Source: an uncultured Clostridia bacterium (lineage in GTDB: Bacteria; Bacillota; Clostridia; Christensenellales; Borkfalkiaceae). Taken from it: a stretch of 50,993 nucleotides of DNA. The stretch is from contig CALVWN010000031.1 in the NCBI GenBank assembly GCA_944367415.1, forward strand, positions 1 through 50,993, read 5' to 3'. The notes under the pieces are model-generated. The model made no database searches. It was not told the origin of the DNA and worked only from the letters and a program-made list of their open reading frames with translations. Made by a program: the position numbers and the translations under genes. Below are positions 1 to 50,993 of the stretch, one piece after another. Each line of letters opens with the position of its first letter. Position 1 is the first letter of the stretch.

Positions 1-2058
1 GCGCGTGGAATTGATAGAAAGATTATTTCCGATCTTGATCGTTCCGTTTCCGCGGGAAGTAATGCCGAGACCATTCGTCTCGATCATGTTGCCGTTCTGC
101 TGCGGCGCGCCGGTTGCATTCAAATAGATGACACCGCCCTCGGTGCTGATCGCAGTGCTGGAGAGCCGATCGCTCGGATCATTGACCTCACACCCGAACG
201 TTCCGTCGATGGTGATCTCGCCGCCATAGGAGAGGATACCCGCCGAGAATGTTCCGTTGATTTTGAACGTCGAATCTGTGCATTGCACGTTGGCAGCTGC
301 CCCGCTTGCCGTCTGAATGCCGTAATTATAGTTCCCGCTCGCAAATGTAAAACTCGTTCCGTCGGTCGTCACCGTGCCGCCTGCAGAATAGATCCCGGCA
401 TTGTTCGAACCGCCCCCCTGATAGTCAAACGAACCGCGCGTCACGGTTGCCGCGGCATCCGCGCCCTCCACAAAGATCCCTCGGTTATTGGTACTTGCAC
501 CCTCAAACGCAAAGTCAACGTCGGTCGCGGAGAGCTTTCCGTAGTTGGAATAGATGGCGTAGTTATACTCCCCCACGCCCGCAAATTTGAACGAAGCATT
601 GGAGATGGTTGCCATCTCCTCCTCCGCAAGCGCCGAAGTCGTGCCGCCCGACGCATCGACGTGAATACCGTACAGACTGTTTCCCGTCAGGCTGAATGTT
701 CCGCCGCTTAACGTGAGCTGCCCGCCGCTGACATGAATGGCGGCATTGTTGATGCCGGCCTCATCGACATCCGTTGTCGGGGCGACCTTATCAAAGGTGC
801 CGCCGTTGACGCGCATGACGCCGCCCGAGACATGGATGGTATCGCCGACTTCGGAATAAAAATTGCCGCTGTCCACGCGGAGATAGTCCTGTTGCGTGTT
901 CACCCCGGCGGCATAGTTGATGCTGACGCAGGCGCCCGCGCCGAGCGCCTCAAAGCTGCCCTCTTCGACCGCCATGTAGCCGCCCGTCGCGTTGACGCAG
1001 TGCGTCTTTCCGTCGCCGAAATAGGACGTGTAGCGCCCGCCGCGCACATAGAGATTTCCGTCGTTCATCTGAATGGCGGCAAATTCCTGCTCGCCCGACT
1101 GTACTGAGGCATCCCCCTTCGCGTCATTATATCCGTAGATCGTGACGAGATAGGTATCCGACGATTCCGTCAGCCCGTCATAGACGTAGCTGCCGTTCTC
1201 GAAACGCGCGTAATAGGTATAGTAAAAATCTGCCGACTTGTCGTCTGCAGCCATATCGGTGTTGTCGACGCTCGCGCCCGCGATCGTATAGTACAGATAC
1301 GTGTCGCCAAGAATTTGATCGAGCGTCGACGTCTCGAAATACATATTGCCGTTGATGCGCGTTCTGCCGTTCGTCGTATTCACAACGCCGGGCACGATCA
1401 CGGGCATTTTGACATTATCATATTTCGTGTAGGTATTGCCGTCTTGATTTTTTAGAAAATAATTGACATCTTTCGCAGTCGTCTCAAGTCTTGCACCCGC
1501 GTCGGTCGTATACGCACTTCCGAAGGGCACGGCATACTCGCTTGCATAGCGACAGCCGGCGCCGCGCGTAAATCCGTCGCGGGGGCCGCTCTCGAAGATG
1601 CCCGCTTCCACGGTGAGCGTACCGCCGGAGATGCGCAGAACGCTGCCGACGGGATTGTAAAAACACCCCGTCTGCGTATCGGAGGAATCGATGATCGTCA
1701 GACGCACGCCGTCCGTGACGTTGAGCAGCGGATCGCGGTTGTTGCGCTGCAGCTCATGCCCGTTGAGATCGATGATGAGATCGGAGTTGACGTCGGAGAC
1801 GCCGCCCGTGATGATGAGCGGATTGTCGACTTCCTCGGAGATCTTGATGTTGGTATAGCCGTTTTCGATCGCCGCAATGAAGGAATTGACCGAGTCGACC
1901 TCGATCTGGTTGGAGACGATATATTCCATCTCGCCCGAGATGGAGCTTTCCGATTCGAACTCATCGGAATAGCGCGCATACGAGAGCGAGAACGTCATGA
2001 GCGTGACAATGACGAGGGAGAGAAAGATCCCTGCGATCAGATTGCGTTTGTTGGTCAT
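1..2058 (-). CDS. Exported beta-helix-like repeat protein, SipW-type signal (3' end outside window)
   Basis: The reading frame from the ATG at 2058 runs without a stop to the window edge, giving at least 686 residues; the C-terminus is missing. The N-terminus has a short basic stretch, one hydrophobic segment (about residues 7-26) and then SYARYSDEF, like the signal ends of the other exported proteins in this operon. After a region with LIIDLNGHEL, which resembles the start of many parallel beta-helix proteins, the chain is rich in short units such as LRISGGTLTVEAG, MRVNGGTF and LTLSGGTFSL, as in right-handed beta-helix adhesins or polysaccharide-binding proteins. The start overlaps the upstream stop by 4 nt (ATGA), so translation is probably coupled. 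It is the last visible gene of the operon. Function is not known; a secreted surface or matrix protein is the inference. Confidence 0.8.
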   Translation of the reverse strand, partial: MTNKRNLIAGIFLSLVIVTLMTFSLSYARYSDEFESESSISGEMEYIVSNQIEVDSVNSFIAAIENGYTNIKISEEVDNPLIITGGVSDVNSDLIIDLNGHELQRNNRDPLLNVTDGVRLTIIDSSDTQTGCFYNPVGSVLRISGGTLTVEAGIFESGPRDGFTRGAGCRYASEYAVPFGSAYTTDAGARLETTAKDVNYFLKNQDGNTYTKYDNVKMPVIVPGVVNTTNGRTRINGNMYFETSTLDQILGDTYLYYTIAGASVDNTDMAADDKSADFYYTYYARFENGSYVYDGLTESSDTYLVTIYGYNDAKGDASVQSGEQEFAAIQMNDGNLYVRGGRYTSYFGDGKTHCVNATGGYMAVEEGSFEALGAGACVSINYAAGVNTQQDYLRVDSGNFYSEVGDTIHVSGGVMRVNGGTFDKVAPTTDVDEAGINNAAIHVSGGQLTLSGGTFSLTGNSLYGIHVDASGGTTSALAEEEMATISNASFKFAGVGEYNYAIYSNYGKLSATDVDFAFEGASTNNRGIFVEGADAAATVTRGSFDYQGGGSNNAGIYSAGGTVTTDGTSFTFASGNYNYGIQTASGAAANVQCTDSTFKINGTFSAGILSYGGEITIDGTFGCEVNDPSDRLSSTAISTEGGVIYLNATGAPQQNGNMIETNGLGITSRGNGTIKIGNNLSINSTR

Positions 2059-3473
2059 GCGCCCTCCCCGATCTCCGTCTGTGTAAACACGACGTTGATC
2101 TGTGTGTAATAGCTCTTGCTCAGCGACATCCGGATGGTCTCACTTAAAATGGGATCGTCTGTAACGCCGCCAAAGGAGATATGCAGCGCACTATCGAGCG
2201 ACGGGCTTTGATTGGAACAGACCCCGTAGAGCGACTGTGCCTCCGCGATGGTCGACGGCGCATCGCCTTTGATCATGACCGTTCCGTTATGCGAATAGAA
2301 CTGCTCGATCGGGTGAACATAGTTGACGGTCGTCTCGCTGATGGGCGCGACGTGGTGGAAGGCAAGCGTGCTGCCTCCCGTGAAGCTGCCGTCCTCATTG
2401 CGCGTGAAGATCTTCTGCACGCGGATCTGCGTCGTGCCGACGGGCGCGGCGCTCCTGTCAAACGTGTTTGCGCTGCAGTCGAAGTGATACCCCGTCACCG
2501 TCGCGCCGTTGAATGTCTTCCCATTGCCTGCCTGCGGCTCGAGAAGCAGGTCGATCTCATCCGTGATGTCCGACGAGCCTTCCGCACTCGAACCGTAGTC
2601 GTAGTCTTCGCTCGCGATGCGCTCGGCGAGCGAGAGGTGCATGACATAGGTCAGCTCCGTCGCATTGCCGCCCGCAAAGACAAAGCTGTCGAGCGCGAGA
2701 TCGATGGTGTAAAAATCCACCTCTTTTTCGAGGTCGAGGAAGAGCTGCGAGAGGATATCCCCCTGCGCGCTCTCGCGGCGGAAGCCGACGGAATACTGCG
2801 TGAGCCGCGTGCTCCTGGTCACGGAGATCATGCCGAACGTGCCCTGCGCGGAGAGATAGCCCGAAGGAATACTTCCGTTGACGGTGAGCGTGTCGTTCAA
2901 CGGGGTGCCGTCCGCCTGCGTGCGCTCCTCGTAGTCAGGGAATTTCGCCGTTTCCATGGGGACATCCGAATGTTCCGCATAAGTGCGGCTGCCCTGTGCG
3001 GCAGTGTATTCGTATTTACCGTCCGTCCCCTCTTGTACCTGATAGATGAGGTTGCCGAGTACGATCTGCGGGGTGACGGCGTTGTTGTTCGTGTCGGTGA
3101 GCTGGAGGACGAGCACGTCGGCAAGTTCGGCGGGAATATACAGCCGCAGTTTGGTCATGAGATCGACGTCGCTGATGCGGATCGTCGCGCCCTCGTCGTT
3201 GACTTCGTAGTTGCGCATGGTGAAGCGCACCGTGCGCGACGTGCCGATCTGCGCCCCCGAGGTGAGGTAGAAATTCGCGTTGGAGAAGGTGTTCGAGGAA
3301 ATATTGTCGATCTCGTAGGAGGTGACGAAGGGAGAGATGCTTCCGCTGAAATCTCCGCTGGTGGCAGTCGAATAGCGCGAAAAAGTAACGCCCGTGAACA
3401 AGACGCTCACGACGAGAAGATAGCAGAGATATGAAAGAATGGGAATTTTCTTAACTCTTTGGGTCTTCTTCAT
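2055..3473 (-). CDS. Exported protein of unknown function, SipW-type signal (472 aa)
   Basis: The N-terminus has KKTQRVKK, a hydrophobic segment (about residues 11-30) and GVTFSRYST, matching the signal-peptide ends of the TasA-like protein at 5390 and the beta-helix protein at 1. The mature part is Ser/Thr-rich and looks beta-structured, with no motif I recognise. The gene overlaps the end of the signal peptidase gene (3451-3996) by 23 bp and the next gene by 4 bp, so it lies in a tightly coupled operon. The likely role is a cell-surface or extracellular-fibre component processed by one of the neighbouring SipW-like peptidases. This is inferred from the signal and the neighbours, not from a recognised domain. 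Confidence 0.75.
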   Translation of the reverse strand: MKKTQRVKKIPILSYLCYLLVVSVLFTGVTFSRYSTATSGDFSGSISPFVTSYEIDNISSNTFSNANFYLTSGAQIGTSRTVRFTMRNYEVNDEGATIRISDVDLMTKLRLYIPAELADVLVLQLTDTNNNAVTPQIVLGNLIYQVQEGTDGKYEYTAAQGSRTYAEHSDVPMETAKFPDYEERTQADGTPLNDTLTVNGSIPSGYLSAQGTFGMISVTRSTRLTQYSVGFRRESAQGDILSQLFLDLEKEVDFYTIDLALDSFVFAGGNATELTYVMHLSLAERIASEDYDYGSSAEGSSDITDEIDLLLEPQAGNGKTFNGATVTGYHFDCSANTFDRSAAPVGTTQIRVQKIFTRNEDGSFTGGSTLAFHHVAPISETTVNYVHPIEQFYSHNGTVMIKGDAPSTIAEAQSLYGVCSNQSPSLDSALHISFGGVTDDPILSETIRMSLSKSYYTQINVVFTQTEIGEGA

Positions 3474-3996
3474 CCTTTTTCTTTTTCGCCCCCGTCAAAA
3501 GATCGGTAACAAGCCAAAGTACAATGCCGCACGCAAGCACGCAGAACAGCCCGAGCGGACTTTGCAGAAAGGAGATGACCTTTCCGAAGTCGTCCCAGAC
3601 GGCGACGACCTTGCCGACGACCGCCTCGGACGCAACGTGCGCGGTGTCCTCGCTGTTGTTGGCGTCGCCCTTCGTGACAAAGCCATCCTCTTCGACGCGC
3701 ACGATGCGGTGCGTGACATAATCCCCGCGCGTGACGTCGAGAAAGGTGATGACGTCCCCTACCTGATAGCTGTCCTGTGCGCGCGTGATGATGACGTCCT
3801 GAATGCCGATCTCCGGTTCCATGCTCCCCGAGACGACGACTGCCATCGCCATCCCGCAGAAGGTGGGCATATTGTTCTTGAACGCGTACCGCGCGATCAG
3901 CATATACACGTTATAAAAGGCGATCAGCCCGACAACGGCAATGAGGATGCCGCGCAGCACGCCTTTGATGATCTTTGCCGCCCGCTTCATAGTCAC
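3451..3996 (-). CDS. sipW: SipW-like (ER-type) signal peptidase I, first copy
   Basis: Membrane-bound type I signal peptidase of the archaeal/ER-like S26B group. A hydrophobic segment lies at about residues 14-36, followed by VVSGSMEP with the catalytic Ser, then DVITF and YVTHRIV, where His replaces the Lys of bacterial SipS-type enzymes. KGDAN and a second C-terminal membrane segment (about 145-168) follow, then a basic tail (GAKKKKDEEDPKS). The length is normal for SipW (about 180 aa). The longest start is a GTG at 3996, overlapping the previous stop by 4 nt; an ATG at 3990 is equally possible. SipW enzymes process TasA/camelysin-type preproteins, and three such candidates lie in this operon. 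A second SipW-like gene lies at 6150. Confidence 0.93.
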   Translation of the reverse strand: MTMKRAAKIIKGVLRGILIAVVGLIAFYNVYMLIARYAFKNNMPTFCGMAMAVVVSGSMEPEIGIQDVIITRAQDSYQVGDVITFLDVTRGDYVTHRIVRVEEDGFVTKGDANNSEDTAHVASEAVVGKVVAVWDDFGKVISFLQSPLGLFCVLACGIVLWLVTDLLTGAKKKKDEEDPKS

Positions 3997-5195
3997 CCGA
4001 TCACGGACGCCGTAAATGTGATGTGCAGCGTGTATGTCGCGCCGCTCTCCCCCGCGACGGTGTCGACGGGGTCATTGTGGCTCCAATACCACTCCAGCTC
4101 GAAGAGCGAAGCGGAGTCTGGCTCAATGGTCATCCGATCGACGCCGAGCTGCTCCGTCGCCGTGAACGTCTCCTCGTCGGAGAGATAGACGCCGTCGCGC
4201 TTGAGCCGATAGCAAAGCCCGATGCCGTATTCGTTCGTCTCGGCGAAATCGAGCGAGAAGAGAAGCGCGTCCTCGTTGTCGTTGCGCAGCATGAAGCGAT
4301 AGCTCCCGTACATCCCGGGCGCAATGACGGTATCGCCGAAGCGCTCGTTGTAGAAGACGGGGAGATTTTCCTCCTCGTGCCACTCCACGCCGTCCTCGTC
4401 CGCAATGAACAGCACGGGCGCGTAGTCGTCCGAGCGCGTCAAATAGTATGCGCTCAATGCGACGGATAACACCGTCGCCAGCAATAATATGAGAACGAGG
4501 AGCAAGATCGGCAGCCATGACAGCCTGCGGATGGAGGCAACATAGACGTTGTCCATCGTGAGAATATTGTCATGCTTGTCGACATACCCCTCCAGCTTTT
4601 GTTCGCGATAAAAATAGACATTGGCGTCCTCCTTGCGGAATTCGCCCTGCTCGTTCTTGTCAGCGTCGTACCAGACGCTCTTGCGGATCTTGCCGATGAT
4701 CTTGCCCGCAGCGTCGGCGACCTTGCCGCGCTTGGGCAGACGGATGCTGTATTTGTGATTTTCGCCCTCTTGCGAACGGGGCGCCTCGCCGCCATCCTCG
4801 GGAGCCGATGCGGGTTGCGCCTCGCCGCCATCCTCGGGAGCGGGCGCGGGCTGCTCGCCGCCTTCATCGGAAGCCGATGCGGGTTGCTCGCCGCTTTCAT
4901 CGGGAGCGGGCGCGGGTTGCGCCTCGCCGCCATCTTCGGGAGCCGATGCGGACTGCTCCTCGCCGCTTTCATCGGGAGCCGATGCGGGTTGCCCCTCGCC
5001 GCCATCCTCGGGAGCGGGCGCAGATTCCGCCTCCTGATTTTCTCCATCGGAAAGCGGAGCAGACGCGTTCGTCTCCTCCTGCATCACGGCAGCCCCCTCT
5101 TCTGCTGCGGCTTGCCCGCTCTGTTCGGAAACGCCGTCGCCGACTGCGGCAGCGTCGTCCTGCGCGGGATTTTTTTCATTCTCGCGATCTTCCAT
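3993..5195 (-). CDS. Membrane protein with acidic repeat tail and TasA-like C-terminal domain (400 aa)
   Basis: I take the ATG at 5195 because a GGAGAG ribosome site precedes it and the frame upstream falls in a hairpin region. Residues 1-145 are Glu/Asp/Pro/Ala-rich with imperfect repeats of the type APEDGGEAQPAS. Residues 150-225 are basic then mixed (SIRLPKRGK, SVWYDADK). One membrane segment lies at about 226-252. The outer domain (253-400) has APGMYGSYRFMLRN, CYRLKRDGVYLSD and LEWYWSHNDPVDTVAG, which resemble the beta-domain of SipW-dependent TasA/camelysin-like proteins. There is no cleavable signal, so the acidic tail should be cytoplasmic and the C-terminal domain outside. It could be an anchor or assembly factor for the fibre-like proteins; that is inference. 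Confidence 0.78.
   Translation of the reverse strand: MEDRENEKNPAQDDAAAVGDGVSEQSGQAAAEEGAAVMQEETNASAPLSDGENQEAESAPAPEDGGEGQPASAPDESGEEQSASAPEDGGEAQPAPAPDESGEQPASASDEGGEQPAPAPEDGGEAQPASAPEDGGEAPRSQEGENHKYSIRLPKRGKVADAAGKIIGKIRKSVWYDADKNEQGEFRKEDANVYFYREQKLEGYVDKHDNILTMDNVYVASIRRLSWLPILLLVLILLLATVLSVALSAYYLTRSDDYAPVLFIADEDGVEWHEEENLPVFYNERFGDTVIAPGMYGSYRFMLRNDNEDALLFSLDFAETNEYGIGLCYRLKRDGVYLSDEETFTATEQLGVDRMTIEPDSASLFELEWYWSHNDPVDTVAGESGATYTLHITFTASVIG
4783..5025 (-). repeat. Coding tandem repeats (acidic Pro/Ala/Glu units)
   Basis: Imperfect in-frame repeats of about 36-45 bp encode variants of the units APEDGGEAQPAS and APDESGEQPAS in the membrane protein at 3993-5195. The number of units could change by slippage or recombination without breaking the frame. 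Confidence 0.8.
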
Positions 5196-5224
5196 GATCT
5201 CTCCGATTCCCCGTGTGAAATGTT

Positions 5225-5290
5225 GTCCGCAATTGTGTGTGCGCACTGACATCCGAGGACGCAATGCGCACACAGCGGACGCAAGGGAGA
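5225..5290. other. Long stem-loop in the gap between the TasA-like gene and the next gene
   Basis: Within the 194-bp gap 5196-5389, GTCCGC (5225-5230) pairs with GCGGAC (5285-5290) and TGTGTGCGCA (5236-5245) pairs perfectly with TGCGCACACA (5275-5284), leaving a 5-nt bulge and a 29-nt loop. No T-run follows on the minus strand, so it does not look like an intrinsic terminator. In the operon mRNA it would sit directly 3' of the TasA-like gene, where it could protect the upstream message or mark a processing site. Confidence 0.6.
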
Positions 5291-5389
5291 TGCACTCCCC
5301 CATGTCGCCCTGCCATCGATACCACACCTACGCGGCACGGCTTAATGTATGAAAAAAGTTTTGAATGCCGTCAGGCGCGGATAACGATG

Positions 5390-6070
5390 TTAAGCTGCCT
5401 GGACTGCAACGTAAGAAAGATTCCAACCGATCGCACCGAGATTCTGACCAACCCAGGTGTCAAGCTCGTCTGCATCAACTCCGCTATTCTTGCTTGTCGC
5501 GTCAGCACTCGTCCAAGTCACAACCGCCCAAATATAGAAAGCCTGATTGGGAGCAAGAGCCGTACCGATCGCAGAACCGGACGTAATACCGTTGGTTGCA
5601 GCAAACGAATCCGTCGTGGTATAGTAAAGCTGATAAGAGAACAGCCCCTCAACATCTGTCTTTTGGTGAGTGCCAAATTCGGTAAGTTCTTCAGTAGACG
5701 CCGTTGTGCCATCCTCTTGCAACTTATAAAGCTTCATATCATCCATCGTGATCGTGACAGTCGCGTTGACTTCACCGCCGTTGGAAATGGTAGCAACCTT
5801 GATCGGATCAGAAGGATTGGAGCGAGGCGAATTCGTGCCGGTGAATACTTCAGCGGAAGGAGCGAGATCATTCACAAGTACCTGTGCGGAATCCTGCGAA
5901 ACGCCATCTCCATAAATATTGATTTTCCAGTTAGCAACTTCGGCCGAACCGCTGCCCGTGCCGCTCGAGGTGTAGCGCGCAAAGGTGCTACCGAGGAAGC
6001 AGCAGCTGATCAGCGTCAGCGCGACAAGCGCAACAAACAGCTTGGAAATAATGCTCTTCTTTTTGGTCAT
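5390..6070 (-). CDS. TasA/camelysin-like secreted protein (226 aa)
   Basis: The start at 6070 is favoured over the ATG 18 nt upstream because a GAGGAG site lies 10 nt before it. MTKKKSI, a hydrophobic segment (about residues 9-28) and GSTFARYTSSG form a signal peptide of the TasA/CalY type. The mature chain has short beta-strand motifs typical of the family, such as ANWKINIYG, a stretch of the form KVATISNGGEVNATV (the N-G-G turn of TasA-like domains), and a C-terminal GWNLSYVAVQAA. About 226 residues is within the family range of roughly 190-260. TasA proteins build extracellular amyloid-like fibres; camelysins are related surface proteins. A SipW-like gene lies just upstream (79-bp gap), so this is a probable substrate. 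Confidence 0.82.
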   Translation of the reverse strand: MTKKKSIISKLFVALVALTLISCCFLGSTFARYTSSGTGSGSAEVANWKINIYGDGVSQDSAQVLVNDLAPSAEVFTGTNSPRSNPSDPIKVATISNGGEVNATVTITMDDMKLYKLQEDGTTASTEELTEFGTHQKTDVEGLFSYQLYYTTTDSFAATNGITSGSAIGTALAPNQAFYIWAVVTWTSADATSKNSGVDADELDTWVGQNLGAIGWNLSYVAVQAA

Positions 6071-6149
6071 TGTTTTCCTACTCCTCATGTTTTTTGATAT
6101 CTGTAAAACGGCGTCCGCGTGTGGAACGGGTCGCCGGATTTACCGTAAG

Positions 6150-6923
6150 TTATTTTTCGTCGGGCGTATCATCCTGCCCTTCGGAGGGTTGAGCGCTCTG
6201 CTGCGCCGCGAGCTGCGCCCGCAGGCGGGCGAGTTCCTCCTCCTTGTCGCGCAGTTCGTTGCGCGCGTTTTCGAGTTCGCTCCCGCTCTCCCCTTCCGCC
6301 GCCTGCGCAGCCTCCCGCTTCGCCTTGCGGTTATAGAGCGTGATGCGCGTGACGTCATAGATGATAAAGAGCACGACGGGGATGCCGATAAACACGATGA
6401 TCCCCACGGGCGTCTGCAAAAAGATGGCAAAATCGCCCAAACCGTTGACGCTGCCCGTACAGATGCCGACCACGTTTTCGACGGGAATGGCGCCGTCCGT
6501 CGACGCGTTCGCGTCGCCGCGCGTCACAAAGGAAACGACCTTGCCCGCGTCGTCGCGGTTGACGGAGACGATGCGGTGCGTGACGTATACGTTATCGCTC
6601 GAACGGAAGGTGATGACGTCATCCGTCTCGAGAGCCTGCTTTTCCTCGTCGTCGAGGATGCGCACAAAGATGAGCGCGCCCTGCGGGAAGCTCCCCTCCC
6701 TGTCGCCGTCCATCGACCCGGAGGTGACGGCGAGCGGCGCGACGCCGAACACGTCGGGCGGAACGTCGGGATTGACGCTGCCTTTTATGATGAGCGTCAG
6801 ATTGATAACGAAAACGGGGATGAGGAGAACGGAAAGCACGATCATAATGACGAGTGCGACAATGTCGCCGACGCGCTTTTTCGCCTCCTGCGGCTGAGAG
6901 TTCTGCTTGTTTTCCTGTTCCAT
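6150..6923 (-). CDS. sipW: SipW-like signal peptidase I, second copy, with C-terminal coiled coil
   Basis: The start at 6923 is preceded by GAGG with 5-nt spacing. Basic N-terminus, membrane segment at about residues 20-45, then VTSGSMDGD with the catalytic Ser, DVITFRSSDNVYVTHRIV with the ER-type His, TRGDANAS, and a second membrane segment at about 165-190 (GIIVFIGIPVVLFIIYD). At 257 residues it is longer than the copy at 3451. The extra part is a charged C-terminal tail (about 200-257) containing ENARNELRDKEEELARLRAQ, a likely coiled coil in the cytoplasm. First gene of the operon, behind a consensus promoter at 7187-7215. Having two SipW-like enzymes in one operon suggests separate substrates or a heteromeric assembly. 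Confidence 0.92.
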   Translation of the reverse strand: MEQENKQNSQPQEAKKRVGDIVALVIMIVLSVLLIPVFVINLTLIIKGSVNPDVPPDVFGVAPLAVTSGSMDGDREGSFPQGALIFVRILDDEEKQALETDDVITFRSSDNVYVTHRIVSVNRDDAGKVVSFVTRGDANASTDGAIPVENVVGICTGSVNGLGDFAIFLQTPVGIIVFIGIPVVLFIIYDVTRITLYNRKAKREAAQAAEGESGSELENARNELRDKEEELARLRAQLAAQQSAQPSEGQDDTPDEK

Positions 6924-7186
6924 GCCTTCCTCTATGCAACTGCGCCGAACGCCCGGGCGCAAGAATCATTGCGGATTTCATCATTCCGTCACATCGGACG
7001 GGTAAAATAGATAGAAAAATCCCTGCGCGCACACGCCCGCATTGTTTTGCCAAAACTTTCCGGAATGCGTGCCTGTCGCAAAAATTGATACTTCTGTTTG
7101 GTAAATATTCAAAATTATGAAATATGTGCACGTCGGGATAAGAAAAATACTCAAAAAAAGCGCAAGACGTGTTGTTTTTCGCGCAT
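6924..7186 (-). other. Long 5' leader of the sipW-tasA-like operon
   Basis: About 255 nt separate the promoter (7187-7215) from the first start codon at 6923. The stretch has no convincing ORF. It is AT-richer than its surroundings near the promoter and has short dyads (for example GCGC repeats followed by a T7 run on the minus strand near 7152-7158), but I recognise no riboswitch. A leader this long leaves room for post-transcriptional control. Confidence 0.45.
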
Positions 7187-7215
7187 ATTATATCGCAAAT
7201 TCGTTAGATTGTCAA
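7187..7215 (-). promoter_or_regulatory. Sigma-A promoter of the sipW-tasA-like operon
   Basis: On the minus strand, TTGACA (7210-7215) and TATAAT (7187-7192) are separated by exactly 17 bp, a perfect consensus promoter reading into 6923. TTGTCAA at 7209-7215 on the plus strand is the inverse of TTGACAA at 7236-7242, so a dyad with a 20-bp gap spans the region shared with the divergent XRE gene and could bind that regulator. Confidence 0.9.
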
Positions 7216-7267
7216 CCCTTCTGCGTTATATTTATTTGACAAATTGCGTTTATAATAAAAACTGACA

Positions 7268-7570
7268 ATGAATGTCATCGAGCATATCCGTGAACTGAAA
7301 AACGAGCGAGGGTGGACGGACTATCGGCTCGCGGCGGAAGCCATGATCCCGCAGTCCACGCTCGCCTCCATCTTTGAGCGGAATACCCCGCCCAAACTTG
7401 ATATCCTCGAGAGCCTGTGCCGCGCATTCGGCATGACGCTTGCGCAATTTTTTCGCGAGAGCGAACGGGAGGAATTGGTCACAGAGGATGAGGAACGCCT
7501 TCTTCGGCTGTACAGAACGCTCTCCGTCGAACGCAAGAGAGCGCTGATCGTGCTGCTCTCCGGGGCGTAG
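7268..7570 (+). CDS. XRE-family helix-turn-helix regulator, 100 aa (SinR-like position)
   Basis: Small DNA-binding protein. Residues 5-65 form an HTH_XRE domain (IREL, WTDYRLAAEA, PQSTLASIFER, PKLDILESLCRAFGMTLAQFF) followed by a short helical tail (EERLLRLYRTLSVERKRALIVLL). The ATG at 7268 has no evident Shine-Dalgarno; TATAAT at 7251-7256 ends 11 nt before it, so the message may have a leader of only a few bases. It is transcribed away from the SipW/TasA-like operon, whose promoter is less than 60 bp away. In Bacillus the XRE protein SinR represses tapA-sipW-tasA; a similar role is inferred here from position, domain and size. It ends at a strong bidirectional terminator. Confidence 0.85.
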   Translation: MNVIEHIRELKNERGWTDYRLAAEAMIPQSTLASIFERNTPPKLDILESLCRAFGMTLAQFFRESEREELVTEDEERLLRLYRTLSVERKRALIVLLSGA

Positions 7571-7583
7571 ATACATACGACAC

Positions 7584-7618
7584 AAAAGAGCGTGCCATGT
7601 TTTGGCACGCTCTTTTTT
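7584..7618. terminator. Bidirectional intrinsic terminator
   Basis: GAGCGTGCCA (7588-7597) pairs perfectly with TGGCACGCTC (7603-7612) around a 5-nt loop, with A4 before and T6 after. It serves the XRE gene on the plus strand and sigE on the minus strand, whose stop codon lies inside it. Confidence 0.93.
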
Positions 7619-8327
7619 ATACGAGTTTGGAAATTTCGCGCTTGAGACGCTCGATGATCTTCTTTTCAAGGCGGGAGATATAGCTCTGCGAGATGCCGAG
7701 TTCGTCCGCCACATCCTTTTGCGTCATCTCCTCCCTACCGCCCAATCCGAAGCGCATGTCCATGATGCGCCGTTCGCGCTCGGGGAGCTTTTTGAGCGCC
7801 TCCTTGAGCAGTTCCTTTTCGACGTTCGCCTCCACGCCGCCGTATACCGTCTCGCTGTCGGTGCCGAGGATGTCGGAGAGGAGCAGTTCGTTGCCTTCAA
7901 AATCGGTATTGAGCGGCTCATCGAAGGAGACTTCGCTCTTGAGCCTTACGGTGCGGCGCAGATACATGAGGATCTCGTTCTCGATGCAGCGCGAGGCGTA
8001 CGTCGCAAGTTTGATATTCTTGTCGGGGCGGAAGGAGTTGATCGCCTTGATAAGCCCGATCGTGCCGATGGAGATGAGGTCGTCGGCGTCCACACCCGTG
8101 TTCTCGAACTTGCGCGAGAGGTAGACGACAAGGCGGAGATTGTGCTCGATGAGTTTCGCCTTGACGTTCTCCGCGTCCTCCCCCGCCTCGAGTTTCCCGA
8201 GCAGTTCGGCTTCCTCCTCCGGCGAGAGCGGCAGGGGCAGCGCCTCGCTTCCGCAAAGGTAGTGAACGATGTTCTCCCCCGCGACCAGCCGCGAGAGCCA
8301 GGTTTTAAGTGTCGTGAGCAGCTTCAT
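7617..8327 (-). CDS. sigE: Sporulation sigma factor SigE (mother cell)
   Basis: RNA polymerase sigma-70 family factor of the early mother-cell programme of endospore formation. The sequence follows the SigE/SigK pattern: [10 protein letters not shown] near residues 26-35 just after the short pro-region, [32 protein letters not shown] (region 2), [20 protein letters not shown], the [19 protein letters not shown] stretch, and a region-4 HTH with [20 protein letters not shown]. 236 residues is typical. The first about 25 residues should be the propeptide removed by SpoIIGA. GGAGGGG precedes the ATG at 8327. The start overlaps the upstream spoIIGA gene by 23 bp, the usual operon pairing. Confidence 0.96.
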
Positions 8328-9108
8328 GTTTCCCCTCCGTCATCGCCGAATACAGCAGGATGTCAAATTCCCCGCCGATCTCCCCCACCGTGAGATAGGG
8401 ACTTGCCGATGCACCGTTCACCGTCAGACGGTCGCAGCGGAATACGGGCGCCGTGCGCGTTCCGTTCACCGTGGTCAGCGTCATGCGGCCGACCGCCCGC
8501 GGATGGGCGCCGAAGAGCGCGAACACCCCCGCCGCAGACAGCACGCTGACGGGATTTCCGCGAAAGTTGAGGCAGTTGCCGCTGTCCGCAAACCCTGTCC
8601 AGCGCACCGTGCGCTCCCCCGCCGTCAGCGTACAGAGCAGGAGATGCTTGCGGAAGGCGACGAATTTCCATGCCGCCCGCGCCCCCGCGCAGACGGCGAT
8701 CGCGAAACAGACCGCCCCGCACACAATGAGCGCGACGGGCGCGCGTTCGAGGTAAAACCCCGTTCCGTTCTGCGTCTCGATCCCGAAAAAACTGTAGACG
8801 GCGGTCAGGATACCGCCGAATGCGAACGTCAGCGCGAAAAAAGCGGCGACGAGGACGGCGTGCGCGCGGAGCGTGCCGCTTCCCGCAAGCAGCGCAAGTG
8901 CCGCGCCGGCGAGGAATTTCACGAGATACGCCGCCCACGCCGCAAGCGAAAGGAGCGGAAAGAGCACGGCAAACGCGCCGCCCGCCGCGGCGGAGAGGAC
9001 AAGTCGGGCGGGGCGCACCTTCATCCGCGCACACCGGAGCGCGAGAAAGAGCAGCGTGCCGTCGAGCAGCGCGTTCTCCGCAAAGGCGTATTCCCAATAG
9101 ACGACCAT
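8305..9108 (-). CDS. spoIIGA: SpoIIGA, pro-sigma-E processing aspartic protease
   Basis: Membrane-bound protease that cleaves pro-SigE. I use the ATG at 9108 ([17 protein letters not shown]) because GGGGAGG precedes it. The N-terminal half has about five hydrophobic segments (residues 4-22, 35-75, 83-108, 122-142). The C-terminal half has the catalytic aspartate motif GFADSGNCL with D175, followed by RGNPVSVLS, as expected for this family. 267 residues is shorter than the roughly 300 of Bacillus SpoIIGA. It overlaps sigE by 23 bp. Upstream there is a TATAAT without a good -35, and two GTCGAA boxes 10 bp apart at 9185-9200 that resemble Spo0A sites, matching Spo0A-activated spoIIG promoters. 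Confidence 0.93.
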
Positions 9109-9135
9109 GCCCGCCTCCCCGCGCATTTGTATGAA

Positions 9136-9200
9136 ATTATAAGACGTCCTGTCACGCGGATCGTGGAAAGAGCGGTCGCTTCCCGTCGAAATGCGTCGAA
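9136..9200 (-). promoter_or_regulatory. Putative Spo0A-type control region of spoIIGA-sigE
   Basis: On the minus strand TATAAT (9136-9141) lies 27 nt before the spoIIGA start but has no recognisable -35 at normal spacing. Two direct GTCGAA boxes (9185-9190 and 9195-9200, read on the plus strand), phased by 10 bp, match the core of the Spo0A box TGTCGAA. They would sit at about -56 to -71 of spoIIGA, somewhat further upstream than the Bacillus sites, and also just upstream of the divergent promoter at 9217. Confidence 0.5.
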
Positions 9201-9216
9201 AATTTTTTTGCACCCC

Positions 9217-9245
9217 TTGTCATGCCCCGCGCGGTATGGTATAAT
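9217..9245 (+). promoter_or_regulatory. Sigma-A promoter of the HEPN-like/CBS gene
   Basis: TTGTCA (9217-9222), 17 bp, TATAAT (9240-9245), with an extended -10 (TG at 9237-9238). The ATG at 9262 follows with GGAGG at 9252-9256. Confidence 0.85.
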
Positions 9246-9261
9246 GTCAGCGGAGGATGTT

Positions 9262-10002
9262 ATGGATATTACCAATGCGTCAAGATTCCTGCAGAGCTAT
9301 AACCGCATCGAGGCACAGCTCAAACTGCTGCACGGGGCGAAGGCGGCGATGAACTTCACCGATCTCGTCAAAAAATGCAGCGACGAGGATATCACCGTGC
9401 GGCGTTACGCCGCCGAACTGATCGACTACGGAAAACTGCGCAACGCCATCGTGCACCGCGCGGCGGGCGCGACGGATGACACCGTCATTGCCGTTCCCTG
9501 CGATGACGTCGTGCAGACCATCGAATTTATCGAGGCGCTCGTGTGCCGCCCGCCCCGGCTCATCGACGCCATCAAGGTGAAGAAGATCGCGTCCGTCTTC
9601 GCCGACAGACCCGTGCTGAATGCCGTGGAAGCCTTCCGCGAATACCGCCAGAAGACGCTCATTGTCTACGACCACGGCACGATGGTGGGCGTCATCAACA
9701 GCTACGGGCTGTATGCGGAGATTGAAGCGCGCGTGCGCGCAGGCGACGATCTCGCCGCATTCTTCAAAGAGACACTCTGCCGCGATATCCTGCACGAACA
9801 CGATCTGAAAAAATACCGCATCATGAGCCAGGATGCCACCGTCTTCGAGGTGTTCGTCGCCTTCGAGGAGCGAAAAGACCTCATCGCCGTCATCGTCACG
9901 GAGAACGGGGTGCTCGGGGAAAAGGTGCTTTCCATCGTCACCCCCTCCGATTTCCCGCGCATCAATCACTTCCTCGAGACCTACAACACCAAGCCATTCT
10001 GA
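9262..10002 (+). CDS. HEPN-like/CBS-domain protein, first paralogue (246 aa)
   Basis: Start at 9262 chosen for the GGAGG 5 nt upstream; the open frame before it is a shadow of spoIIGA. Residues 1-95 form an all-helical domain with YGKLRNAIVH (R60-N61-x3-H65), the R-N-x3-H signature seen in HEPN domains. Residues about 100-235 contain two CBS-like motifs (TLIVYDHGTMVGVINSYGL; LIAVIVTENGVLGEKVLSIVTPSDF), which usually bind adenine nucleotides. A second copy with the same layout lies at 14672-15376. HEPN domains are often RNases or RNA-binding modules, so a nucleotide-sensing RNA-acting protein is possible, but this is inference; the CBS part is secure and the HEPN call moderate. A strong promoter for a presumed RNA starts 61 bp downstream. 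Confidence 0.75.
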   Translation: MDITNASRFLQSYNRIEAQLKLLHGAKAAMNFTDLVKKCSDEDITVRRYAAELIDYGKLRNAIVHRAAGATDDTVIAVPCDDVVQTIEFIEALVCRPPRLIDAIKVKKIASVFADRPVLNAVEAFREYRQKTLIVYDHGTMVGVINSYGLYAEIEARVRAGDDLAAFFKETLCRDILHEHDLKKYRIMSQDATVFEVFVAFEERKDLIAVIVTENGVLGEKVLSIVTPSDFPRINHFLETYNTKPF

Positions 10003-10063
10003 CCCGGGTTTTTCGGAAAAGAAAGAAAGTTGCAAAAAATTAAAAATTTTTTCAGAAAAACTA

Positions 10064-10091
10064 TTGACAAACTAAAAATCCATGCTATAAT
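10064..10091 (+). promoter_or_regulatory. Very strong sigma-A promoter of the presumed structured RNA
   Basis: TTGACA (10064-10069), 16 bp, TATAAT (10086-10091), with an extended TGC immediately before the -10. Both hexamers are perfect. No gene with a normal start and ribosome site follows; transcription should begin near 10098. Confidence 0.9.
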
Positions 10092-10097
10092 GAAGGC

Positions 10098-10690
10098 ACA
10101 ACAAGGGAGTAGCCAAAAGGAAGTTCCCCAAAAAGGAAACAGATCGGCGGCTCACAACAAGGATCGGACAAATTTCCATCGGAAGCTCTTCGAGAAATGT
10201 ATTCTCTGCGGGTCGATCGGAGGATCGATGCAGGACGAGAAGAGAAAAAGAGAGAAAGATGAACGAAACAAACTTGTGATAAACCGAAAAGAGACTGATT
10301 TGGAAACGAAACCGGATTCCACCCGCAGACGCAAGTTTCGCGTACGGAAACAAACGGGAAAACGAAAACCAAGCGGAAACTCCATTCGTTGCATGGGTTT
10401 AGCATCTGCCAAAACCAAAGGATGAAACAACTGAACAGTATTCTTCATAAATCCAAAGCTATGAAAAATGCGACAGCAATTCCCCCATCCGAAGGAAGCG
10501 GCAAAACGGAACGCAAAAGGAAAAGAAATTTCCGATCGAAAGTCAGGGAGTTCAACCGAACAAGACGAAAGGAAAATAGGTTGAAAAGTGTAAGTACGAC
10601 TTAGATCTGAACTTTTCGGAATCAACGTTTCGAAACGATGATAAACGCCATGAAAAACGGGGGCGTATCGTGAGATACGCCCCTTACTTT
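10098..10690 (+). ncRNA. Putative large structured noncoding RNA (about 590 nt)
   Basis: A strong promoter and a strong hairpin terminator bracket about 590 nt that look noncoding: base composition is clearly A/purine-rich and lower in GC than the coding DNA around it, and the frames open here would give Lys/Arg-rich or Ser/Phe-rich chains without ribosome sites. Local helices are frequent: GAGAA/TTCTC (10192-10206, 5-nt loop), TCGATC/GATCGA around GGAG (10213-10228), TAAGT/ACTTA (10591-10603) nested inside GTTGA/TCAAC plus AAAGT/ACTTT (10580-10626), and CGTTTC/GAAACG (10626-10637). GGAAAC recurs four times. I do not see the conserved segments of RNase P RNA, tmRNA or 6S RNA. Length and architecture recall the large ornate RNAs OLE and ROOL, but I cannot assign it. 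Confidence 0.62.
10660..10688 (+). terminator. Terminator-like hairpin ending the presumed RNA
   Basis: GGGGCGTATC (10660-10669) pairs perfectly with GATACGCCCC (10674-10683) around a GTGA (GNRA-type) loop, followed by a short broken T-run. It could also be the 3' stabilising stem of the RNA. Confidence 0.75.
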
Positions 10691-10835
10691 GTGCCCTCCC
10701 CTACCCTATACTTGCGACCGCGCGCGTCCCCCGTTCGCGCCATCCCGCCGCCGGATGGGTCGGCGCTGCCGCTTCCCGCGCTGCCGGGGCGCGCAGATCG
10801 CGCAAGGGTTCGCTTGCCCGTTCAAGGAGATACAA

Positions 10836-11318
10836 ATGGAGATCAAAGAATTTTCCCCCGAATCGGAGGACGGTCTCAAAGACCTCCTGGTGGAGCTGCA
10901 GACGCATCTTGCCGCCATCGACCCCGATCATATCGTCATCCTGCGCGACAATTACCGCGACGACTACTTCGCCCATGTGACGGATGCCGTCAGACAGCAC
11001 GCGGGCAAGATCTTTCTCGCCATGGAAGACGGCAAGGCGATCGGCACCGTGATCTGTATGATCCCGCCCTGCGGCAAAGAGAGCCGCATCACGACCAGAT
11101 GTCCGAAATGCGGCTTCATCTCCGATCTTGTCGTGACCGCCCGCGCGCGCGGCAAGGGCGTCGGCAGTGCGCTGATGGCGCGTGCGCGGCAGTTTTTTCG
11201 TACGCAGAACTGCGAATATGTACAGCTGTGCGTCAGTGCGCAGAACGAACGCGCGCTCGCCTTCTATGCACGGCTCGGGCTGCGGCCGGACTGCCTGTAC
11301 CTCACCCAGAAACTATAA
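10836..11318 (+). CDS. GNAT family N-acetyltransferase (160 aa)
   Basis: The ATG at 10836 has AAGGAG 6 nt upstream. The acetyl-CoA binding loop is visible as ARARGKGVGSALMARA (about residues 101-116), preceded by the strand ISDLVV and followed by QLCVSAQNERALAFYARLGLRP, the typical C-terminal GNAT motif. Substrate unknown. An unusual point is a Cys cluster (PPCGKE and RCPKCGF, near residues 77-92) inserted before the acetyl-CoA motif, which could be a small metal site. The gene stands alone between the presumed RNA and a bidirectional terminator. Confidence 0.9.
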   Translation: MEIKEFSPESEDGLKDLLVELQTHLAAIDPDHIVILRDNYRDDYFAHVTDAVRQHAGKIFLAMEDGKAIGTVICMIPPCGKESRITTRCPKCGFISDLVVTARARGKGVGSALMARARQFFRTQNCEYVQLCVSAQNERALAFYARLGLRPDCLYLTQKL

Positions 11319-11347
11319 AAACGGCGCTCTCGCGAGCGCCGTTTTTT
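11317..11347. terminator. Bidirectional intrinsic terminator
   Basis: ACGGCGCTC (11321-11329) pairs with GAGCGCCGT (11334-11342) around TCGC, with A4 before and T6 after. It separates the GNAT gene from the convergent nfn operon. Confidence 0.93.
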
Positions 11348-11351
11348 ATCC

Positions 11352-12746
11352 TTACTTGCTTCTGATATACTCGTCGATCGCCTTGGCAGCCGTCTTGCCT
11401 GCGCCCATCGCGAGGATGACGGTCGCGGCGCCCGTGACGGCGTCGCCGCCCGCATAGACGCCCTCGAGACTCGTCTTGCCGTTCTCGTCGGCGACGATCT
11501 CGCCGCGGCGCTGCGTCTCCAGCCCGGGCGTCGTCTTCTTGAGCAACGGATTGGGCGAGGTACCGAGCGCCATGATGACGCAGTCGACATCCATCTCGAC
11601 CTCGCTGCCGGGGATCTCGACGGGGCGGCGGCGGCCGGAGGCGTCCGGTTCCCCCAGCTCCATGCGGATGCAGCGCAGGCCCGTGACGTTGTCGTCCTTG
11701 TCCGTCAGGATCTCAACGGGATTGGTGAGGAGCTTGAAGACGATCTCCGCCTCTTTTGCATGCTCGACCTCCTCGCGGCGGGCGGGAAGTTCCGCTTCCG
11801 AGCGCCGGTAGACGATATACACCGTCTCCGCGCCGAGACGCTTTGCGCAGCGCGCCGCATCCATCGCGACATTGCCGCCGCCAACGACGGCGATCTTCTT
11901 CGCGTGCAGGATGGGCGTCTCGCTGTCGGGCTCGTACGCCTTCATGAGGTTGGTGCGCGTGAGATACTCGTTGGCGGAGAACACGCCCTTCGCGCCCTCG
12001 CCCTTGATGCCCATGAACCTGGGAAGCCCCGCGCCCGTTCCGAGGAAGATGGCTTCGAAGCCGTACTCCTCCTTGAGTTCTTCGATGGTGAGGACGCGAC
12101 CGATGACAAAGTCCGTCTCGACCTTGACGCCGAGCGCCTTCAGCCCGTCCACTTCCTTGCGGACGATCTCCTTGGGAAGACGGAATTCTGGGATGCCGTA
12201 GACAAGCACGCCGCCTGCGACGTGCAGCGCCTCGAAGACGGTGACGTCATAGCCGAGCTTTGCGAGGTCGCCCGCGCAGGTAAGTCCTGCGGGGCCGGAG
12301 CCGATGACTGCGACTTTATGACCGTTGGACGCGGGTCTTGCGGGCGCTGCGGTCGCATGGTTCATGTGCCAATCGGCGACGAAGCGCTCCAGCCGCCCGA
12401 TCCCGACCGGCTCTCCCTTGATGCCGCGCGTGCATTTCCCCTCGCACTGCGTCTCCTGCGGGCAGACTCTGCCGCAGACGGCAGGCAAAGAGGACGTGCG
12501 GGCGATGACTTCATACGCCTCCTCGAACTTCCCCTCCGCAACGAGCGCAATGAATGCGGGAATATCTACCGCGACGGGGCAGCCGTTCACGCAGGGCTTG
12601 TTTTTACAGTTGAGGCAGCGCTTTGCCTCGTCGATCGCCGTCGCCTCGTCATAGCCGAGCGCAACTTCCTTAAAATTCTTATTGCGGACGAGCGGCTCCT
12701 GCGAGGGCATCGGGTGCTTTTTGGGATCCATATTGAACTTCGGCAT
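11352..12746 (-). CDS. nfnB: NADPH-binding large subunit of NfnAB / GltA-type glutamate synthase small chain
   Basis: 464 residues from the ATG at 12746, which has AAGGAGG 9 nt upstream. The N-terminal cluster-binding region has CLNCKNKPCVNGCP and CGRVCPQETQCEGKC. A FAD Rossmann motif follows (VIGSGPAGLTCAGDLAKLG), then the NADPH motif VVGGGNVAMDAARCAKRLG with YRRSEAELPARREE, and a C-terminal FAD motif ending in GVYAGGDAVTGAATVILAMG. With the FAD/2Fe-2S subunit encoded 1 bp upstream, this is the NfnAB (SudAB-type) NADH-dependent reduced ferredoxin:NADP oxidoreductase, an electron-bifurcating cytoplasmic enzyme. Alone the chain could be read as GltD; the partner gene decides for Nfn. Confidence 0.92.
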   Translation of the reverse strand: MPKFNMDPKKHPMPSQEPLVRNKNFKEVALGYDEATAIDEAKRCLNCKNKPCVNGCPVAVDIPAFIALVAEGKFEEAYEVIARTSSLPAVCGRVCPQETQCEGKCTRGIKGEPVGIGRLERFVADWHMNHATAAPARPASNGHKVAVIGSGPAGLTCAGDLAKLGYDVTVFEALHVAGGVLVYGIPEFRLPKEIVRKEVDGLKALGVKVETDFVIGRVLTIEELKEEYGFEAIFLGTGAGLPRFMGIKGEGAKGVFSANEYLTRTNLMKAYEPDSETPILHAKKIAVVGGGNVAMDAARCAKRLGAETVYIVYRRSEAELPARREEVEHAKEAEIVFKLLTNPVEILTDKDDNVTGLRCIRMELGEPDASGRRRPVEIPGSEVEMDVDCVIMALGTSPNPLLKKTTPGLETQRRGEIVADENGKTSLEGVYAGGDAVTGAATVILAMGAGKTAAKAIDEYIRSK

Positions 12747-12747
12747 A

Positions 12748-13590
12748 TCAGGACACCTCCTTCTTGAACAGATTGCAATGCTTTTCTCTCGCCTTCGCCT
12801 CAAATTCGACGTAGGTGCGCGAACGCTTCATCGCCTCGTCGAAATCGATGAGGTGCGCGTCGAAGTCGGGGCCGTCCACGCAGGCGAACTTCATCTCGCC
12901 GCCCACGGTGACGCGGCAGCAGCCGCACATCCCCGTTCCGTCGATCATGATGGGATTCATACTGGCGATCGTCTTGATGTTATAGGGCTTGGTCGCCGCG
13001 GCGACGAATTTCATCATGATGAGCGGGCCGATCGTAATGACGGCGTCAAAGGTCTCCCCGCTCTCCAGAAGGCGGTTGAGCGGCACGCAGACGTTGCCCT
13101 TTTCGCCGTAGGAACCGTCATCCGTCATCATGAAGAAGCGGTCGCTGACCTCCTTGAATTCCTGTTCGAGAATGACGAGATCCTGATTGCGGAACCCGAC
13201 GATGGAAGTGACCTCCGCCCCCTGCTCGTGCAGTGCGCGCGCGACGGGAAGCGCGATCGCGCAGCCGACGCCGCCCCCGACGACGGCGACCTTCTTCAAC
13301 CCCTCGATGTGCGTGGGCGTCCCGAGCGGGCCGACAAAATCGGCGACACAGCCGCCCTGCGGCAGCGTCGCGAGCGTCATGGTCGCTCCGCCGACGATCT
13401 GGAAGATGATGGTGACCGTTCCGGCCTCTGTGTCGCATCCGGCAATGGTGAGCGGAATACGCTCGCCGCGCTCATCCGCGCGCAGGATGATGAACTGACC
13501 CGCGCGTGCCTTCTTCGCAATGAGGGGCGCCTTGATCTCCATCCGCATGACGGTGGGATTGAGCGCCTCTTTCTTTACGATCTCGAACAT
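12748..13590 (-). CDS. nfnA: NfnA, FAD/2Fe-2S subunit of ferredoxin:NADP oxidoreductase
   Basis: 280 residues from the ATG at 13590, 10 nt after AAGGAG; an ATG 9 nt upstream is possible but too close to that site. The ferredoxin-reductase-like part has ARAGQFIILR and RIPLTIAG for FAD binding, and GGVGCAIALPVARALHEQG for NAD binding. The C-terminus carries the PyrK/SudB-type 2Fe-2S cysteines in GTGMCGCCRVTVGG and FACVDGPDFDAH. It is followed within 1 bp by the partner gene and preceded by a consensus promoter at 13625-13653. Together they couple NADPH, NADH and ferredoxin pools, complementing the Rnf complex encoded at 30163-37110. Confidence 0.93.
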   Translation of the reverse strand: MFEIVKKEALNPTVMRMEIKAPLIAKKARAGQFIILRADERGERIPLTIAGCDTEAGTVTIIFQIVGGATMTLATLPQGGCVADFVGPLGTPTHIEGLKKVAVVGGGVGCAIALPVARALHEQGAEVTSIVGFRNQDLVILEQEFKEVSDRFFMMTDDGSYGEKGNVCVPLNRLLESGETFDAVITIGPLIMMKFVAAATKPYNIKTIASMNPIMIDGTGMCGCCRVTVGGEMKFACVDGPDFDAHLIDFDEAMKRSRTYVEFEAKAREKHCNLFKKEVS

Positions 13591-13624
13591 ATTTTGCATT
13601 CTCCTTGTAAAATTTCCATCAAAT

Positions 13625-13653
13625 ATTATACTATCCGTCCGTCAAATTGTCAA
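13625..13653 (-). promoter_or_regulatory. Sigma-A promoter of nfnAB
   Basis: Minus strand TTGACA (13648-13653), 17 bp, TATAAT (13625-13630); a perfect consensus, 34 nt before the nfnA start. Confidence 0.92.
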
Positions 13654-13697
13654 TGGGGATGAACGGGATTTTTCTCGCAATTCTTTTCGTGAAAGGG

Positions 13698-13726
13698 TTG
13701 ACTTTCCCTCCCGGATAGGATATAAT
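13698..13726 (+). promoter_or_regulatory. Sigma-A promoter of the first degV gene
   Basis: TTGACT (13698-13703), 17 bp, TATAAT (13721-13726), 41 nt before the ATG at 13768. Confidence 0.92.
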
Positions 13727-13767
13727 GAAAATTAGTTCAAAAAATGAAATAATCATTGGAGAGTGAC

Positions 13768-14637
13768 ATGGCGAACATCAAAGTCGTCACCGACTCGAAC
13801 AGCGGCATCACGCAGTCGGAAGCGGAGAAACTGGGAATCTCCGTTATCCCGATGCCCTTTCTGATCGATGGCGAGGAATATCTGGAAGACATCAACCTCA
13901 CCCAAAAGGAGTTCTACGAGCATCTGCGCGCGGACGCATCCGTCTCCACGTCGCAGCCCGCCGTTGCGACCGTCACCGATCTTTGGGACGAACTGCTCAA
14001 AGAAGACTGCGAGATCGTGCATATCCCGATGTCGAGCGGACTTTCGGAGACCTGCCATACGGCGCAGAACCTCGCAAAGGAGTACGGCGGCAAGGTACAC
14101 GTCGTCGACAATCAGCGCATTTCCGTCACGCAGAAACAGAGCGTTCTGGACGCGCTCAAGCTCATCGAACGCGGCGTGAGCGCGGCGGACATCAAAGAAT
14201 ATCTCGAGATGACGGCGCACGACAGCAGCATCTATATCTCGCTCGAGACGCTCAAATACCTCAAAAAAGGCGGAAGGCTCACCCCCGCCGCCGCACTCGT
14301 CGGATCCATCCTGCGCATCAAACCCGTCCTGCAGATCCAGGGCGAAAAACTTGACGCCTATAAGAAGGTGCTTTCCGCCAAGCAGGCAAAGCAGGAGATG
14401 ATCGGCGCGATCCGCCACGATCTCACCACCCGCTTTGCAAAGTTCCGCGCAGACGGAGAAATGACCATCTCCATCGCACATACCGACAGCGCCGAGGAAG
14501 CTCAGATCTTCCGCAAGGAACTGGAGGAGGCGTTCCCCGACGTGCCCGTCGTGTACGTCGATCCCCTCTCCCTCTCCGTCTCCTGCCATATCGGCCCGGG
14601 TGCCCTCGCCTGCACCGCGACGCGCGTTCTGCTCTGA
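13768..14637 (+). CDS. DegV family fatty-acid-binding protein, first copy (289 aa)
   Basis: The ATG at 13768 follows GGAGAG. VVTDSNSGI at the N-terminus, HIPMSSGLSETCHTAQNLA (the fatty-acid-contacting SSGLS loop) and LKYLKKGGRL / IKPVLQI in the middle are DegV hallmarks; the C-terminus has the usual HIGPGALACT. DegV/FakB proteins bind fatty acids and, where a FakA kinase exists, present them for phosphorylation; no fakA is in this window. A second, divergent copy lies at 18446-19318. The gene has its own promoter and terminator. Confidence 0.92.
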   Translation: MANIKVVTDSNSGITQSEAEKLGISVIPMPFLIDGEEYLEDINLTQKEFYEHLRADASVSTSQPAVATVTDLWDELLKEDCEIVHIPMSSGLSETCHTAQNLAKEYGGKVHVVDNQRISVTQKQSVLDALKLIERGVSAADIKEYLEMTAHDSSIYISLETLKYLKKGGRLTPAAALVGSILRIKPVLQIQGEKLDAYKKVLSAKQAKQEMIGAIRHDLTTRFAKFRADGEMTISIAHTDSAEEAQIFRKELEEAFPDVPVVYVDPLSLSVSCHIGPGALACTATRVLL

Positions 14638-14641
14638 ATTC

Positions 14642-14673
14642 AAAAAACCGCCGGATCCCCCGGCGGTTTTTTT
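14642..14673. terminator. Bidirectional intrinsic terminator
   Basis: CCGCCGG (14648-14654) pairs with CCGGCGG (14660-14666), with A6 before and T7 after, between degV and the convergent HEPN-like/CBS gene, whose stop codon it touches. Confidence 0.92.
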
Positions 14674-15376
14674 ATGACTCTTCGAGAATACGGATGAGCA
14701 TGGGAATGTCCGCACTCGTGAGCAGATTGACGATCTTGCCCGAATGGCCGTTCTCCGTAATGACGACGGCGAGGAGCTTGCGGTTGTCCTCGAAGGCGTC
14801 GATCGCCTCCTGTACGGTGTCATTGCGCCCGAGTACGCGGTAAAAACGGTTCATGTCCTCCTCATGAAGGACGTCCGCGCATGGCGTCATGAGAAATTCA
14901 TCCATATCCTCGCCCCGTTCGAGCGCCTGACCCATGACGCGCACGATGCGGCGGTTGTTGAGAATGCCGATCATGCGCTCGCCGCGGTAGACGGGCAGAT
15001 TGGAATAATTGGTCTGCGCGATGCGCGTCACGGCGTCGGCGAGCGTTGCATCCGCCTCGATGCCCGTGACGTTTTTTTCCTTGAGGACGGAGAGTTTGGG
15101 CGGCTGCGACAGAAGCTCTGCGACGTGACAGATGAGCTGCGTGATCTCGGCACACGGCTCGGCGATGATGCGGTCTCGCTTGCTCTCATGCACGATGACG
15201 TTGCGCAGCCTGGCGCACAGCAGCAGGTCGTCCTCATATTTTCTGACGGTGTTGTTGAACTCCGCACAGCGGCGCACGAGGTCGGAGAACTGCAAATTCC
15301 CCTTGCCCCGATAGATGGAGCGCATCCTCGAATCGATGGTGTTGTAGGCGGAAATAAAATCGATGGCATTGCTCAT
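14672..15376 (-). CDS. HEPN-like/CBS-domain protein, second paralogue (234 aa)
   Basis: Same layout as the protein at 9262-10002: an N-terminal helical domain with AYNTIDSRMRSIYRGKG, FSDLVRRC and ARLRNVIVHE (R58-N59-x3-H63, HEPN-type signature), then a CBS pair (NLPVYRGERMIGILNNRRIVRVM; LLAVVITENGHSGKIVNLLTSADIP). The first CBS half is closer to the canonical pattern than in the other copy. The start codon lies only 6 nt after a TATACT -10 box, so the mRNA is probably leaderless; no ribosome site exists. The two copies differ widely in sequence, so the duplication is old. Function unknown; a nucleotide-responsive RNA-acting protein is a hypothesis. Confidence 0.75.
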   Translation of the reverse strand: MSNAIDFISAYNTIDSRMRSIYRGKGNLQFSDLVRRCAEFNNTVRKYEDDLLLCARLRNVIVHESKRDRIIAEPCAEITQLICHVAELLSQPPKLSVLKEKNVTGIEADATLADAVTRIAQTNYSNLPVYRGERMIGILNNRRIVRVMGQALERGEDMDEFLMTPCADVLHEEDMNRFYRVLGRNDTVQEAIDAFEDNRKLLAVVITENGHSGKIVNLLTSADIPMLIRILEES

Positions 15377-15382
15377 GACAGC

Positions 15383-15411
15383 AGTATATCATATCCCGTG
15401 CAAAAATGCAA
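15383..15411 (-). promoter_or_regulatory. Promoter of the second HEPN-like/CBS gene (leaderless)
   Basis: Minus strand TTGCAT (15406-15411), 17 bp, TATACT (15383-15388), with an extended TGA before the -10. The start codon at 15376 begins where transcription should start. Confidence 0.8.
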
Positions 15412-15413
15412 GA

Positions 15414-16085
15414 CTAAAATTTCCGCTGCGCACTGCGGTGAAAGCCGCGGCGGCGGGTCTCGACGAGGTGATATTCCTGCTCGCGTTCGAGGTCGAAGAG
15501 GCAGGGATTTTTGGAGGAGGCAAAGCGCACCTTCCCGCCGATGTCGGCGACGAGCGCATAGCCGTAGCCGCACAGCACGACGGGAATGCCGCATAAAAAC
15601 GCCTGCGCCCGTGCGAGCATCGGCTCCAAGCCTTCCGAAAACAGCTCGAACACACAGATCGCGACGTCTGCGCCGCAGACGGAGAGCGTCTCCGCGACGC
15701 GCGAAAAATACAGATCTTCTCCGACGATGATGCCGAGTTTTCCGCACGAGGTCTCATAGATCTTGACGCCCGCACCCGCGCGGAAAGCGCTGCCGTCGAT
15801 GCGGTTGACCATGTCAGAGACGCCGAGGATGTGCCCCCGCTCGGCGACGACGACGGATTTTCTGCGCATTCCGCGCGCATCGGTGAAGCAGCCGCTCACG
15901 ACGACGCCGTGCATCTCGCGCGAGAGAACGGCGACGTCCGCAAACAGCCCCGTCTCCCCCTTGAGTTCGCGCTCATAGCTCACTTCCCCGAGCGCCTGGA
16001 ACCCGCACACCAGCACGTCTGCCTGCGCCGCCCGCTCCCCCGAACACTCCGCGAGTGCACCGCCCGTCAAAAATAAGACCCGCAT
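15414..16085 (-). CDS. Degenerate nitrilase-fold protein (223 aa)
   Basis: The ATG at 16085 follows GGAGGGGAGGGG. The chain follows the carbon-nitrogen hydrolase fold: MRVLFLTGG, VVVSGCFTDARGMRRKSVVV, FRAGAGVKIYETSCGKLGIIVGED and a Cys-containing sheet region after it. The catalytic Glu-Lys-Cys triad appears incomplete: where the family has the nucleophile (pattern GLxICYD) this protein has GIIVGED with Gly122, and the segment with the catalytic Lys reads VSDMVNRIDG. At 223 residues it is also shorter than the usual 260-300. It may be a non-catalytic, ligand-binding relative. No operon partners are obvious; a promoter lies just upstream. Confidence 0.65.
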   Translation of the reverse strand: MRVLFLTGGALAECSGERAAQADVLVCGFQALGEVSYERELKGETGLFADVAVLSREMHGVVVSGCFTDARGMRRKSVVVAERGHILGVSDMVNRIDGSAFRAGAGVKIYETSCGKLGIIVGEDLYFSRVAETLSVCGADVAICVFELFSEGLEPMLARAQAFLCGIPVVLCGYGYALVADIGGKVRFASSKNPCLFDLEREQEYHLVETRRRGFHRSAQRKF

Positions 16086-16103
16086 AACCCCTCCCCTCCA
16101 CGC

Positions 16104-16133
16104 AGTATATGCGGCGGCTCCCATTCTTGACAA
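16104..16133 (-). promoter_or_regulatory. Promoter of the nitrilase-fold gene
   Basis: Minus strand TTGTCA (16128-16133), 18 bp, TATACT (16104-16109). The -35 overlaps the T-run of the terminator of the preceding BspA-type gene. Confidence 0.7.
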
Positions 16134-16164
16134 AAAAGCGTATGAGCCGAAGCCCATACGCTTT
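16132..16164 (-). terminator. Intrinsic terminator of the BspA-type gene
   Basis: AAAGCGTATG and CATACGCTTT (16135-16164) form a 10-bp stem capped on the minus strand by a UUCG-type tetraloop extension, followed by T6. Confidence 0.92.
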
Positions 16165-16193
16165 GTTTTTTGCCGGCACATCGCCCGCTTTGC

Positions 16194-18285
16194 TCATTCC
16201 CCTTGGTAGTTATAGACGATATTTGCGTTGAGAAGAGCGTCATTTTCCATATCGATCGCAATCTGCTCCCATTGTTCCTGCGTGCCCGTATAATAGACCG
16301 TCTCCAACTGATCGCAATAATAGAACGCATACTCTCCGATGGAAGTGACGCTGTCCGGGATCACGATGCTCGTAAGGTTGTTGCAATCATAGAACGTATG
16401 CTCCCCGATGGCTGTAATGCTGTCCGGAATTGCAATGCTCGTAAGGCTGTCGCAATAAGCGAACGCCCAATCGGCAATCAGCGTCGTTCCATCCTTGATT
16501 GTATAATCGCCCACAAGATTATACTTTGCTCCAATCAAATACGTTCCGATATAGAGTACGTCGTCTTCCCAATTTTGCTCATTGTTATAATACGCAGTTC
16601 CGGAGAAAGCAATATTTCCGATGAAAGTGACGCTGTCCGGGATCACAATGCGCGAAAGGCCGGCGCAAGAATTGAATGCAGCATACCCGATGGAAGTGAC
16701 ACTGTCCGGGAGCTCAATGCTCGTAAGGCTGGCACAATCATAGAACGCCATATTCCCAATGGAAGTGACGGTATCCGGGATAGTGATACTCGTAAGACCG
16801 CAACATGAGAACGCCACACTCCCGATGAAAGTGACGCTGCCGTCATCCGGTATGACACTGGTTTTGCAGCCTGCTACCAAAGTCTTACTTGCCGTTTCGA
16901 TGATGCAATTCCCCGAGCTGTGATAGACTTTGTTCTCTTTCGAAACAACAATGCTCGTAAGACTTTCGCAATCCGCAAATGTTCCACGAACTAATCCTGT
17001 ATCAGCGACCACTCCATCTCCGATGGAAGTAACGCCATCGCCGATCGTAACGCTCGCAAGACCGGTGCAAGAAGCGAAAGCTTCATACCCGATGAAAGTA
17101 ACACTGTTCGGGATGACAATGCTCGTAAGGCTGTCGCAAAATGAGAACGCACAACAGGCAATCAGTGTGGTTCCATCCTTGATCGTGTAATCGCCCGAAA
17201 CTTTGGCGTCGATCAAATATGTTCCGATACAGAGAACACCATCTTTCCAATTTTGTTCATTGTTATAATATGCAGTTCCGGAGAACGCAAAGCCTCCGAT
17301 GAAAGTGATGCCGTCGCCGATCGTGATGCTCGTAAGATTGAAACACCAATGAAACGCCTGATTCCCGATGGAAGTGACACTGTCAGGGATCGTAACGCTC
17401 GTCAGGCTGACGCAAATTGAGGACATATCACTGCCACCGAACGCCTGATCGGCAATCAAAGTCGTTCCGTCCTTGATCGTGTAATCGCCCGAAACTCTAG
17501 CGTCGATCAAATACGTTCCGATATAGAGAACGCCATCTTCCCAATTTTGCACATTGTTATAATATACAGTTCCGGAGAACGCATCAGGCCCGATGTGAGT
17601 GACGCCATCGCCGATCGTGACACTCGCAAGGTTTTTGCAATCTTCGAACGCAGAACCCCCAATGTAAGTGATGCTGTCCGGGATCGTAACACTTATAAGT
17701 AAGGCTGGCGCAGTTAATAAACGCCGTATCCATGATGAAGCTGACGGGAAGCCCATTGAAGACGGATGGGATGACGACGTCAGTATCGTTACAGGTTCCA
17801 ATACCGAGCACAACATAGGTATCGACAAGAAGAGCAAGCTCAAGCCCTTCGGAGCCGACAACCGGTTCGGGTTCCGGCTCAGGTTCAGGTTCCGGCTCAG
17901 GTTCCGGCTCAGGCTCGGGTTCCGGCTCGGGTTCAGGTTCCGGCTCAGGCTCAGGTTCAGGTTCCGGCTCAGGCTCAGGCTCGGGTTCGGGTTCGGGCTC
18001 GGGTTCGGGCTCGGGTTCGGGTTCCGGCTCGGGTTCGGGCTCGGGTTCGGGCTCGGGCTCAGGCTCAGGTTCCGGCTCGGGATCCGGCTCGGGTTCCGGC
18101 TCGGGTTCCGGCTCGTCAGGTTCACCGGGATCCGTCTCAGGCTCGTCGGGATCCGGGTCGTCGGGTTCGGGTGTGACGATCCCGGGATCGTTCCCGGGGG
18201 CAGCCGGATCCGCACAGGACGTCGCAATGCCGACTGTCCCCAACGCCAGTATCATACACAACAGAAACGCCAAGAATTTTTTCAT
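16194..18285 (-). pseudogene. BspA-type leucine-rich-repeat lipoprotein, frameshifted by a TAAG duplication
   Basis: The N-terminus from the ATG at 18285 (AAGGAG upstream) has a lipoprotein signal ([17 protein letters not shown], Cys at about 24), a Pro/Asp/Glu stretch of about 80 EP-type repeats, and then the first BspA-type repeat up to INCASLT. There the frame breaks: TAAG is duplicated in tandem at 17696-17703. Removing one copy restores [17 protein letters not shown] and leads into a long array of LRR_5 repeats (SLTSIVIPDSVTSIGEYAF type) to the stop at 16194. The corrected length is exactly 696 codons. As given, the product would stop after 233 residues. The cause may be a true mutation, slippage-based switching or a sequencing error. 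BspA proteins are surface proteins that bind host or bacterial surfaces. Confidence 0.85.
17865..18120 (-). repeat. Low-complexity coding repeat (Glu-Pro)n
   Basis: Hexanucleotide-like units (GAACCG/GAGCCC on the coding strand) encode about 80 residues of Glu-Pro dipeptides between the lipoprotein signal and the LRR region. Such a stretch usually forms a stiff spacer that lifts a domain off the cell surface, and the DNA is prone to length change. Confidence 0.9.
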
Positions 18286-18306
18286 ATGCTCACACTCCTT
18301 GACGAC

Positions 18307-18335
18307 AGAATAATATATAAATTGCCATTTGTCAA
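18307..18335 (-). promoter_or_regulatory. Sigma-A promoter of the BspA-type gene
   Basis: Minus strand TTGACA (18330-18335), 17 bp, TATTCT (18307-18312), 21 nt before the start codon. Confidence 0.8.
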
Positions 18336-18407
18336 GAAAAGTGATTTATTTTATTAAAAAACTTATAATAATTCTTGCCCGGGATGTGATCGGATGGAGA
18401 TCGAAAT

Positions 18408-18433
18408 AAAAAAGACGCGCCGTGCAGCGCGTC
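18408..18433 (-). terminator. Intrinsic terminator of the second degV gene
   Basis: GACGCGC (18414-18420) pairs with GCGCGTC (18427-18433); on the minus strand T6 follows. Confidence 0.9.
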
Positions 18434-18445
18434 CCTGATGCAAAA

Positions 18446-19318
18446 TTATCTGTGACGTCCTTTGAAGAAGAGCGCGACCGTGCCTGCCCCGGAATGGGTA
18501 CCGATGACGCTTCCGATCATATTGACGAAGAAGTTACGCGCCCCGAAGCGGTTGCGGATGAGGCCGATGAGATAATCGACATCCGCCTGGCAGTCGCCGT
18601 GACTGATAAAGACGGGATCGTCTTTGCCGAGCGTCTGCAATTCGGTCATCTTGTCGACGAGCGCGGCGAGCGATTTCTTTCTGCCCATCGCCTTGCCGAT
18701 CGCAATGAGGTGCCCCGCGTCGTCCACATGGAGAACGGGCTTGATATTGAGCATCTTGCCGACGACCGCCGTCGCGCCGGAGACTCTGCCGCCGCGCTTG
18801 AGATGGAAGAGATCGTCCACCGTGAAGAAATGGCAGATCTGCCCCTTCAGTTCCTCCGCGTAGGCGTACGTCTCCTCGATGGAGGCGCCGCTGTCCGCCT
18901 TCTTGACGAGATAGTCGACAAACAGCCCCTGTCCGAGCGACGCGCACAGCGAGTCGACGACAAAGACTTTCTGCGCGGGATAGGTCTCGGCAAGCTCTTT
19001 CGCCGCCGTGCAATAGCTCTCGTACGTTCCGGAAAGTCCGGACGAGAAGGAGACGACGAGCACGTCCTTGCCCGCCTTCAGGAAAGGTTCGATATGCGCG
19101 CTCGCCTGCGCGGGCGTCACCTGGAAGGTCTTGGGCATCGCGCCACCGCGCAGAAGCTCGTAGAACTTTTTGACGTCCATCGTCGCGCCGTCGTCGCCGC
19201 CGTACGTCACGCCGTCCATCGTGAACCCGAGCTGCACGCACGCGATGTCGTGCTGGGTATAGTATTCGTCGGGAAGATCGCTCCCTGTGTCCGTCATCAA
19301 GACAAAATTTCTTGCCAT
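18446..19318 (-). CDS. DegV family fatty-acid-binding protein, second copy (290 aa)
   Basis: MARNFVLMTDTGSDLPDEY is the DegV N-terminus. VVSFSSGLSGTYESYCTAAK carries the SSGLSGT lipid-binding loop; LKRGGRVSGATAVVGKMLNIKPVL and a C-terminal IGTHSGAGTVALFF complete the pattern. It is a clear paralogue of 13768-14637 but not a recent duplicate. AAGGA lies 10 nt before the ATG at 19318. A consensus promoter (19374-19402) and a terminator (18408-18433) make it monocistronic. Several DegV copies with different fatty-acid preferences are common in Firmicutes. Confidence 0.93.
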   Translation of the reverse strand: MARNFVLMTDTGSDLPDEYYTQHDIACVQLGFTMDGVTYGGDDGATMDVKKFYELLRGGAMPKTFQVTPAQASAHIEPFLKAGKDVLVVSFSSGLSGTYESYCTAAKELAETYPAQKVFVVDSLCASLGQGLFVDYLVKKADSGASIEETYAYAEELKGQICHFFTVDDLFHLKRGGRVSGATAVVGKMLNIKPVLHVDDAGHLIAIGKAMGRKKSLAALVDKMTELQTLGKDDPVFISHGDCQADVDYLIGLIRNRFGARNFFVNMIGSVIGTHSGAGTVALFFKGRHR

Positions 19319-19373
19319 AGTTCGTTCATCCTTTTTTGAAATCGTGAGCAGACTCTCCCCCTGCTTTGCTTAA

Positions 19374-19402
19374 ATTATACACAAAGGCAACAAAAAAGTC
19401 AA
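19374..19402 (-). promoter_or_regulatory. Sigma-A promoter of the second degV gene
   Basis: Minus strand TTGACT (19397-19402), 17 bp, TATAAT (19374-19379). Confidence 0.9.
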
Positions 19403-19417
19403 ACGCTTGACGCGGCA

Positions 19418-19642
19418 TCAGAACAATACCGTGAAATTTTTTACGCGCGTGATGCGGAAGGTGATCGTAACGACGCCGCCCGATTTTTCCTCGCGCAGCG
19501 AAAACGCAACGCGTCCGTCCAGGTCGAAATACTCCTGCGCGACGTGCGCAAAGTCGCGTACGGCGGCAGCCTCCACTTCGTCGGTGATGATCGCCTTGTC
19601 CTTGCGGAGCAGGTCTTCCAGCCTGCGCATCTCCTCTTTCAT
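19418..19642 (-). CDS. minE: Small MinE-like protein after minD (74 aa)
   Basis: The start overlaps the minD stop by 4 nt (ATGA). The chain has a charged N-terminal helix (MKEEMRRLEDLLRKDKAI), then AAAVRDFAHVAQEYFDLDG and RVAFSLREEKSGG, and a final strand (VTITFRITRV). This follows the helix-then-beta layout of the MinE topological domain, where a D-I-x2-V-I-x2-Y-x2-I-D pattern is typical. Similarity is weak, so the name rests partly on position. MinE displaces MinD from the membrane and sets up pole-to-pole oscillation. Alternatively it is an unrelated small partner of the ATPase. Confidence 0.55.
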   Translation of the reverse strand: MKEEMRRLEDLLRKDKAIITDEVEAAAVRDFAHVAQEYFDLDGRVAFSLREEKSGGVVTITFRITRVKNFTVLF

Positions 19643-20361
19643 CTTCTCCTCCCGGAAAGCGCCTGCGCGGCGCGCGGCAACTGCAAAATGTTCTCCGCGA
19701 GCAGGCGGAAAGTGCGCGAGCGCGGGACGATATTTTCGGTAAACACCCTGTCCTCCTCGGCGATCGTTCCGACCAGCGGCAGGCGAAGGGTGTCCGAGAT
19801 CTCCTCGGGCGAGAGCAATTCGCTGCGCCGCCGTTCCCGACGCGCAAGATTGACGACAAGTCCTTCCGCCGCAAAGCGATAGCTCGAAAGAATGCCTGCG
19901 ACGCGGTCGGCATCGCGCAGCGCGGAGATGTGCGGCGTGGTGACGAGCAGCGCCTCCTCCGCGCAGGATGCGGCACGGTGAAAACCGTCCTCGATGCCCG
20001 CCGGAGAGTCGATGAGAATGAAGTCAAACTGCGGCGAGAGCGTCTCCAGCACGAGGCGGATCGCCTGCGGTGAGACGTACTGTTCGAGCACGCGATTGCT
20101 GGAGAGCGAACAGAGCGTCGGATAGTACGGATGGGTGACGAGCGCCTGCTTGGGGCGGCATCTGCCTTCGACCGCGTCGAGAATGTCGTAGACGGCACGG
20201 TTCTCGACGCCCAGCACGACGTCGGCATTGTTCAGTCCGAAGTCGAGGTCGCAGACGATGACGCGGAATCCCCTGCGCGCAAGCTGAACGCCGAGGTTGC
20301 AGCAGACCGTCGTCTTCCCGACGCCGCCCTTCCCCGACGTGATAACGATTTTTCTTGCCAT
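19639..20361 (-). CDS. minD: Septum-site determining ATPase MinD
   Basis: Start at 20361 (GGGAGG upstream). Deviant Walker A motif SGKGGVGKTT at the N-terminus, CDLDFGLNNADVVLG, LIDSPAGIEDGFHRA and TTPHISALRDADRVAG are the MinD signature. ParA-superfamily ATPase that recruits MinC to the membrane to block polar division. 240 residues is slightly short (usual 265-270). The C-terminal end (LSGRRR) lacks an evident amphipathic membrane-targeting helix, unless the stretch FRLLAENILQLPRAA serves for this. No minC lies next to it. The small MinE-like gene follows with a 4-nt overlap. Confidence 0.9.
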   Translation of the reverse strand: MARKIVITSGKGGVGKTTVCCNLGVQLARRGFRVIVCDLDFGLNNADVVLGVENRAVYDILDAVEGRCRPKQALVTHPYYPTLCSLSSNRVLEQYVSPQAIRLVLETLSPQFDFILIDSPAGIEDGFHRAASCAEEALLVTTPHISALRDADRVAGILSSYRFAAEGLVVNLARRERRRSELLSPEEISDTLRLPLVGTIAEEDRVFTENIVPRSRTFRLLAENILQLPRAAQALSGRRR

Positions 20362-20451
20362 GGTGCCTCCCGCGCGCATTTTTCCGTATGATACCACGCA
20401 TCGGAGGGCGGCAGGAGAGGAAAATTTGCCGCTTTGCGTCGATTGTACGCG

Positions 20452-20479
20452 AAAAGGGCTTCGCCGTGCGGCGAAGCCC
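20452..20479 (-). terminator. Intrinsic terminator after the ABC exporter operon
   Basis: GGGCTTCGCC (20456-20465) pairs perfectly with GGCGAAGCCC (20470-20479); on the minus strand T4 follows. It ends the marR/ABC/small-ORF unit ahead of minD. Confidence 0.85.
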
Positions 20480-20484
20480 CCCTC

Positions 20485-20559
20485 TCACTTTCGTAACAGT
20501 TCGCGGATGTATGTCTCGTATTCCTCATCCGTGAGTTTTTTGATCTTCTTCTTTGCCAT
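20485..20559 (-). CDS. Very small ORF, 24 residues, after the ABC exporter
   Basis: From the ATG at 20559 (AAAGGGG 8 nt upstream) the frame encodes a lysine-rich start (MAKKKIKKL), then TDEEYETYIRELL and a final RK before the stop. It lies 55 nt after the ABC gene and just before the terminator, so it would be the last gene of that operon. A short basic, helix-forming peptide is plausible as a real product. I do not recognise a family. Too short to be certain. Confidence 0.5.
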   Translation of the reverse strand: MAKKKIKKLTDEEYETYIRELLRK

Positions 20560-20614
20560 AGGCGCGCCCCTTTGGTGTTCGTAGTACCCAAAGTATGGAC
20601 GCGTTTTCGCCCTT

Positions 20615-23296
20615 TTATTCGGTGCGCAGCGCAATGACGGGATCTGTTTGCGCCGCGGACTGCGCGGGGATCAGCCCCGAGATGAGCGTCAGCACCACGC
20701 TGACGAGCACCATGATGAGCGCCGTCGTGAACGGCAATGCGGCGATCCCGGCAATGCCCGTCAGAGACTCGATGATGAGGTTGATGAAGATCGAGATGAC
20801 GTAGGAAAGCCCGATGCCGATCAGCCCCGCGCCGAGACCGATGATGAACGTCTCCGCATTGAAGAGGTTACGGACATCCTGTTTTCGCGCGCCGAGCGAT
20901 CGCAATACGCCGATCTCCTTGACGCGCTCGACGACCGAGACATAGGTGATAATGCCGATCATGACCGAGGACACGACGAGCGAGATCGCCGTGAACGCGA
21001 CAAGCACATAGGTGATGATGTCGAGGATCTCCTGCACCATGCCCATCAGCAGCCCCACCGTATCGGTATAAGTGATCTGGAGCGCGCGGTCTTCCTCGGT
21101 CGCATCATGGTCGGTATTCCACTGGTCGAGATAGGCGAGAATATTCTCCTTGCTGTCAAAATCCTTTGCGTAGATGGAGAGCCCGCTCACGTCGTCGCTG
21201 CCGCCGAGGATCTTGATCGCGGCATCCGCCGTCTGAGAGACATACACATTGGAACCCGGCATGATCTCGTACAGCGTATAAGAAGAAGTGATATTGTCGG
21301 TGACGACGGGCATCAGATAGATCTGTGAACCGCCGTAACTGAAATAGGCGTCCTCGCTCTGCATCCACTGCACGATCTCCGACTGCAGATTGCCTGCAAT
21401 GTACGCCTTCACCGTATTTTCGGTGAGGTTGAGCCCCGAGGAAAGACACCCGTAGGTGTATTCATCCTTGAGACGGAGGATGCCGGAGATCGTCAGATTG
21501 ATCCCCTCGCCCTCTTCTGCCACAAAATCTTCATTGTCACGCTGCCCTTCATAGCTGAATGCGTATTGGCTGCGCAGATAGTCCGCCTGCGTCCATCCCT
21601 CGTTTTTCGTGTACACTTCATCGTTATAGAAAAACGTGTAGCTCTTGCCGAGGATGTCGTCGAAACTCACTTTGTCGGCGTCGGGATCGACCTCCGCCGC
21701 ACCGTCTTCATCCCCGAGGTTGAAGAGATCCATAAAACGGTCTTCGGGCAAAAGTCCGATCTGCGCGAGCGTCAGGTCGGTCACCTGGTTGTTGGTGCCG
21801 ACGACGAGCACGATCTCATTCACATTCTCGGGATCGGGAAAATGCCCGGCGATCACTTCATACTGCGAAAGAACGTATTCGCCGTATCCCATATTGCTGG
21901 AATCCGACGTTCCCGGCATGACGTTGACAACATCCAAAAAGTAATCGGCAAACCCGACGAGGGAGTCGTATTGCGACGCGAACGCCATGAGGTCGGCGAT
22001 ATATTTATTCTTCAGATTGGAGAGCGAACGCGTCGTCAGCTCGGTTCTGGAGCTGTCATTGTCGGGAAATGTCTCCGCCTGCAAAAAGAGATTGTCCGAA
22101 ATGGCTGCGCCGTATTTGTACATGATCTCGGCGTACCAGTCGGGATCCATTTCTGCAAGATAATCGAGATACTCCTGCGTAATGTTGGTCTGCGTCGCCA
22201 TCCCGTTGGCAAGGCTCGTAAGGAAAGAGTCGATATACACTTTGTCCGTAAGCTCGGACAGATCGGGCATATCCTGCGGCGACGTGAAGGAAGACATTGC
22301 CGACGCGATATCGAAGGAACTCTCCGAGACCGTGATCGGATAGTAGGAGAGCATATCCTCTTCCGTCTTCTTGACATAGTTGTTGAACCCTGCCGAGAGC
22401 GCGAGAACGAGGCTGACGCTGATGATGCCGATGCTCCCCGCAACGGAAGTGAGGATGGTGCGCCCCTTTTTGGTGAGCAGGTTCTTCGCGCTGAGCGCGA
22501 GCGACGTCAGAAAGCTCATGCGGGCGCGCGGCTTGCGCGCTCTCTTTTTGCCCTCCTGCGGCTGCTGTTCCGCGCCTGCGTCTTCCGCGGGCTTCTCGAC
22601 GGGCGCTTCCGTCGCGGAATCGTAGGGCATGGAATCCGACTCCACCACACCGTCCTTCAGCTTGACGATACGCGAAGCGTACCGGTAGGCGAGTTCGGGG
22701 TTGTGCGTGACCATGATGACGAGGCGTTCCCCCGCGATCTCCTTGATGAGATCCATGATCTGCACGCTCGTCTCCGAATCGAGCGCACCCGTCGGTTCGT
22801 CGGCGAGCAGGATATCGGGATTGTTGACGAGCGCACGCGCGATGGCGACACGCTGCATCTGTCCGCCCGAGAGCTGGTTGGGCCGCTTGTTCAGCTCCTT
22901 TCCGAGCCCCACCCGCTCGAGTGCCTCGGCGGCGCGCCTTCTGCGCTCCTCTCTGCCGACGCCCGCGATGGTGAGCGCGAGTTCGACGTTGCCCAAGACC
23001 GTCTGGTGCGGGATGAGGTTGTACGTCTGAAAGATAAACCCGATGCGGTGGTTGCGGTAGACGTCCCAGTCGCGGTCGCTGTAATCCTTCGTCGAGCGCC
23101 CCTGGATGACGAGGTCGCCCGAGGTATAATGGTCGAGTCCGCCGATAATATTGAGGAGCGTCGTCTTGCCGCAGCCCGACGCTCCCAAAATGCAGACGAA
23201 CTCATTTTCACGAAACTCGAGATTGATCCCCTTGAGTGCGTGAACATCCCCGGAAGCCGCCTTGTAGACTTTCCGGATGTCAGTCAATTTCAGCAT
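20615..23296 (-). CDS. MacB-like ABC exporter, ATPase and FtsX permease in one chain (893 aa)
   Basis: Start at 23296 ([12 protein letters not shown]); the frame before it is a shadow of marR. Residues 1-230 form an ABC ATPase with GASGCGKTT (Walker A), [15 protein letters not shown] (signature) and [14 protein letters not shown] (Walker B). An acidic linker rich in Ala/Glu/Pro and a basic stretch ([10 protein letters not shown]) follow, then one membrane segment near residue 300, about 450 extracellular residues, and a C-terminal FtsX domain with three membrane segments and the pattern [23 protein letters not shown]. This is the MacB/LolCDE superfamily, which moves lipoproteins, peptides or antimicrobials without classical channel transport. 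The MarR gene lies 43 bp upstream. Substrate unknown. Confidence 0.92.
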
Positions 23297-23339
23297 GATC
23301 TGTCCCTGTTTTGCATGACACGCCCCGTCGGAGGTGCGG

Positions 23340-23807
23340 TCAGCCCTTTGCGGCGCGTTCCTGCGCGATCTCCTTGAGCACCTTCTCGATCGCATCGTGC
23401 AGATCGTCGTAGAGCGCAAAAAACTGTCTGATCTTCTCCTCGCCCACTTCCGAGACGATGCGCTCCATCGTGGCGTTCGCCTCCTTGCACTGTTCCTCGA
23501 ATACGGCGCGCGCGTTCTCCGAGAGACGGATATACGCGATCTTTCTGTCCGTCGGCGAGGCAACGCGGGCGACGACGCCGTCTTTTTCCATCTTGGTCAC
23601 GATCTGGGAGACGGCGGAACGCGTGATCCCGAGGCGGCGCGCAAGTTCGGAGGAGATGATGCTCTTGCCCTTCTCCTCATCGAGAATGACTTCGCGCAGC
23701 AGGCGGAACTCCGTCCGCGACAGCTCGTGCGCGCCCGCGAAGAAATCGATGTTCTCCATGTTGCGCATCAGCTGAAAGCATTTGATGAGATATTCGTTGA
23801 TTTCCAT
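23340..23807 (-). CDS. MarR family transcriptional regulator (155 aa)
   Basis: Winged helix-turn-helix: ELSRTEFRLLREV, then SSELARRLGITRSAVSQIVTKMEKDG as recognition helix region and VASPTDRKIAYIRLS as the wing, flanked by helical dimerisation segments. A perfect promoter lies upstream, and an imperfect inverted repeat sits between it and the gene. It precedes the ABC exporter by 43 bp in the same direction, the usual arrangement for a regulator that represses its own operon until a drug or peptide signal releases it. Signal unknown. Confidence 0.93.
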   Translation of the reverse strand: MEINEYLIKCFQLMRNMENIDFFAGAHELSRTEFRLLREVILDEEKGKSIISSELARRLGITRSAVSQIVTKMEKDGVVARVASPTDRKIAYIRLSENARAVFEEQCKEANATMERIVSEVGEEKIRQFFALYDDLHDAIEKVLKEIAQERAAKG

Positions 23808-23827
23808 AACAAATTCCTCCTGGATGT

Positions 23828-23886
23828 TTGTATTCGGCTGAACAATTTACATGGTTTATTATAGCGTGCCTCCCATACGATGTCAA
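23828..23886 (-). promoter_or_regulatory. Promoter and possible operator of the marR/ABC operon
   Basis: Minus strand TTGACA (23881-23886), 17 bp, TATAAT (23858-23863). Downstream, TTGTATTC (23828-23835) and GAACAA (23840-23845) form an imperfect inverted repeat around GGCT, a candidate MarR site that would block elongation or early transcription. Confidence 0.75.
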
Positions 23887-23924
23887 CCCCGGAAAAGACA
23901 ATTTTAAGTAAATTCACAATTTTA

Positions 23925-25049
23925 TCATCTTTTACACGGAGGCTTCCCAAAGTAGCTGTAGAGCGTACACTCGAGGCGTGCGTTCCACAGATGCCGCTTT
24001 TTGTCGGCACGGGCGCCGAACGCGCGTTCCGCGCCCGCGTAGGCGGAGAGAAAGTAGCAGCTCCAGTCGGGAAGCGCACGGAACATTCTGCCGAAATCGC
24101 GGTACAGTCCCATGAGATCGCCCTCCCCCATCCGCTCGCCGTAGGGCGGATTGCAGATGAGGACGCCGTTGCGCTCCTCGGAGGAAAACTGCCGCATATC
24201 GCGCACGGAGAAGCGGATATCCGCGCCGACGCCCGCGCGCTGCGCGTGGAAGCGGGCGATCTCCACCGCCTTCTCCGAGAGGTCGGAGGCGAAAAGCGGC
24301 GCCATCGGCGCCCGGTTCTCCCCGTCGCGCGCCTCCTCCTTCGCCCGCTGCAGCACGCCCTTCGGCGCGCACTTCCACCGCGTGAAATCAAAGTCGCGCC
24401 CGACGCCTGGAGCGATGTTGCGCATATACAGCGCCGCCTCGACGGGCAGCGTGCCGCTCCCGCAGAACACGTCTGCAAAGGGTTTTCCCGCGCGGAAGAA
24501 GGAGCTTTCCACCATCGCCGCGGCGGTCGTCTCGCGCAGCGGCGCGTCATAGGTGCGCACGCGGTACCCGCGCTTGTGCAGCCCGTCGCCCGAAGTGTCG
24601 AGCGTCAGATATGCGGTGTTCTCCAGAAGATAGATCCCGACGACGGCGCGTTCGCCGCGTTCGTCGAGCGTCTGCGTGCCGAGCGTGCGCTTGAGCCGCT
24701 CCGCGATGGCTTTTTTGACCACCCCGCCCGTCGCCTTGACCGCCATCAGATTGCTCTTCACGCACTTCCCGTCCATCAAGATATGCGTGTGCGCGGAGAG
24801 ATAGTCCTCCCACGGAAGCGCGGACACGCCTTCAAAGAGCGCGTCAAAATCGGGGGAGGGAAATTCCCCCACCCCGATAAGTACGCGTTCGGCTGCCCGC
24901 AGGCAGACATTGAGTCGGGCGACGTCCTGCCAGTCGCCTTCGAGCGAGATCCTGCCGTTCACGGCAGGGCAGTCGCCGTAGCCGAGTTGTCTGAGCTGCC
25001 GCTTGACGGACGCCTCAACGCCCGATGCGACGGGAAGATACAGTTTCAT
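23925..25049 (-). CDS. THUMP-domain 23S rRNA (guanine-N2) methyltransferase, RlmL/YpsC-like
   Basis: 374 residues from the ATG at 25049 (MKLYLPVASGVEA). The N-terminal half is the THUMP domain (VKRQLRQLG, VNGRISLEG, ILMDGKCVKSNLMAVKATGGVVKKAI). The C-terminal half is a Rossmann methyltransferase with FADVFCGSGTLPVEAALYMRNIAPG (SAM site) and the catalytic NPPY motif in VLICNPPYGERMGEG. This is the N2-guanine methyltransferase family acting on 23S rRNA. The gene follows the two CNNM genes at 7 bp spacing; the ribosome site (AAGGGG) is unusually close to the start, so translation may be coupled. Confidence 0.92.
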   Translation of the reverse strand: MKLYLPVASGVEASVKRQLRQLGYGDCPAVNGRISLEGDWQDVARLNVCLRAAERVLIGVGEFPSPDFDALFEGVSALPWEDYLSAHTHILMDGKCVKSNLMAVKATGGVVKKAIAERLKRTLGTQTLDERGERAVVGIYLLENTAYLTLDTSGDGLHKRGYRVRTYDAPLRETTAAAMVESSFFRAGKPFADVFCGSGTLPVEAALYMRNIAPGVGRDFDFTRWKCAPKGVLQRAKEEARDGENRAPMAPLFASDLSEKAVEIARFHAQRAGVGADIRFSVRDMRQFSSEERNGVLICNPPYGERMGEGDLMGLYRDFGRMFRALPDWSCYFLSAYAGAERAFGARADKKRHLWNARLECTLYSYFGKPPCKR

Positions 25050-25056
25050 GCCCCTT

Positions 25057-26112
25057 TCATTGCTCCTCGCCCTCCTCCGTCTCCGGTTCGGGCACACACG
25101 GGTTGAGCGGAGACGTGACGGGCGTCATATCGTATTTGTCGTCGAGATCGCCGAGCAATTCCTCGATGAGATCCTCGCGCGTGATGATGCCGACCGTCTT
25201 GCCCTGCGAGGTCACGACCATCATGTGCTCGCGCTCCTTCTGCATCCGCTTGAGGAGCGAGGAGACCTTTTCGCTCTGATCCGCCGTCGAGACGGGGCGG
25301 ATGAGCGAAGCATAGCCGCGCTTTCCGGCGAGCAGATCCTCATAGAAATCGGCGCGGTAGAGAATGCCGACGATGTTGCCACGCTCCCCGCGGTAGACGG
25401 GAACGCGCGAAAAATTCTTCTCGCGGAAGATGCGGTAGACCGCCTTGGAATTTTCACGCTCGCCGATCGCCGTCACGCGGTCGAGCGGGATCATGCAGTT
25501 CCCGACGCAAAGCTCGTCAAAACGCAGCGTTCTGTGAATGAGGTCGTGTTCCGTCTCGTTGAGGACGCCGTCCTCTCTGACGTCGGAAACAAGCATCCGG
25601 AACTCCGCCTCCGTGTACTTGGGATGTTCCTTATTGAGACGGAACACGAAGAACACGAACTTCTCCCACTGCGAGAAGATCCAGTTGAGCGGATACAGCA
25701 CATAGGTGAGCGCAAGCAGCGGATATGCCGCAAAGCAGGCAAATTTTTCGGGGATCTCCTTTGCGATCGTCTTGGGCGTGATCTCGCCGAAGATGAGCAC
25801 GACGACCGTGATGACGATGGTCGAGACGGTGGCGCCCAATCCCTCCCCGAGCGCGGCGACAAAGAGCACCGTTCCGATCGTCGAGGAAGTGATATTGACG
25901 ATGTTGTTCCCGATGAGCAGCGTCGTCAGGATCTTGTTGTAATTTTCGCCCAGCCTGAGCGCGACGCGCGCCGTGCGCTTTTTTACCGCAAACCGGCGCA
26001 TACGCACCGAGGAAAAGCTGGTATACGCCGTCTCCGTAGCGCTGAAAAAGCCGGAACAGATGATGAGAATGACAAGCGCGATGATGAGCGCGGTCATGGT
26101 AATGCGATCCAT
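25057..26112 (-). CDS. CNNM/CBS membrane protein (hemolysin-like), second of a tandem pair
   Basis: N-terminal DUF21/CNNM transmembrane domain with four membrane segments (GFFSATETAYTSFSSVRMRR near the start, the typical S-G-x-F-S-A-x-E-T motif; VLIFGEITPKTIAKE in the middle), then a CBS pair (VGNCMIPLDRVTAIGE; VPVYRGERGNIVGILYRADF; MMVVTSQGKTVGIITREDLIEELLGD) and an acidic tail. It ends at 351 residues and lacks the C-terminal CorC_HlyC domain usual in longer members. Homologues are linked to magnesium or cobalt efflux and Mg homeostasis. It is a duplicate of the gene just upstream. Confidence 0.9.
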   Translation of the reverse strand: MDRITMTALIIALVILIICSGFFSATETAYTSFSSVRMRRFAVKKRTARVALRLGENYNKILTTLLIGNNIVNITSSTIGTVLFVAALGEGLGATVSTIVITVVVLIFGEITPKTIAKEIPEKFACFAAYPLLALTYVLYPLNWIFSQWEKFVFFVFRLNKEHPKYTEAEFRMLVSDVREDGVLNETEHDLIHRTLRFDELCVGNCMIPLDRVTAIGERENSKAVYRIFREKNFSRVPVYRGERGNIVGILYRADFYEDLLAGKRGYASLIRPVSTADQSEKVSSLLKRMQKEREHMMVVTSQGKTVGIITREDLIEELLGDLDDKYDMTPVTSPLNPCVPEPETEEGEEQ

Positions 26113-26123
26113 CTCCGCCCTCC

Positions 26124-27158
26124 TTACGCCTGCTGCGGCGCCACGGGCGGCGTCGGAAGCGACGTCACGGGCGTCAGGTCATACTTGTCGTCCACGTCGC
26201 CGATGAGTTCCTCCACCATATCCTCCCGCGTGATGATGCCGAGTGCGTTGTCCTCGGAACCGACCGCGAGCATATGTTCCCGCATCGTGCGAAGGCGCTC
26301 CATGAGCGTGGAGACCTTCTCGTCCGGCGAGACATAGGAGACGGGGCGGATGATATTGTCAAAATCGCGTCTGCCCGCAATGAGATTTTCATAGAAATCG
26401 GCGCGGTACAGGACGCCTTCGATGTTGCGCTTGACCCCCTTATAGACGGGGATGCGCGAAAAGTTGGTCTCACGGAACAGACGCATGACGACGCGCTCAT
26501 CCTCTCGCACATCCACGGCGACCGTCCTCTCGAGCGGGATCATGCAGTCGGAGACGGTGAGTTCGTCGTAGCGGAGCGTCCGGTGGATCAGCTCCTGTTC
26601 CGTTTCGTTGAGAACGCCCTCCTTCCCGACATCGGAGACGAGCATCTCGAACTCCTCCTCGGTGAGCCTGGGCTGCTTCTTTCCGAGACCGAAAAGACAA
26701 AAAATAAACTTCTTCCAAAGCCCGAACAGCCAGACAAGGGGCAGGAAGAGGTATGTACAGACCAGAAGCGGATAGGCGGCGACGCGCGCAAACATTTCGG
26801 GAACGCGCTTTGCAAGGATCTTCGGGGTGATCTCTCCGAAGATGAGCAAGACGACCGTCACCACTGCCGTCGAGACCGTCGGGCCGATCTCCCCGCCGAG
26901 AAGCGAGGTGAAGATGAGCGTGCCGATGGTCGCTGAGGCAATGTTCACGATGTTGTCCGCAATGAGCAGCGTCGTCAGGATCCTGTTATAATCTGCGCTC
27001 AGGCGGAACGCCATGCGCGCGGATCTTTTGCTCTTCGCAAACCGCCGCATCCGGACGGGCGAAAAGCTGGTGTAAGCCGTTTCGGTGGCGCTGAACAGCC
27101 CCGACAAAACGACAAGCACGACAAGTGCGATCAACAGTCCGATACATCGACTGTCCAT
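26124..27158 (-). CDS. CNNM/CBS membrane protein (hemolysin-like), first of a tandem pair
   Basis: Same architecture as the neighbour: LFSATETAYTSFSPVRMRRFAKSKRSAR, LIADNIVNIASATIGT, VLLIFGEITPKILAKRVPE, then CBS motifs (SDCMIPLERTVAVDVRE; RIPVYKGVKRNIEGVLYRADF; MLAVGSEDNALGIITREDMVEEL) and a short Pro-rich tail. 344 residues. The two copies share most of their motifs and even the DKYDLTPVTS-type tail, so they come from a tandem duplication. The nearest AGGAGG is 22 nt before the ATG, so a different start or weak initiation is possible. The products may form a heterodimer. Confidence 0.9.
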   Translation of the reverse strand: MDSRCIGLLIALVVLVVLSGLFSATETAYTSFSPVRMRRFAKSKRSARMAFRLSADYNRILTTLLIADNIVNIASATIGTLIFTSLLGGEIGPTVSTAVVTVVLLIFGEITPKILAKRVPEMFARVAAYPLLVCTYLFLPLVWLFGLWKKFIFCLFGLGKKQPRLTEEEFEMLVSDVGKEGVLNETEQELIHRTLRYDELTVSDCMIPLERTVAVDVREDERVVMRLFRETNFSRIPVYKGVKRNIEGVLYRADFYENLIAGRRDFDNIIRPVSYVSPDEKVSTLMERLRTMREHMLAVGSEDNALGIITREDMVEELIGDVDDKYDLTPVTSLPTPPVAPQQA

Positions 27159-27236
27159 AGATAGGAAATTACCTGATACCTCCTGAAAGGAAAAAATTTA
27201 TCTTCACGTTTCCCCAACGCCGGGAAAGCGCAAAAA

Positions 27237-27725
27237 TCAAGTCGTCTGCACGGGCGCCTCCGCTCTGCGTCTCTGCAGCCGCAGAAGGCATACCGCCCCG
27301 CGCGGGCGGCGGACGAGGACGGGCTGCCGCGCCGTCCCCTCTTCGGGCACCTGTCCTTCGGGCGCAGCCGCCCCTTCGTCGGGCAGCCGTTCTTCGGGCA
27401 CAGCCGACTCTTCCGCGATCGCCGCCTGAGGAGCGGACTGCGCTTCGGCGCCAAGCTCCTCCGTCTGCGCAGAAGGCGCATCTTCCTCCGCGTCGTCAAA
27501 CTGCGCCGGAATATCCGGTTCGGGGATCAGCCATGCGGGGATGTGGTCGGGAACGGGCGCGCTCGTCGCGCGGACGAGCCGCTCGTGCGCCATCGCGCAG
27601 GGATAATCCTCCGTACGCACACAATAGCGGCAGCGCGCATACCGTCCGCACATATCGCAGGCATTGCGCTCGCTGTCTTTCCATTTGACGACGTCGAGAA
27701 ATTTCTGTAACTTTTCGGGAGTCAT
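27237..27725 (-). CDS. Small Cys-rich protein with acidic/Pro-Ala tail (162 aa)
   Basis: Start at 27725 (GGAGAGG upstream). Residues 20-45 contain five cysteines in NACDMCGRYARCRYCVRTEDYPC (C23, C26, C32, C35, C43), which probably bind zinc or an iron-sulfur cluster. The rest is an acidic, Ala/Pro/Glu-rich region (about 55-150) with repeated PEE/PDEG units and a basic end (RRPRGAVC, RLQRRRAE). No known family. It stands in front of the CNNM pair with a promoter of its own, whose spacer contains a palindrome. Confidence 0.6.
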   Translation of the reverse strand: MTPEKLQKFLDVVKWKDSERNACDMCGRYARCRYCVRTEDYPCAMAHERLVRATSAPVPDHIPAWLIPEPDIPAQFDDAEEDAPSAQTEELGAEAQSAPQAAIAEESAVPEERLPDEGAAAPEGQVPEEGTARQPVLVRRPRGAVCLLRLQRRRAEAPVQTT

Positions 27726-27754
27726 AAGCACCTCTCCGCCCTGCAATTTGTTCT

Positions 27755-27783
27755 ATTATACACGATTTTCCGGGAAAATACAA
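27755..27783 (-). promoter_or_regulatory. Promoter with internal palindrome before the Cys-rich gene
   Basis: Minus strand TTGTAT (27778-27783), 17 bp, TATAAT (27755-27760). The spacer contains ATTTTCC-N-GGAAAAT (27765-27779), a perfect 7-bp inverted repeat that would place a repressor between the -35 and -10. Confidence 0.75.
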
Positions 27784-27816
27784 GGGGTAAATGCAAAAAG
27801 ATGCAAAATACACATT

Positions 27817-28638
27817 CTACTTGCCGTATTCGTCGAGAAAACACCCCCGTCTGCCGCCCTTGCGCCAGCCGACGATGCAGTCGAGCGCGACGTTATGAAG
27901 GCTGCGGAACACATTGTATGCCGCTTCCGGATTGTGCTCCTCGAGATGGGCGAGCAGCTCCTTCATCTCCTTGCGCTTGCTCTCCTCCTCTTTGCCCGCG
28001 ACGCGCTCCGTAAAGCGGCAGGCGCACCCGAGGAAGGAAAGCTCGTTGTACTTCGCCCATGCGACGATGTCGCGCTCGCGCACCGCATAGAGCGGACGGA
28101 TGAGCTCCATCCCGGGATGGCTCGTGGAACGGAGTTTGGGCATCATCGTCTTAATTTCCGCGCCGTAGAACATACTTAACAGTGTCGTGGAGACGACGTC
28201 GTCAAAGTGATGCCCGAGCGCGATTTTGTTGCAGCCGAGCTTTTTGGCGAACTCATAGAGATACCCGCGGCGCATCCGCGCGCATAAATAGCACGCCGAA
28301 CCCGTCTGAACGCTGTCCACGACGGCAAAGATATCGCTCGGGAAAATATGCACGGGAATTTCCAGCTTGGCGGCATTTTCCTCGATACGTTCACGGTTTT
28401 TCGGTGCGTACCCCGGATCCATGACGAGAAATTCCAGCCCGAAGGAAAACTTTCCGTGGCGGCACAGTTCCTGCATACACTTGGCAAGGAGGAAGGAATC
28501 CTTGCCGCCCGAGATGCACACGGCGACCCGATCTCCCTCCGACAGAAGCTCGTACTGCTTGACGCTCTTTACGAAGGGGCACCAGATCTCCTTGCGGAAT
28601 TTTTTGATGATGGAGCGTTCGATCTCTGCCGCCGTCAT
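27817..28638 (-). CDS. TtcA/TtuA-like tRNA thiolation protein (PP-loop ATPase)
   Basis: 273 residues from the ATG at 28638, overlapping the upstream stop by 4 nt; the longer open frame before it is a shadow. The PP-loop SGGKDSF (residues 43-49) binds ATP. A CxxC (SACYLCARMRRG) and a later Cys motif (GCACRF) match the iron-sulfur-dependent TtcA group that makes 2-thiocytidine in tRNA. GHHFDDVVSTTLLSMFYG is also typical. It shares an operon with the thioredoxin-reductase-like flavoprotein, which fits a need for thiol or low-potential electrons. The exact tRNA position modified cannot be read here. Confidence 0.88.
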   Translation of the reverse strand: MTAAEIERSIIKKFRKEIWCPFVKSVKQYELLSEGDRVAVCISGGKDSFLLAKCMQELCRHGKFSFGLEFLVMDPGYAPKNRERIEENAAKLEIPVHIFPSDIFAVVDSVQTGSACYLCARMRRGYLYEFAKKLGCNKIALGHHFDDVVSTTLLSMFYGAEIKTMMPKLRSTSHPGMELIRPLYAVRERDIVAWAKYNELSFLGCACRFTERVAGKEEESKRKEMKELLAHLEEHNPEAAYNVFRSLHNVALDCIVGWRKGGRRGCFLDEYGK

Positions 28639-29492
28639 GCCTTCTTCTCCGCAAGATAGGCGTGCGCGGAATACGCCGCGGCCAACCCTTCCCCCGCCGC
28701 CTTGGCGTATTGGTAAGGTCTGCCCGTCACATCGCCCGCGGCGAACAGTCCGGGAAGGTTGGTGGAGCCGTCCCGCGCCGTGACGACCTGCGCGCCCTCC
28801 GTCTGAAGTCCGCCCACGAGCGCGGCGGGCGGCGCGGCATCCCGCAGGAAAAAGACGCCCGCAACGTCGAGAGTCCCCTCTTTGAGCACGAGCCGCTCCA
28901 CGCGCATCCCGCCCTCCACCGCAAGCGGTTTTTCCGGATGCACGACGATATTTCCCGCCGAAAATGCCGCATCCGGATAGAGACAGAAGGCGTGTACGGT
29001 CGCGGCAAAGCCGGCAAGGTACTCCGCTTCCTCCGCATACTTGGGCGAAGCGATGACGGCAGCAATGACTTTCCCGCGGTAGAGCGCGCCGTCGCAAACG
29101 GCGCAATAGCTCACACCGCGCCCGAGAAATGCGTCTTCCCCCTTGACGGCACCCGTCTGCGAGACGCCCGTCGCGAGGATGACGCTCCTGCCGAGATAGG
29201 TTTTCTCGCCCGCCGTCACGGTGAACGGATCGCCCGCATAGACGGCGTCCGCGCGGCCGCGGGTCAGGACGACGCCTTCCTTGTTCATCTGTTCCTCGAG
29301 GCGGGCGGAAAAGAGCGCCCCGCTCCCGCAGACGGCGGGATAGTTACGCACGTATTCCGCGGCGCGCAGCTTTTCGCCGAACAGGTCGGTGCCCAGCCAG
29401 AGCGCATCGCGCTTAAGGTTTTTCAGCGTGAGAGCAGCGGAATAGCCGGCAATGCCGCCGCCCACCACGATCACATCGTAGATTTTTTCCAT
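28635..29492 (-). CDS. Thioredoxin-reductase-like flavoprotein lacking a clear NADPH motif (285 aa)
   Basis: FAD motif VVGGGIAGYSAA at the N-terminus, redox-active CAVCDGALYRGK (C130-x2-C133), and the C-terminal GLFAAGDVTGRPYQYAKAAGEG that closes the FAD site. In NADPH-dependent TrxB a second GGGxSAxEEA motif follows the CxxC; here the place reads KVIAAVIASPKYAEEAEYLA, without the glycines. This fits the NADPH-independent relatives described in Clostridia (ferredoxin-dependent flavin thioredoxin reductases). 285 residues is slightly short. The start lies 6 nt after TATACT, so the message is probably leaderless. It overlaps the TtcA-like gene by 4 nt. Confidence 0.88.
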   Translation of the reverse strand: MEKIYDVIVVGGGIAGYSAALTLKNLKRDALWLGTDLFGEKLRAAEYVRNYPAVCGSGALFSARLEEQMNKEGVVLTRGRADAVYAGDPFTVTAGEKTYLGRSVILATGVSQTGAVKGEDAFLGRGVSYCAVCDGALYRGKVIAAVIASPKYAEEAEYLAGFAATVHAFCLYPDAAFSAGNIVVHPEKPLAVEGGMRVERLVLKEGTLDVAGVFFLRDAAPPAALVGGLQTEGAQVVTARDGSTNLPGLFAAGDVTGRPYQYAKAAGEGLAAAYSAHAYLAEKKA

Positions 29493-29498
29493 GCGGAC

Positions 29499-29527
29499 AG
29501 TATACCATTCCGCGCGCGCTTTGTCAA
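29499..29527 (-). promoter_or_regulatory. Promoter of the thioredoxin-reductase-like gene (leaderless)
   Basis: Minus strand TTGACA (29522-29527), 17 bp, TATACT (29499-29504), with an extended TGG. The ATG at 29492 begins 6 nt after the -10, where transcription should start. Confidence 0.85.
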
Positions 29528-29582
29528 GCCGGCAAAAATGCGGCTTTTTTGCGCGAATTCGCGATTTTTTTGCGACTGCCGA

Positions 29583-29610
29583 TTGACATTTCGTCCGTCT
29601 TTACTATAAT
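29583..29610 (+). promoter_or_regulatory. Promoter of the Gx-transporter/rnf operon (leaderless first gene)
   Basis: TTGACA (29583-29588), 16 bp, TATAAT (29605-29610); the ATG at 29618 begins 7 nt later. No other promoter is visible before rnfC, so this probably drives the whole Rnf operon. Confidence 0.85.
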
Positions 29611-29617
29611 AGAAAGC

Positions 29618-30166
29618 ATGAACGATCGGAAAAAACCGCCGACGGCGAAAAAAATCGCCCTGCTCGGCATCCTTGCGGGGCTTGGACTTGTGGCATTTCT
29701 GCTCGAGAGCCTCATCCCCATCCCCTTTCTTCCGGGCGCGAAACTCGGCTTCGCGAACATCTTTTCCATGCTCGCCATGCTCTGGTACGGTCTGCCCGAA
29801 GCGCTTGCCGTCGTTCTTGTCCGCACGCTGCTCGGCAGCCTGTTTGCGGGGAATGTCTCCATGCTGCTCTATTCTCTGACAGCAGGCGTCGTCTCCGCGT
29901 GCGTCTCGCGGCTGCTGCTCTTCGCGCTTCCGCACGTGAGCTTTCTCTGCATCAGCGTCGCGGGCGCCGTCGTACACAATCTCGTGCAGCTGCTCGTCTA
30001 CTGCGGTCTGACGGGCACCATGCTGCTCTTTGTCTATTCGCCCTATCTCTGTCTCATGGGCATGGGAGCGGGCGTCGTCATCGGGCTTGTCGTGACGGGC
30101 ACAATCAAGGCACTTCCCGCGCGTGTTTTTGCGCGGCAATCCCTTCCGAAGGAGGAAAACAAGTGA
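29618..30166 (+). CDS. Gx transporter family membrane protein
   Basis: 182 residues, about five or six membrane segments. After a basic start (MNDRKKPPTAKK) come LLGILAGLGLVAFLLESLIP, PGAKLGFANIFSMLAMLWYG, and SLFAGNVSMLLYSLTAGVVSA, the pattern of the Gx transporter / ECF-S-like family often annotated as heptaprenyl diphosphate synthase component I. Its genes commonly precede rnf or thiamine/flavin-related genes in Clostridia; the role is not settled (a vitamin or small-molecule uptake component is possible). The stop overlaps the GTG start of rnfC, so it is the first cistron of the Rnf operon. Confidence 0.85.
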   Translation: MNDRKKPPTAKKIALLGILAGLGLVAFLLESLIPIPFLPGAKLGFANIFSMLAMLWYGLPEALAVVLVRTLLGSLFAGNVSMLLYSLTAGVVSACVSRLLLFALPHVSFLCISVAGAVVHNLVQLLVYCGLTGTMLLFVYSPYLCLMGMGAGVVIGLVVTGTIKALPARVFARQSLPKEENK

Positions 30167-31449
30167 TCGTAAAACCCAGGGCATTCTCCCGCGGCATCCA
30201 TATCGCGGGGCACAAATCGCCCACCGAGCATCTGCCGGCAGAACGGCTCCCCGCCCCTTCCGAGCTGGTGCTCCCGCTTTCGCAGAGCGTCGGCGCACCC
30301 GCAACGCCCGTCGTGACGGTCGGTCAGACCATCCGCCGCGGCGAATGCATCGCGACGCGCTCGGGCGCCGTCTCCGCCGATCTCCATGCGAGCATGGCGG
30401 GCGAAGTGACCTTCATCGGCCCCCGACCGGACGGACGGGGCGGCATGACACCCTGCATCGTCATCGCGCCGAGCGCCGCGCGGGAGGACGCCTTTCTCGC
30501 GCCCCTTCATGACCCTTCGCCCGAGGAGATCGTTGCGCGCATCGGGGAATGCGGCATCGTCGGCATGGGCGGCGCGGGCTTCCCGACGCAGGTAAAGCTC
30601 ACGCCCCCCGCCCCCGTCGACACGCTCATCCTGAACGGCGCGGAGTGCGAACCTTACCTGACCTGCGACGACGTACTCATGCAGACGAAGTCCGAGGAGA
30701 TCGTACGCGGCGCAAAGTACCTCGCAAAGGCACTCGGCGTGTCGCGCGTCCTCATCGCCATCGAGAAAAACAAGCCCGAGGCGATCGGAAAGTTCTTTGA
30801 GACCGATCTCGAAGTCGTCGTGCTCAAGAAACAGTACCCGATGGGCGCGGAAAAGCAGCTCATCTACTGCTGCACGGGAAGAAAGGTGCCGCTCGGCAAG
30901 CTCCCCGCAAACGTCGGCGTCATCGTGCAGAACGTCGCCACGGCGTTTGCCGTCTGCGAGGCGGTGGAACAGGGAAAGCCGCTCATCGAGCGCATTGTTA
31001 CGGTGTCGGGCGGCGGGATCGCACAGCCCAAAAACCTCATCTGTCCCGTCGGCGCCCCCCTCTCCGCACTCGCCGAGGCGTGCGGCGGCGAGCAGAATGC
31101 CGTCAAGCTGGTGGCGGGCGGCCCCATGACGGGCGCGGCGCTCACGGGGGAAGAGGCAGTCGTCACCAAGACGACGGGCGGATTCCTCTTTCTGACGCGC
31201 GAGGAGACGAACGCGGACGAGCCGACCCCCTGCATCAACTGCGGGCGGTGCGCAGACGCCTGCCCCATGAAGCTCATGCCCATGCAGACGGAATTTTATA
31301 CCAATGCGAAGGAATATGAAAATGCCGCAAAGTACGGCGGCGTGCTCGCCTGCATCGAGTGCGGCGTGTGCAGTTATGTCTGCCCCGCCCGCCGTCCGCT
31401 CGCACAGGCGATCAAGACCGCAAAGGCGGAATTGAGGAGGAAATCATGA
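30163..31449 (+). CDS. rnfC: Rnf complex subunit RnfC
   Basis: 428 residues from a GTG at 30163 with GGAGG 7 nt upstream; the longer open frame is a shadow of the previous gene. Peripheral NADH/FMN subunit of the ferredoxin:NAD oxidoreductase. Visible are GGAGFPTQVKL (NADH/FMN region), LNGAECEPYLTCDD, the SLBB-type region, and two 4Fe-4S motifs near the C-terminus, CINCGRCADACP and CIECGVCSYVCP. The order C-D-G-E-A-B is the usual Clostridia/acetogen order. The stop overlaps the rnfD start by 4 nt. Confidence 0.96.
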   Translation: MIVKPRAFSRGIHIAGHKSPTEHLPAERLPAPSELVLPLSQSVGAPATPVVTVGQTIRRGECIATRSGAVSADLHASMAGEVTFIGPRPDGRGGMTPCIVIAPSAAREDAFLAPLHDPSPEEIVARIGECGIVGMGGAGFPTQVKLTPPAPVDTLILNGAECEPYLTCDDVLMQTKSEEIVRGAKYLAKALGVSRVLIAIEKNKPEAIGKFFETDLEVVVLKKQYPMGAEKQLIYCCTGRKVPLGKLPANVGVIVQNVATAFAVCEAVEQGKPLIERIVTVSGGGIAQPKNLICPVGAPLSALAEACGGEQNAVKLVAGGPMTGAALTGEEAVVTKTTGGFLFLTREETNADEPTPCINCGRCADACPMKLMPMQTEFYTNAKEYENAAKYGGVLACIECGVCSYVCPARRPLAQAIKTAKAELRRKS

Positions 31450-32447
31450 AAATTCTTTCCACGGCTCCGCACATCAAGACACGGCGCACCACAAGGAGCA
31501 TCATGCTCGACGTGCTCATCGCGCTGCTCCCCGCATCAATCGCGGGCATCGTCTATTTCGGCTGGCAGGCGGCAGTCATCATCGTCATCTCCCTCGCCGC
31601 CGCCGTACTCACCGAATTTGTCTGGTATCTGATCGAACATAAAGTCTGGCGCGACGCCAGAGAGACCGTGCGCGCGTGGGCTGCGCAGTTCGACTGCACC
31701 TCCCTCGTCACGGGGCTTTTGCTCGCCCTCTGTTTGCCGGCACACATCGACGGATGGTATATGCCGCTGCTCGGCAGCATCTTTGCCGTCGGCGTCGTCA
31801 AGATGCTCTTCGGCGGCACGGGCAAAAACATCGTCAATCCTGCGATCGCGGGGCGCATCTTCCTGTTCATCTCCTTTACGGCGATGACCGTCTACCCCGC
31901 CGCCAACTTCGGCCCGCTCGGGGAGGTCTCCCTCGATCGGCTTCAGACGGGCGCGACCACGCTCACGAGCGGACTGCAGGGAGGCGAGATGCTCTCGAAC
32001 CTCGATCTCTTCCTCGGAACGGGCGTGGCGGGCTGCATCGGAGAGACGTGCAAACTCGCCCTCCTCGTCGGATTTGTCTATCTTTGCGTGCGCGGCGTCG
32101 TCAAGTGGTATCTGCCCCTTCTCTATATTGCCGTGACGGGGCTGTTCGCCGTGGCGCTCGAAGGGTTTGACTTCACCTGGTTCCTGCCCTCCGTCCTTTC
32201 GGGCGGGCTCATCCTCGGCGCCTGCTTCATGGCGACCGACTATGTGACCACACCGAAATCCAAACTCGGCAACATCATCTACTTCGTGGCGCTCGGGCTT
32301 CTGACGGCAGGGCTGAGAAAGACGACGGGCATCGAGGTCGTCTCCTTCTGTATTCTGCTCATGAACTTCACCGTGTTCCTCATCGACCTTGCCATCAAGC
32401 CCCGCCCCTTCGGGTATGTCCGCAGCAAGAAGGAGGCGAAAAAATGA
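31446..32447 (+). CDS. rnfD: Rnf complex subunit RnfD (flavin-binding membrane protein)
   Basis: 333 residues, about eight membrane segments. Conserved GTGKNIVNPAIAGRIFL and the flavinylation motif TGAT at residues 168-171 (in LDRLQTGATTLTSG), where ApbE attaches FMN to a Thr. SVLSGGLILGACFMATDYVTTP near the C-terminus is also family-typical. RnfD carries electrons within the membrane part and takes part in ion pumping. It overlaps rnfC and rnfG by 4 nt each. Its intact flavin site contrasts with the altered RnfG. Confidence 0.96.
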   Translation: MKILSTAPHIKTRRTTRSIMLDVLIALLPASIAGIVYFGWQAAVIIVISLAAAVLTEFVWYLIEHKVWRDARETVRAWAAQFDCTSLVTGLLLALCLPAHIDGWYMPLLGSIFAVGVVKMLFGGTGKNIVNPAIAGRIFLFISFTAMTVYPAANFGPLGEVSLDRLQTGATTLTSGLQGGEMLSNLDLFLGTGVAGCIGETCKLALLVGFVYLCVRGVVKWYLPLLYIAVTGLFAVALEGFDFTWFLPSVLSGGLILGACFMATDYVTTPKSKLGNIIYFVALGLLTAGLRKTTGIEVVSFCILLMNFTVFLIDLAIKPRPFGYVRSKKEAKK

Positions 32448-34990
32448 CAGTCAAACAATTCTTTAAGAGCAACGCCTTCAGGAGCCTTGCCGTGCTCATT
32501 GCGATCGTGCTGGTCGCGGGCGCTCTGCTCGCCATCTTCAACGACATTTTATATATCTCCGACGAGGAGCGGCTCAACCGCACCCTCTCCAAGATCTACG
32601 GCGAAAACGTGACCGCCGAGGAAGTCACCCTCGACGAGGATGCAAAAACCACCCCCTACGGCACCGTGAACTTCGTCTATCACATTCAGGAGGACGGCAA
32701 CTACCTCTTCCAGACGACGGGCACGGGCGGCTACCAGGGCGGCACGGTCACCGTCTGGACGGTCGTCGCCGTCACGGGCACGCGGGAAGCGGGCGATCTT
32801 GCGATCACGGGCATCGACAAAGTGGTGTATGAGTCCAACACCAGCCAGACGCTGATGGCGAACCTCACCGATTCCTTCTATGCCTTCTATACGGAGCACG
32901 ACGACCTCGTCGCCGACGGCGAATATTTCACTTCCGTCAAGGGCGGAACGGACGACCTCAACAACGTCGTCGCAAACGCGACGATGTCCTCGGGTGCCGT
33001 CACCAACGCGGTCAACGCCGCGCTCTACTGCTGCCGCACGCAGTTCGTTTCCCAGTCCGGGCAGCCCGAGCCGCCCTCCGACGAAGTGCTCGAGGAGATC
33101 TTCGGCGAGCGCGTTGCGCTCACCTCCGTTGCCGTCACCGACGCGCAGACCCCTTACGGCACCGTCGATGAAGTCTGGCTTACGTCCGGGAAAAGCGCCT
33201 ATCTCTTCAAGACGACGGGCACGGGCGGCTTCCAGGGCGGCAGCGTCACCCTCTGGACGGCGGTCACCTTTGAAGGCACGGGCAGCGAGATGAAGCTCAC
33301 GGGCATTGAGAAGGTCGTCTATCTCTCCAACATCAGCCAGTCCTGGATGAACAAGATCCCCGACTCCTACTATGACAATTTTGCCGACAAAGACGACCTC
33401 GTCGCAGCGGGCGGCTACTTCACCGCAAACCCCGACGGCTCGGGCGATCTCAACAATGTCCAGACGGGCGTGAGCCTTGCGTCCAATGCGTCCTGCAATG
33501 CGGTCAACGCGGCGCTCTGCTATTTCCGCACCGTCCTGCTCGGAGAGGAAAGCGGCGAAGAGCCGGCTCCCCTCGATCCCGTCGAAGAATTCTACGGCGA
33601 AAGAGTAAATTACACGCAGCTGACCATTGACGAGCTGTACACTTCCAACGAGTACGGCGCCGTCGACGCGGTCTACTATGTCGCGGAGAAGAACGAAGTG
33701 CTCATCCTCTCCACGGGCACGGGCGGATTCCAAGGCGGAACGGTCACCCTCTGGACGTCGCTCACCGTCACGGGTTCTTTGGAGGACGGGCTCACCCTCA
33801 CGGGCATCGGCAAAGTCGTCTACGACTCCGATGTAGATCAGTCCTGGATGAACAAGATCCCCGACTCCTTCTTTGCAAACTTTGCCGACAAGGACGATCT
33901 CGTCGCGGCGGGCGGCTACTTCACCGCAAACCCCGACGGCTCGGGCGATCTCAACAATGTTGAGACGGGCGTGAGCAAGGCGTCGAACGCCGCCTGCAAT
34001 GCGGTCAACGCGGCACTCTGCTATTTCCGCCTGCGACTCACCGACCCCGTGGAGCGCTTCTACGGCGAAGAAGTCGACTATACGCAGTTGACCCTCGGCG
34101 CGTCCTGCACCACAAACGAATACGGCACCGTCGATGCGATCTATTATGTCGCGGAGAAGAACGAAGTGCTCATCCTTGCCACGGGCACGGGCGGATTCCG
34201 GAACGGCACCGTCACTCTTTGGACGTCGCTCACCGCGACCGGTTCTTTGGAAGGCGGGCTCACCCTCACGGGCATCGGCAAAGTCGTCTATGACTCCAAT
34301 ATCGATCAGTCCTGGATGAATAAGATCCCCGACTCCTTCTATGATAACTTTGCCGACAAGGACGACCTCGTCGCAGCGGGCGAATATTTCACCGCAAACC
34401 CCGATACGGGCAATCTCAATAATCTTGAGACGGGCGTGAGCCTTGCGTCGAACGCCGCCTGCAATGCGGTCAACGCGGCACTCTGCTGCTTCCGTATGTG
34501 GCTCACCGACCCGGTCGACCGCTTCTACGGCGAGCAGGTCGACAGCACGCAGCTGACGCTCGACGCAGCCGCGCTCGGCAATGAATACGGCACCGTCGAA
34601 GCGGTCTACTACATTGCGGAAAAGAACGAGCTCCTCGTCCTCTCCACGGGCACGGGCGGATTCCGGAACGGCACCGTCACCCTTTGGACGTCGCTCACCG
34701 TCACGGGTTCTTTGGAGGACGGGCTCACGCTCACGGGCATCGGAAAAGTTGTCTTTGCAAGCGAAACGTCGCAGTCCTGGATGGACAAGATCCCCGATTC
34801 CTACTATGACAATTTTGCCGACAAGGACGACCTCGTCGCGGCGGGCGGCTACTTCACCGCAAACCCCGACGGCACGGGCGATCTCAACAATGTCCAGACG
34901 GGCGTGAGCAAGGCGTCGAACGCCGCCTGCAACGCGGTCAACGCGGCGCTCTGTTATTTCAGAGAAGTTCTTACGGGAGGTAACGCATGA
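32444..34990 (+). CDS. rnfG: Highly expanded RnfG-like protein, five FMN_bind-like repeats (848 aa)
   Basis: In the rnfG position, overlapping rnfD and rnfE by 4 nt, but 848 residues against about 200 for normal RnfG. One N-terminal membrane segment (about 12-34) is followed by five repeats, roughly 40-200, 212-363, 377-530, 533-685 and 688-841, each with TGTGGxxxGTVTLWT, TGIxKVVYxS, SQSWMNKIPDSxY, KDDLVAAGGYFTA and CNAVNAAL. This is the FMN_bind fold order. The flavinylation motif of RnfG (SGATxT) is replaced by TGVSLAS or TGVSKAS in repeats 2-5 (341, 508, 663, 819) and by ANATMSS in repeat 1 (177). A pair of cysteines eight residues apart occurs in repeats 2, 3, 4 and 5. It should sit outside the membrane. 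Whether it binds FMN, and how, is unknown. Confidence 0.85.
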   Translation: MTVKQFFKSNAFRSLAVLIAIVLVAGALLAIFNDILYISDEERLNRTLSKIYGENVTAEEVTLDEDAKTTPYGTVNFVYHIQEDGNYLFQTTGTGGYQGGTVTVWTVVAVTGTREAGDLAITGIDKVVYESNTSQTLMANLTDSFYAFYTEHDDLVADGEYFTSVKGGTDDLNNVVANATMSSGAVTNAVNAALYCCRTQFVSQSGQPEPPSDEVLEEIFGERVALTSVAVTDAQTPYGTVDEVWLTSGKSAYLFKTTGTGGFQGGSVTLWTAVTFEGTGSEMKLTGIEKVVYLSNISQSWMNKIPDSYYDNFADKDDLVAAGGYFTANPDGSGDLNNVQTGVSLASNASCNAVNAALCYFRTVLLGEESGEEPAPLDPVEEFYGERVNYTQLTIDELYTSNEYGAVDAVYYVAEKNEVLILSTGTGGFQGGTVTLWTSLTVTGSLEDGLTLTGIGKVVYDSDVDQSWMNKIPDSFFANFADKDDLVAAGGYFTANPDGSGDLNNVETGVSKASNAACNAVNAALCYFRLRLTDPVERFYGEEVDYTQLTLGASCTTNEYGTVDAIYYVAEKNEVLILATGTGGFRNGTVTLWTSLTATGSLEGGLTLTGIGKVVYDSNIDQSWMNKIPDSFYDNFADKDDLVAAGEYFTANPDTGNLNNLETGVSLASNAACNAVNAALCCFRMWLTDPVDRFYGEQVDSTQLTLDAAALGNEYGTVEAVYYIAEKNELLVLSTGTGGFRNGTVTLWTSLTVTGSLEDGLTLTGIGKVVFASETSQSWMDKIPDSYYDNFADKDDLVAAGGYFTANPDGTGDLNNVQTGVSKASNAACNAVNAALCYFREVLTGGNA
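33572..34966 (+). repeat. Three near-identical tandem coding repeats (RnfG repeats 3-5)
   Basis: Units starting near 33572, 34040 and 34505 (about 465 bp each) are very similar at DNA level, including silent positions (for example the segments for FADKDDLVAAG and GYFTANPD). This points to recent tandem duplication or gene conversion; repeats 1 and 2 are more diverged. Confidence 0.85.
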
Positions 34991-35667
34991 ACGCCAAAAA
35001 ATACGGCAAGATCGCCTATGACGGTCTGATCACCAACAACGCGACCTTCAAGCTCGTTCTCGGCACCTGTGCGACGCTCGGAATGTCCACCTCTGCCGTC
35101 AACAGCTTCGGCATGGGGCTTTCCGTCACCGTCGTGCTGCTTCTGAGCAACGTGCTCATCTCTCTTCTGCGCAAGGTCATCCCCAACACGGTGCGCATCC
35201 CCGCCTTCATCGTCATCATCGCGACGATGGTCACGCTGCTGCGCATGGTGCTGGAAAAGTACATCCCCGACCTCTACGACTCGATGGGCGTGTTTTTGCC
35301 GCTCATCGTCGTCAACTGCGTCATTTTGGGACGCGCGGAAGCGTTTGCGAGCAAAAACCCCGTGCTCGACAGCGCCATCGACGGCGTGGCGACAGGACTG
35401 GGGCTGACGTTTGCGCTGACGCTCATCGGCATCATCCGTGAGTTCCTCGGAAACGGCAGCTTCTTCGGCATCCATGTGATGGACTTCAAGATCGGGTTCT
35501 TCACCAATTCGGCGGGCGCGTTCTTTGTGTACGGCATCTGCATCGCCCTCTTTGTGCTCATCACCAATCAGGCAGAAAAAGCGCGCCGCGCAAAGCAGGC
35601 ACGGATGCTGCGGATGCCCTCCGGACAGGAGCCTCTCCCCGCGCCCGACGCTGAGGAGGTGAAATAA
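34987..35667 (+). CDS. rnfE: Rnf complex subunit RnfE
   Basis: 226 residues with about six membrane segments. GLITNNATFKLVLGTCATLGMSTSA at the N-terminus and the central LIVVNCVILGRAEAFASKN (Cys in the membrane) and GIIREFLGNGSFFG are conserved in RnfE/NqrD. It forms the membrane core with RnfA, holding a 2Fe-2S cluster between paired cysteines. An extra basic and acidic C-terminal tail (about 195-226) is present. It overlaps rnfG by 4 nt and rnfA by 1 nt. Confidence 0.95.
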   Translation: MNAKKYGKIAYDGLITNNATFKLVLGTCATLGMSTSAVNSFGMGLSVTVVLLLSNVLISLLRKVIPNTVRIPAFIVIIATMVTLLRMVLEKYIPDLYDSMGVFLPLIVVNCVILGRAEAFASKNPVLDSAIDGVATGLGLTFALTLIGIIREFLGNGSFFGIHVMDFKIGFFTNSAGAFFVYGICIALFVLITNQAEKARRAKQARMLRMPSGQEPLPAPDAEEVK

Positions 35668-36281
35668 TGGCAGCGACCATCCTTCTCATCATCATCTCCG
35701 CCGTCTTTTCGCAGAACTTCATCCTCGTGAAGTTCCTCGGCATCTGCCCCTTCCTCGGCGTCTCCAAGAAGGTGAACAGCGCCGTCTCGATGGGCATTGC
35801 GGTCACCCTCGTCATGGTGCTCGCAACGCTCGTGACGTGGCCGCTCTACTTCTACATCATGGTGCCGCTCAACATCGAGTACCTCGAGATCATCTTCTTC
35901 ATCTTCGTCATCGCGGCGCTCGTGCAGATGCTGGAGAAGATCATTGAAAAGCTCTCCCCCGCCCTCTACCGCTCGATGGGCATCTATCTCCCCCTCATCA
36001 CGACCAACTGCGCGATTCTGGGCGTTGCGGAACTTCTCCTTGTCAACGACCTCTCGGGCGTCGTGACGGGGATCGAAGCGGGCATCTCCATGAATCTCGG
36101 CTTCGCCCTCTTATATGCGCTGTTCGCGGGCATCGGATTTACCCTTGCGATGGTGCTGATGGGCGGCGTGCGCGAAAAGATGGAAAAACTTCCCGTCGCA
36201 AAGTGCATGAAGGGATTCCCCATCACGATGGTCGCGGCGGCGTTCATGGCAATGGCGTTCTACGTCTTTGCTCTGTTGTAA
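35667..36281 (+). CDS. rnfA: Rnf complex subunit RnfA
   Basis: 204 residues, about six membrane segments. AVFSQNFILVKFLGICPFLGVSKK and the central LPLITTNCAILGVAELLL (Cys) are diagnostic for RnfA/NqrE; GGVREKMEKL follows. Partner of RnfE in the membrane core. GGAGG lies just upstream in the end of rnfE. It is followed by AGGAGG and rnfB 10 bp later. Confidence 0.96.
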   Translation: MAATILLIIISAVFSQNFILVKFLGICPFLGVSKKVNSAVSMGIAVTLVMVLATLVTWPLYFYIMVPLNIEYLEIIFFIFVIAALVQMLEKIIEKLSPALYRSMGIYLPLITTNCAILGVAELLLVNDLSGVVTGIEAGISMNLGFALLYALFAGIGFTLAMVLMGGVREKMEKLPVAKCMKGFPITMVAAAFMAMAFYVFALL

Positions 36282-36291
36282 GGAGGCAGCT

Positions 36292-37110
36292 ATGCAAACT
36301 TGTATTCTCGCGCCCGTCAACTGGGCGCAGGTGGGCATCGTGCTCGGTATCTTCGTTGCGATCGCCCTCATCCTCACCGTCTGCATCCTGCTCGTCGCGA
36401 AATTCTGCAAGACGAACGCCGACGAGAAGGTGGAATCCATCCTCTCGCACCTTGCGGGCGCCAACTGCGGCGGCTGCGGCTGTACGGGATGCGCGGGCTT
36501 CGCCGAAAAACTCGCCAAGGGCGAGGCAAAGCTCACCGACTGTCATGTGACCGAGGCGAGCGAAAAGGCGGCGATCGCAGAGTACCTCGGCATCCCTTTT
36601 ACCGCATCCAAGCCGACGGTCAGCGTGTGCTGCTGTTCGGGCGGAACGCACGCAAAGGACGCCTTCGCGTACAGCGGCGCACATGACTGCGCCGAGGAAA
36701 ACAAGCTCGCGGGCGGGCACAAGGTCTGCAAGTACGGCTGCCTCGGCGACGGAAACTGCACGCGCGTGTGCCCCGAGAACGCCATCTCGCTGCCCGACGC
36801 GTGCGCGAACGTCAACCCCGACCGCTGCATTTCATGCGGAGCGTGCATCCTGACCTGTCCCAAGCAGCTCTTCATGCGCATTCCCGCCGATGCGAAAGTG
36901 TACATCGCCTGCTCGTCGCACGACAGAGGCAAAGCGGTGATGGACGCGTGTGAGTTCGGCTGCATCGCCTGCGGAAAGTGCGTGCGCACCTGCCCGCAGG
37001 GAGCGATCACGATGAAGGACAACCTGCCCTTCATCGACTATGACAAGTGCGTCAACTGCGGAAAATGTGCCGAGGCGTGCCCCCGCCACACCATCAAAGT
37101 GCGCTATTGA
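36292..37110 (+). CDS. rnfB: Rnf complex subunit RnfB (iron-sulfur protein)
   Basis: 272 residues from the ATG at 36292, 5 nt after AGGAGG. A single N-terminal membrane segment (about 10-38), then the 4Fe-4S motif GANCGGCGCTGCAGFAEKL, and several ferredoxin-type motifs: CKYGCLGDGNCTRVCP, CISCGACILTCP, CIACGKCVRTCP and CVNCGKCAEACP. RnfB receives electrons from ferredoxin and passes them to the complex. A strong bidirectional terminator follows, closing the operon. Confidence 0.96.
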   Translation: MQTCILAPVNWAQVGIVLGIFVAIALILTVCILLVAKFCKTNADEKVESILSHLAGANCGGCGCTGCAGFAEKLAKGEAKLTDCHVTEASEKAAIAEYLGIPFTASKPTVSVCCCSGGTHAKDAFAYSGAHDCAEENKLAGGHKVCKYGCLGDGNCTRVCPENAISLPDACANVNPDRCISCGACILTCPKQLFMRIPADAKVYIACSSHDRGKAVMDACEFGCIACGKCVRTCPQGAITMKDNLPFIDYDKCVNCGKCAEACPRHTIKVRY

Positions 37111-37116
37111 AAGAAC

Positions 37117-37148
37117 AAAAAAAGTGCTGCCCGACGGCAGCACTTTTT
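37117..37148. terminator. Bidirectional intrinsic terminator after rnfB
   Basis: AAAGTGCTGCC (37121-37131) pairs with GGCAGCACTTT (37136-37146) around CGAC, with A-runs before and T-runs after. It ends both the rnf operon and the convergent cydDC-like operon. Confidence 0.94.
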
Positions 37149-37397
37149 TTATTTGCGGAACAATCCCTTCTTTTCATACGGCTCCGACGTGACGGAGAGC
37201 ACGCGGTAGCCCGTCTTTTCGATGCCCGCGCGGATGACGTTCGCAAGGCTTTCGTCCTCCAGGAGGACGACCGTCTCTCCCTTGCGGTGGGAGGAAGTCA
37301 CCTTTTTGACCTCCGCGCTCCTGCGCACGACGTCGTTGACGTGTGTCTCGCACATTCCGCAGCGCATCCCGTCGATCCTGAATGTCAGTTTAACCAT
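37149..37397 (-). CDS. HMA (CopZ-like) heavy-metal-associated protein (82 aa)
   Basis: Ferredoxin-like HMA fold: VKLTFRIDGMRCGMCETHVNDVVR with the GMxCxxC metal-binding motif (C13, C16), then VLLEDESLANVIRAGIEKTGYRVLSV. Usual copper chaperone size plus a short basic tail. It overlaps the upstream ABC gene by 8 bp, so it is co-translated with a CydDC-type exporter; that link suggests handling of metals, haem or thiols, but the ligand cannot be read. It ends at the terminator shared with rnf. Confidence 0.88.
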   Translation of the reverse strand: MVKLTFRIDGMRCGMCETHVNDVVRRSAEVKKVTSSHRKGETVVLLEDESLANVIRAGIEKTGYRVLSVTSEPYEKKGLFRK

Positions 37398-39081
37398 TGG
37401 CGTGTTCCTCCGTCAGTCTGCCCTTCTCCGCATGGTAGATGCGGTCGGCGATCGCCATGGTCGACTCGCGATGCGAGACAAGAATGATGCTGCGCTTTTT
37501 CTTCTGTTCGGCGAGCGAGCGAAGGATGATGCCCTCGTTGATGGAGTCGACATTGCTCGTCGGCTCGTCGAGCAGGATGAGTTCGCTTCCCTTGAAGAAT
37601 GCCCGCGCAAGACCGATGCGCTGTTTCTCTCCGGCGGAGAGGTTGTCGCCCATCGCGCCGACGCGCGTTTCGTATCCCTCGGGCAGCGTCATGATGAAGT
37701 CATGCACGGACGCCATGCGACAGGCGGTCTCAAGCTCCTCCTGCGTCGCATCGGGCTTGGCGATGCGCAGATTGTCCGCTATGCTCTCGTCAAAGAGATA
37801 GGTGGATTGCGACACCATCGTCACATTGTCGAGCAGGTTGTCGGAATCCACATCGTCGACGTCGACGCCGTTATAGAGGATGGCGCCCTCCTTCTTCTCC
37901 CAGAAGCGGAGCAGGAGCTTCAGAAGCGTGGATTTCCCGCAGCCGCTCGCGCCGACGATACCGACGATCTCCCCCTTTTCCGCGTGCATGCACGCATCCT
38001 GCAGAACGGGCGCGTTCTCCTCATAGGAGAAGCCGACGTGCTCGACGTTCAGATGATCGTAGACGATCTTTTTGCCGTTTTTGACGGGCGTGACGGCGGG
38101 CTTTTCTTCGAGCAGATTGAGCACGCGGTCGCCGCTCGCAAAAGTCTGCGTGAGATTTCCGGGCAGTGCGGAGATGGCGAGCACCGGCCCGAAGCTGCCG
38201 AACACGGTCACGATCCCGACGATCATCGCGCCGATCGAGAGAAGGTCGTTGAGCACGAGCACGATGCCGACGGCGAGCGCCGCAATGGTGAAGATGGAGA
38301 CGAACATCTCCGTGAACGCGGAGGAACGCGCGATCTGGTGCTTGACCCCTTTGGTGACGTCGAGCAGCTCCTGCGAGCGGCGGTCGACCTCCCGTTCGCG
38401 TTCTTTGCCCGCGTTGTTGAGCACGATGTCCTTGACGCCCTTGATGCTGTCGAGGAAGTAGGCATTGAAGGAGGAGAACTGCGCGCGGTACTTCACGCCG
38501 CCCGCCTTCATGCGCGAGGAATAGACGGGCGGCAGGATGACGCCGATCGTCAGATATCCCAAAAGGGCGACGAGGGCGAGATACCATCCCACGACGAACC
38601 CGACGAACAAGAAGACGGCGAGCGAGACGATGACGGCAATGCAGACGGGCGAGATGGTATGCGCATAGAACACTTCAAGCGTCTCGATGTCCGACGTGAT
38701 CATGGCGATGATGCCGCCCTTCTTTTTGGTCTCCAGCTTTGCCGGGCAGAGCACGCGCAGCGCGCCGAAGATCTTGTCGCGCAGCACGGCGAGGAGCCGG
38801 AAGGCGATGTAGTGATTGCAATACTGTTCGACGTAGCGCAGAACGCCGCGCAGCGCCCCGAGCCCCACCGTAAGACCGATGATCAGCCCCCAGCTCATCG
38901 AGACCGCCTCGCCGAGCGCCTTTGCGATGCCGAACGCACCGAACACGGTGACGCCCATCGCGGCGACAAAGCCGACCGAGCCGCCGAGCACGGCGACGAG
39001 CATGACATAGGCAAGGCTCCCGACCAGCACGATGAGGCTTGCCATGATCTTCAGACCGCTTCTGCGAAGTTTTTCCTTCAT
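37390..39081 (-). CDS. CydC-like ABC exporter half (563 aa)
   Basis: N-terminal six-helix ABC exporter domain (about residues 10-310), then the ATPase: GASGCGKSTLLKLLLRF (Walker A), LSAGEKQRIGLARAF (signature) and LILLDEPTSNVDSINEG (Walker B), and VSHRESTMAIADRIYH (H-loop). It pairs with the upstream CydD-like half by a 4-nt overlap. CydDC exports cysteine and glutathione and supports cytochrome assembly in other bacteria; many Firmicutes carry such pairs with unknown cargo. No cydAB genes occur in the window, so the name is by similarity only. An HMA protein follows. Confidence 0.88.
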   Translation of the reverse strand: MKEKLRRSGLKIMASLIVLVGSLAYVMLVAVLGGSVGFVAAMGVTVFGAFGIAKALGEAVSMSWGLIIGLTVGLGALRGVLRYVEQYCNHYIAFRLLAVLRDKIFGALRVLCPAKLETKKKGGIIAMITSDIETLEVFYAHTISPVCIAVIVSLAVFLFVGFVVGWYLALVALLGYLTIGVILPPVYSSRMKAGGVKYRAQFSSFNAYFLDSIKGVKDIVLNNAGKEREREVDRRSQELLDVTKGVKHQIARSSAFTEMFVSIFTIAALAVGIVLVLNDLLSIGAMIVGIVTVFGSFGPVLAISALPGNLTQTFASGDRVLNLLEEKPAVTPVKNGKKIVYDHLNVEHVGFSYEENAPVLQDACMHAEKGEIVGIVGASGCGKSTLLKLLLRFWEKKEGAILYNGVDVDDVDSDNLLDNVTMVSQSTYLFDESIADNLRIAKPDATQEELETACRMASVHDFIMTLPEGYETRVGAMGDNLSAGEKQRIGLARAFFKGSELILLDEPTSNVDSINEGIILRSLAEQKKKRSIILVSHRESTMAIADRIYHAEKGRLTEEHANG

Positions 39082-40826
39082 GCGAGCACCTCCTTGTACC
39101 CCTCTTCGAGCGCCTTCTGCGTGGAATACAGGTGCGCATAGCCGCCCTGCATCGCCATGAGTTCGGCGTGCGTGCCGCGTTCTTTGATCTCCCCGTCCTC
39201 CATGTAATAGATGGTATCGGCAGGAACGACGTTTTCGAGGCGGTGAGAGATGATGATGACGTTCTTGCGGCGGCTCATCTCGCGCACGTTGCGCATGATG
39301 ACCGCTTCGCTGTCGATGTCGATGTTGCTCGTCGCCTCGTCGAAGATGTAGATGTCCTTGTCGGCGACGAGATTGACGGCGAGCGCCATGCGCTGTTTCT
39401 GACCGCCCGAGATGTTGGAGGCGTCCTCCGTGACCACCTTATCAAGCCCCCCGTTCTCGCGGACAAAGTCCGCAAGGTTGACCTTTTCGAGTGCCGCCCA
39501 GATCTCCTCGTCGGTGGCGTCATGCTTGGCAAGTTCGAAGTTGGCGCGCACGCTGTCGTTGAACAGATAGGAGTTGTAGGAGACCACCGCGACGCGGGAA
39601 TAGTAGCTCTCGCGCGAGAGCGCCTCGAGGGGGTCGCCCCCCGCCGTCACACGCCCCGTCTTGGGTCGGAGCGCGCCGATGAGCAGCCCCACGATGGTGG
39701 ATTTTCCGCAGCCGCTCGCGCCGACGATCGCCGACATTTTCCCCGCCGGGAAAGAAAGGCTCGCATGGCGCAGCACGTCGCGCTTCCCGTCATAGGAGAA
39801 GGAGACATCCTCGAGCGCGAGGTCGGTACCGCGGCACGCGCCCTCTCCCCAGACAGGCTCCTCCGCCTTCAGAAAGCCGCTGATCTTCTTGCCCGCGCTC
39901 GCGCCGTTCATCGCGACGTGGAAGGCAGAGCCGAGCGCGCGCAGCGGCAGGAAAAATTCCACCGCGACGAGTACCAGAAAGAGCGCGACGGCGGGCAGGA
40001 GCGCCGTTCCGAACGTCCCCGCAAGGTTGGCGATGACCACCGCGATCCCCGCGCCCGCGCCGCAGTAGGCGACAAAATCCATGATCATCGTGCTCATGAG
40101 CTGCATGACGAGCACCTTCATCGTGATCTTGCGGAACTCCTCCGAATTCTCGTTCATCTTCTTGTGGCGCGCGCCGTCCGCCTTATAGATCTTCAGCTCG
40201 TTGAGGCCCTGTACGCTGTCCAGAAATCCGTCGCCCATCGTCGTGTATTTTCCCCAATACTTTGCAAAGACGCGCTTTGCGTAGCGGGAGACCGCAATGA
40301 TGGAGAGCGGAATGAGCGGCACGCAGCACAAAAGAACGAGCGCGACGCGCCAATCCAGCCAGACACAGATGAGAAAGAGGATGAAGGGCGCGATCATCGA
40401 ATAGAAAAACTGCGGCAGATAGCTCGAATAGTAGGTATCCAGCTGTTCGATGCCCTCCATCGAGATCTGCGTCAGCCCCGCCATGTTCATCCCGTCCGCG
40501 CTCCTGGCGCCCAGGCGCAGGATCTTATCGTACATACGCGCGCGCAGATCTTTTTTTACCTTGCGCCCGAGCAGATCGCGCAGATCCCCCGTGACGCGCG
40601 TTGCAGCATAGCGCAGTGCGATCGCCGCGACGGCAACGATCGCCGGGTACACGAATGCGATCGCCTCCCCCTCTCCCTGCGTCAGGCGGATGGTGATGTC
40701 CACCGCCCAGCAGATGCTCGCCGTGACGGCGAGGTTGGCAAACAGTCCGACGATCATCACGACGACGGTCAGCCATACGAATTTTTTGTTTGCGCCGAGC
40801 AGCGTAAACAGTTCCTTGTCAAGCAT
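39078..40826 (-). CDS. CydD-like ABC exporter half (582 aa)
   Basis: Start at 40826 (MLDKELFTLL). The open frame upstream runs through a structured leader and is not taken as coding. Six membrane segments at about 18-310, with DLRDLLGRKVKKDLRARMYDKIL and MEGIEQLDTYYSSYLPQFFYS in the loops typical of the CydD/half-ABC group; ATPase motifs GASGCGKSTIVGLLIG, ISGGQKQRMALAVNLVADKDIYIFDEATSNID and ISHRLENVVPAD. First gene of a three-gene operon with the CydC-like half and the HMA protein. Confidence 0.88.
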   Translation of the reverse strand: MLDKELFTLLGANKKFVWLTVVVMIVGLFANLAVTASICWAVDITIRLTQGEGEAIAFVYPAIVAVAAIALRYAATRVTGDLRDLLGRKVKKDLRARMYDKILRLGARSADGMNMAGLTQISMEGIEQLDTYYSSYLPQFFYSMIAPFILFLICVWLDWRVALVLLCCVPLIPLSIIAVSRYAKRVFAKYWGKYTTMGDGFLDSVQGLNELKIYKADGARHKKMNENSEEFRKITMKVLVMQLMSTMIMDFVAYCGAGAGIAVVIANLAGTFGTALLPAVALFLVLVAVEFFLPLRALGSAFHVAMNGASAGKKISGFLKAEEPVWGEGACRGTDLALEDVSFSYDGKRDVLRHASLSFPAGKMSAIVGASGCGKSTIVGLLIGALRPKTGRVTAGGDPLEALSRESYYSRVAVVSYNSYLFNDSVRANFELAKHDATDEEIWAALEKVNLADFVRENGGLDKVVTEDASNISGGQKQRMALAVNLVADKDIYIFDEATSNIDIDSEAVIMRNVREMSRRKNVIIISHRLENVVPADTIYYMEDGEIKERGTHAELMAMQGGYAHLYSTQKALEEGYKEVLA

Positions 40827-40966
40827 TCCGAATGCCTCCGGCTCCTTTTGCATAAAAGTTCGCCATGCCGAACACATGGTGTTTTTTGACGGCGCCCGCC
40901 GCGGAAGTTCGCAATGCCGAACTGCCGGGCAAAGAAAAATGTCCGCACGGGCGCCGAACGCAGGAT
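40827..40966 (-). promoter_or_regulatory. Leader of the cydDC-like operon with paired inverted repeats
   Basis: Two 16-bp elements, GTTCG-N6-CGAAC at 40858-40873 and 40907-40922, have the same arms and nearly the same centre (CCATGC against CAATGC) and are 49 bp apart. In the mRNA each would make a 5-bp hairpin. A longer pairing, CGGCGCCC (40890-40897) with GGGCGCCG (40949-40956), would enclose the upstream one. These could be operator sites for a repressor or an RNA switch controlling the exporter. I recognise no known riboswitch. Confidence 0.65.
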
Positions 40967-40995
40967 ATTGTATCACAGACGGCGTACAAAGTCAA
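40967..40995 (-). promoter_or_regulatory. Promoter of the cydDC-like/HMA operon
   Basis: Minus strand TTGACT (40990-40995), 17 bp, TACAAT (40967-40972), with an extended TGA. It leaves a leader of about 135 nt containing the paired inverted repeats. Confidence 0.8.
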
Positions 40996-41257
40996 TCATT
41001 TGAGTACGCATATGCGAACAATCTGAAAAAATCCCCTCCCGGAGGCATGGGCGGCGGCACAGCGCGCATGATCGCGGAAAAATGCGGCGTGATCGATCGG
41101 ATAAATATTTTGTGCCTGCCGTTCACTTCGAGACCGCAAGACACAAACGCAACTCTGCCATCAGCTGTATTTATTGCATATATAAGTTTTATTTATGGAA
41201 AAAACACTTCTCTGCCCCTTCGAAATATATTATGGTGAAATTTGGACGCTCTTTTTT
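40996..41257. other. Intergenic stretch between divergent promoters
   Basis: About 260 bp with an AT-rich right half, between the cydDC-like promoter and that of the giant lipoprotein. I see no ORF with a start site, no RNA gene and no strong repeat in it. Confidence 0.5.
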
Positions 41258-41286
41258 TTGACAGAGAAAGGGAAATATGATATTAT
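41258..41286 (+). promoter_or_regulatory. Promoter of the giant BspA-type lipoprotein gene
   Basis: TTGACA (41258-41263), 17 bp, TATTAT (41281-41286), about 75 nt before the ATG at 41360, which has AAAGGAG 6 nt upstream. Confidence 0.75.
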
Positions 41287-41359
41287 AATATGGACTAATA
41301 TTTCAGACCGACCGTGACGTTTCCCGTAAGACGCACGGACAGGCACAAAGGAGTCGGGT

Positions 41360-44300
41360 ATGAAAAAAGCAACGTGGAACAAGCGGCTTTCGACGCTCAT
41401 CTCATCCATCGCGATGGTCTGCTGTCTGTTTGCCGCCGCCATTCTGACGGCATGCAACAACGAACAGCCTGTCGCACAGTCGGGCGAAGAAGCGGGCGTC
41501 TATTACTACGACGACCGCGGCGAGCAGTCGCTGCTCACGCTCGGAGAGAGCCTTACCTATACGCTCGCCATCGGCGGCGATGCATTCAGCGGCAGCTATA
41601 CGCTCGAAGGCGAGACGCTCACGCTGACGCAGACGGACGGGAAGACGATGACCGCCTCCCTCTCCGGAGACGTCATCACGCTCACCTATGAAGACACACA
41701 GATGCGCTTCCTCCGGAAAGTGTACTATACCGTCACGTTTGACAGCGCGGGCGGCAGCAACGTGGAGAGCGTCAGCGTGCTCAACGGAAAGAGCATCCAG
41801 AAGCCCGCATCCGATCCCGTGCGCGACGGCTTTGTCTTTCTCGGATGGTACACCGACGAGGCATACACCGCGCCCTATCTGTTCGGCGCGCAGGCGCTGA
41901 CGGGCGACACCACGCTTTATGCGCGTTGGGCGCAGCCCGCCGAAAACGGCATCGAATACACGATCTCCTATGACCTCGGATATGACGGCGAGACGATCGC
42001 CCCGACGCAGACGGTCGGCGGGAAGCTCTACTCCCCCGCCCTTCCCGCCGCGCGCGAGGGATATTCCTTCGTCGGCTGGTGGGTGAGCATGGAGAACAAG
42101 GCAGACCGCCTCTCCTACCGCTTTGAGGCGCCCTCCGCTTCGGCGGAAGGCACGCTGTTTGACGCCGACACGACGCTCTTTGCCGTCTGGCAGGCGGAGG
42201 ACGCGCAGGTCGCCTCGCCCGCCGTCAGCGTCTCGCAGCAGGCGATCACATGGGATTCCGTCGGCGCCGCCGCCTATCTCATCTCCGTGACCGCGCCAGA
42301 CGGCACGCCGCTCTACTCCGAGCAGCGCACGACGAGCACCACCTTCCCCGTCACCTTTGACGAGGCGGGCGCCTACCGCGTGCAGGTGACGGCGATCAAC
42401 GCGGGCGGCACACAGGTTGCCGAACCCACCGTCCGTTACTATATGAATCATGCGCTCGCGCGCGTATCGGGCGTGCGCGTCATCGAGCCGAACGCGCTCG
42501 TCTTCCGCGGCGTCGAGCATGCCGAGAAGTATCTCATCACCATCGACTGCGGCGACGATGCTCACGTTCACACGTTGTTCGACAACGGCACGTCTCTCTA
42601 CTACAATTTCTCCAACTGCGAAATGCAGGAGGGCGGCATCGTCTTTACCATCCGCGCGGTCGCGGACGGCTATGCCGCCTCCGAGACGACCTTCGTCTTT
42701 GACCGCACGCTCGGCGAAACGGGCGCGCTCTCCGTCACGGACGACGTCTTCACCTGGAACGCCGTTCCCGGCGCGACCTATTACACGGTGCGCGCGGGCG
42801 AGGCGGAGTACGACGTGTTCGGAACGCAGTTCTCCCTCAAGACGCTCCCTGCCGGTAACTACACCCTCTCGGTCGTGCCGAGAGCGAAGGGATTCAACTC
42901 CCCCGCCGCCGCGCAGATCGCCTATTCCAAGGAAACGCCCGCCCTTCCCGCCGAGATCGGTCTGCTCGACATGACGCTGTCGTGGTCGAAAGCGGAGGAA
43001 GGCGCAGTCTATACCCTTCTCGTCAACGGTCAAGAGATCGCCGTCGAGGCGGGCGCGCGCTCCTATGACCTCACCGATCTGTTCACCTGGACGGACGGCG
43101 CCGACTACACGCTGCAGCTTCGGGTGGAGAAGAACGGCGCGATCGCCGTGAGCGACGTCTTCACCTTCCGCTGCAACGCACTCGACGAGAACGTCGTCTA
43201 TGACGGCGGCGTCCTCTCCTGGAAGCCCGTCGCCGGCGCACAGAGATACGAGATCCGCCTCAACGGCGACGACGCGAGCATCATCACGGTGGAGGACGGC
43301 AGCGCGGAATACCTCCTTCCCTCGCTTGCACGCGCGGGCGAGAACACCATCGAGGTGCGCTTCGTCAACGGCAATTATACCTCCGAATGGGCGCAGACGA
43401 GCGTGTACGCGCACGCGATCGTCTTTGATACCCGCGGCGGAAGCGCGGTCGATCCCCTCTACAAGGCGGTCGGCGACCGCGTGGAGCTTCCCCTTCCCGC
43501 CGCGAAGGAAGGCTATGACTTTGCGGCGTGGTACAACACGCCGAACGGCCCCGAGAGCAACGGCGCAAAGTATGACGAACCCTTCTTTGTCGCCTCGGGC
43601 GAACTTGTTCTCTACGCATACTATACCCCCAAGGCGATCACGGTCACGCTGAGCGGCGCGGAAGGGATGGAGAGCGAGACGGTGTACTACGGGGAAGACT
43701 TCACGCTGCCCGTACCGCAGTCGGACAATGCGACGAGCGCATTCGGCGGCTGGTTCAGCGCGCCCTACGGCGCAGGCGTCGCCTATACGGATGCCTACGG
43801 CAACTCCGTCGCCCCTTGGGACATCGCCGAGGACGGCGTGACGCTGTACGCCTTCTGGGTGGACGCGGTGCTCAATTACACCGCCATCGGCAGTGGCTAT
43901 GCCGTGAGCGCGGGCGCCCGCATCAACCTCGTCTCCTCGATCACCATTCCCGCCGAGTACAACGGCGCGAAGGTCACGCAGATCACGGGCAGCGCGTTTG
44001 CAAACTGCGCTTCCCTTCAGAAGATCGATCTTCCCGACACCATCGAACTGATCGCGACGGCGACGGCGTTCACGGGCTGCACCGCCCTCGAAGCGGTCAA
44101 CGTCTACGACGCAGGCGCAACTTCGCCCCGCTATTCCTCGCAGGACGGCGTGCTGTTCGACAGCGGAAGCGCAGACGCGCCGCACGCGCTGCGCCCCGCC
44201 TATATCCCCTCTGCAAAGACGGGCACCTATCGTATTCCCGACGGCGTGGACGTCATTCCGCGCGCCGCGTTTGCGGGCAGCATGATCGAAAAGGTCATCA

Positions 44301-47300
44301 TCCCCGTGAGCGTCTCCGCGATCGAGGCGGAGGCATTCGCAGACTGCGCGAACCTCTCCTCCGTCGTCTTTGAGAGCCTCGGCGCAAGGGCGTCCGGGCT
44401 GACCATCGGCGAGAGGGCGTTCATGAACTGCGAACTGCTCACCTCCATCACCCTTCCCGCACGTCTTACGCAGATCGCGCTCGACAAGTACGTCCTGCGC
44501 GGAAACAGCTTCAACTCCGTCTCCGAGCTGACCGAGAACGCGCCCGACGCCTTCCTCGGCTGCACTTCGCTCGCGTCCGTCGACGTGGCGCAGAACGCCT
44601 CGGCGGCGTACAGCTCCAAAGACGGCGTGCTGCTCTCGGACAGCGGCAGAACGCTCGCCTACTTCCCGGCAGACAAGAGCACGGAAGGCTTTGTCTTCCC
44701 CGCAACGGTCAGAACGATCGCCGCGGGCGCCTTCCTCGGCTGCTACCTTTCGGATGCGCTCGTCATTCCGGCGTCCGTCACGCAGATCGGCGACTTTGCA
44801 TTCGCCGACACCTCCATCACCGATCTCACCTTCGAAAGCGACGGCATCGGTCTGAGCGCCGTCACGGTCGGGAACTACGCGTTCTACGGATGCGACGATC
44901 TGGAGACGCTCACCTTTGCGGAGGGCAGCAACGTGACCGAGATCGGCAACGGCGCCTTCAAGGGCTGCAGCTATCTCGAATCGCTCGTCCTTCCCGCCTC
45001 GATGACATTCATCGGCGACGAGGCGTTCGCCGAATGCGGTACCGACGCGTGGTCGTTCAGCGTCACGCTGCCCGAGAGCGACAAGCAGCTCTCTCTCGGC
45101 AACGGCGTATTCTCCGGCTGCGAGATCGGAACGCTCAATATCCCCGCGAATGTCGCCGTCTCCTCCGACTTCTTCAGCGGCATCGACGCCGACAGGATCG
45201 TCGTGGATCCCGGCAACCCCTACATCGAATCCTCCGTGGACGGCGGCGTGCTCTATCTCAAAGGCAGCAACAAGACGCTCCTTCTGTACCTCTCCGAGGA
45301 GGAAACTTTCGTCGTTCCCGACGACGTGACCGCGATCGCGGCATACGCATTCAGCGGCAATTCCTCTGTCGAAAACATCACCATCCCCGCCTCCGTCACC
45401 TCCATCGGCGCACACGCCTTTGACGGATGCCACTATCTGGAATCGGTGACCTTTGCGGGTGCGCCGCAGTCGCTCTCGATCGGCGAATATGCCTTCTACG
45501 GCACCGCGCTCCGTGCGCTCGATCTGCCCGAATGCCCCGTCACGATCGGCGACTATGCCTTTGCGTCCATCGAATATTACGACTACGAGACGTATGACGA
45601 CGCAAGCATCAGGTCTCTCGATCTGGGCGGCACGACTTCCATCGGCAACTATGCCTTCTATCGGACGGGCACCAAACTTGACGTCGTCATCCCCGCCTCC
45701 GTCACCTCCATCGGCGCACACGCCTTCGAGGGATACGGCTGGTCGATGCTCACCGATTACATTCAGAGCCTCACGTTTGCGGAGGGCAGCGCGCTGCAGA
45801 CCATCGGCGCCTATGCGTTCTACAAGGCAAACCTCACCTCCTTCAACGTGCCCGCAAGCGTGACCTCCATCGGCGCATATGCCTTTGCGGACATCAATAC
45901 CCTCACTTCCTTCACCTTTGAAGAGGGCACGGCGCCCCTCTCCTTCGGCACGGCGTATGACGATCCGGAAGAGGGCTATGTGACGGGCCGCGTCCTCGAC
46001 GGTACGCCCATCACCGCCGTACACTTCCCCGGAAGAATGACGGTGCTCTGCGCACAGGCGTTCTACTACAACGACACGGTGGAGGAAGTCACCTTCGGCG
46101 ATCAGTACGAAGGCTTCACGGCAAGCAGGCTGACGACCATCGGCGAGAGCGCCTTCCACTATGCGGATGCGCTGGAGACCATCGTCATCCCCGCAAGCAT
46201 CACGAACACCGACGTCATCGCCATCGGCAACAACGCCTTCTACGGCAGCGGGCTCACCTCCGTCACCTTTGAGGCGGGCGGAAGCGGCACCGTCACCATC
46301 GGCGAGAGCGCGTTCTATTCCTGCAACGGGCTGACGGAGATCACCCTTCCCGCAACGCTTGGCGACTTCACCGCAAACGGCGTGACCATTCCCGCGCTCG
46401 CAAACGGCACGGGCGTGTTCCCCGAACTCTACGACGACGAACGCGGTCTCGCTGCCGTCAACGTCGCGGAGGGCAACGCGCTCTATGCCTCCAAGGACGG
46501 CATTCTCTATACGAGCGACTTCAGACAGCTCGTCTACTGCCCGCCCGCAAAGACGGGCAGCGTGGAGGTCGACGCGCGCGCAGAGCGCATCGGCGCCAAT
46601 GCATTCCGCGGCTGTGCGCTGCTCGAGCGCATCACCTTTGCGGCAGGCAGCGCGTGCGTCGAGATCGGCGCGGGCGCCTTCAGCGGATGCGTCCGACTTT
46701 CCGACATCGTGCTGCCCGATACCGTCCAGGTCATCGGGACGGACGCGTTCCTCAGCTGCGACGCACTCACCTCCTTCCGCGTTCCCGACGCGCTCAACTC
46801 CTTCAGCATCGAGATGCTCGGCTGCGAGAATCTGACCGAGCTGGTCGTCGGCGAAAACAACCGCAACTACTCCTCTGCGGACGGCGTGCTGTTCAGCAAG
46901 GACGGCGCGACACTCCTCTATTATCTGCCTACCCGCACCGATGTCTCGTACAGCGTTCCCGCCGGCACGGTGGAGATCGCCGAGGAGGCATTCGCGGGCA
47001 ACACCTCGCTGGAGCGCGTGAACTTCCCCGCCTCCCTCGAGCACATCGGCGTCAACGCCTTCAACGGCTGCACGGCGCTCTCCGAAGTGACCTTTGCAGA
47101 CGGCACCGCTCAGCTCATCTTCGGTAACAACGCCTTCTACCGCACGGCACTCGAGCGCATCGAACTGCCCGCACGCGTCGGCGCGCTCGGCGACAGCGTC
47201 TTTGAAAACACAGATCTGAGCGAGATCGTCTTTGCGGAGGGCAGCACGCTCACTTCGCTCGGCGACCGCGTCTTTGCGAACACCGAACTCGTCAGCGTCA

Positions 47301-49657
47301 CGCTGCCGATCGGCGTGCGCACCATCGGCGACAACCTGTTCGGCAGCTGCACAAGCCTTGAGAGCGTCGTGCTGCCCGAGGGGCTGACGACGCTCGGAAA
47401 CGGCACCTTCTACCGCTGCTCCGCGCTGCGTTCGGTCAACATCCCCTCCACCCTCCGCACCCTCGGCACGGCGACCTTTGAGGGCTGCTCCGCGCTGACG
47501 AACGTCCTCTTTGCGGCGGACGCGCAGATCGCGACGCTCTCCTCCGACACCTTTACGGGCTGCACCGCCCTCGAGGAGATCGAACTGCCCGCCTCGCTCA
47601 CCGAGATCGCGGGCGCAGACAGCGAGAACAGCAGCAGCCGCGGACTGTTCGAAGGCCTTACCTCGCTCAGGCGCGTGACCTTCGCCGAGGGCAGCAGATG
47701 CCTCACCATCGGCGAGTCTGCCTTTGAGGAATCCGGTCTCGAGAGCTTCACCATCCCCTCGTCCGTGACGACGATCGGACGCTCGGCGTTCGCCTACACG
47801 GCGCTCACCGAGATCGCTATCCCGAGAACGGTCACCCGCCTCGGCGACTACGCGTTCAGCGGATGCAGAAACCTTGCGGAAGTGCGCATCGATGCAGGCA
47901 TCACGCAGATCCCCGCGTATGCTTTCCAGTCCTGCGCTTCGCTCGTCTCCATCTCCATCCCCGCGTCCGTCACCGCCATCGACGCAACCGCCTTTGCGGG
48001 CTGCTCGCAGCTTGCAACGGTGACGCTCGATCAGAGCAACCCCGCGTTCAAGCTGGAGGACGGCGTCCTCTACAATGCGGATATGACGCAGATCGTCTTT
48101 ATCCCTGCGGCGCTGCAGACGTTCACCGTTCCCGCAAACATGGTGAACTCCGACCTCGTCGGACTGCTCTCCGCCGTTGCGGGGCTTCGCGAAGTCGTCG
48201 TCGAGAACGGCAACCCCGTCTACCGCGCGGCATTCGGCGCACTGTATGACAGCGAATGGAACCTCCTGTTCGTTCCTGCCGCCATGACCGAGTTCACCAT
48301 CCCCAAGGAAGTTACCCTCCTGCCCGTGCAGGACGCCAACTACAACTCTCTGTTTGCCGGCAAGGCGATCGAGACGATCGGCTATGAGGCAGACCGCACG
48401 CAGCCGCTTGAGATCATGGCGGGCGGCTGGGGTCAGGGCGTGTTCGTCGGTCTGGAATCGCTCACCGACGTCTCCCTGCCCGACAACACCGTCATCGGAA
48501 GCTATGCATTCTACCATTGCGCCAACCTCGTCTCCGTCACGTTCGGTGCGGGTACGGGCAGCATCGGACAGTATGCTTTCGCAGGAACGGGGCTGACCGC
48601 CCTCACGCTGACCGAAGGGTTCACCGCTGTCGGAAACTATGCATTCCAGAACTGCACGCAGATGAAATCGCTCTCGCTGCCCGCGTCGCTCACGAGCATC
48701 GCCTCCTCCGCATTCAGCGGATGCAGCATCGAGACCATCGAACTCGCGCAGGGCAGCACCTCCTTCGTGCTGGAAAACAATGTCCTCTACAATGCGGACA
48801 AGACGCAGATCATTCTCGTCTCCTCCGCCCTCACGACGTACGTCGTTCCCGCGAACATGACGGGGAGCGCCTTCCTCGACGTGCTCAAGAGCAACCCCAA
48901 CCTGCAGTCGGTCACCGTGGAAGCGGGAAACCCGAACTACCGGGCAGCGGAGGGCGCGCTCTATGACATGGATTGGAACCTCGTGTTCATCCCCTCCGGC
49001 ATGACGACGTTCACCGTTCCTGCAAATATCACGGTGGATGACGCGTTCCTGAGCGACCTCGGCGACGCGCTCGAGGGAAGCAGCGTCTCCGCAATCGCAT
49101 TTGCGGGCGACGTGAGCGGATACCGCACCGCATTCGGCGCCGTCTACGACACAGACTGGAACCTCGTGCTCGTTCCCGCGGGCATGACGACGTTCACCAT
49201 CCCCAAGGAGGTCACGCTGCTCGAAGCGGACGGTCTGTTCGACGGCACGGCGGTCACGACGATCGACTTTGAGGAGGGCGGCACGCAGCCGCTCGCGATC
49301 AACGGCTACAGCTACGAGAGCGTCTTTGGCGGCGCAGACGATCTGACGACCGTCTCGCTGCCCGCAAGAGCGGTTCTCGGCGACTATGCATTCTGCTATA
49401 TGGACGGCATCACGACCGTCACGCTCGAGGAGGGCATCACGGCCATCGGATACCGCGCCTTCTATGAATGTACGGGCATCCGGGAGCTTGTCATCCCCGC
49501 TTCGGTCAAAACAGTCGGTGAAGACGCCTTCCGGTATTGGGAATCCGAGCAGACCATCTATCTCCCCTTCGCAGAGGACTTTGATCCGACGTCCGATTGG
49601 TCGTGGAACAGCTGGTGGGATTGGAACTGCTACGCGACTCTCGTCTATCAGAACTGA
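41360..49657 (+). CDS. Giant surface lipoprotein with InlB-type and BspA leucine-rich repeats (2765 aa)
   Basis: Lipoprotein signal with lipobox LTAC (Cys32). Residues about 35-110 are a small beta domain; from about 115 come InlB-type (Listeria-Bacteroides) repeats such as YTVTFDSAGGSNVESV ending in GWYTDEAYTAPY and TTLYARWA, then fibronectin-III-like stretches up to about 675 and further InlB-type units to about 840. The rest, about 1900 residues, is an LRR_5/BspA array with units such as VTIPASVTSIGAHAF and GYYAFYGC-like turns. No sortase motif or C-terminal anchor is visible, so the lipid anchor holds it. Near the C-terminus a block with YRAAFGALYDSEWNLLFVPA is repeated three times. Adhesion or binding to host or bacterial surfaces is the family role; the ligand is unknown. 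The gene for a membrane protein follows 15 bp later. Confidence 0.9.
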   Translation: MKKATWNKRLSTLISSIAMVCCLFAAAILTACNNEQPVAQSGEEAGVYYYDDRGEQSLLTLGESLTYTLAIGGDAFSGSYTLEGETLTLTQTDGKTMTASLSGDVITLTYEDTQMRFLRKVYYTVTFDSAGGSNVESVSVLNGKSIQKPASDPVRDGFVFLGWYTDEAYTAPYLFGAQALTGDTTLYARWAQPAENGIEYTISYDLGYDGETIAPTQTVGGKLYSPALPAAREGYSFVGWWVSMENKADRLSYRFEAPSASAEGTLFDADTTLFAVWQAEDAQVASPAVSVSQQAITWDSVGAAAYLISVTAPDGTPLYSEQRTTSTTFPVTFDEAGAYRVQVTAINAGGTQVAEPTVRYYMNHALARVSGVRVIEPNALVFRGVEHAEKYLITIDCGDDAHVHTLFDNGTSLYYNFSNCEMQEGGIVFTIRAVADGYAASETTFVFDRTLGETGALSVTDDVFTWNAVPGATYYTVRAGEAEYDVFGTQFSLKTLPAGNYTLSVVPRAKGFNSPAAAQIAYSKETPALPAEIGLLDMTLSWSKAEEGAVYTLLVNGQEIAVEAGARSYDLTDLFTWTDGADYTLQLRVEKNGAIAVSDVFTFRCNALDENVVYDGGVLSWKPVAGAQRYEIRLNGDDASIITVEDGSAEYLLPSLARAGENTIEVRFVNGNYTSEWAQTSVYAHAIVFDTRGGSAVDPLYKAVGDRVELPLPAAKEGYDFAAWYNTPNGPESNGAKYDEPFFVASGELVLYAYYTPKAITVTLSGAEGMESETVYYGEDFTLPVPQSDNATSAFGGWFSAPYGAGVAYTDAYGNSVAPWDIAEDGVTLYAFWVDAVLNYTAIGSGYAVSAGARINLVSSITIPAEYNGAKVTQITGSAFANCASLQKIDLPDTIELIATATAFTGCTALEAVNVYDAGATSPRYSSQDGVLFDSGSADAPHALRPAYIPSAKTGTYRIPDGVDVIPRAAFAGSMIEKVIIPVSVSAIEAEAFADCANLSSVVFESLGARASGLTIGERAFMNCELLTSITLPARLTQIALDKYVLRGNSFNSVSELTENAPDAFLGCTSLASVDVAQNASAAYSSKDGVLLSDSGRTLAYFPADKSTEGFVFPATVRTIAAGAFLGCYLSDALVIPASVTQIGDFAFADTSITDLTFESDGIGLSAVTVGNYAFYGCDDLETLTFAEGSNVTEIGNGAFKGCSYLESLVLPASMTFIGDEAFAECGTDAWSFSVTLPESDKQLSLGNGVFSGCEIGTLNIPANVAVSSDFFSGIDADRIVVDPGNPYIESSVDGGVLYLKGSNKTLLLYLSEEETFVVPDDVTAIAAYAFSGNSSVENITIPASVTSIGAHAFDGCHYLESVTFAGAPQSLSIGEYAFYGTALRALDLPECPVTIGDYAFASIEYYDYETYDDASIRSLDLGGTTSIGNYAFYRTGTKLDVVIPASVTSIGAHAFEGYGWSMLTDYIQSLTFAEGSALQTIGAYAFYKANLTSFNVPASVTSIGAYAFADINTLTSFTFEEGTAPLSFGTAYDDPEEGYVTGRVLDGTPITAVHFPGRMTVLCAQAFYYNDTVEEVTFGDQYEGFTASRLTTIGESAFHYADALETIVIPASITNTDVIAIGNNAFYGSGLTSVTFEAGGSGTVTIGESAFYSCNGLTEITLPATLGDFTANGVTIPALANGTGVFPELYDDERGLAAVNVAEGNALYASKDGILYTSDFRQLVYCPPAKTGSVEVDARAERIGANAFRGCALLERITFAAGSACVEIGAGAFSGCVRLSDIVLPDTVQVIGTDAFLSCDALTSFRVPDALNSFSIEMLGCENLTELVVGENNRNYSSADGVLFSKDGATLLYYLPTRTDVSYSVPAGTVEIAEEAFAGNTSLERVNFPASLEHIGVNAFNGCTALSEVTFADGTAQLIFGNNAFYRTALERIELPARVGALGDSVFENTDLSEIVFAEGSTLTSLGDRVFANTELVSVTLPIGVRTIGDNLFGSCTSLESVVLPEGLTTLGNGTFYRCSALRSVNIPSTLRTLGTATFEGCSALTNVLFAADAQIATLSSDTFTGCTALEEIELPASLTEIAGADSENSSSRGLFEGLTSLRRVTFAEGSRCLTIGESAFEESGLESFTIPSSVTTIGRSAFAYTALTEIAIPRTVTRLGDYAFSGCRNLAEVRIDAGITQIPAYAFQSCASLVSISIPASVTAIDATAFAGCSQLATVTLDQSNPAFKLEDGVLYNADMTQIVFIPAALQTFTVPANMVNSDLVGLLSAVAGLREVVVENGNPVYRAAFGALYDSEWNLLFVPAAMTEFTIPKEVTLLPVQDANYNSLFAGKAIETIGYEADRTQPLEIMAGGWGQGVFVGLESLTDVSLPDNTVIGSYAFYHCANLVSVTFGAGTGSIGQYAFAGTGLTALTLTEGFTAVGNYAFQNCTQMKSLSLPASLTSIASSAFSGCSIETIELAQGSTSFVLENNVLYNADKTQIILVSSALTTYVVPANMTGSAFLDVLKSNPNLQSVTVEAGNPNYRAAEGALYDMDWNLVFIPSGMTTFTVPANITVDDAFLSDLGDALEGSSVSAIAFAGDVSGYRTAFGAVYDTDWNLVLVPAGMTTFTIPKEVTLLEADGLFDGTAVTTIDFEEGGTQPLAINGYSYESVFGGADDLTTVSLPARAVLGDYAFCYMDGITTVTLEEGITAIGYRAFYECTGIRELVIPASVKTVGEDAFRYWESEQTIYLPFAEDFDPTSDWSWNSWWDWNCYATLVYQN

Positions 49658-49672
49658 TGCAACAGGAATTTT

Positions 49673-50803
49673 ATGGATCATAACACCGATTTTCTCAAAA
49701 ACTACCGCAGGCGCATGGTGCGGACGGCGATCGTCTCCTCCGCCTGCTTCGGGCTTGCAGTCGGTGCAGGCGCAGGCTTCCTCACGGCATTCCTCTCCTG
49801 GCTATTCAGCTATAACGGCGTATGGCTTGCCGTGGGGATCGCGCTCGGCGCCGCCCTGCTCGCCGGAATCCTCATCTACTTTTTAAGGCTCCGCCCCACC
49901 CCGCAGGACGTCGTGCGCAAGGTCGACAGTATGGGACTTGAGGAACGCACCGTCACCATGATGGAGCTGCGCGGCGACGAATCGCCGATGGCGAAGATCC
50001 AGCGCGGCGACGCGGGCAGAAAACTCGGCAGCGTCACAGCGCAGCAGGTCAAGAAGTTCTTCCCCCTCTTCACCGTCGGCGCGGGCGGCATTGCCGTCAT
50101 GTGCGTGCTGCTTGCGGCGTGCGTCGGCATGACGACGGTGACGGGTCTGACGTCGGCGGGCGTTCTGCCCGATCCCGGCATCGTCGCACCCGAGCGCGAG
50201 AGCTTTGTGACCGTCAGTTATCTCGTCGAGGAAGGCGGCATGATCGAGGGCGAGGAGGAACAGATCCTCTCCGCGGGCGAGAACGCCACCCCCGTCGTTG
50301 CGGTCGCCGAGGACGGATGGATCTTCGTCCGCTGGAGCGACGGCGGCAAAACGACGCAGCGCACCGACTATGCCGTGACCGCAGACCTGGTCGTCACCGC
50401 GATCTTCGAAGAGATCGATGAGGACGGCGAAGGCGAGGAGGACGGCAGTATGTCGGACGACGTGGAGGGCGACTACGATCAGAACGCGCCCGAAGCGGAC
50501 GAGAACGACGGCGCGGGCAACAGCGGCGACGCGGGCGACGGCGGCGAAGGTGACGGCGACGGCTCGACGGGCGAAGGCAGCGGCCAAGGCTCGGGCGGAC
50601 AGGAAGGCGAGGGCAACGGCGACGGTCAGGGCGAAGGCGCCGGCGGCGGCTGGACGGACAACAACCAGATCATCGACGGCAGCACCGACTACCGCGACGT
50701 GTTCGAGACCTATTATGACCTCATGCTCGACATCCTCGAAAACGGCGGAACGCTCCCCCCGGAGCTGATCGAGTTCATTGAACGGTACTTCGGCAGCCTT
50801 TGA
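49673..50803 (+). CDS. Membrane protein with InlB-like domain and acidic glycine-rich linker (376 aa)
   Basis: Start at 49673, 15 bp after the giant lipoprotein gene, with AGGA upstream. Membrane segments at about residues 18-42, 50-72 and 130-155. The outer part begins with ERESFVTVSYLVEEGGMIEG and WIFVRWSDGGKTTQRT (about 178-245), like the InlB-type repeats of the neighbour, followed by a Gly/Asp/Glu linker (about 246-325) and a final helical segment (DYRDVFETYYDLMLDILENG). No known family. It lies between the lipoprotein and a MoxR ATPase gene, an arrangement often seen before DUF58 and transglutaminase-like genes. Confidence 0.7.
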   Translation: MDHNTDFLKNYRRRMVRTAIVSSACFGLAVGAGAGFLTAFLSWLFSYNGVWLAVGIALGAALLAGILIYFLRLRPTPQDVVRKVDSMGLEERTVTMMELRGDESPMAKIQRGDAGRKLGSVTAQQVKKFFPLFTVGAGGIAVMCVLLAACVGMTTVTGLTSAGVLPDPGIVAPERESFVTVSYLVEEGGMIEGEEEQILSAGENATPVVAVAEDGWIFVRWSDGGKTTQRTDYAVTADLVVTAIFEEIDEDGEGEEDGSMSDDVEGDYDQNAPEADENDGAGNSGDAGDGGEGDGDGSTGEGSGQGSGGQEGEGNGDGQGEGAGGGWTDNNQIIDGSTDYRDVFETYYDLMLDILENGGTLPPELIEFIERYFGSL

Positions 50804-50841
50804 TTTCAGACAACGAACGAAAATTATCAGGAATGAGCAAT

Positions 50842-50993
50842 ATGATTACAGAAGAGAGCGTACAGAAATTCAGCAAACAGTGTGAAAATATCTTCACGCA
50901 GATCCGGCGCGATGTCATCGGCCAGAACGAAGTCGTCGAGGGCACCGTCATCGCCATGATCGCAGGCGGCAACGTGCTTCTGGAGGGCGTGCC
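50842..50993 (+). CDS. MoxR family AAA ATPase (N-terminal part only)
   Basis: The reading frame from the ATG at 50842 (AGGA 9 nt before) reaches the window edge after about 50 codons. ENIFTQIRRDVIGQNEVVEG and VIAMIAGGNVLLEGV match the start of MoxR-type AAA ATPases just before the Walker A motif. MoxR proteins act as chaperone-like ATPases in the assembly of protein complexes. The rest is outside the window. Confidence 0.85.
   Translation, partial: MITEESVQKFSKQCENIFTQIRRDVIGQNEVVEGTVIAMIAGGNVLLEGV

Follow-up and report, generated by a model that had tools for sequence, protein, structure and literature searches.

A five-domain RnfG with altered flavin motifs in the Rnf operon of an uncultured Clostridia bacterium

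The window analyzed here, a 50,993-nucleotide stretch of DNA from an uncultured Clostridia bacterium, contains an rnf operon in which the rnfG position is occupied by a gene for a protein with five tandem RnfG-type domains (Table 1). Pfam and NCBIfam models typed the genes upstream as rnfC and rnfD and those downstream as rnfE, rnfA, and rnfB, so that the gene has the operon place of rnfG; its ATG overlaps the stop codon of rnfD (position 32447) and its stop codon overlaps the ATG of rnfE (position 34987). Together with the alignment of the five repeats, this typing confirmed the initial annotation, which had placed a five-repeat homologue in the rnfG slot of an Rnf operon and had noted that RnfD keeps its TGAT motif, as can be read in the RnfD translation. 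As in RnfG, an N-terminal membrane helix precedes the domains, which by homology are predicted to lie outside the membrane. The true start of rnfC is probably located shortly before position 30181, because RnfC_N begins there, and the NCBIfam rnfB models scored below their cutoffs on the rnfB ORF. The Pfam search gave no cytochrome match.

Table 1. Genes of the rnf operon and parts of the expanded RnfG, with positions in the window
Feature	Position	Strand	Evidence
ORF with rnfC	29899..31449	+	TIGR01945, 473 bits (cutoff 246); RnfC_N from 30181
rnfD, start at internal ATG of ORF 31359-32447	31446..32447	+	PF03116; TIGR01946, 208.9 bits (cutoff 207.05)
Expanded rnfG, 848 aa, membrane helix and five tandem RnfG-type domains	32444..34990	+	ORF; family profile matching RnfG chains 7zc6 and 9eri; hhalign to canonical RnfG
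N-terminal membrane helix, residues 10-36	32471..32551	+	Full-length model (low-confidence stretch); hydrophobic sequence
Repeat 1, residues 33-205; NVVANAT; acceptor column Thr180 (32981-32983)	32540..33058	+	Repeat alignment, motif positions
Repeat 2, residues 214-366; NVQTGVS; acceptor column Ser344 (33473-33475)	33083..33541	+	Repeat alignment, motif positions
Repeat 3, residues 377-533; NVETGVS; acceptor column Ser511 (33974-33976)	33572..34042	+	Alignment, motif, model
Repeat 4, residues 534-688; NLETGVS; acceptor column Ser666 (34439-34441)	34043..34507	+	Repeat alignment, motif positions
Repeat 5, residues 689-848; NVQTGVS; acceptor column Ser822 (34907-34909)	34508..34987	+	Repeat alignment, motif positions
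rnfE	34987..35667	+	PF02508; TIGR01948, 215.7 (cutoff 213.4)
rnfA	35667..36281	+	PF02508 above cutoff; TIGR01943 the best rnf model, 210.2, below cutoff 229.3
rnfB, start at internal ATG of ORF 36268-37110	36292..37110	+	FeS PF04060 and Fer4 above cutoffs

The expanded rnfG ORF contains no internal stop codon. Its five repeats share 45 to 82% pairwise protein identity and at most 80 to 85% DNA identity, and repeats 1 and 2 are each followed by a linker containing Pro, Gly, and Glu. For repeats 3 to 5, dS was 0.43 to 0.57 and dN/dS was 0.25 to 0.28, showing purifying selection between these copies. Direct exact repeats of 60 or more bases were absent from the gene, which together with these dS values makes an assembly artifact unlikely. 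The genome is a draft (74% complete, 86 contigs), as would suit an artifact, a frameshift fusion, or a normal rnfG located elsewhere, yet we regard these explanations as extremely improbable: the gene is a single open frame, its copies differ, and a two-domain form occurs in another genome of the genus, G004. A second rnfG-like match was not found in the 74% complete genome with PF04205, TIGR01947, and a domain profile, the first two of which miss the window protein too. The domain profile came from the 41-row alignment also used for folding, which comprised the window repeats and the relatives L024 to L062 minus L040, L050, and L059. Neither the frameshift nor the second normal rnfG that had been named as a possible refutation of the expansion was observed in this 74% complete genome.

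The single protein gave only chance matches among PDB sequences and scored below the cutoffs of both TIGR01947 (rnfG; 16 bits, cutoff 102) and FMN_bind PF04205 (14.5 bits, cutoff 22). A family profile was based on 58 rows, without L002 (the window itself), L017 to L020 (weak or ambiguous), and L021 to L023 (second matches in the same frames); 23 of the 58 members matched PF04205 at E ≤0.01. This profile matched the RnfG chains of solved structures (7zc6_G, E value of 1.2e-6; 9eri, E value of 0.004), and hhalign aligned it with 20 canonical clostridial RnfGs at a probability of 98.4. The profile of repeats 2 to 5 alone reached a probability of 82.5 in the same comparison, and in this four-row form it found no RnfG chain among PDB sequences. 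The canonical set was derived from 30 loci in 85 matching genomes of 118; 23 loci were kept by requiring the string G[AST][TS]xT, which biases the canonical counts at the acceptor and +2 positions, and 20 were aligned after exclusion of L146, L149, and L153. In structure searches, the fold match proposed for the repeats held for the full-length model, whose first match in the PDB was 7zc6_G (E value of 1.6e-3, probability 1.00), but not for the model of repeat 3 alone, which was more confident (pLDDT 90.3) and gave no Foldseek match in the PDB at E ≤0.001, the best being an unrelated fold at 0.8. The latter result counts against homology with RnfG. The computed profile comparisons nevertheless indicate that the domain family is homologous to RnfG, and as the family profile matches both the solved RnfG chains and canonical clostridial RnfG, we regard the 848-residue protein as an expanded RnfG.

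According to the accessible text of the review PMC12052999, ApbE attaches FMN to the last residue of the motif [ST]GA[ST], and the available parts of the structure papers give Thr164 of C. tetanomorphum RnfG (7zc6) and Thr185 of the A. woodii protein (9eri) as the FMN-bearing residues. In the family alignment, the Ser of TGVS in repeats 2 to 5 and the Thr of ANAT in repeat 1 fall on this column (Table 1). The last motif position is Ser or Thr in 5/5 repeats, as is the acceptor column in 56 of the 58 family rows, the exceptions, L039 and L040, having an insertion. By this computation, all five copies have a hydroxyl residue at the FMN-acceptor column. The motif strings ANATMSS (repeat 1) and TGVS[LK]AS (repeats 2 to 5) are present as the initial annotation quoted them, and they do fall short of the full consensus, D-x-x-[ST]-G-A-[ST] occurring in none of the five repeats. 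Its assignment of the acceptor to Ala (Ser in repeat 1) had to be corrected, since that residue lies at acceptor+2; the alignment with PDB chains, the sister protein of genome G015, and the published motif (PMC12052999, accessible text) all place the acceptor two residues earlier. At the place of NVQTGVSKASNA in repeat 5, the single RnfG domain of G015 has NVQTGATGASNA; the flagged Ala thus also adjoins an intact TGAT. With this Ala beside a TGAT and the acceptor hydroxyl kept, binding of flavin in another way, as had been suggested, is not needed to account for the sequence.

The flavin motif is thus altered, not lost: repeats 2 to 5 carry Val for Ala and Ser for Thr, and repeat 1 carries Asn for Gly. 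The TGVS codons (ACG GGC GTG AGC) are identical in repeats 2 to 5, and the models begin the last helix with this Ser, just as the last helix begins with the FMN-bearing Thr164 in the available description of C. tetanomorphum RnfG. Replacing Ala with Val, Thr with Ser, or Asp with Ala, one at a time, lowered flavinylation and did not abolish it according to the accessible text of the review PMC12052999; the Gly-to-Asn change is outside the mutants covered there. The Asp of the full ApbE motif was absent in all 58 family rows and in 18 of the 20 canonical clostridial rows. The flavin pocket of RnfG/NqrC is lined by the motif ETPGLG. It also has a conserved Lys close to the phosphate of FMN, which in V. 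cholerae NqrC is K207; the family alignment is too loose in the matching stretch to place this residue. ETPG was found in 0/58 family rows and ET[PA]GLG in 20/20 canonical rows; many family members have a [DE]SNxxQ[ST]-like stretch instead.

Five copies of RnfG's own domain occurred in one of the 30 RnfG-bearing genomes of the genus. More than one RnfG domain was found in the window protein and in G004; in both, the motif Gly is replaced by Asn in the first repeat (ANAT and LNAT, respectively) and kept in the next. A GG count for L017 depends on a second match of 6 bits, the GGGG of L099 is a truncated form of the window's own locus, and the domain count of G082 is a lower bound because the locus lies at a contig end. 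The other multi-domain RnfGs of the genus, with the architectures GC, GCC, and GCCC, share the N-terminal RnfG-type domain and have TGA[ST] strings in their extra modules, but these modules are of type C, whereas it is the RnfG type (G) that recurs in the window protein. In a tree of 33 rows, the bootstrap was unsettled. The own genome has one ApbE gene, located at L155:1039-2271 on the minus strand, and ApbE was found in 26 of the 30 genus genomes with this RnfG type versus 1 of 73 without it. No ApbE match was obtained in G073, which is 97% complete and has this RnfG type; ApbE may be retained for RnfD alone.

With the single-domain RnfG/NqrC proteins 7zc6_G (C. tetanomorphum) and 9eri_G (A. 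woodii), the window protein shares the place in the rnf operon, the N-terminal membrane helix, a profile-homologous domain, and the hydroxyl residue at the FMN-acceptor column; it differs from them by its five domains, by TGVS or ANAT in place of [ST]GA[ST], and by the lack of ETPGLG. Multi-flavinylated RnfGs, some of them in Christensenellales, were reported in 2021 (Meheust et al., PMC8238504), and beads-on-a-string models of multi-flavinylated proteins were presented by Huang et al. in 2024 (PMC11334425). As described in the accessible parts of these two papers, those proteins likewise combine multiple flavin-type domains in a single extracytosolic chain linked to Rnf; the array in the window differs in that the copied unit is RnfG's own domain, which scores below the FMN_bind cutoff, in its non-canonical flavin sites, and in lacking a multihaem part. 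SaFMN3 and CbFMN4 (PMC10339131, accessible text) resemble it in having tandem domains that are very similar to one another, in their case with covalent FMN and demonstrated flavinylation by ApbE, but their domains are smaller, have a GAT motif, and are described as stand-alone proteins, not Rnf subunits.

On balance, we think it probable that the protein belongs to a divergent Clostridia branch of RnfG and serves as this subunit in an Rnf complex that is ordinary in its other parts, tandem duplication of its flavin domain to five having extended the Rnf shuttle. RnfG moves between RnfA/E and RnfD; repeat 1, which adjoins the membrane stalk, would make this usual swing, and repeats 2 to 5 would form an outward short chain or store of flavins, passing electrons between Rnf and putative acceptors outside the membrane. 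ApbE would place FMN on most or all of the five repeats, perhaps incompletely. A chain of FMNs is the likeliest reading in view of the family profile's match to solved RnfGs, the acceptor column, the hhalign result, the match of the full-length model, the helix position, dN/dS, the co-occurrence with ApbE, and the mutant data. Evidence against it is provided by the absence of ETPGLG, the scores below curated cutoffs, the null results with the repeat 3 model and the profile of repeats 2 to 5, and genome G073; the combination of two changes in repeats 2 to 5 that would each weaken flavinylation (Ala to Val, Thr to Ser) also speaks against it.

These null results would fit a protein in which only repeat 1 is a working RnfG with one FMN and repeats 2 to 5 have drifted from flavinylation to become a spacer or surface scaffold, as would the restriction, within the 58-row alignment, of Val plus Ser in the motif to repeats 2 to 5 (Val also occurs in the misaligned L039 and L040) and of Ala at +2 to these repeats and G015. 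We consider this rather unlikely, as the acceptor Ser is kept in 4/4 copies with identical codons despite a dS of about 0.5 (copies 3 to 5) and as the odder motif is that of repeat 1. The Asn for Gly in repeat 1 of both the window protein and G004, with Gly kept in the next repeat, and the linkers after repeats 1 and 2 would fit the converse, a flavin-free repeat 1 that serves only as membrane anchor and a distal repeat that shuttles on a flexible linker. This is improbable in view of the Thr at the acceptor column of repeat 1 and of its position nearest the stalk, to which the mobile FMN domain is attached in the A. woodii complex according to the available text. A non-covalently bound flavin in a new pocket, proposed by the initial annotation, could be accommodated by the stretch replacing ETPGLG, but it is very unlikely given the acceptor hydroxyl, the presence of ApbE, and the very weak binding of free FMN by apo-NqrC (PMC4348036, accessible text).

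Returning to the preferred chain of FMNs, we only tentatively propose that it acts as a five-flavin wire made from a copied shuttle domain, with distal copies tuned at and beside the flavin site (Val-Ser for Ala-Thr, Ala for Thr at +2), through which Rnf would exchange electrons with cell-surface acceptors as well as NAD. A multi-centre wire, as proposed earlier for this protein, is possible and is close to the proposal for multi-flavinylated RnfG in the accessible text of PMC8238504.

Compared with that 2021 report, as far as its accessible text extends, the copying of RnfG's own domain to five is new. Also new, judged from sequence, is the clade of RnfG to which the protein belongs, which lacks the ETPGLG pocket motif and scores below the curated FMN_bind and rnfG cutoffs, so the counts of its members in surveys relying on Pfam and NCBIfam models may be too low. 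A natural protein whose single stalk bears five RnfG domains, in a genus that also has versions with one and two, would make both multi-flavin conduction and Rnf electron transfer outside the cell directly testable.

The expanded rnfG gene is preceded by rnfC and rnfD and followed by rnfE, rnfA, and rnfB, as identified with Pfam and NCBIfam. The NCBIfam cut-offs were passed by rnfC, rnfD, and rnfE; rnfA and rnfB scored below them and were identified via Pfam. The ATG of the expanded rnfG overlaps with the stop codon of rnfD, and its own stop codon with the ATG of rnfE. Repeats 3 to 5 are 80-82% identical to each other at the protein level and 80-85% at the DNA level (dS 0.43-0.57, dN/dS 0.25-0.28), and repeat 1 shares 45-47% identity with the other repeats. 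Because no direct exact repeat of at least 60 bases was found within the gene, a false expansion by assembly is unlikely. Repeats 3 to 5 abut directly, and each of repeats 1 and 2 is followed by a linker containing Pro, Gly, and Glu. Repeats 2 to 5 contain two invariant cysteines, eight residues apart, in the last helix (518 and 526 in repeat 3).

Position of the expanded rnfG gene and of the five repeats in its product
Feature	Position	Strand	Basis
Expanded rnfG	32444-34990	+	Open frame, 848 residues
Repeat 1	Residues 33-205		Repeat alignment
Repeat 2	Residues 214-366		Repeat alignment
Repeat 3	Residues 377-533		Repeat alignment
Repeat 4	Residues 534-688		Repeat alignment
Repeat 5	Residues 689-848		Repeat alignment

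Immediately 5′ of rnfC lies a gene of the heptaprenyl diphosphate synthase component I family (29549-30166, plus strand; PF07456). Two CydC/CydD-like ABC exporter genes (37390-40976, minus strand), both below the NCBIfam cut-offs, are convergent with the rnf operon, and an 82-residue protein encoded at 37149-37397 (minus strand) resembles the MerTP metal-binding part, far under the cut-off. A BspA-type leucine-rich-repeat protein of 2765 residues is encoded at 41360-49657 (plus strand; PF13306, E 1.4e-241); judged by eye, its leader resembles that of a lipoprotein. Opposite this gene, an antisense open reading frame (41402-49681, minus strand) is open over 2759 codons and gave no Pfam match at E 1e-5.

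When searched alone, the five-domain protein reached 14.5 bits against PF04205 (cut-off 22) and 16 bits against TIGR01947 (cut-off 102). A family profile of 58 rows, comprising the five repeats and 53 first domains of relatives, matched the PDB chains 7zc6_G, the RnfG of C. tetanomorphum (E 1.2e-6), and 9eri_G (E 0.004). In hhalign comparisons with 20 canonical clostridial RnfGs, the family gave a probability of 98.4 (E 4.7e-15) and repeats 2 to 5 alone one of 82.5 (E 9.9e-6). PF04205 and TIGR01947 matched 23 and 25 of the 58 family members, respectively, at E ≤0.01. In the full-length model (mean pLDDT 72.3, pTM 0.39), five alpha-beta units follow a membrane helix; the top PDB match of this model was again 7zc6_G (E 1.6e-3, probability 1.00). 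Two results count against homology to RnfG: the model of repeat 3 alone, which had a higher confidence than the full-length model (pLDDT 90.3), found no related fold in the PDB (best E 0.8), and the profile of repeats 2 to 5 alone found no RnfG chain among the PDB sequences. At the sequence level it is the relatives that settle the identity of the repeated domain, which is predicted to be of the RnfG type.

Repeat 3 matched in 30 of 103 genomes of the genus. Of these 30, 22 had a single RnfG domain (that of G082 lies at a contig end), six combined RnfG with other flavin-type modules (one such module in one genome, two in four, three in one), one had two RnfG domains (G004), and only the window had five. 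The domain profile matched in 155 of 396 genomes of the order, and more than three matches per genome were found for the window only. In a tree of 33 rows, whose bootstrap had not settled, repeats 2 to 5 and repeat 2 of G004 formed one group (support 100/98), next to which stood the single domain of another genome of the genus, G015 (99/98). The first half of the G015 domain, whose motif reads TGAT, is similar to repeat 1 and the second half to repeats 2 to 5, as if an array might have recombined down to one copy. In the RnfGs of the related loci L010, L012, L026, L031, L043, L060, and others, the C-terminal part is extended by one to three modules that contain TGA[ST] strings and that Pfam mostly does not recognise. 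In a Pfam scan of four such RnfGs, L010 and L026 (the latter through its first domain) passed the FMN_bind cut-off, and L012 and L060 gave no FMN_bind match.

The initial annotation held that the flavin acceptor was missing, with Ala, or Ser in repeat 1, in its place. This did not hold. The ApbE motif is D-x-x-[ST]-G-A-[ST], with FMN attached to the last residue (PMC12052999). In the HMMER alignment, the last motif residue of the family fell on a Thr in both structures, in 7zc6 that of TGATITS and in 9eri that of TGSTITS. Counting backwards from where the printed chains end gives them the numbers 164 and 185, and Thr164 (PMC9588780) and Thr185 (PMC11889175) are the reported FMN-bearing residues. 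The position flagged earlier lies two residues further on (+2). Its counterpart in V. harveyi NqrC, by residue count, is Thr231, reported to hydrogen-bond flavin N3, the acceptor being Thr229 (PMC4348036). The acceptor column of the five-domain protein holds Thr180, Ser344, Ser511, Ser666, and Ser822. Each of the four serines opens a helix in the full model (344-365, 511-532, 666-687, and 822-843); Thr180 is placed in a region with pLDDT <50, three residues ahead of helix 183-201. Across the 58 family rows, the acceptor column contains Ser (36), Thr (20), or Lys (2; loci L039 and L040, both with an insertion), and the +2 column Ser (41), Thr (12), or Ala (5; repeats 2 to 5 and G015).

The motif is altered from Ala to Val and from Thr to Ser in repeats 2 to 5 and from Gly to Asn in repeat 1. 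Replacing Ala by Val, or Gly by Ala, left about 50% flavinylation, Asp to Ala had a minor effect, and Thr to Ala abolished it completely (Bertsova et al. 2019, via PMC12052999); Thr to Ser lowered it by 10-55% (Tong et al. 2021, via PMC12052999). The mutants described there include neither Gly to Asn nor Val and Ser combined. The motif Asp has been called essential (PMC10722498); all 58 family rows lack it, as do 18 of the 20 canonical clostridial RnfGs, so its loss is not peculiar to the five-domain protein. The ETPGLG pocket motif, searched as ETPG, was found in 0 of 58 family rows, and ET[PA]GLG in all 20 canonical rows; judging from these sequences, its absence is a clade trait.

The window's own genome contains one ApbE match, on a different contig (PF02424, E 4.5e-50), with a lipoprotein-like leader by eye. 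Adjoining this apbE, a NusG domain II protein is encoded on contig 54 (locus L155, 569-1081, minus strand; PF07009, above the cut-off). Within the genus, ApbE was present in 26 of the 30 genomes that have this RnfG versus 1 of the 73 that do not (Fisher p 4e-19, which overstates the evidence because related genomes are not independent). The one exception, G061, has RnfC. Of the four RnfG genomes without an ApbE match, three are 70-80% complete and one, G073, is 97% complete. RnfD, which carries TGAT, could alone explain the link between ApbE and RnfG.

RnfG is reported to move in order to carry an electron between RnfA/E and RnfD (PMC12174285, PMC11889175). Repeat 1, which adjoins the stalk, would most likely keep this shuttling, and repeats 2 to 5 most likely carry further FMNs and extend outward. 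Such an arrangement might serve as an electron wire to the outside. Multi-flavinylated RnfGs have been described in RNF clusters, a subset with a multihaem domain in Christensenellales, and a second electron path was proposed (Meheust et al. 2021, PMC8238504); beads-on-a-string models exist for multi-flavinylated proteins (Huang et al. 2024, PMC11334425). Among the open-licence PMC articles listed by literature searches on RnfG, no title or abstract start described a five-domain RnfG; supplementary tables may list the protein. The five-domain RnfG is real and unusual, yet a variant of a kind already reported.
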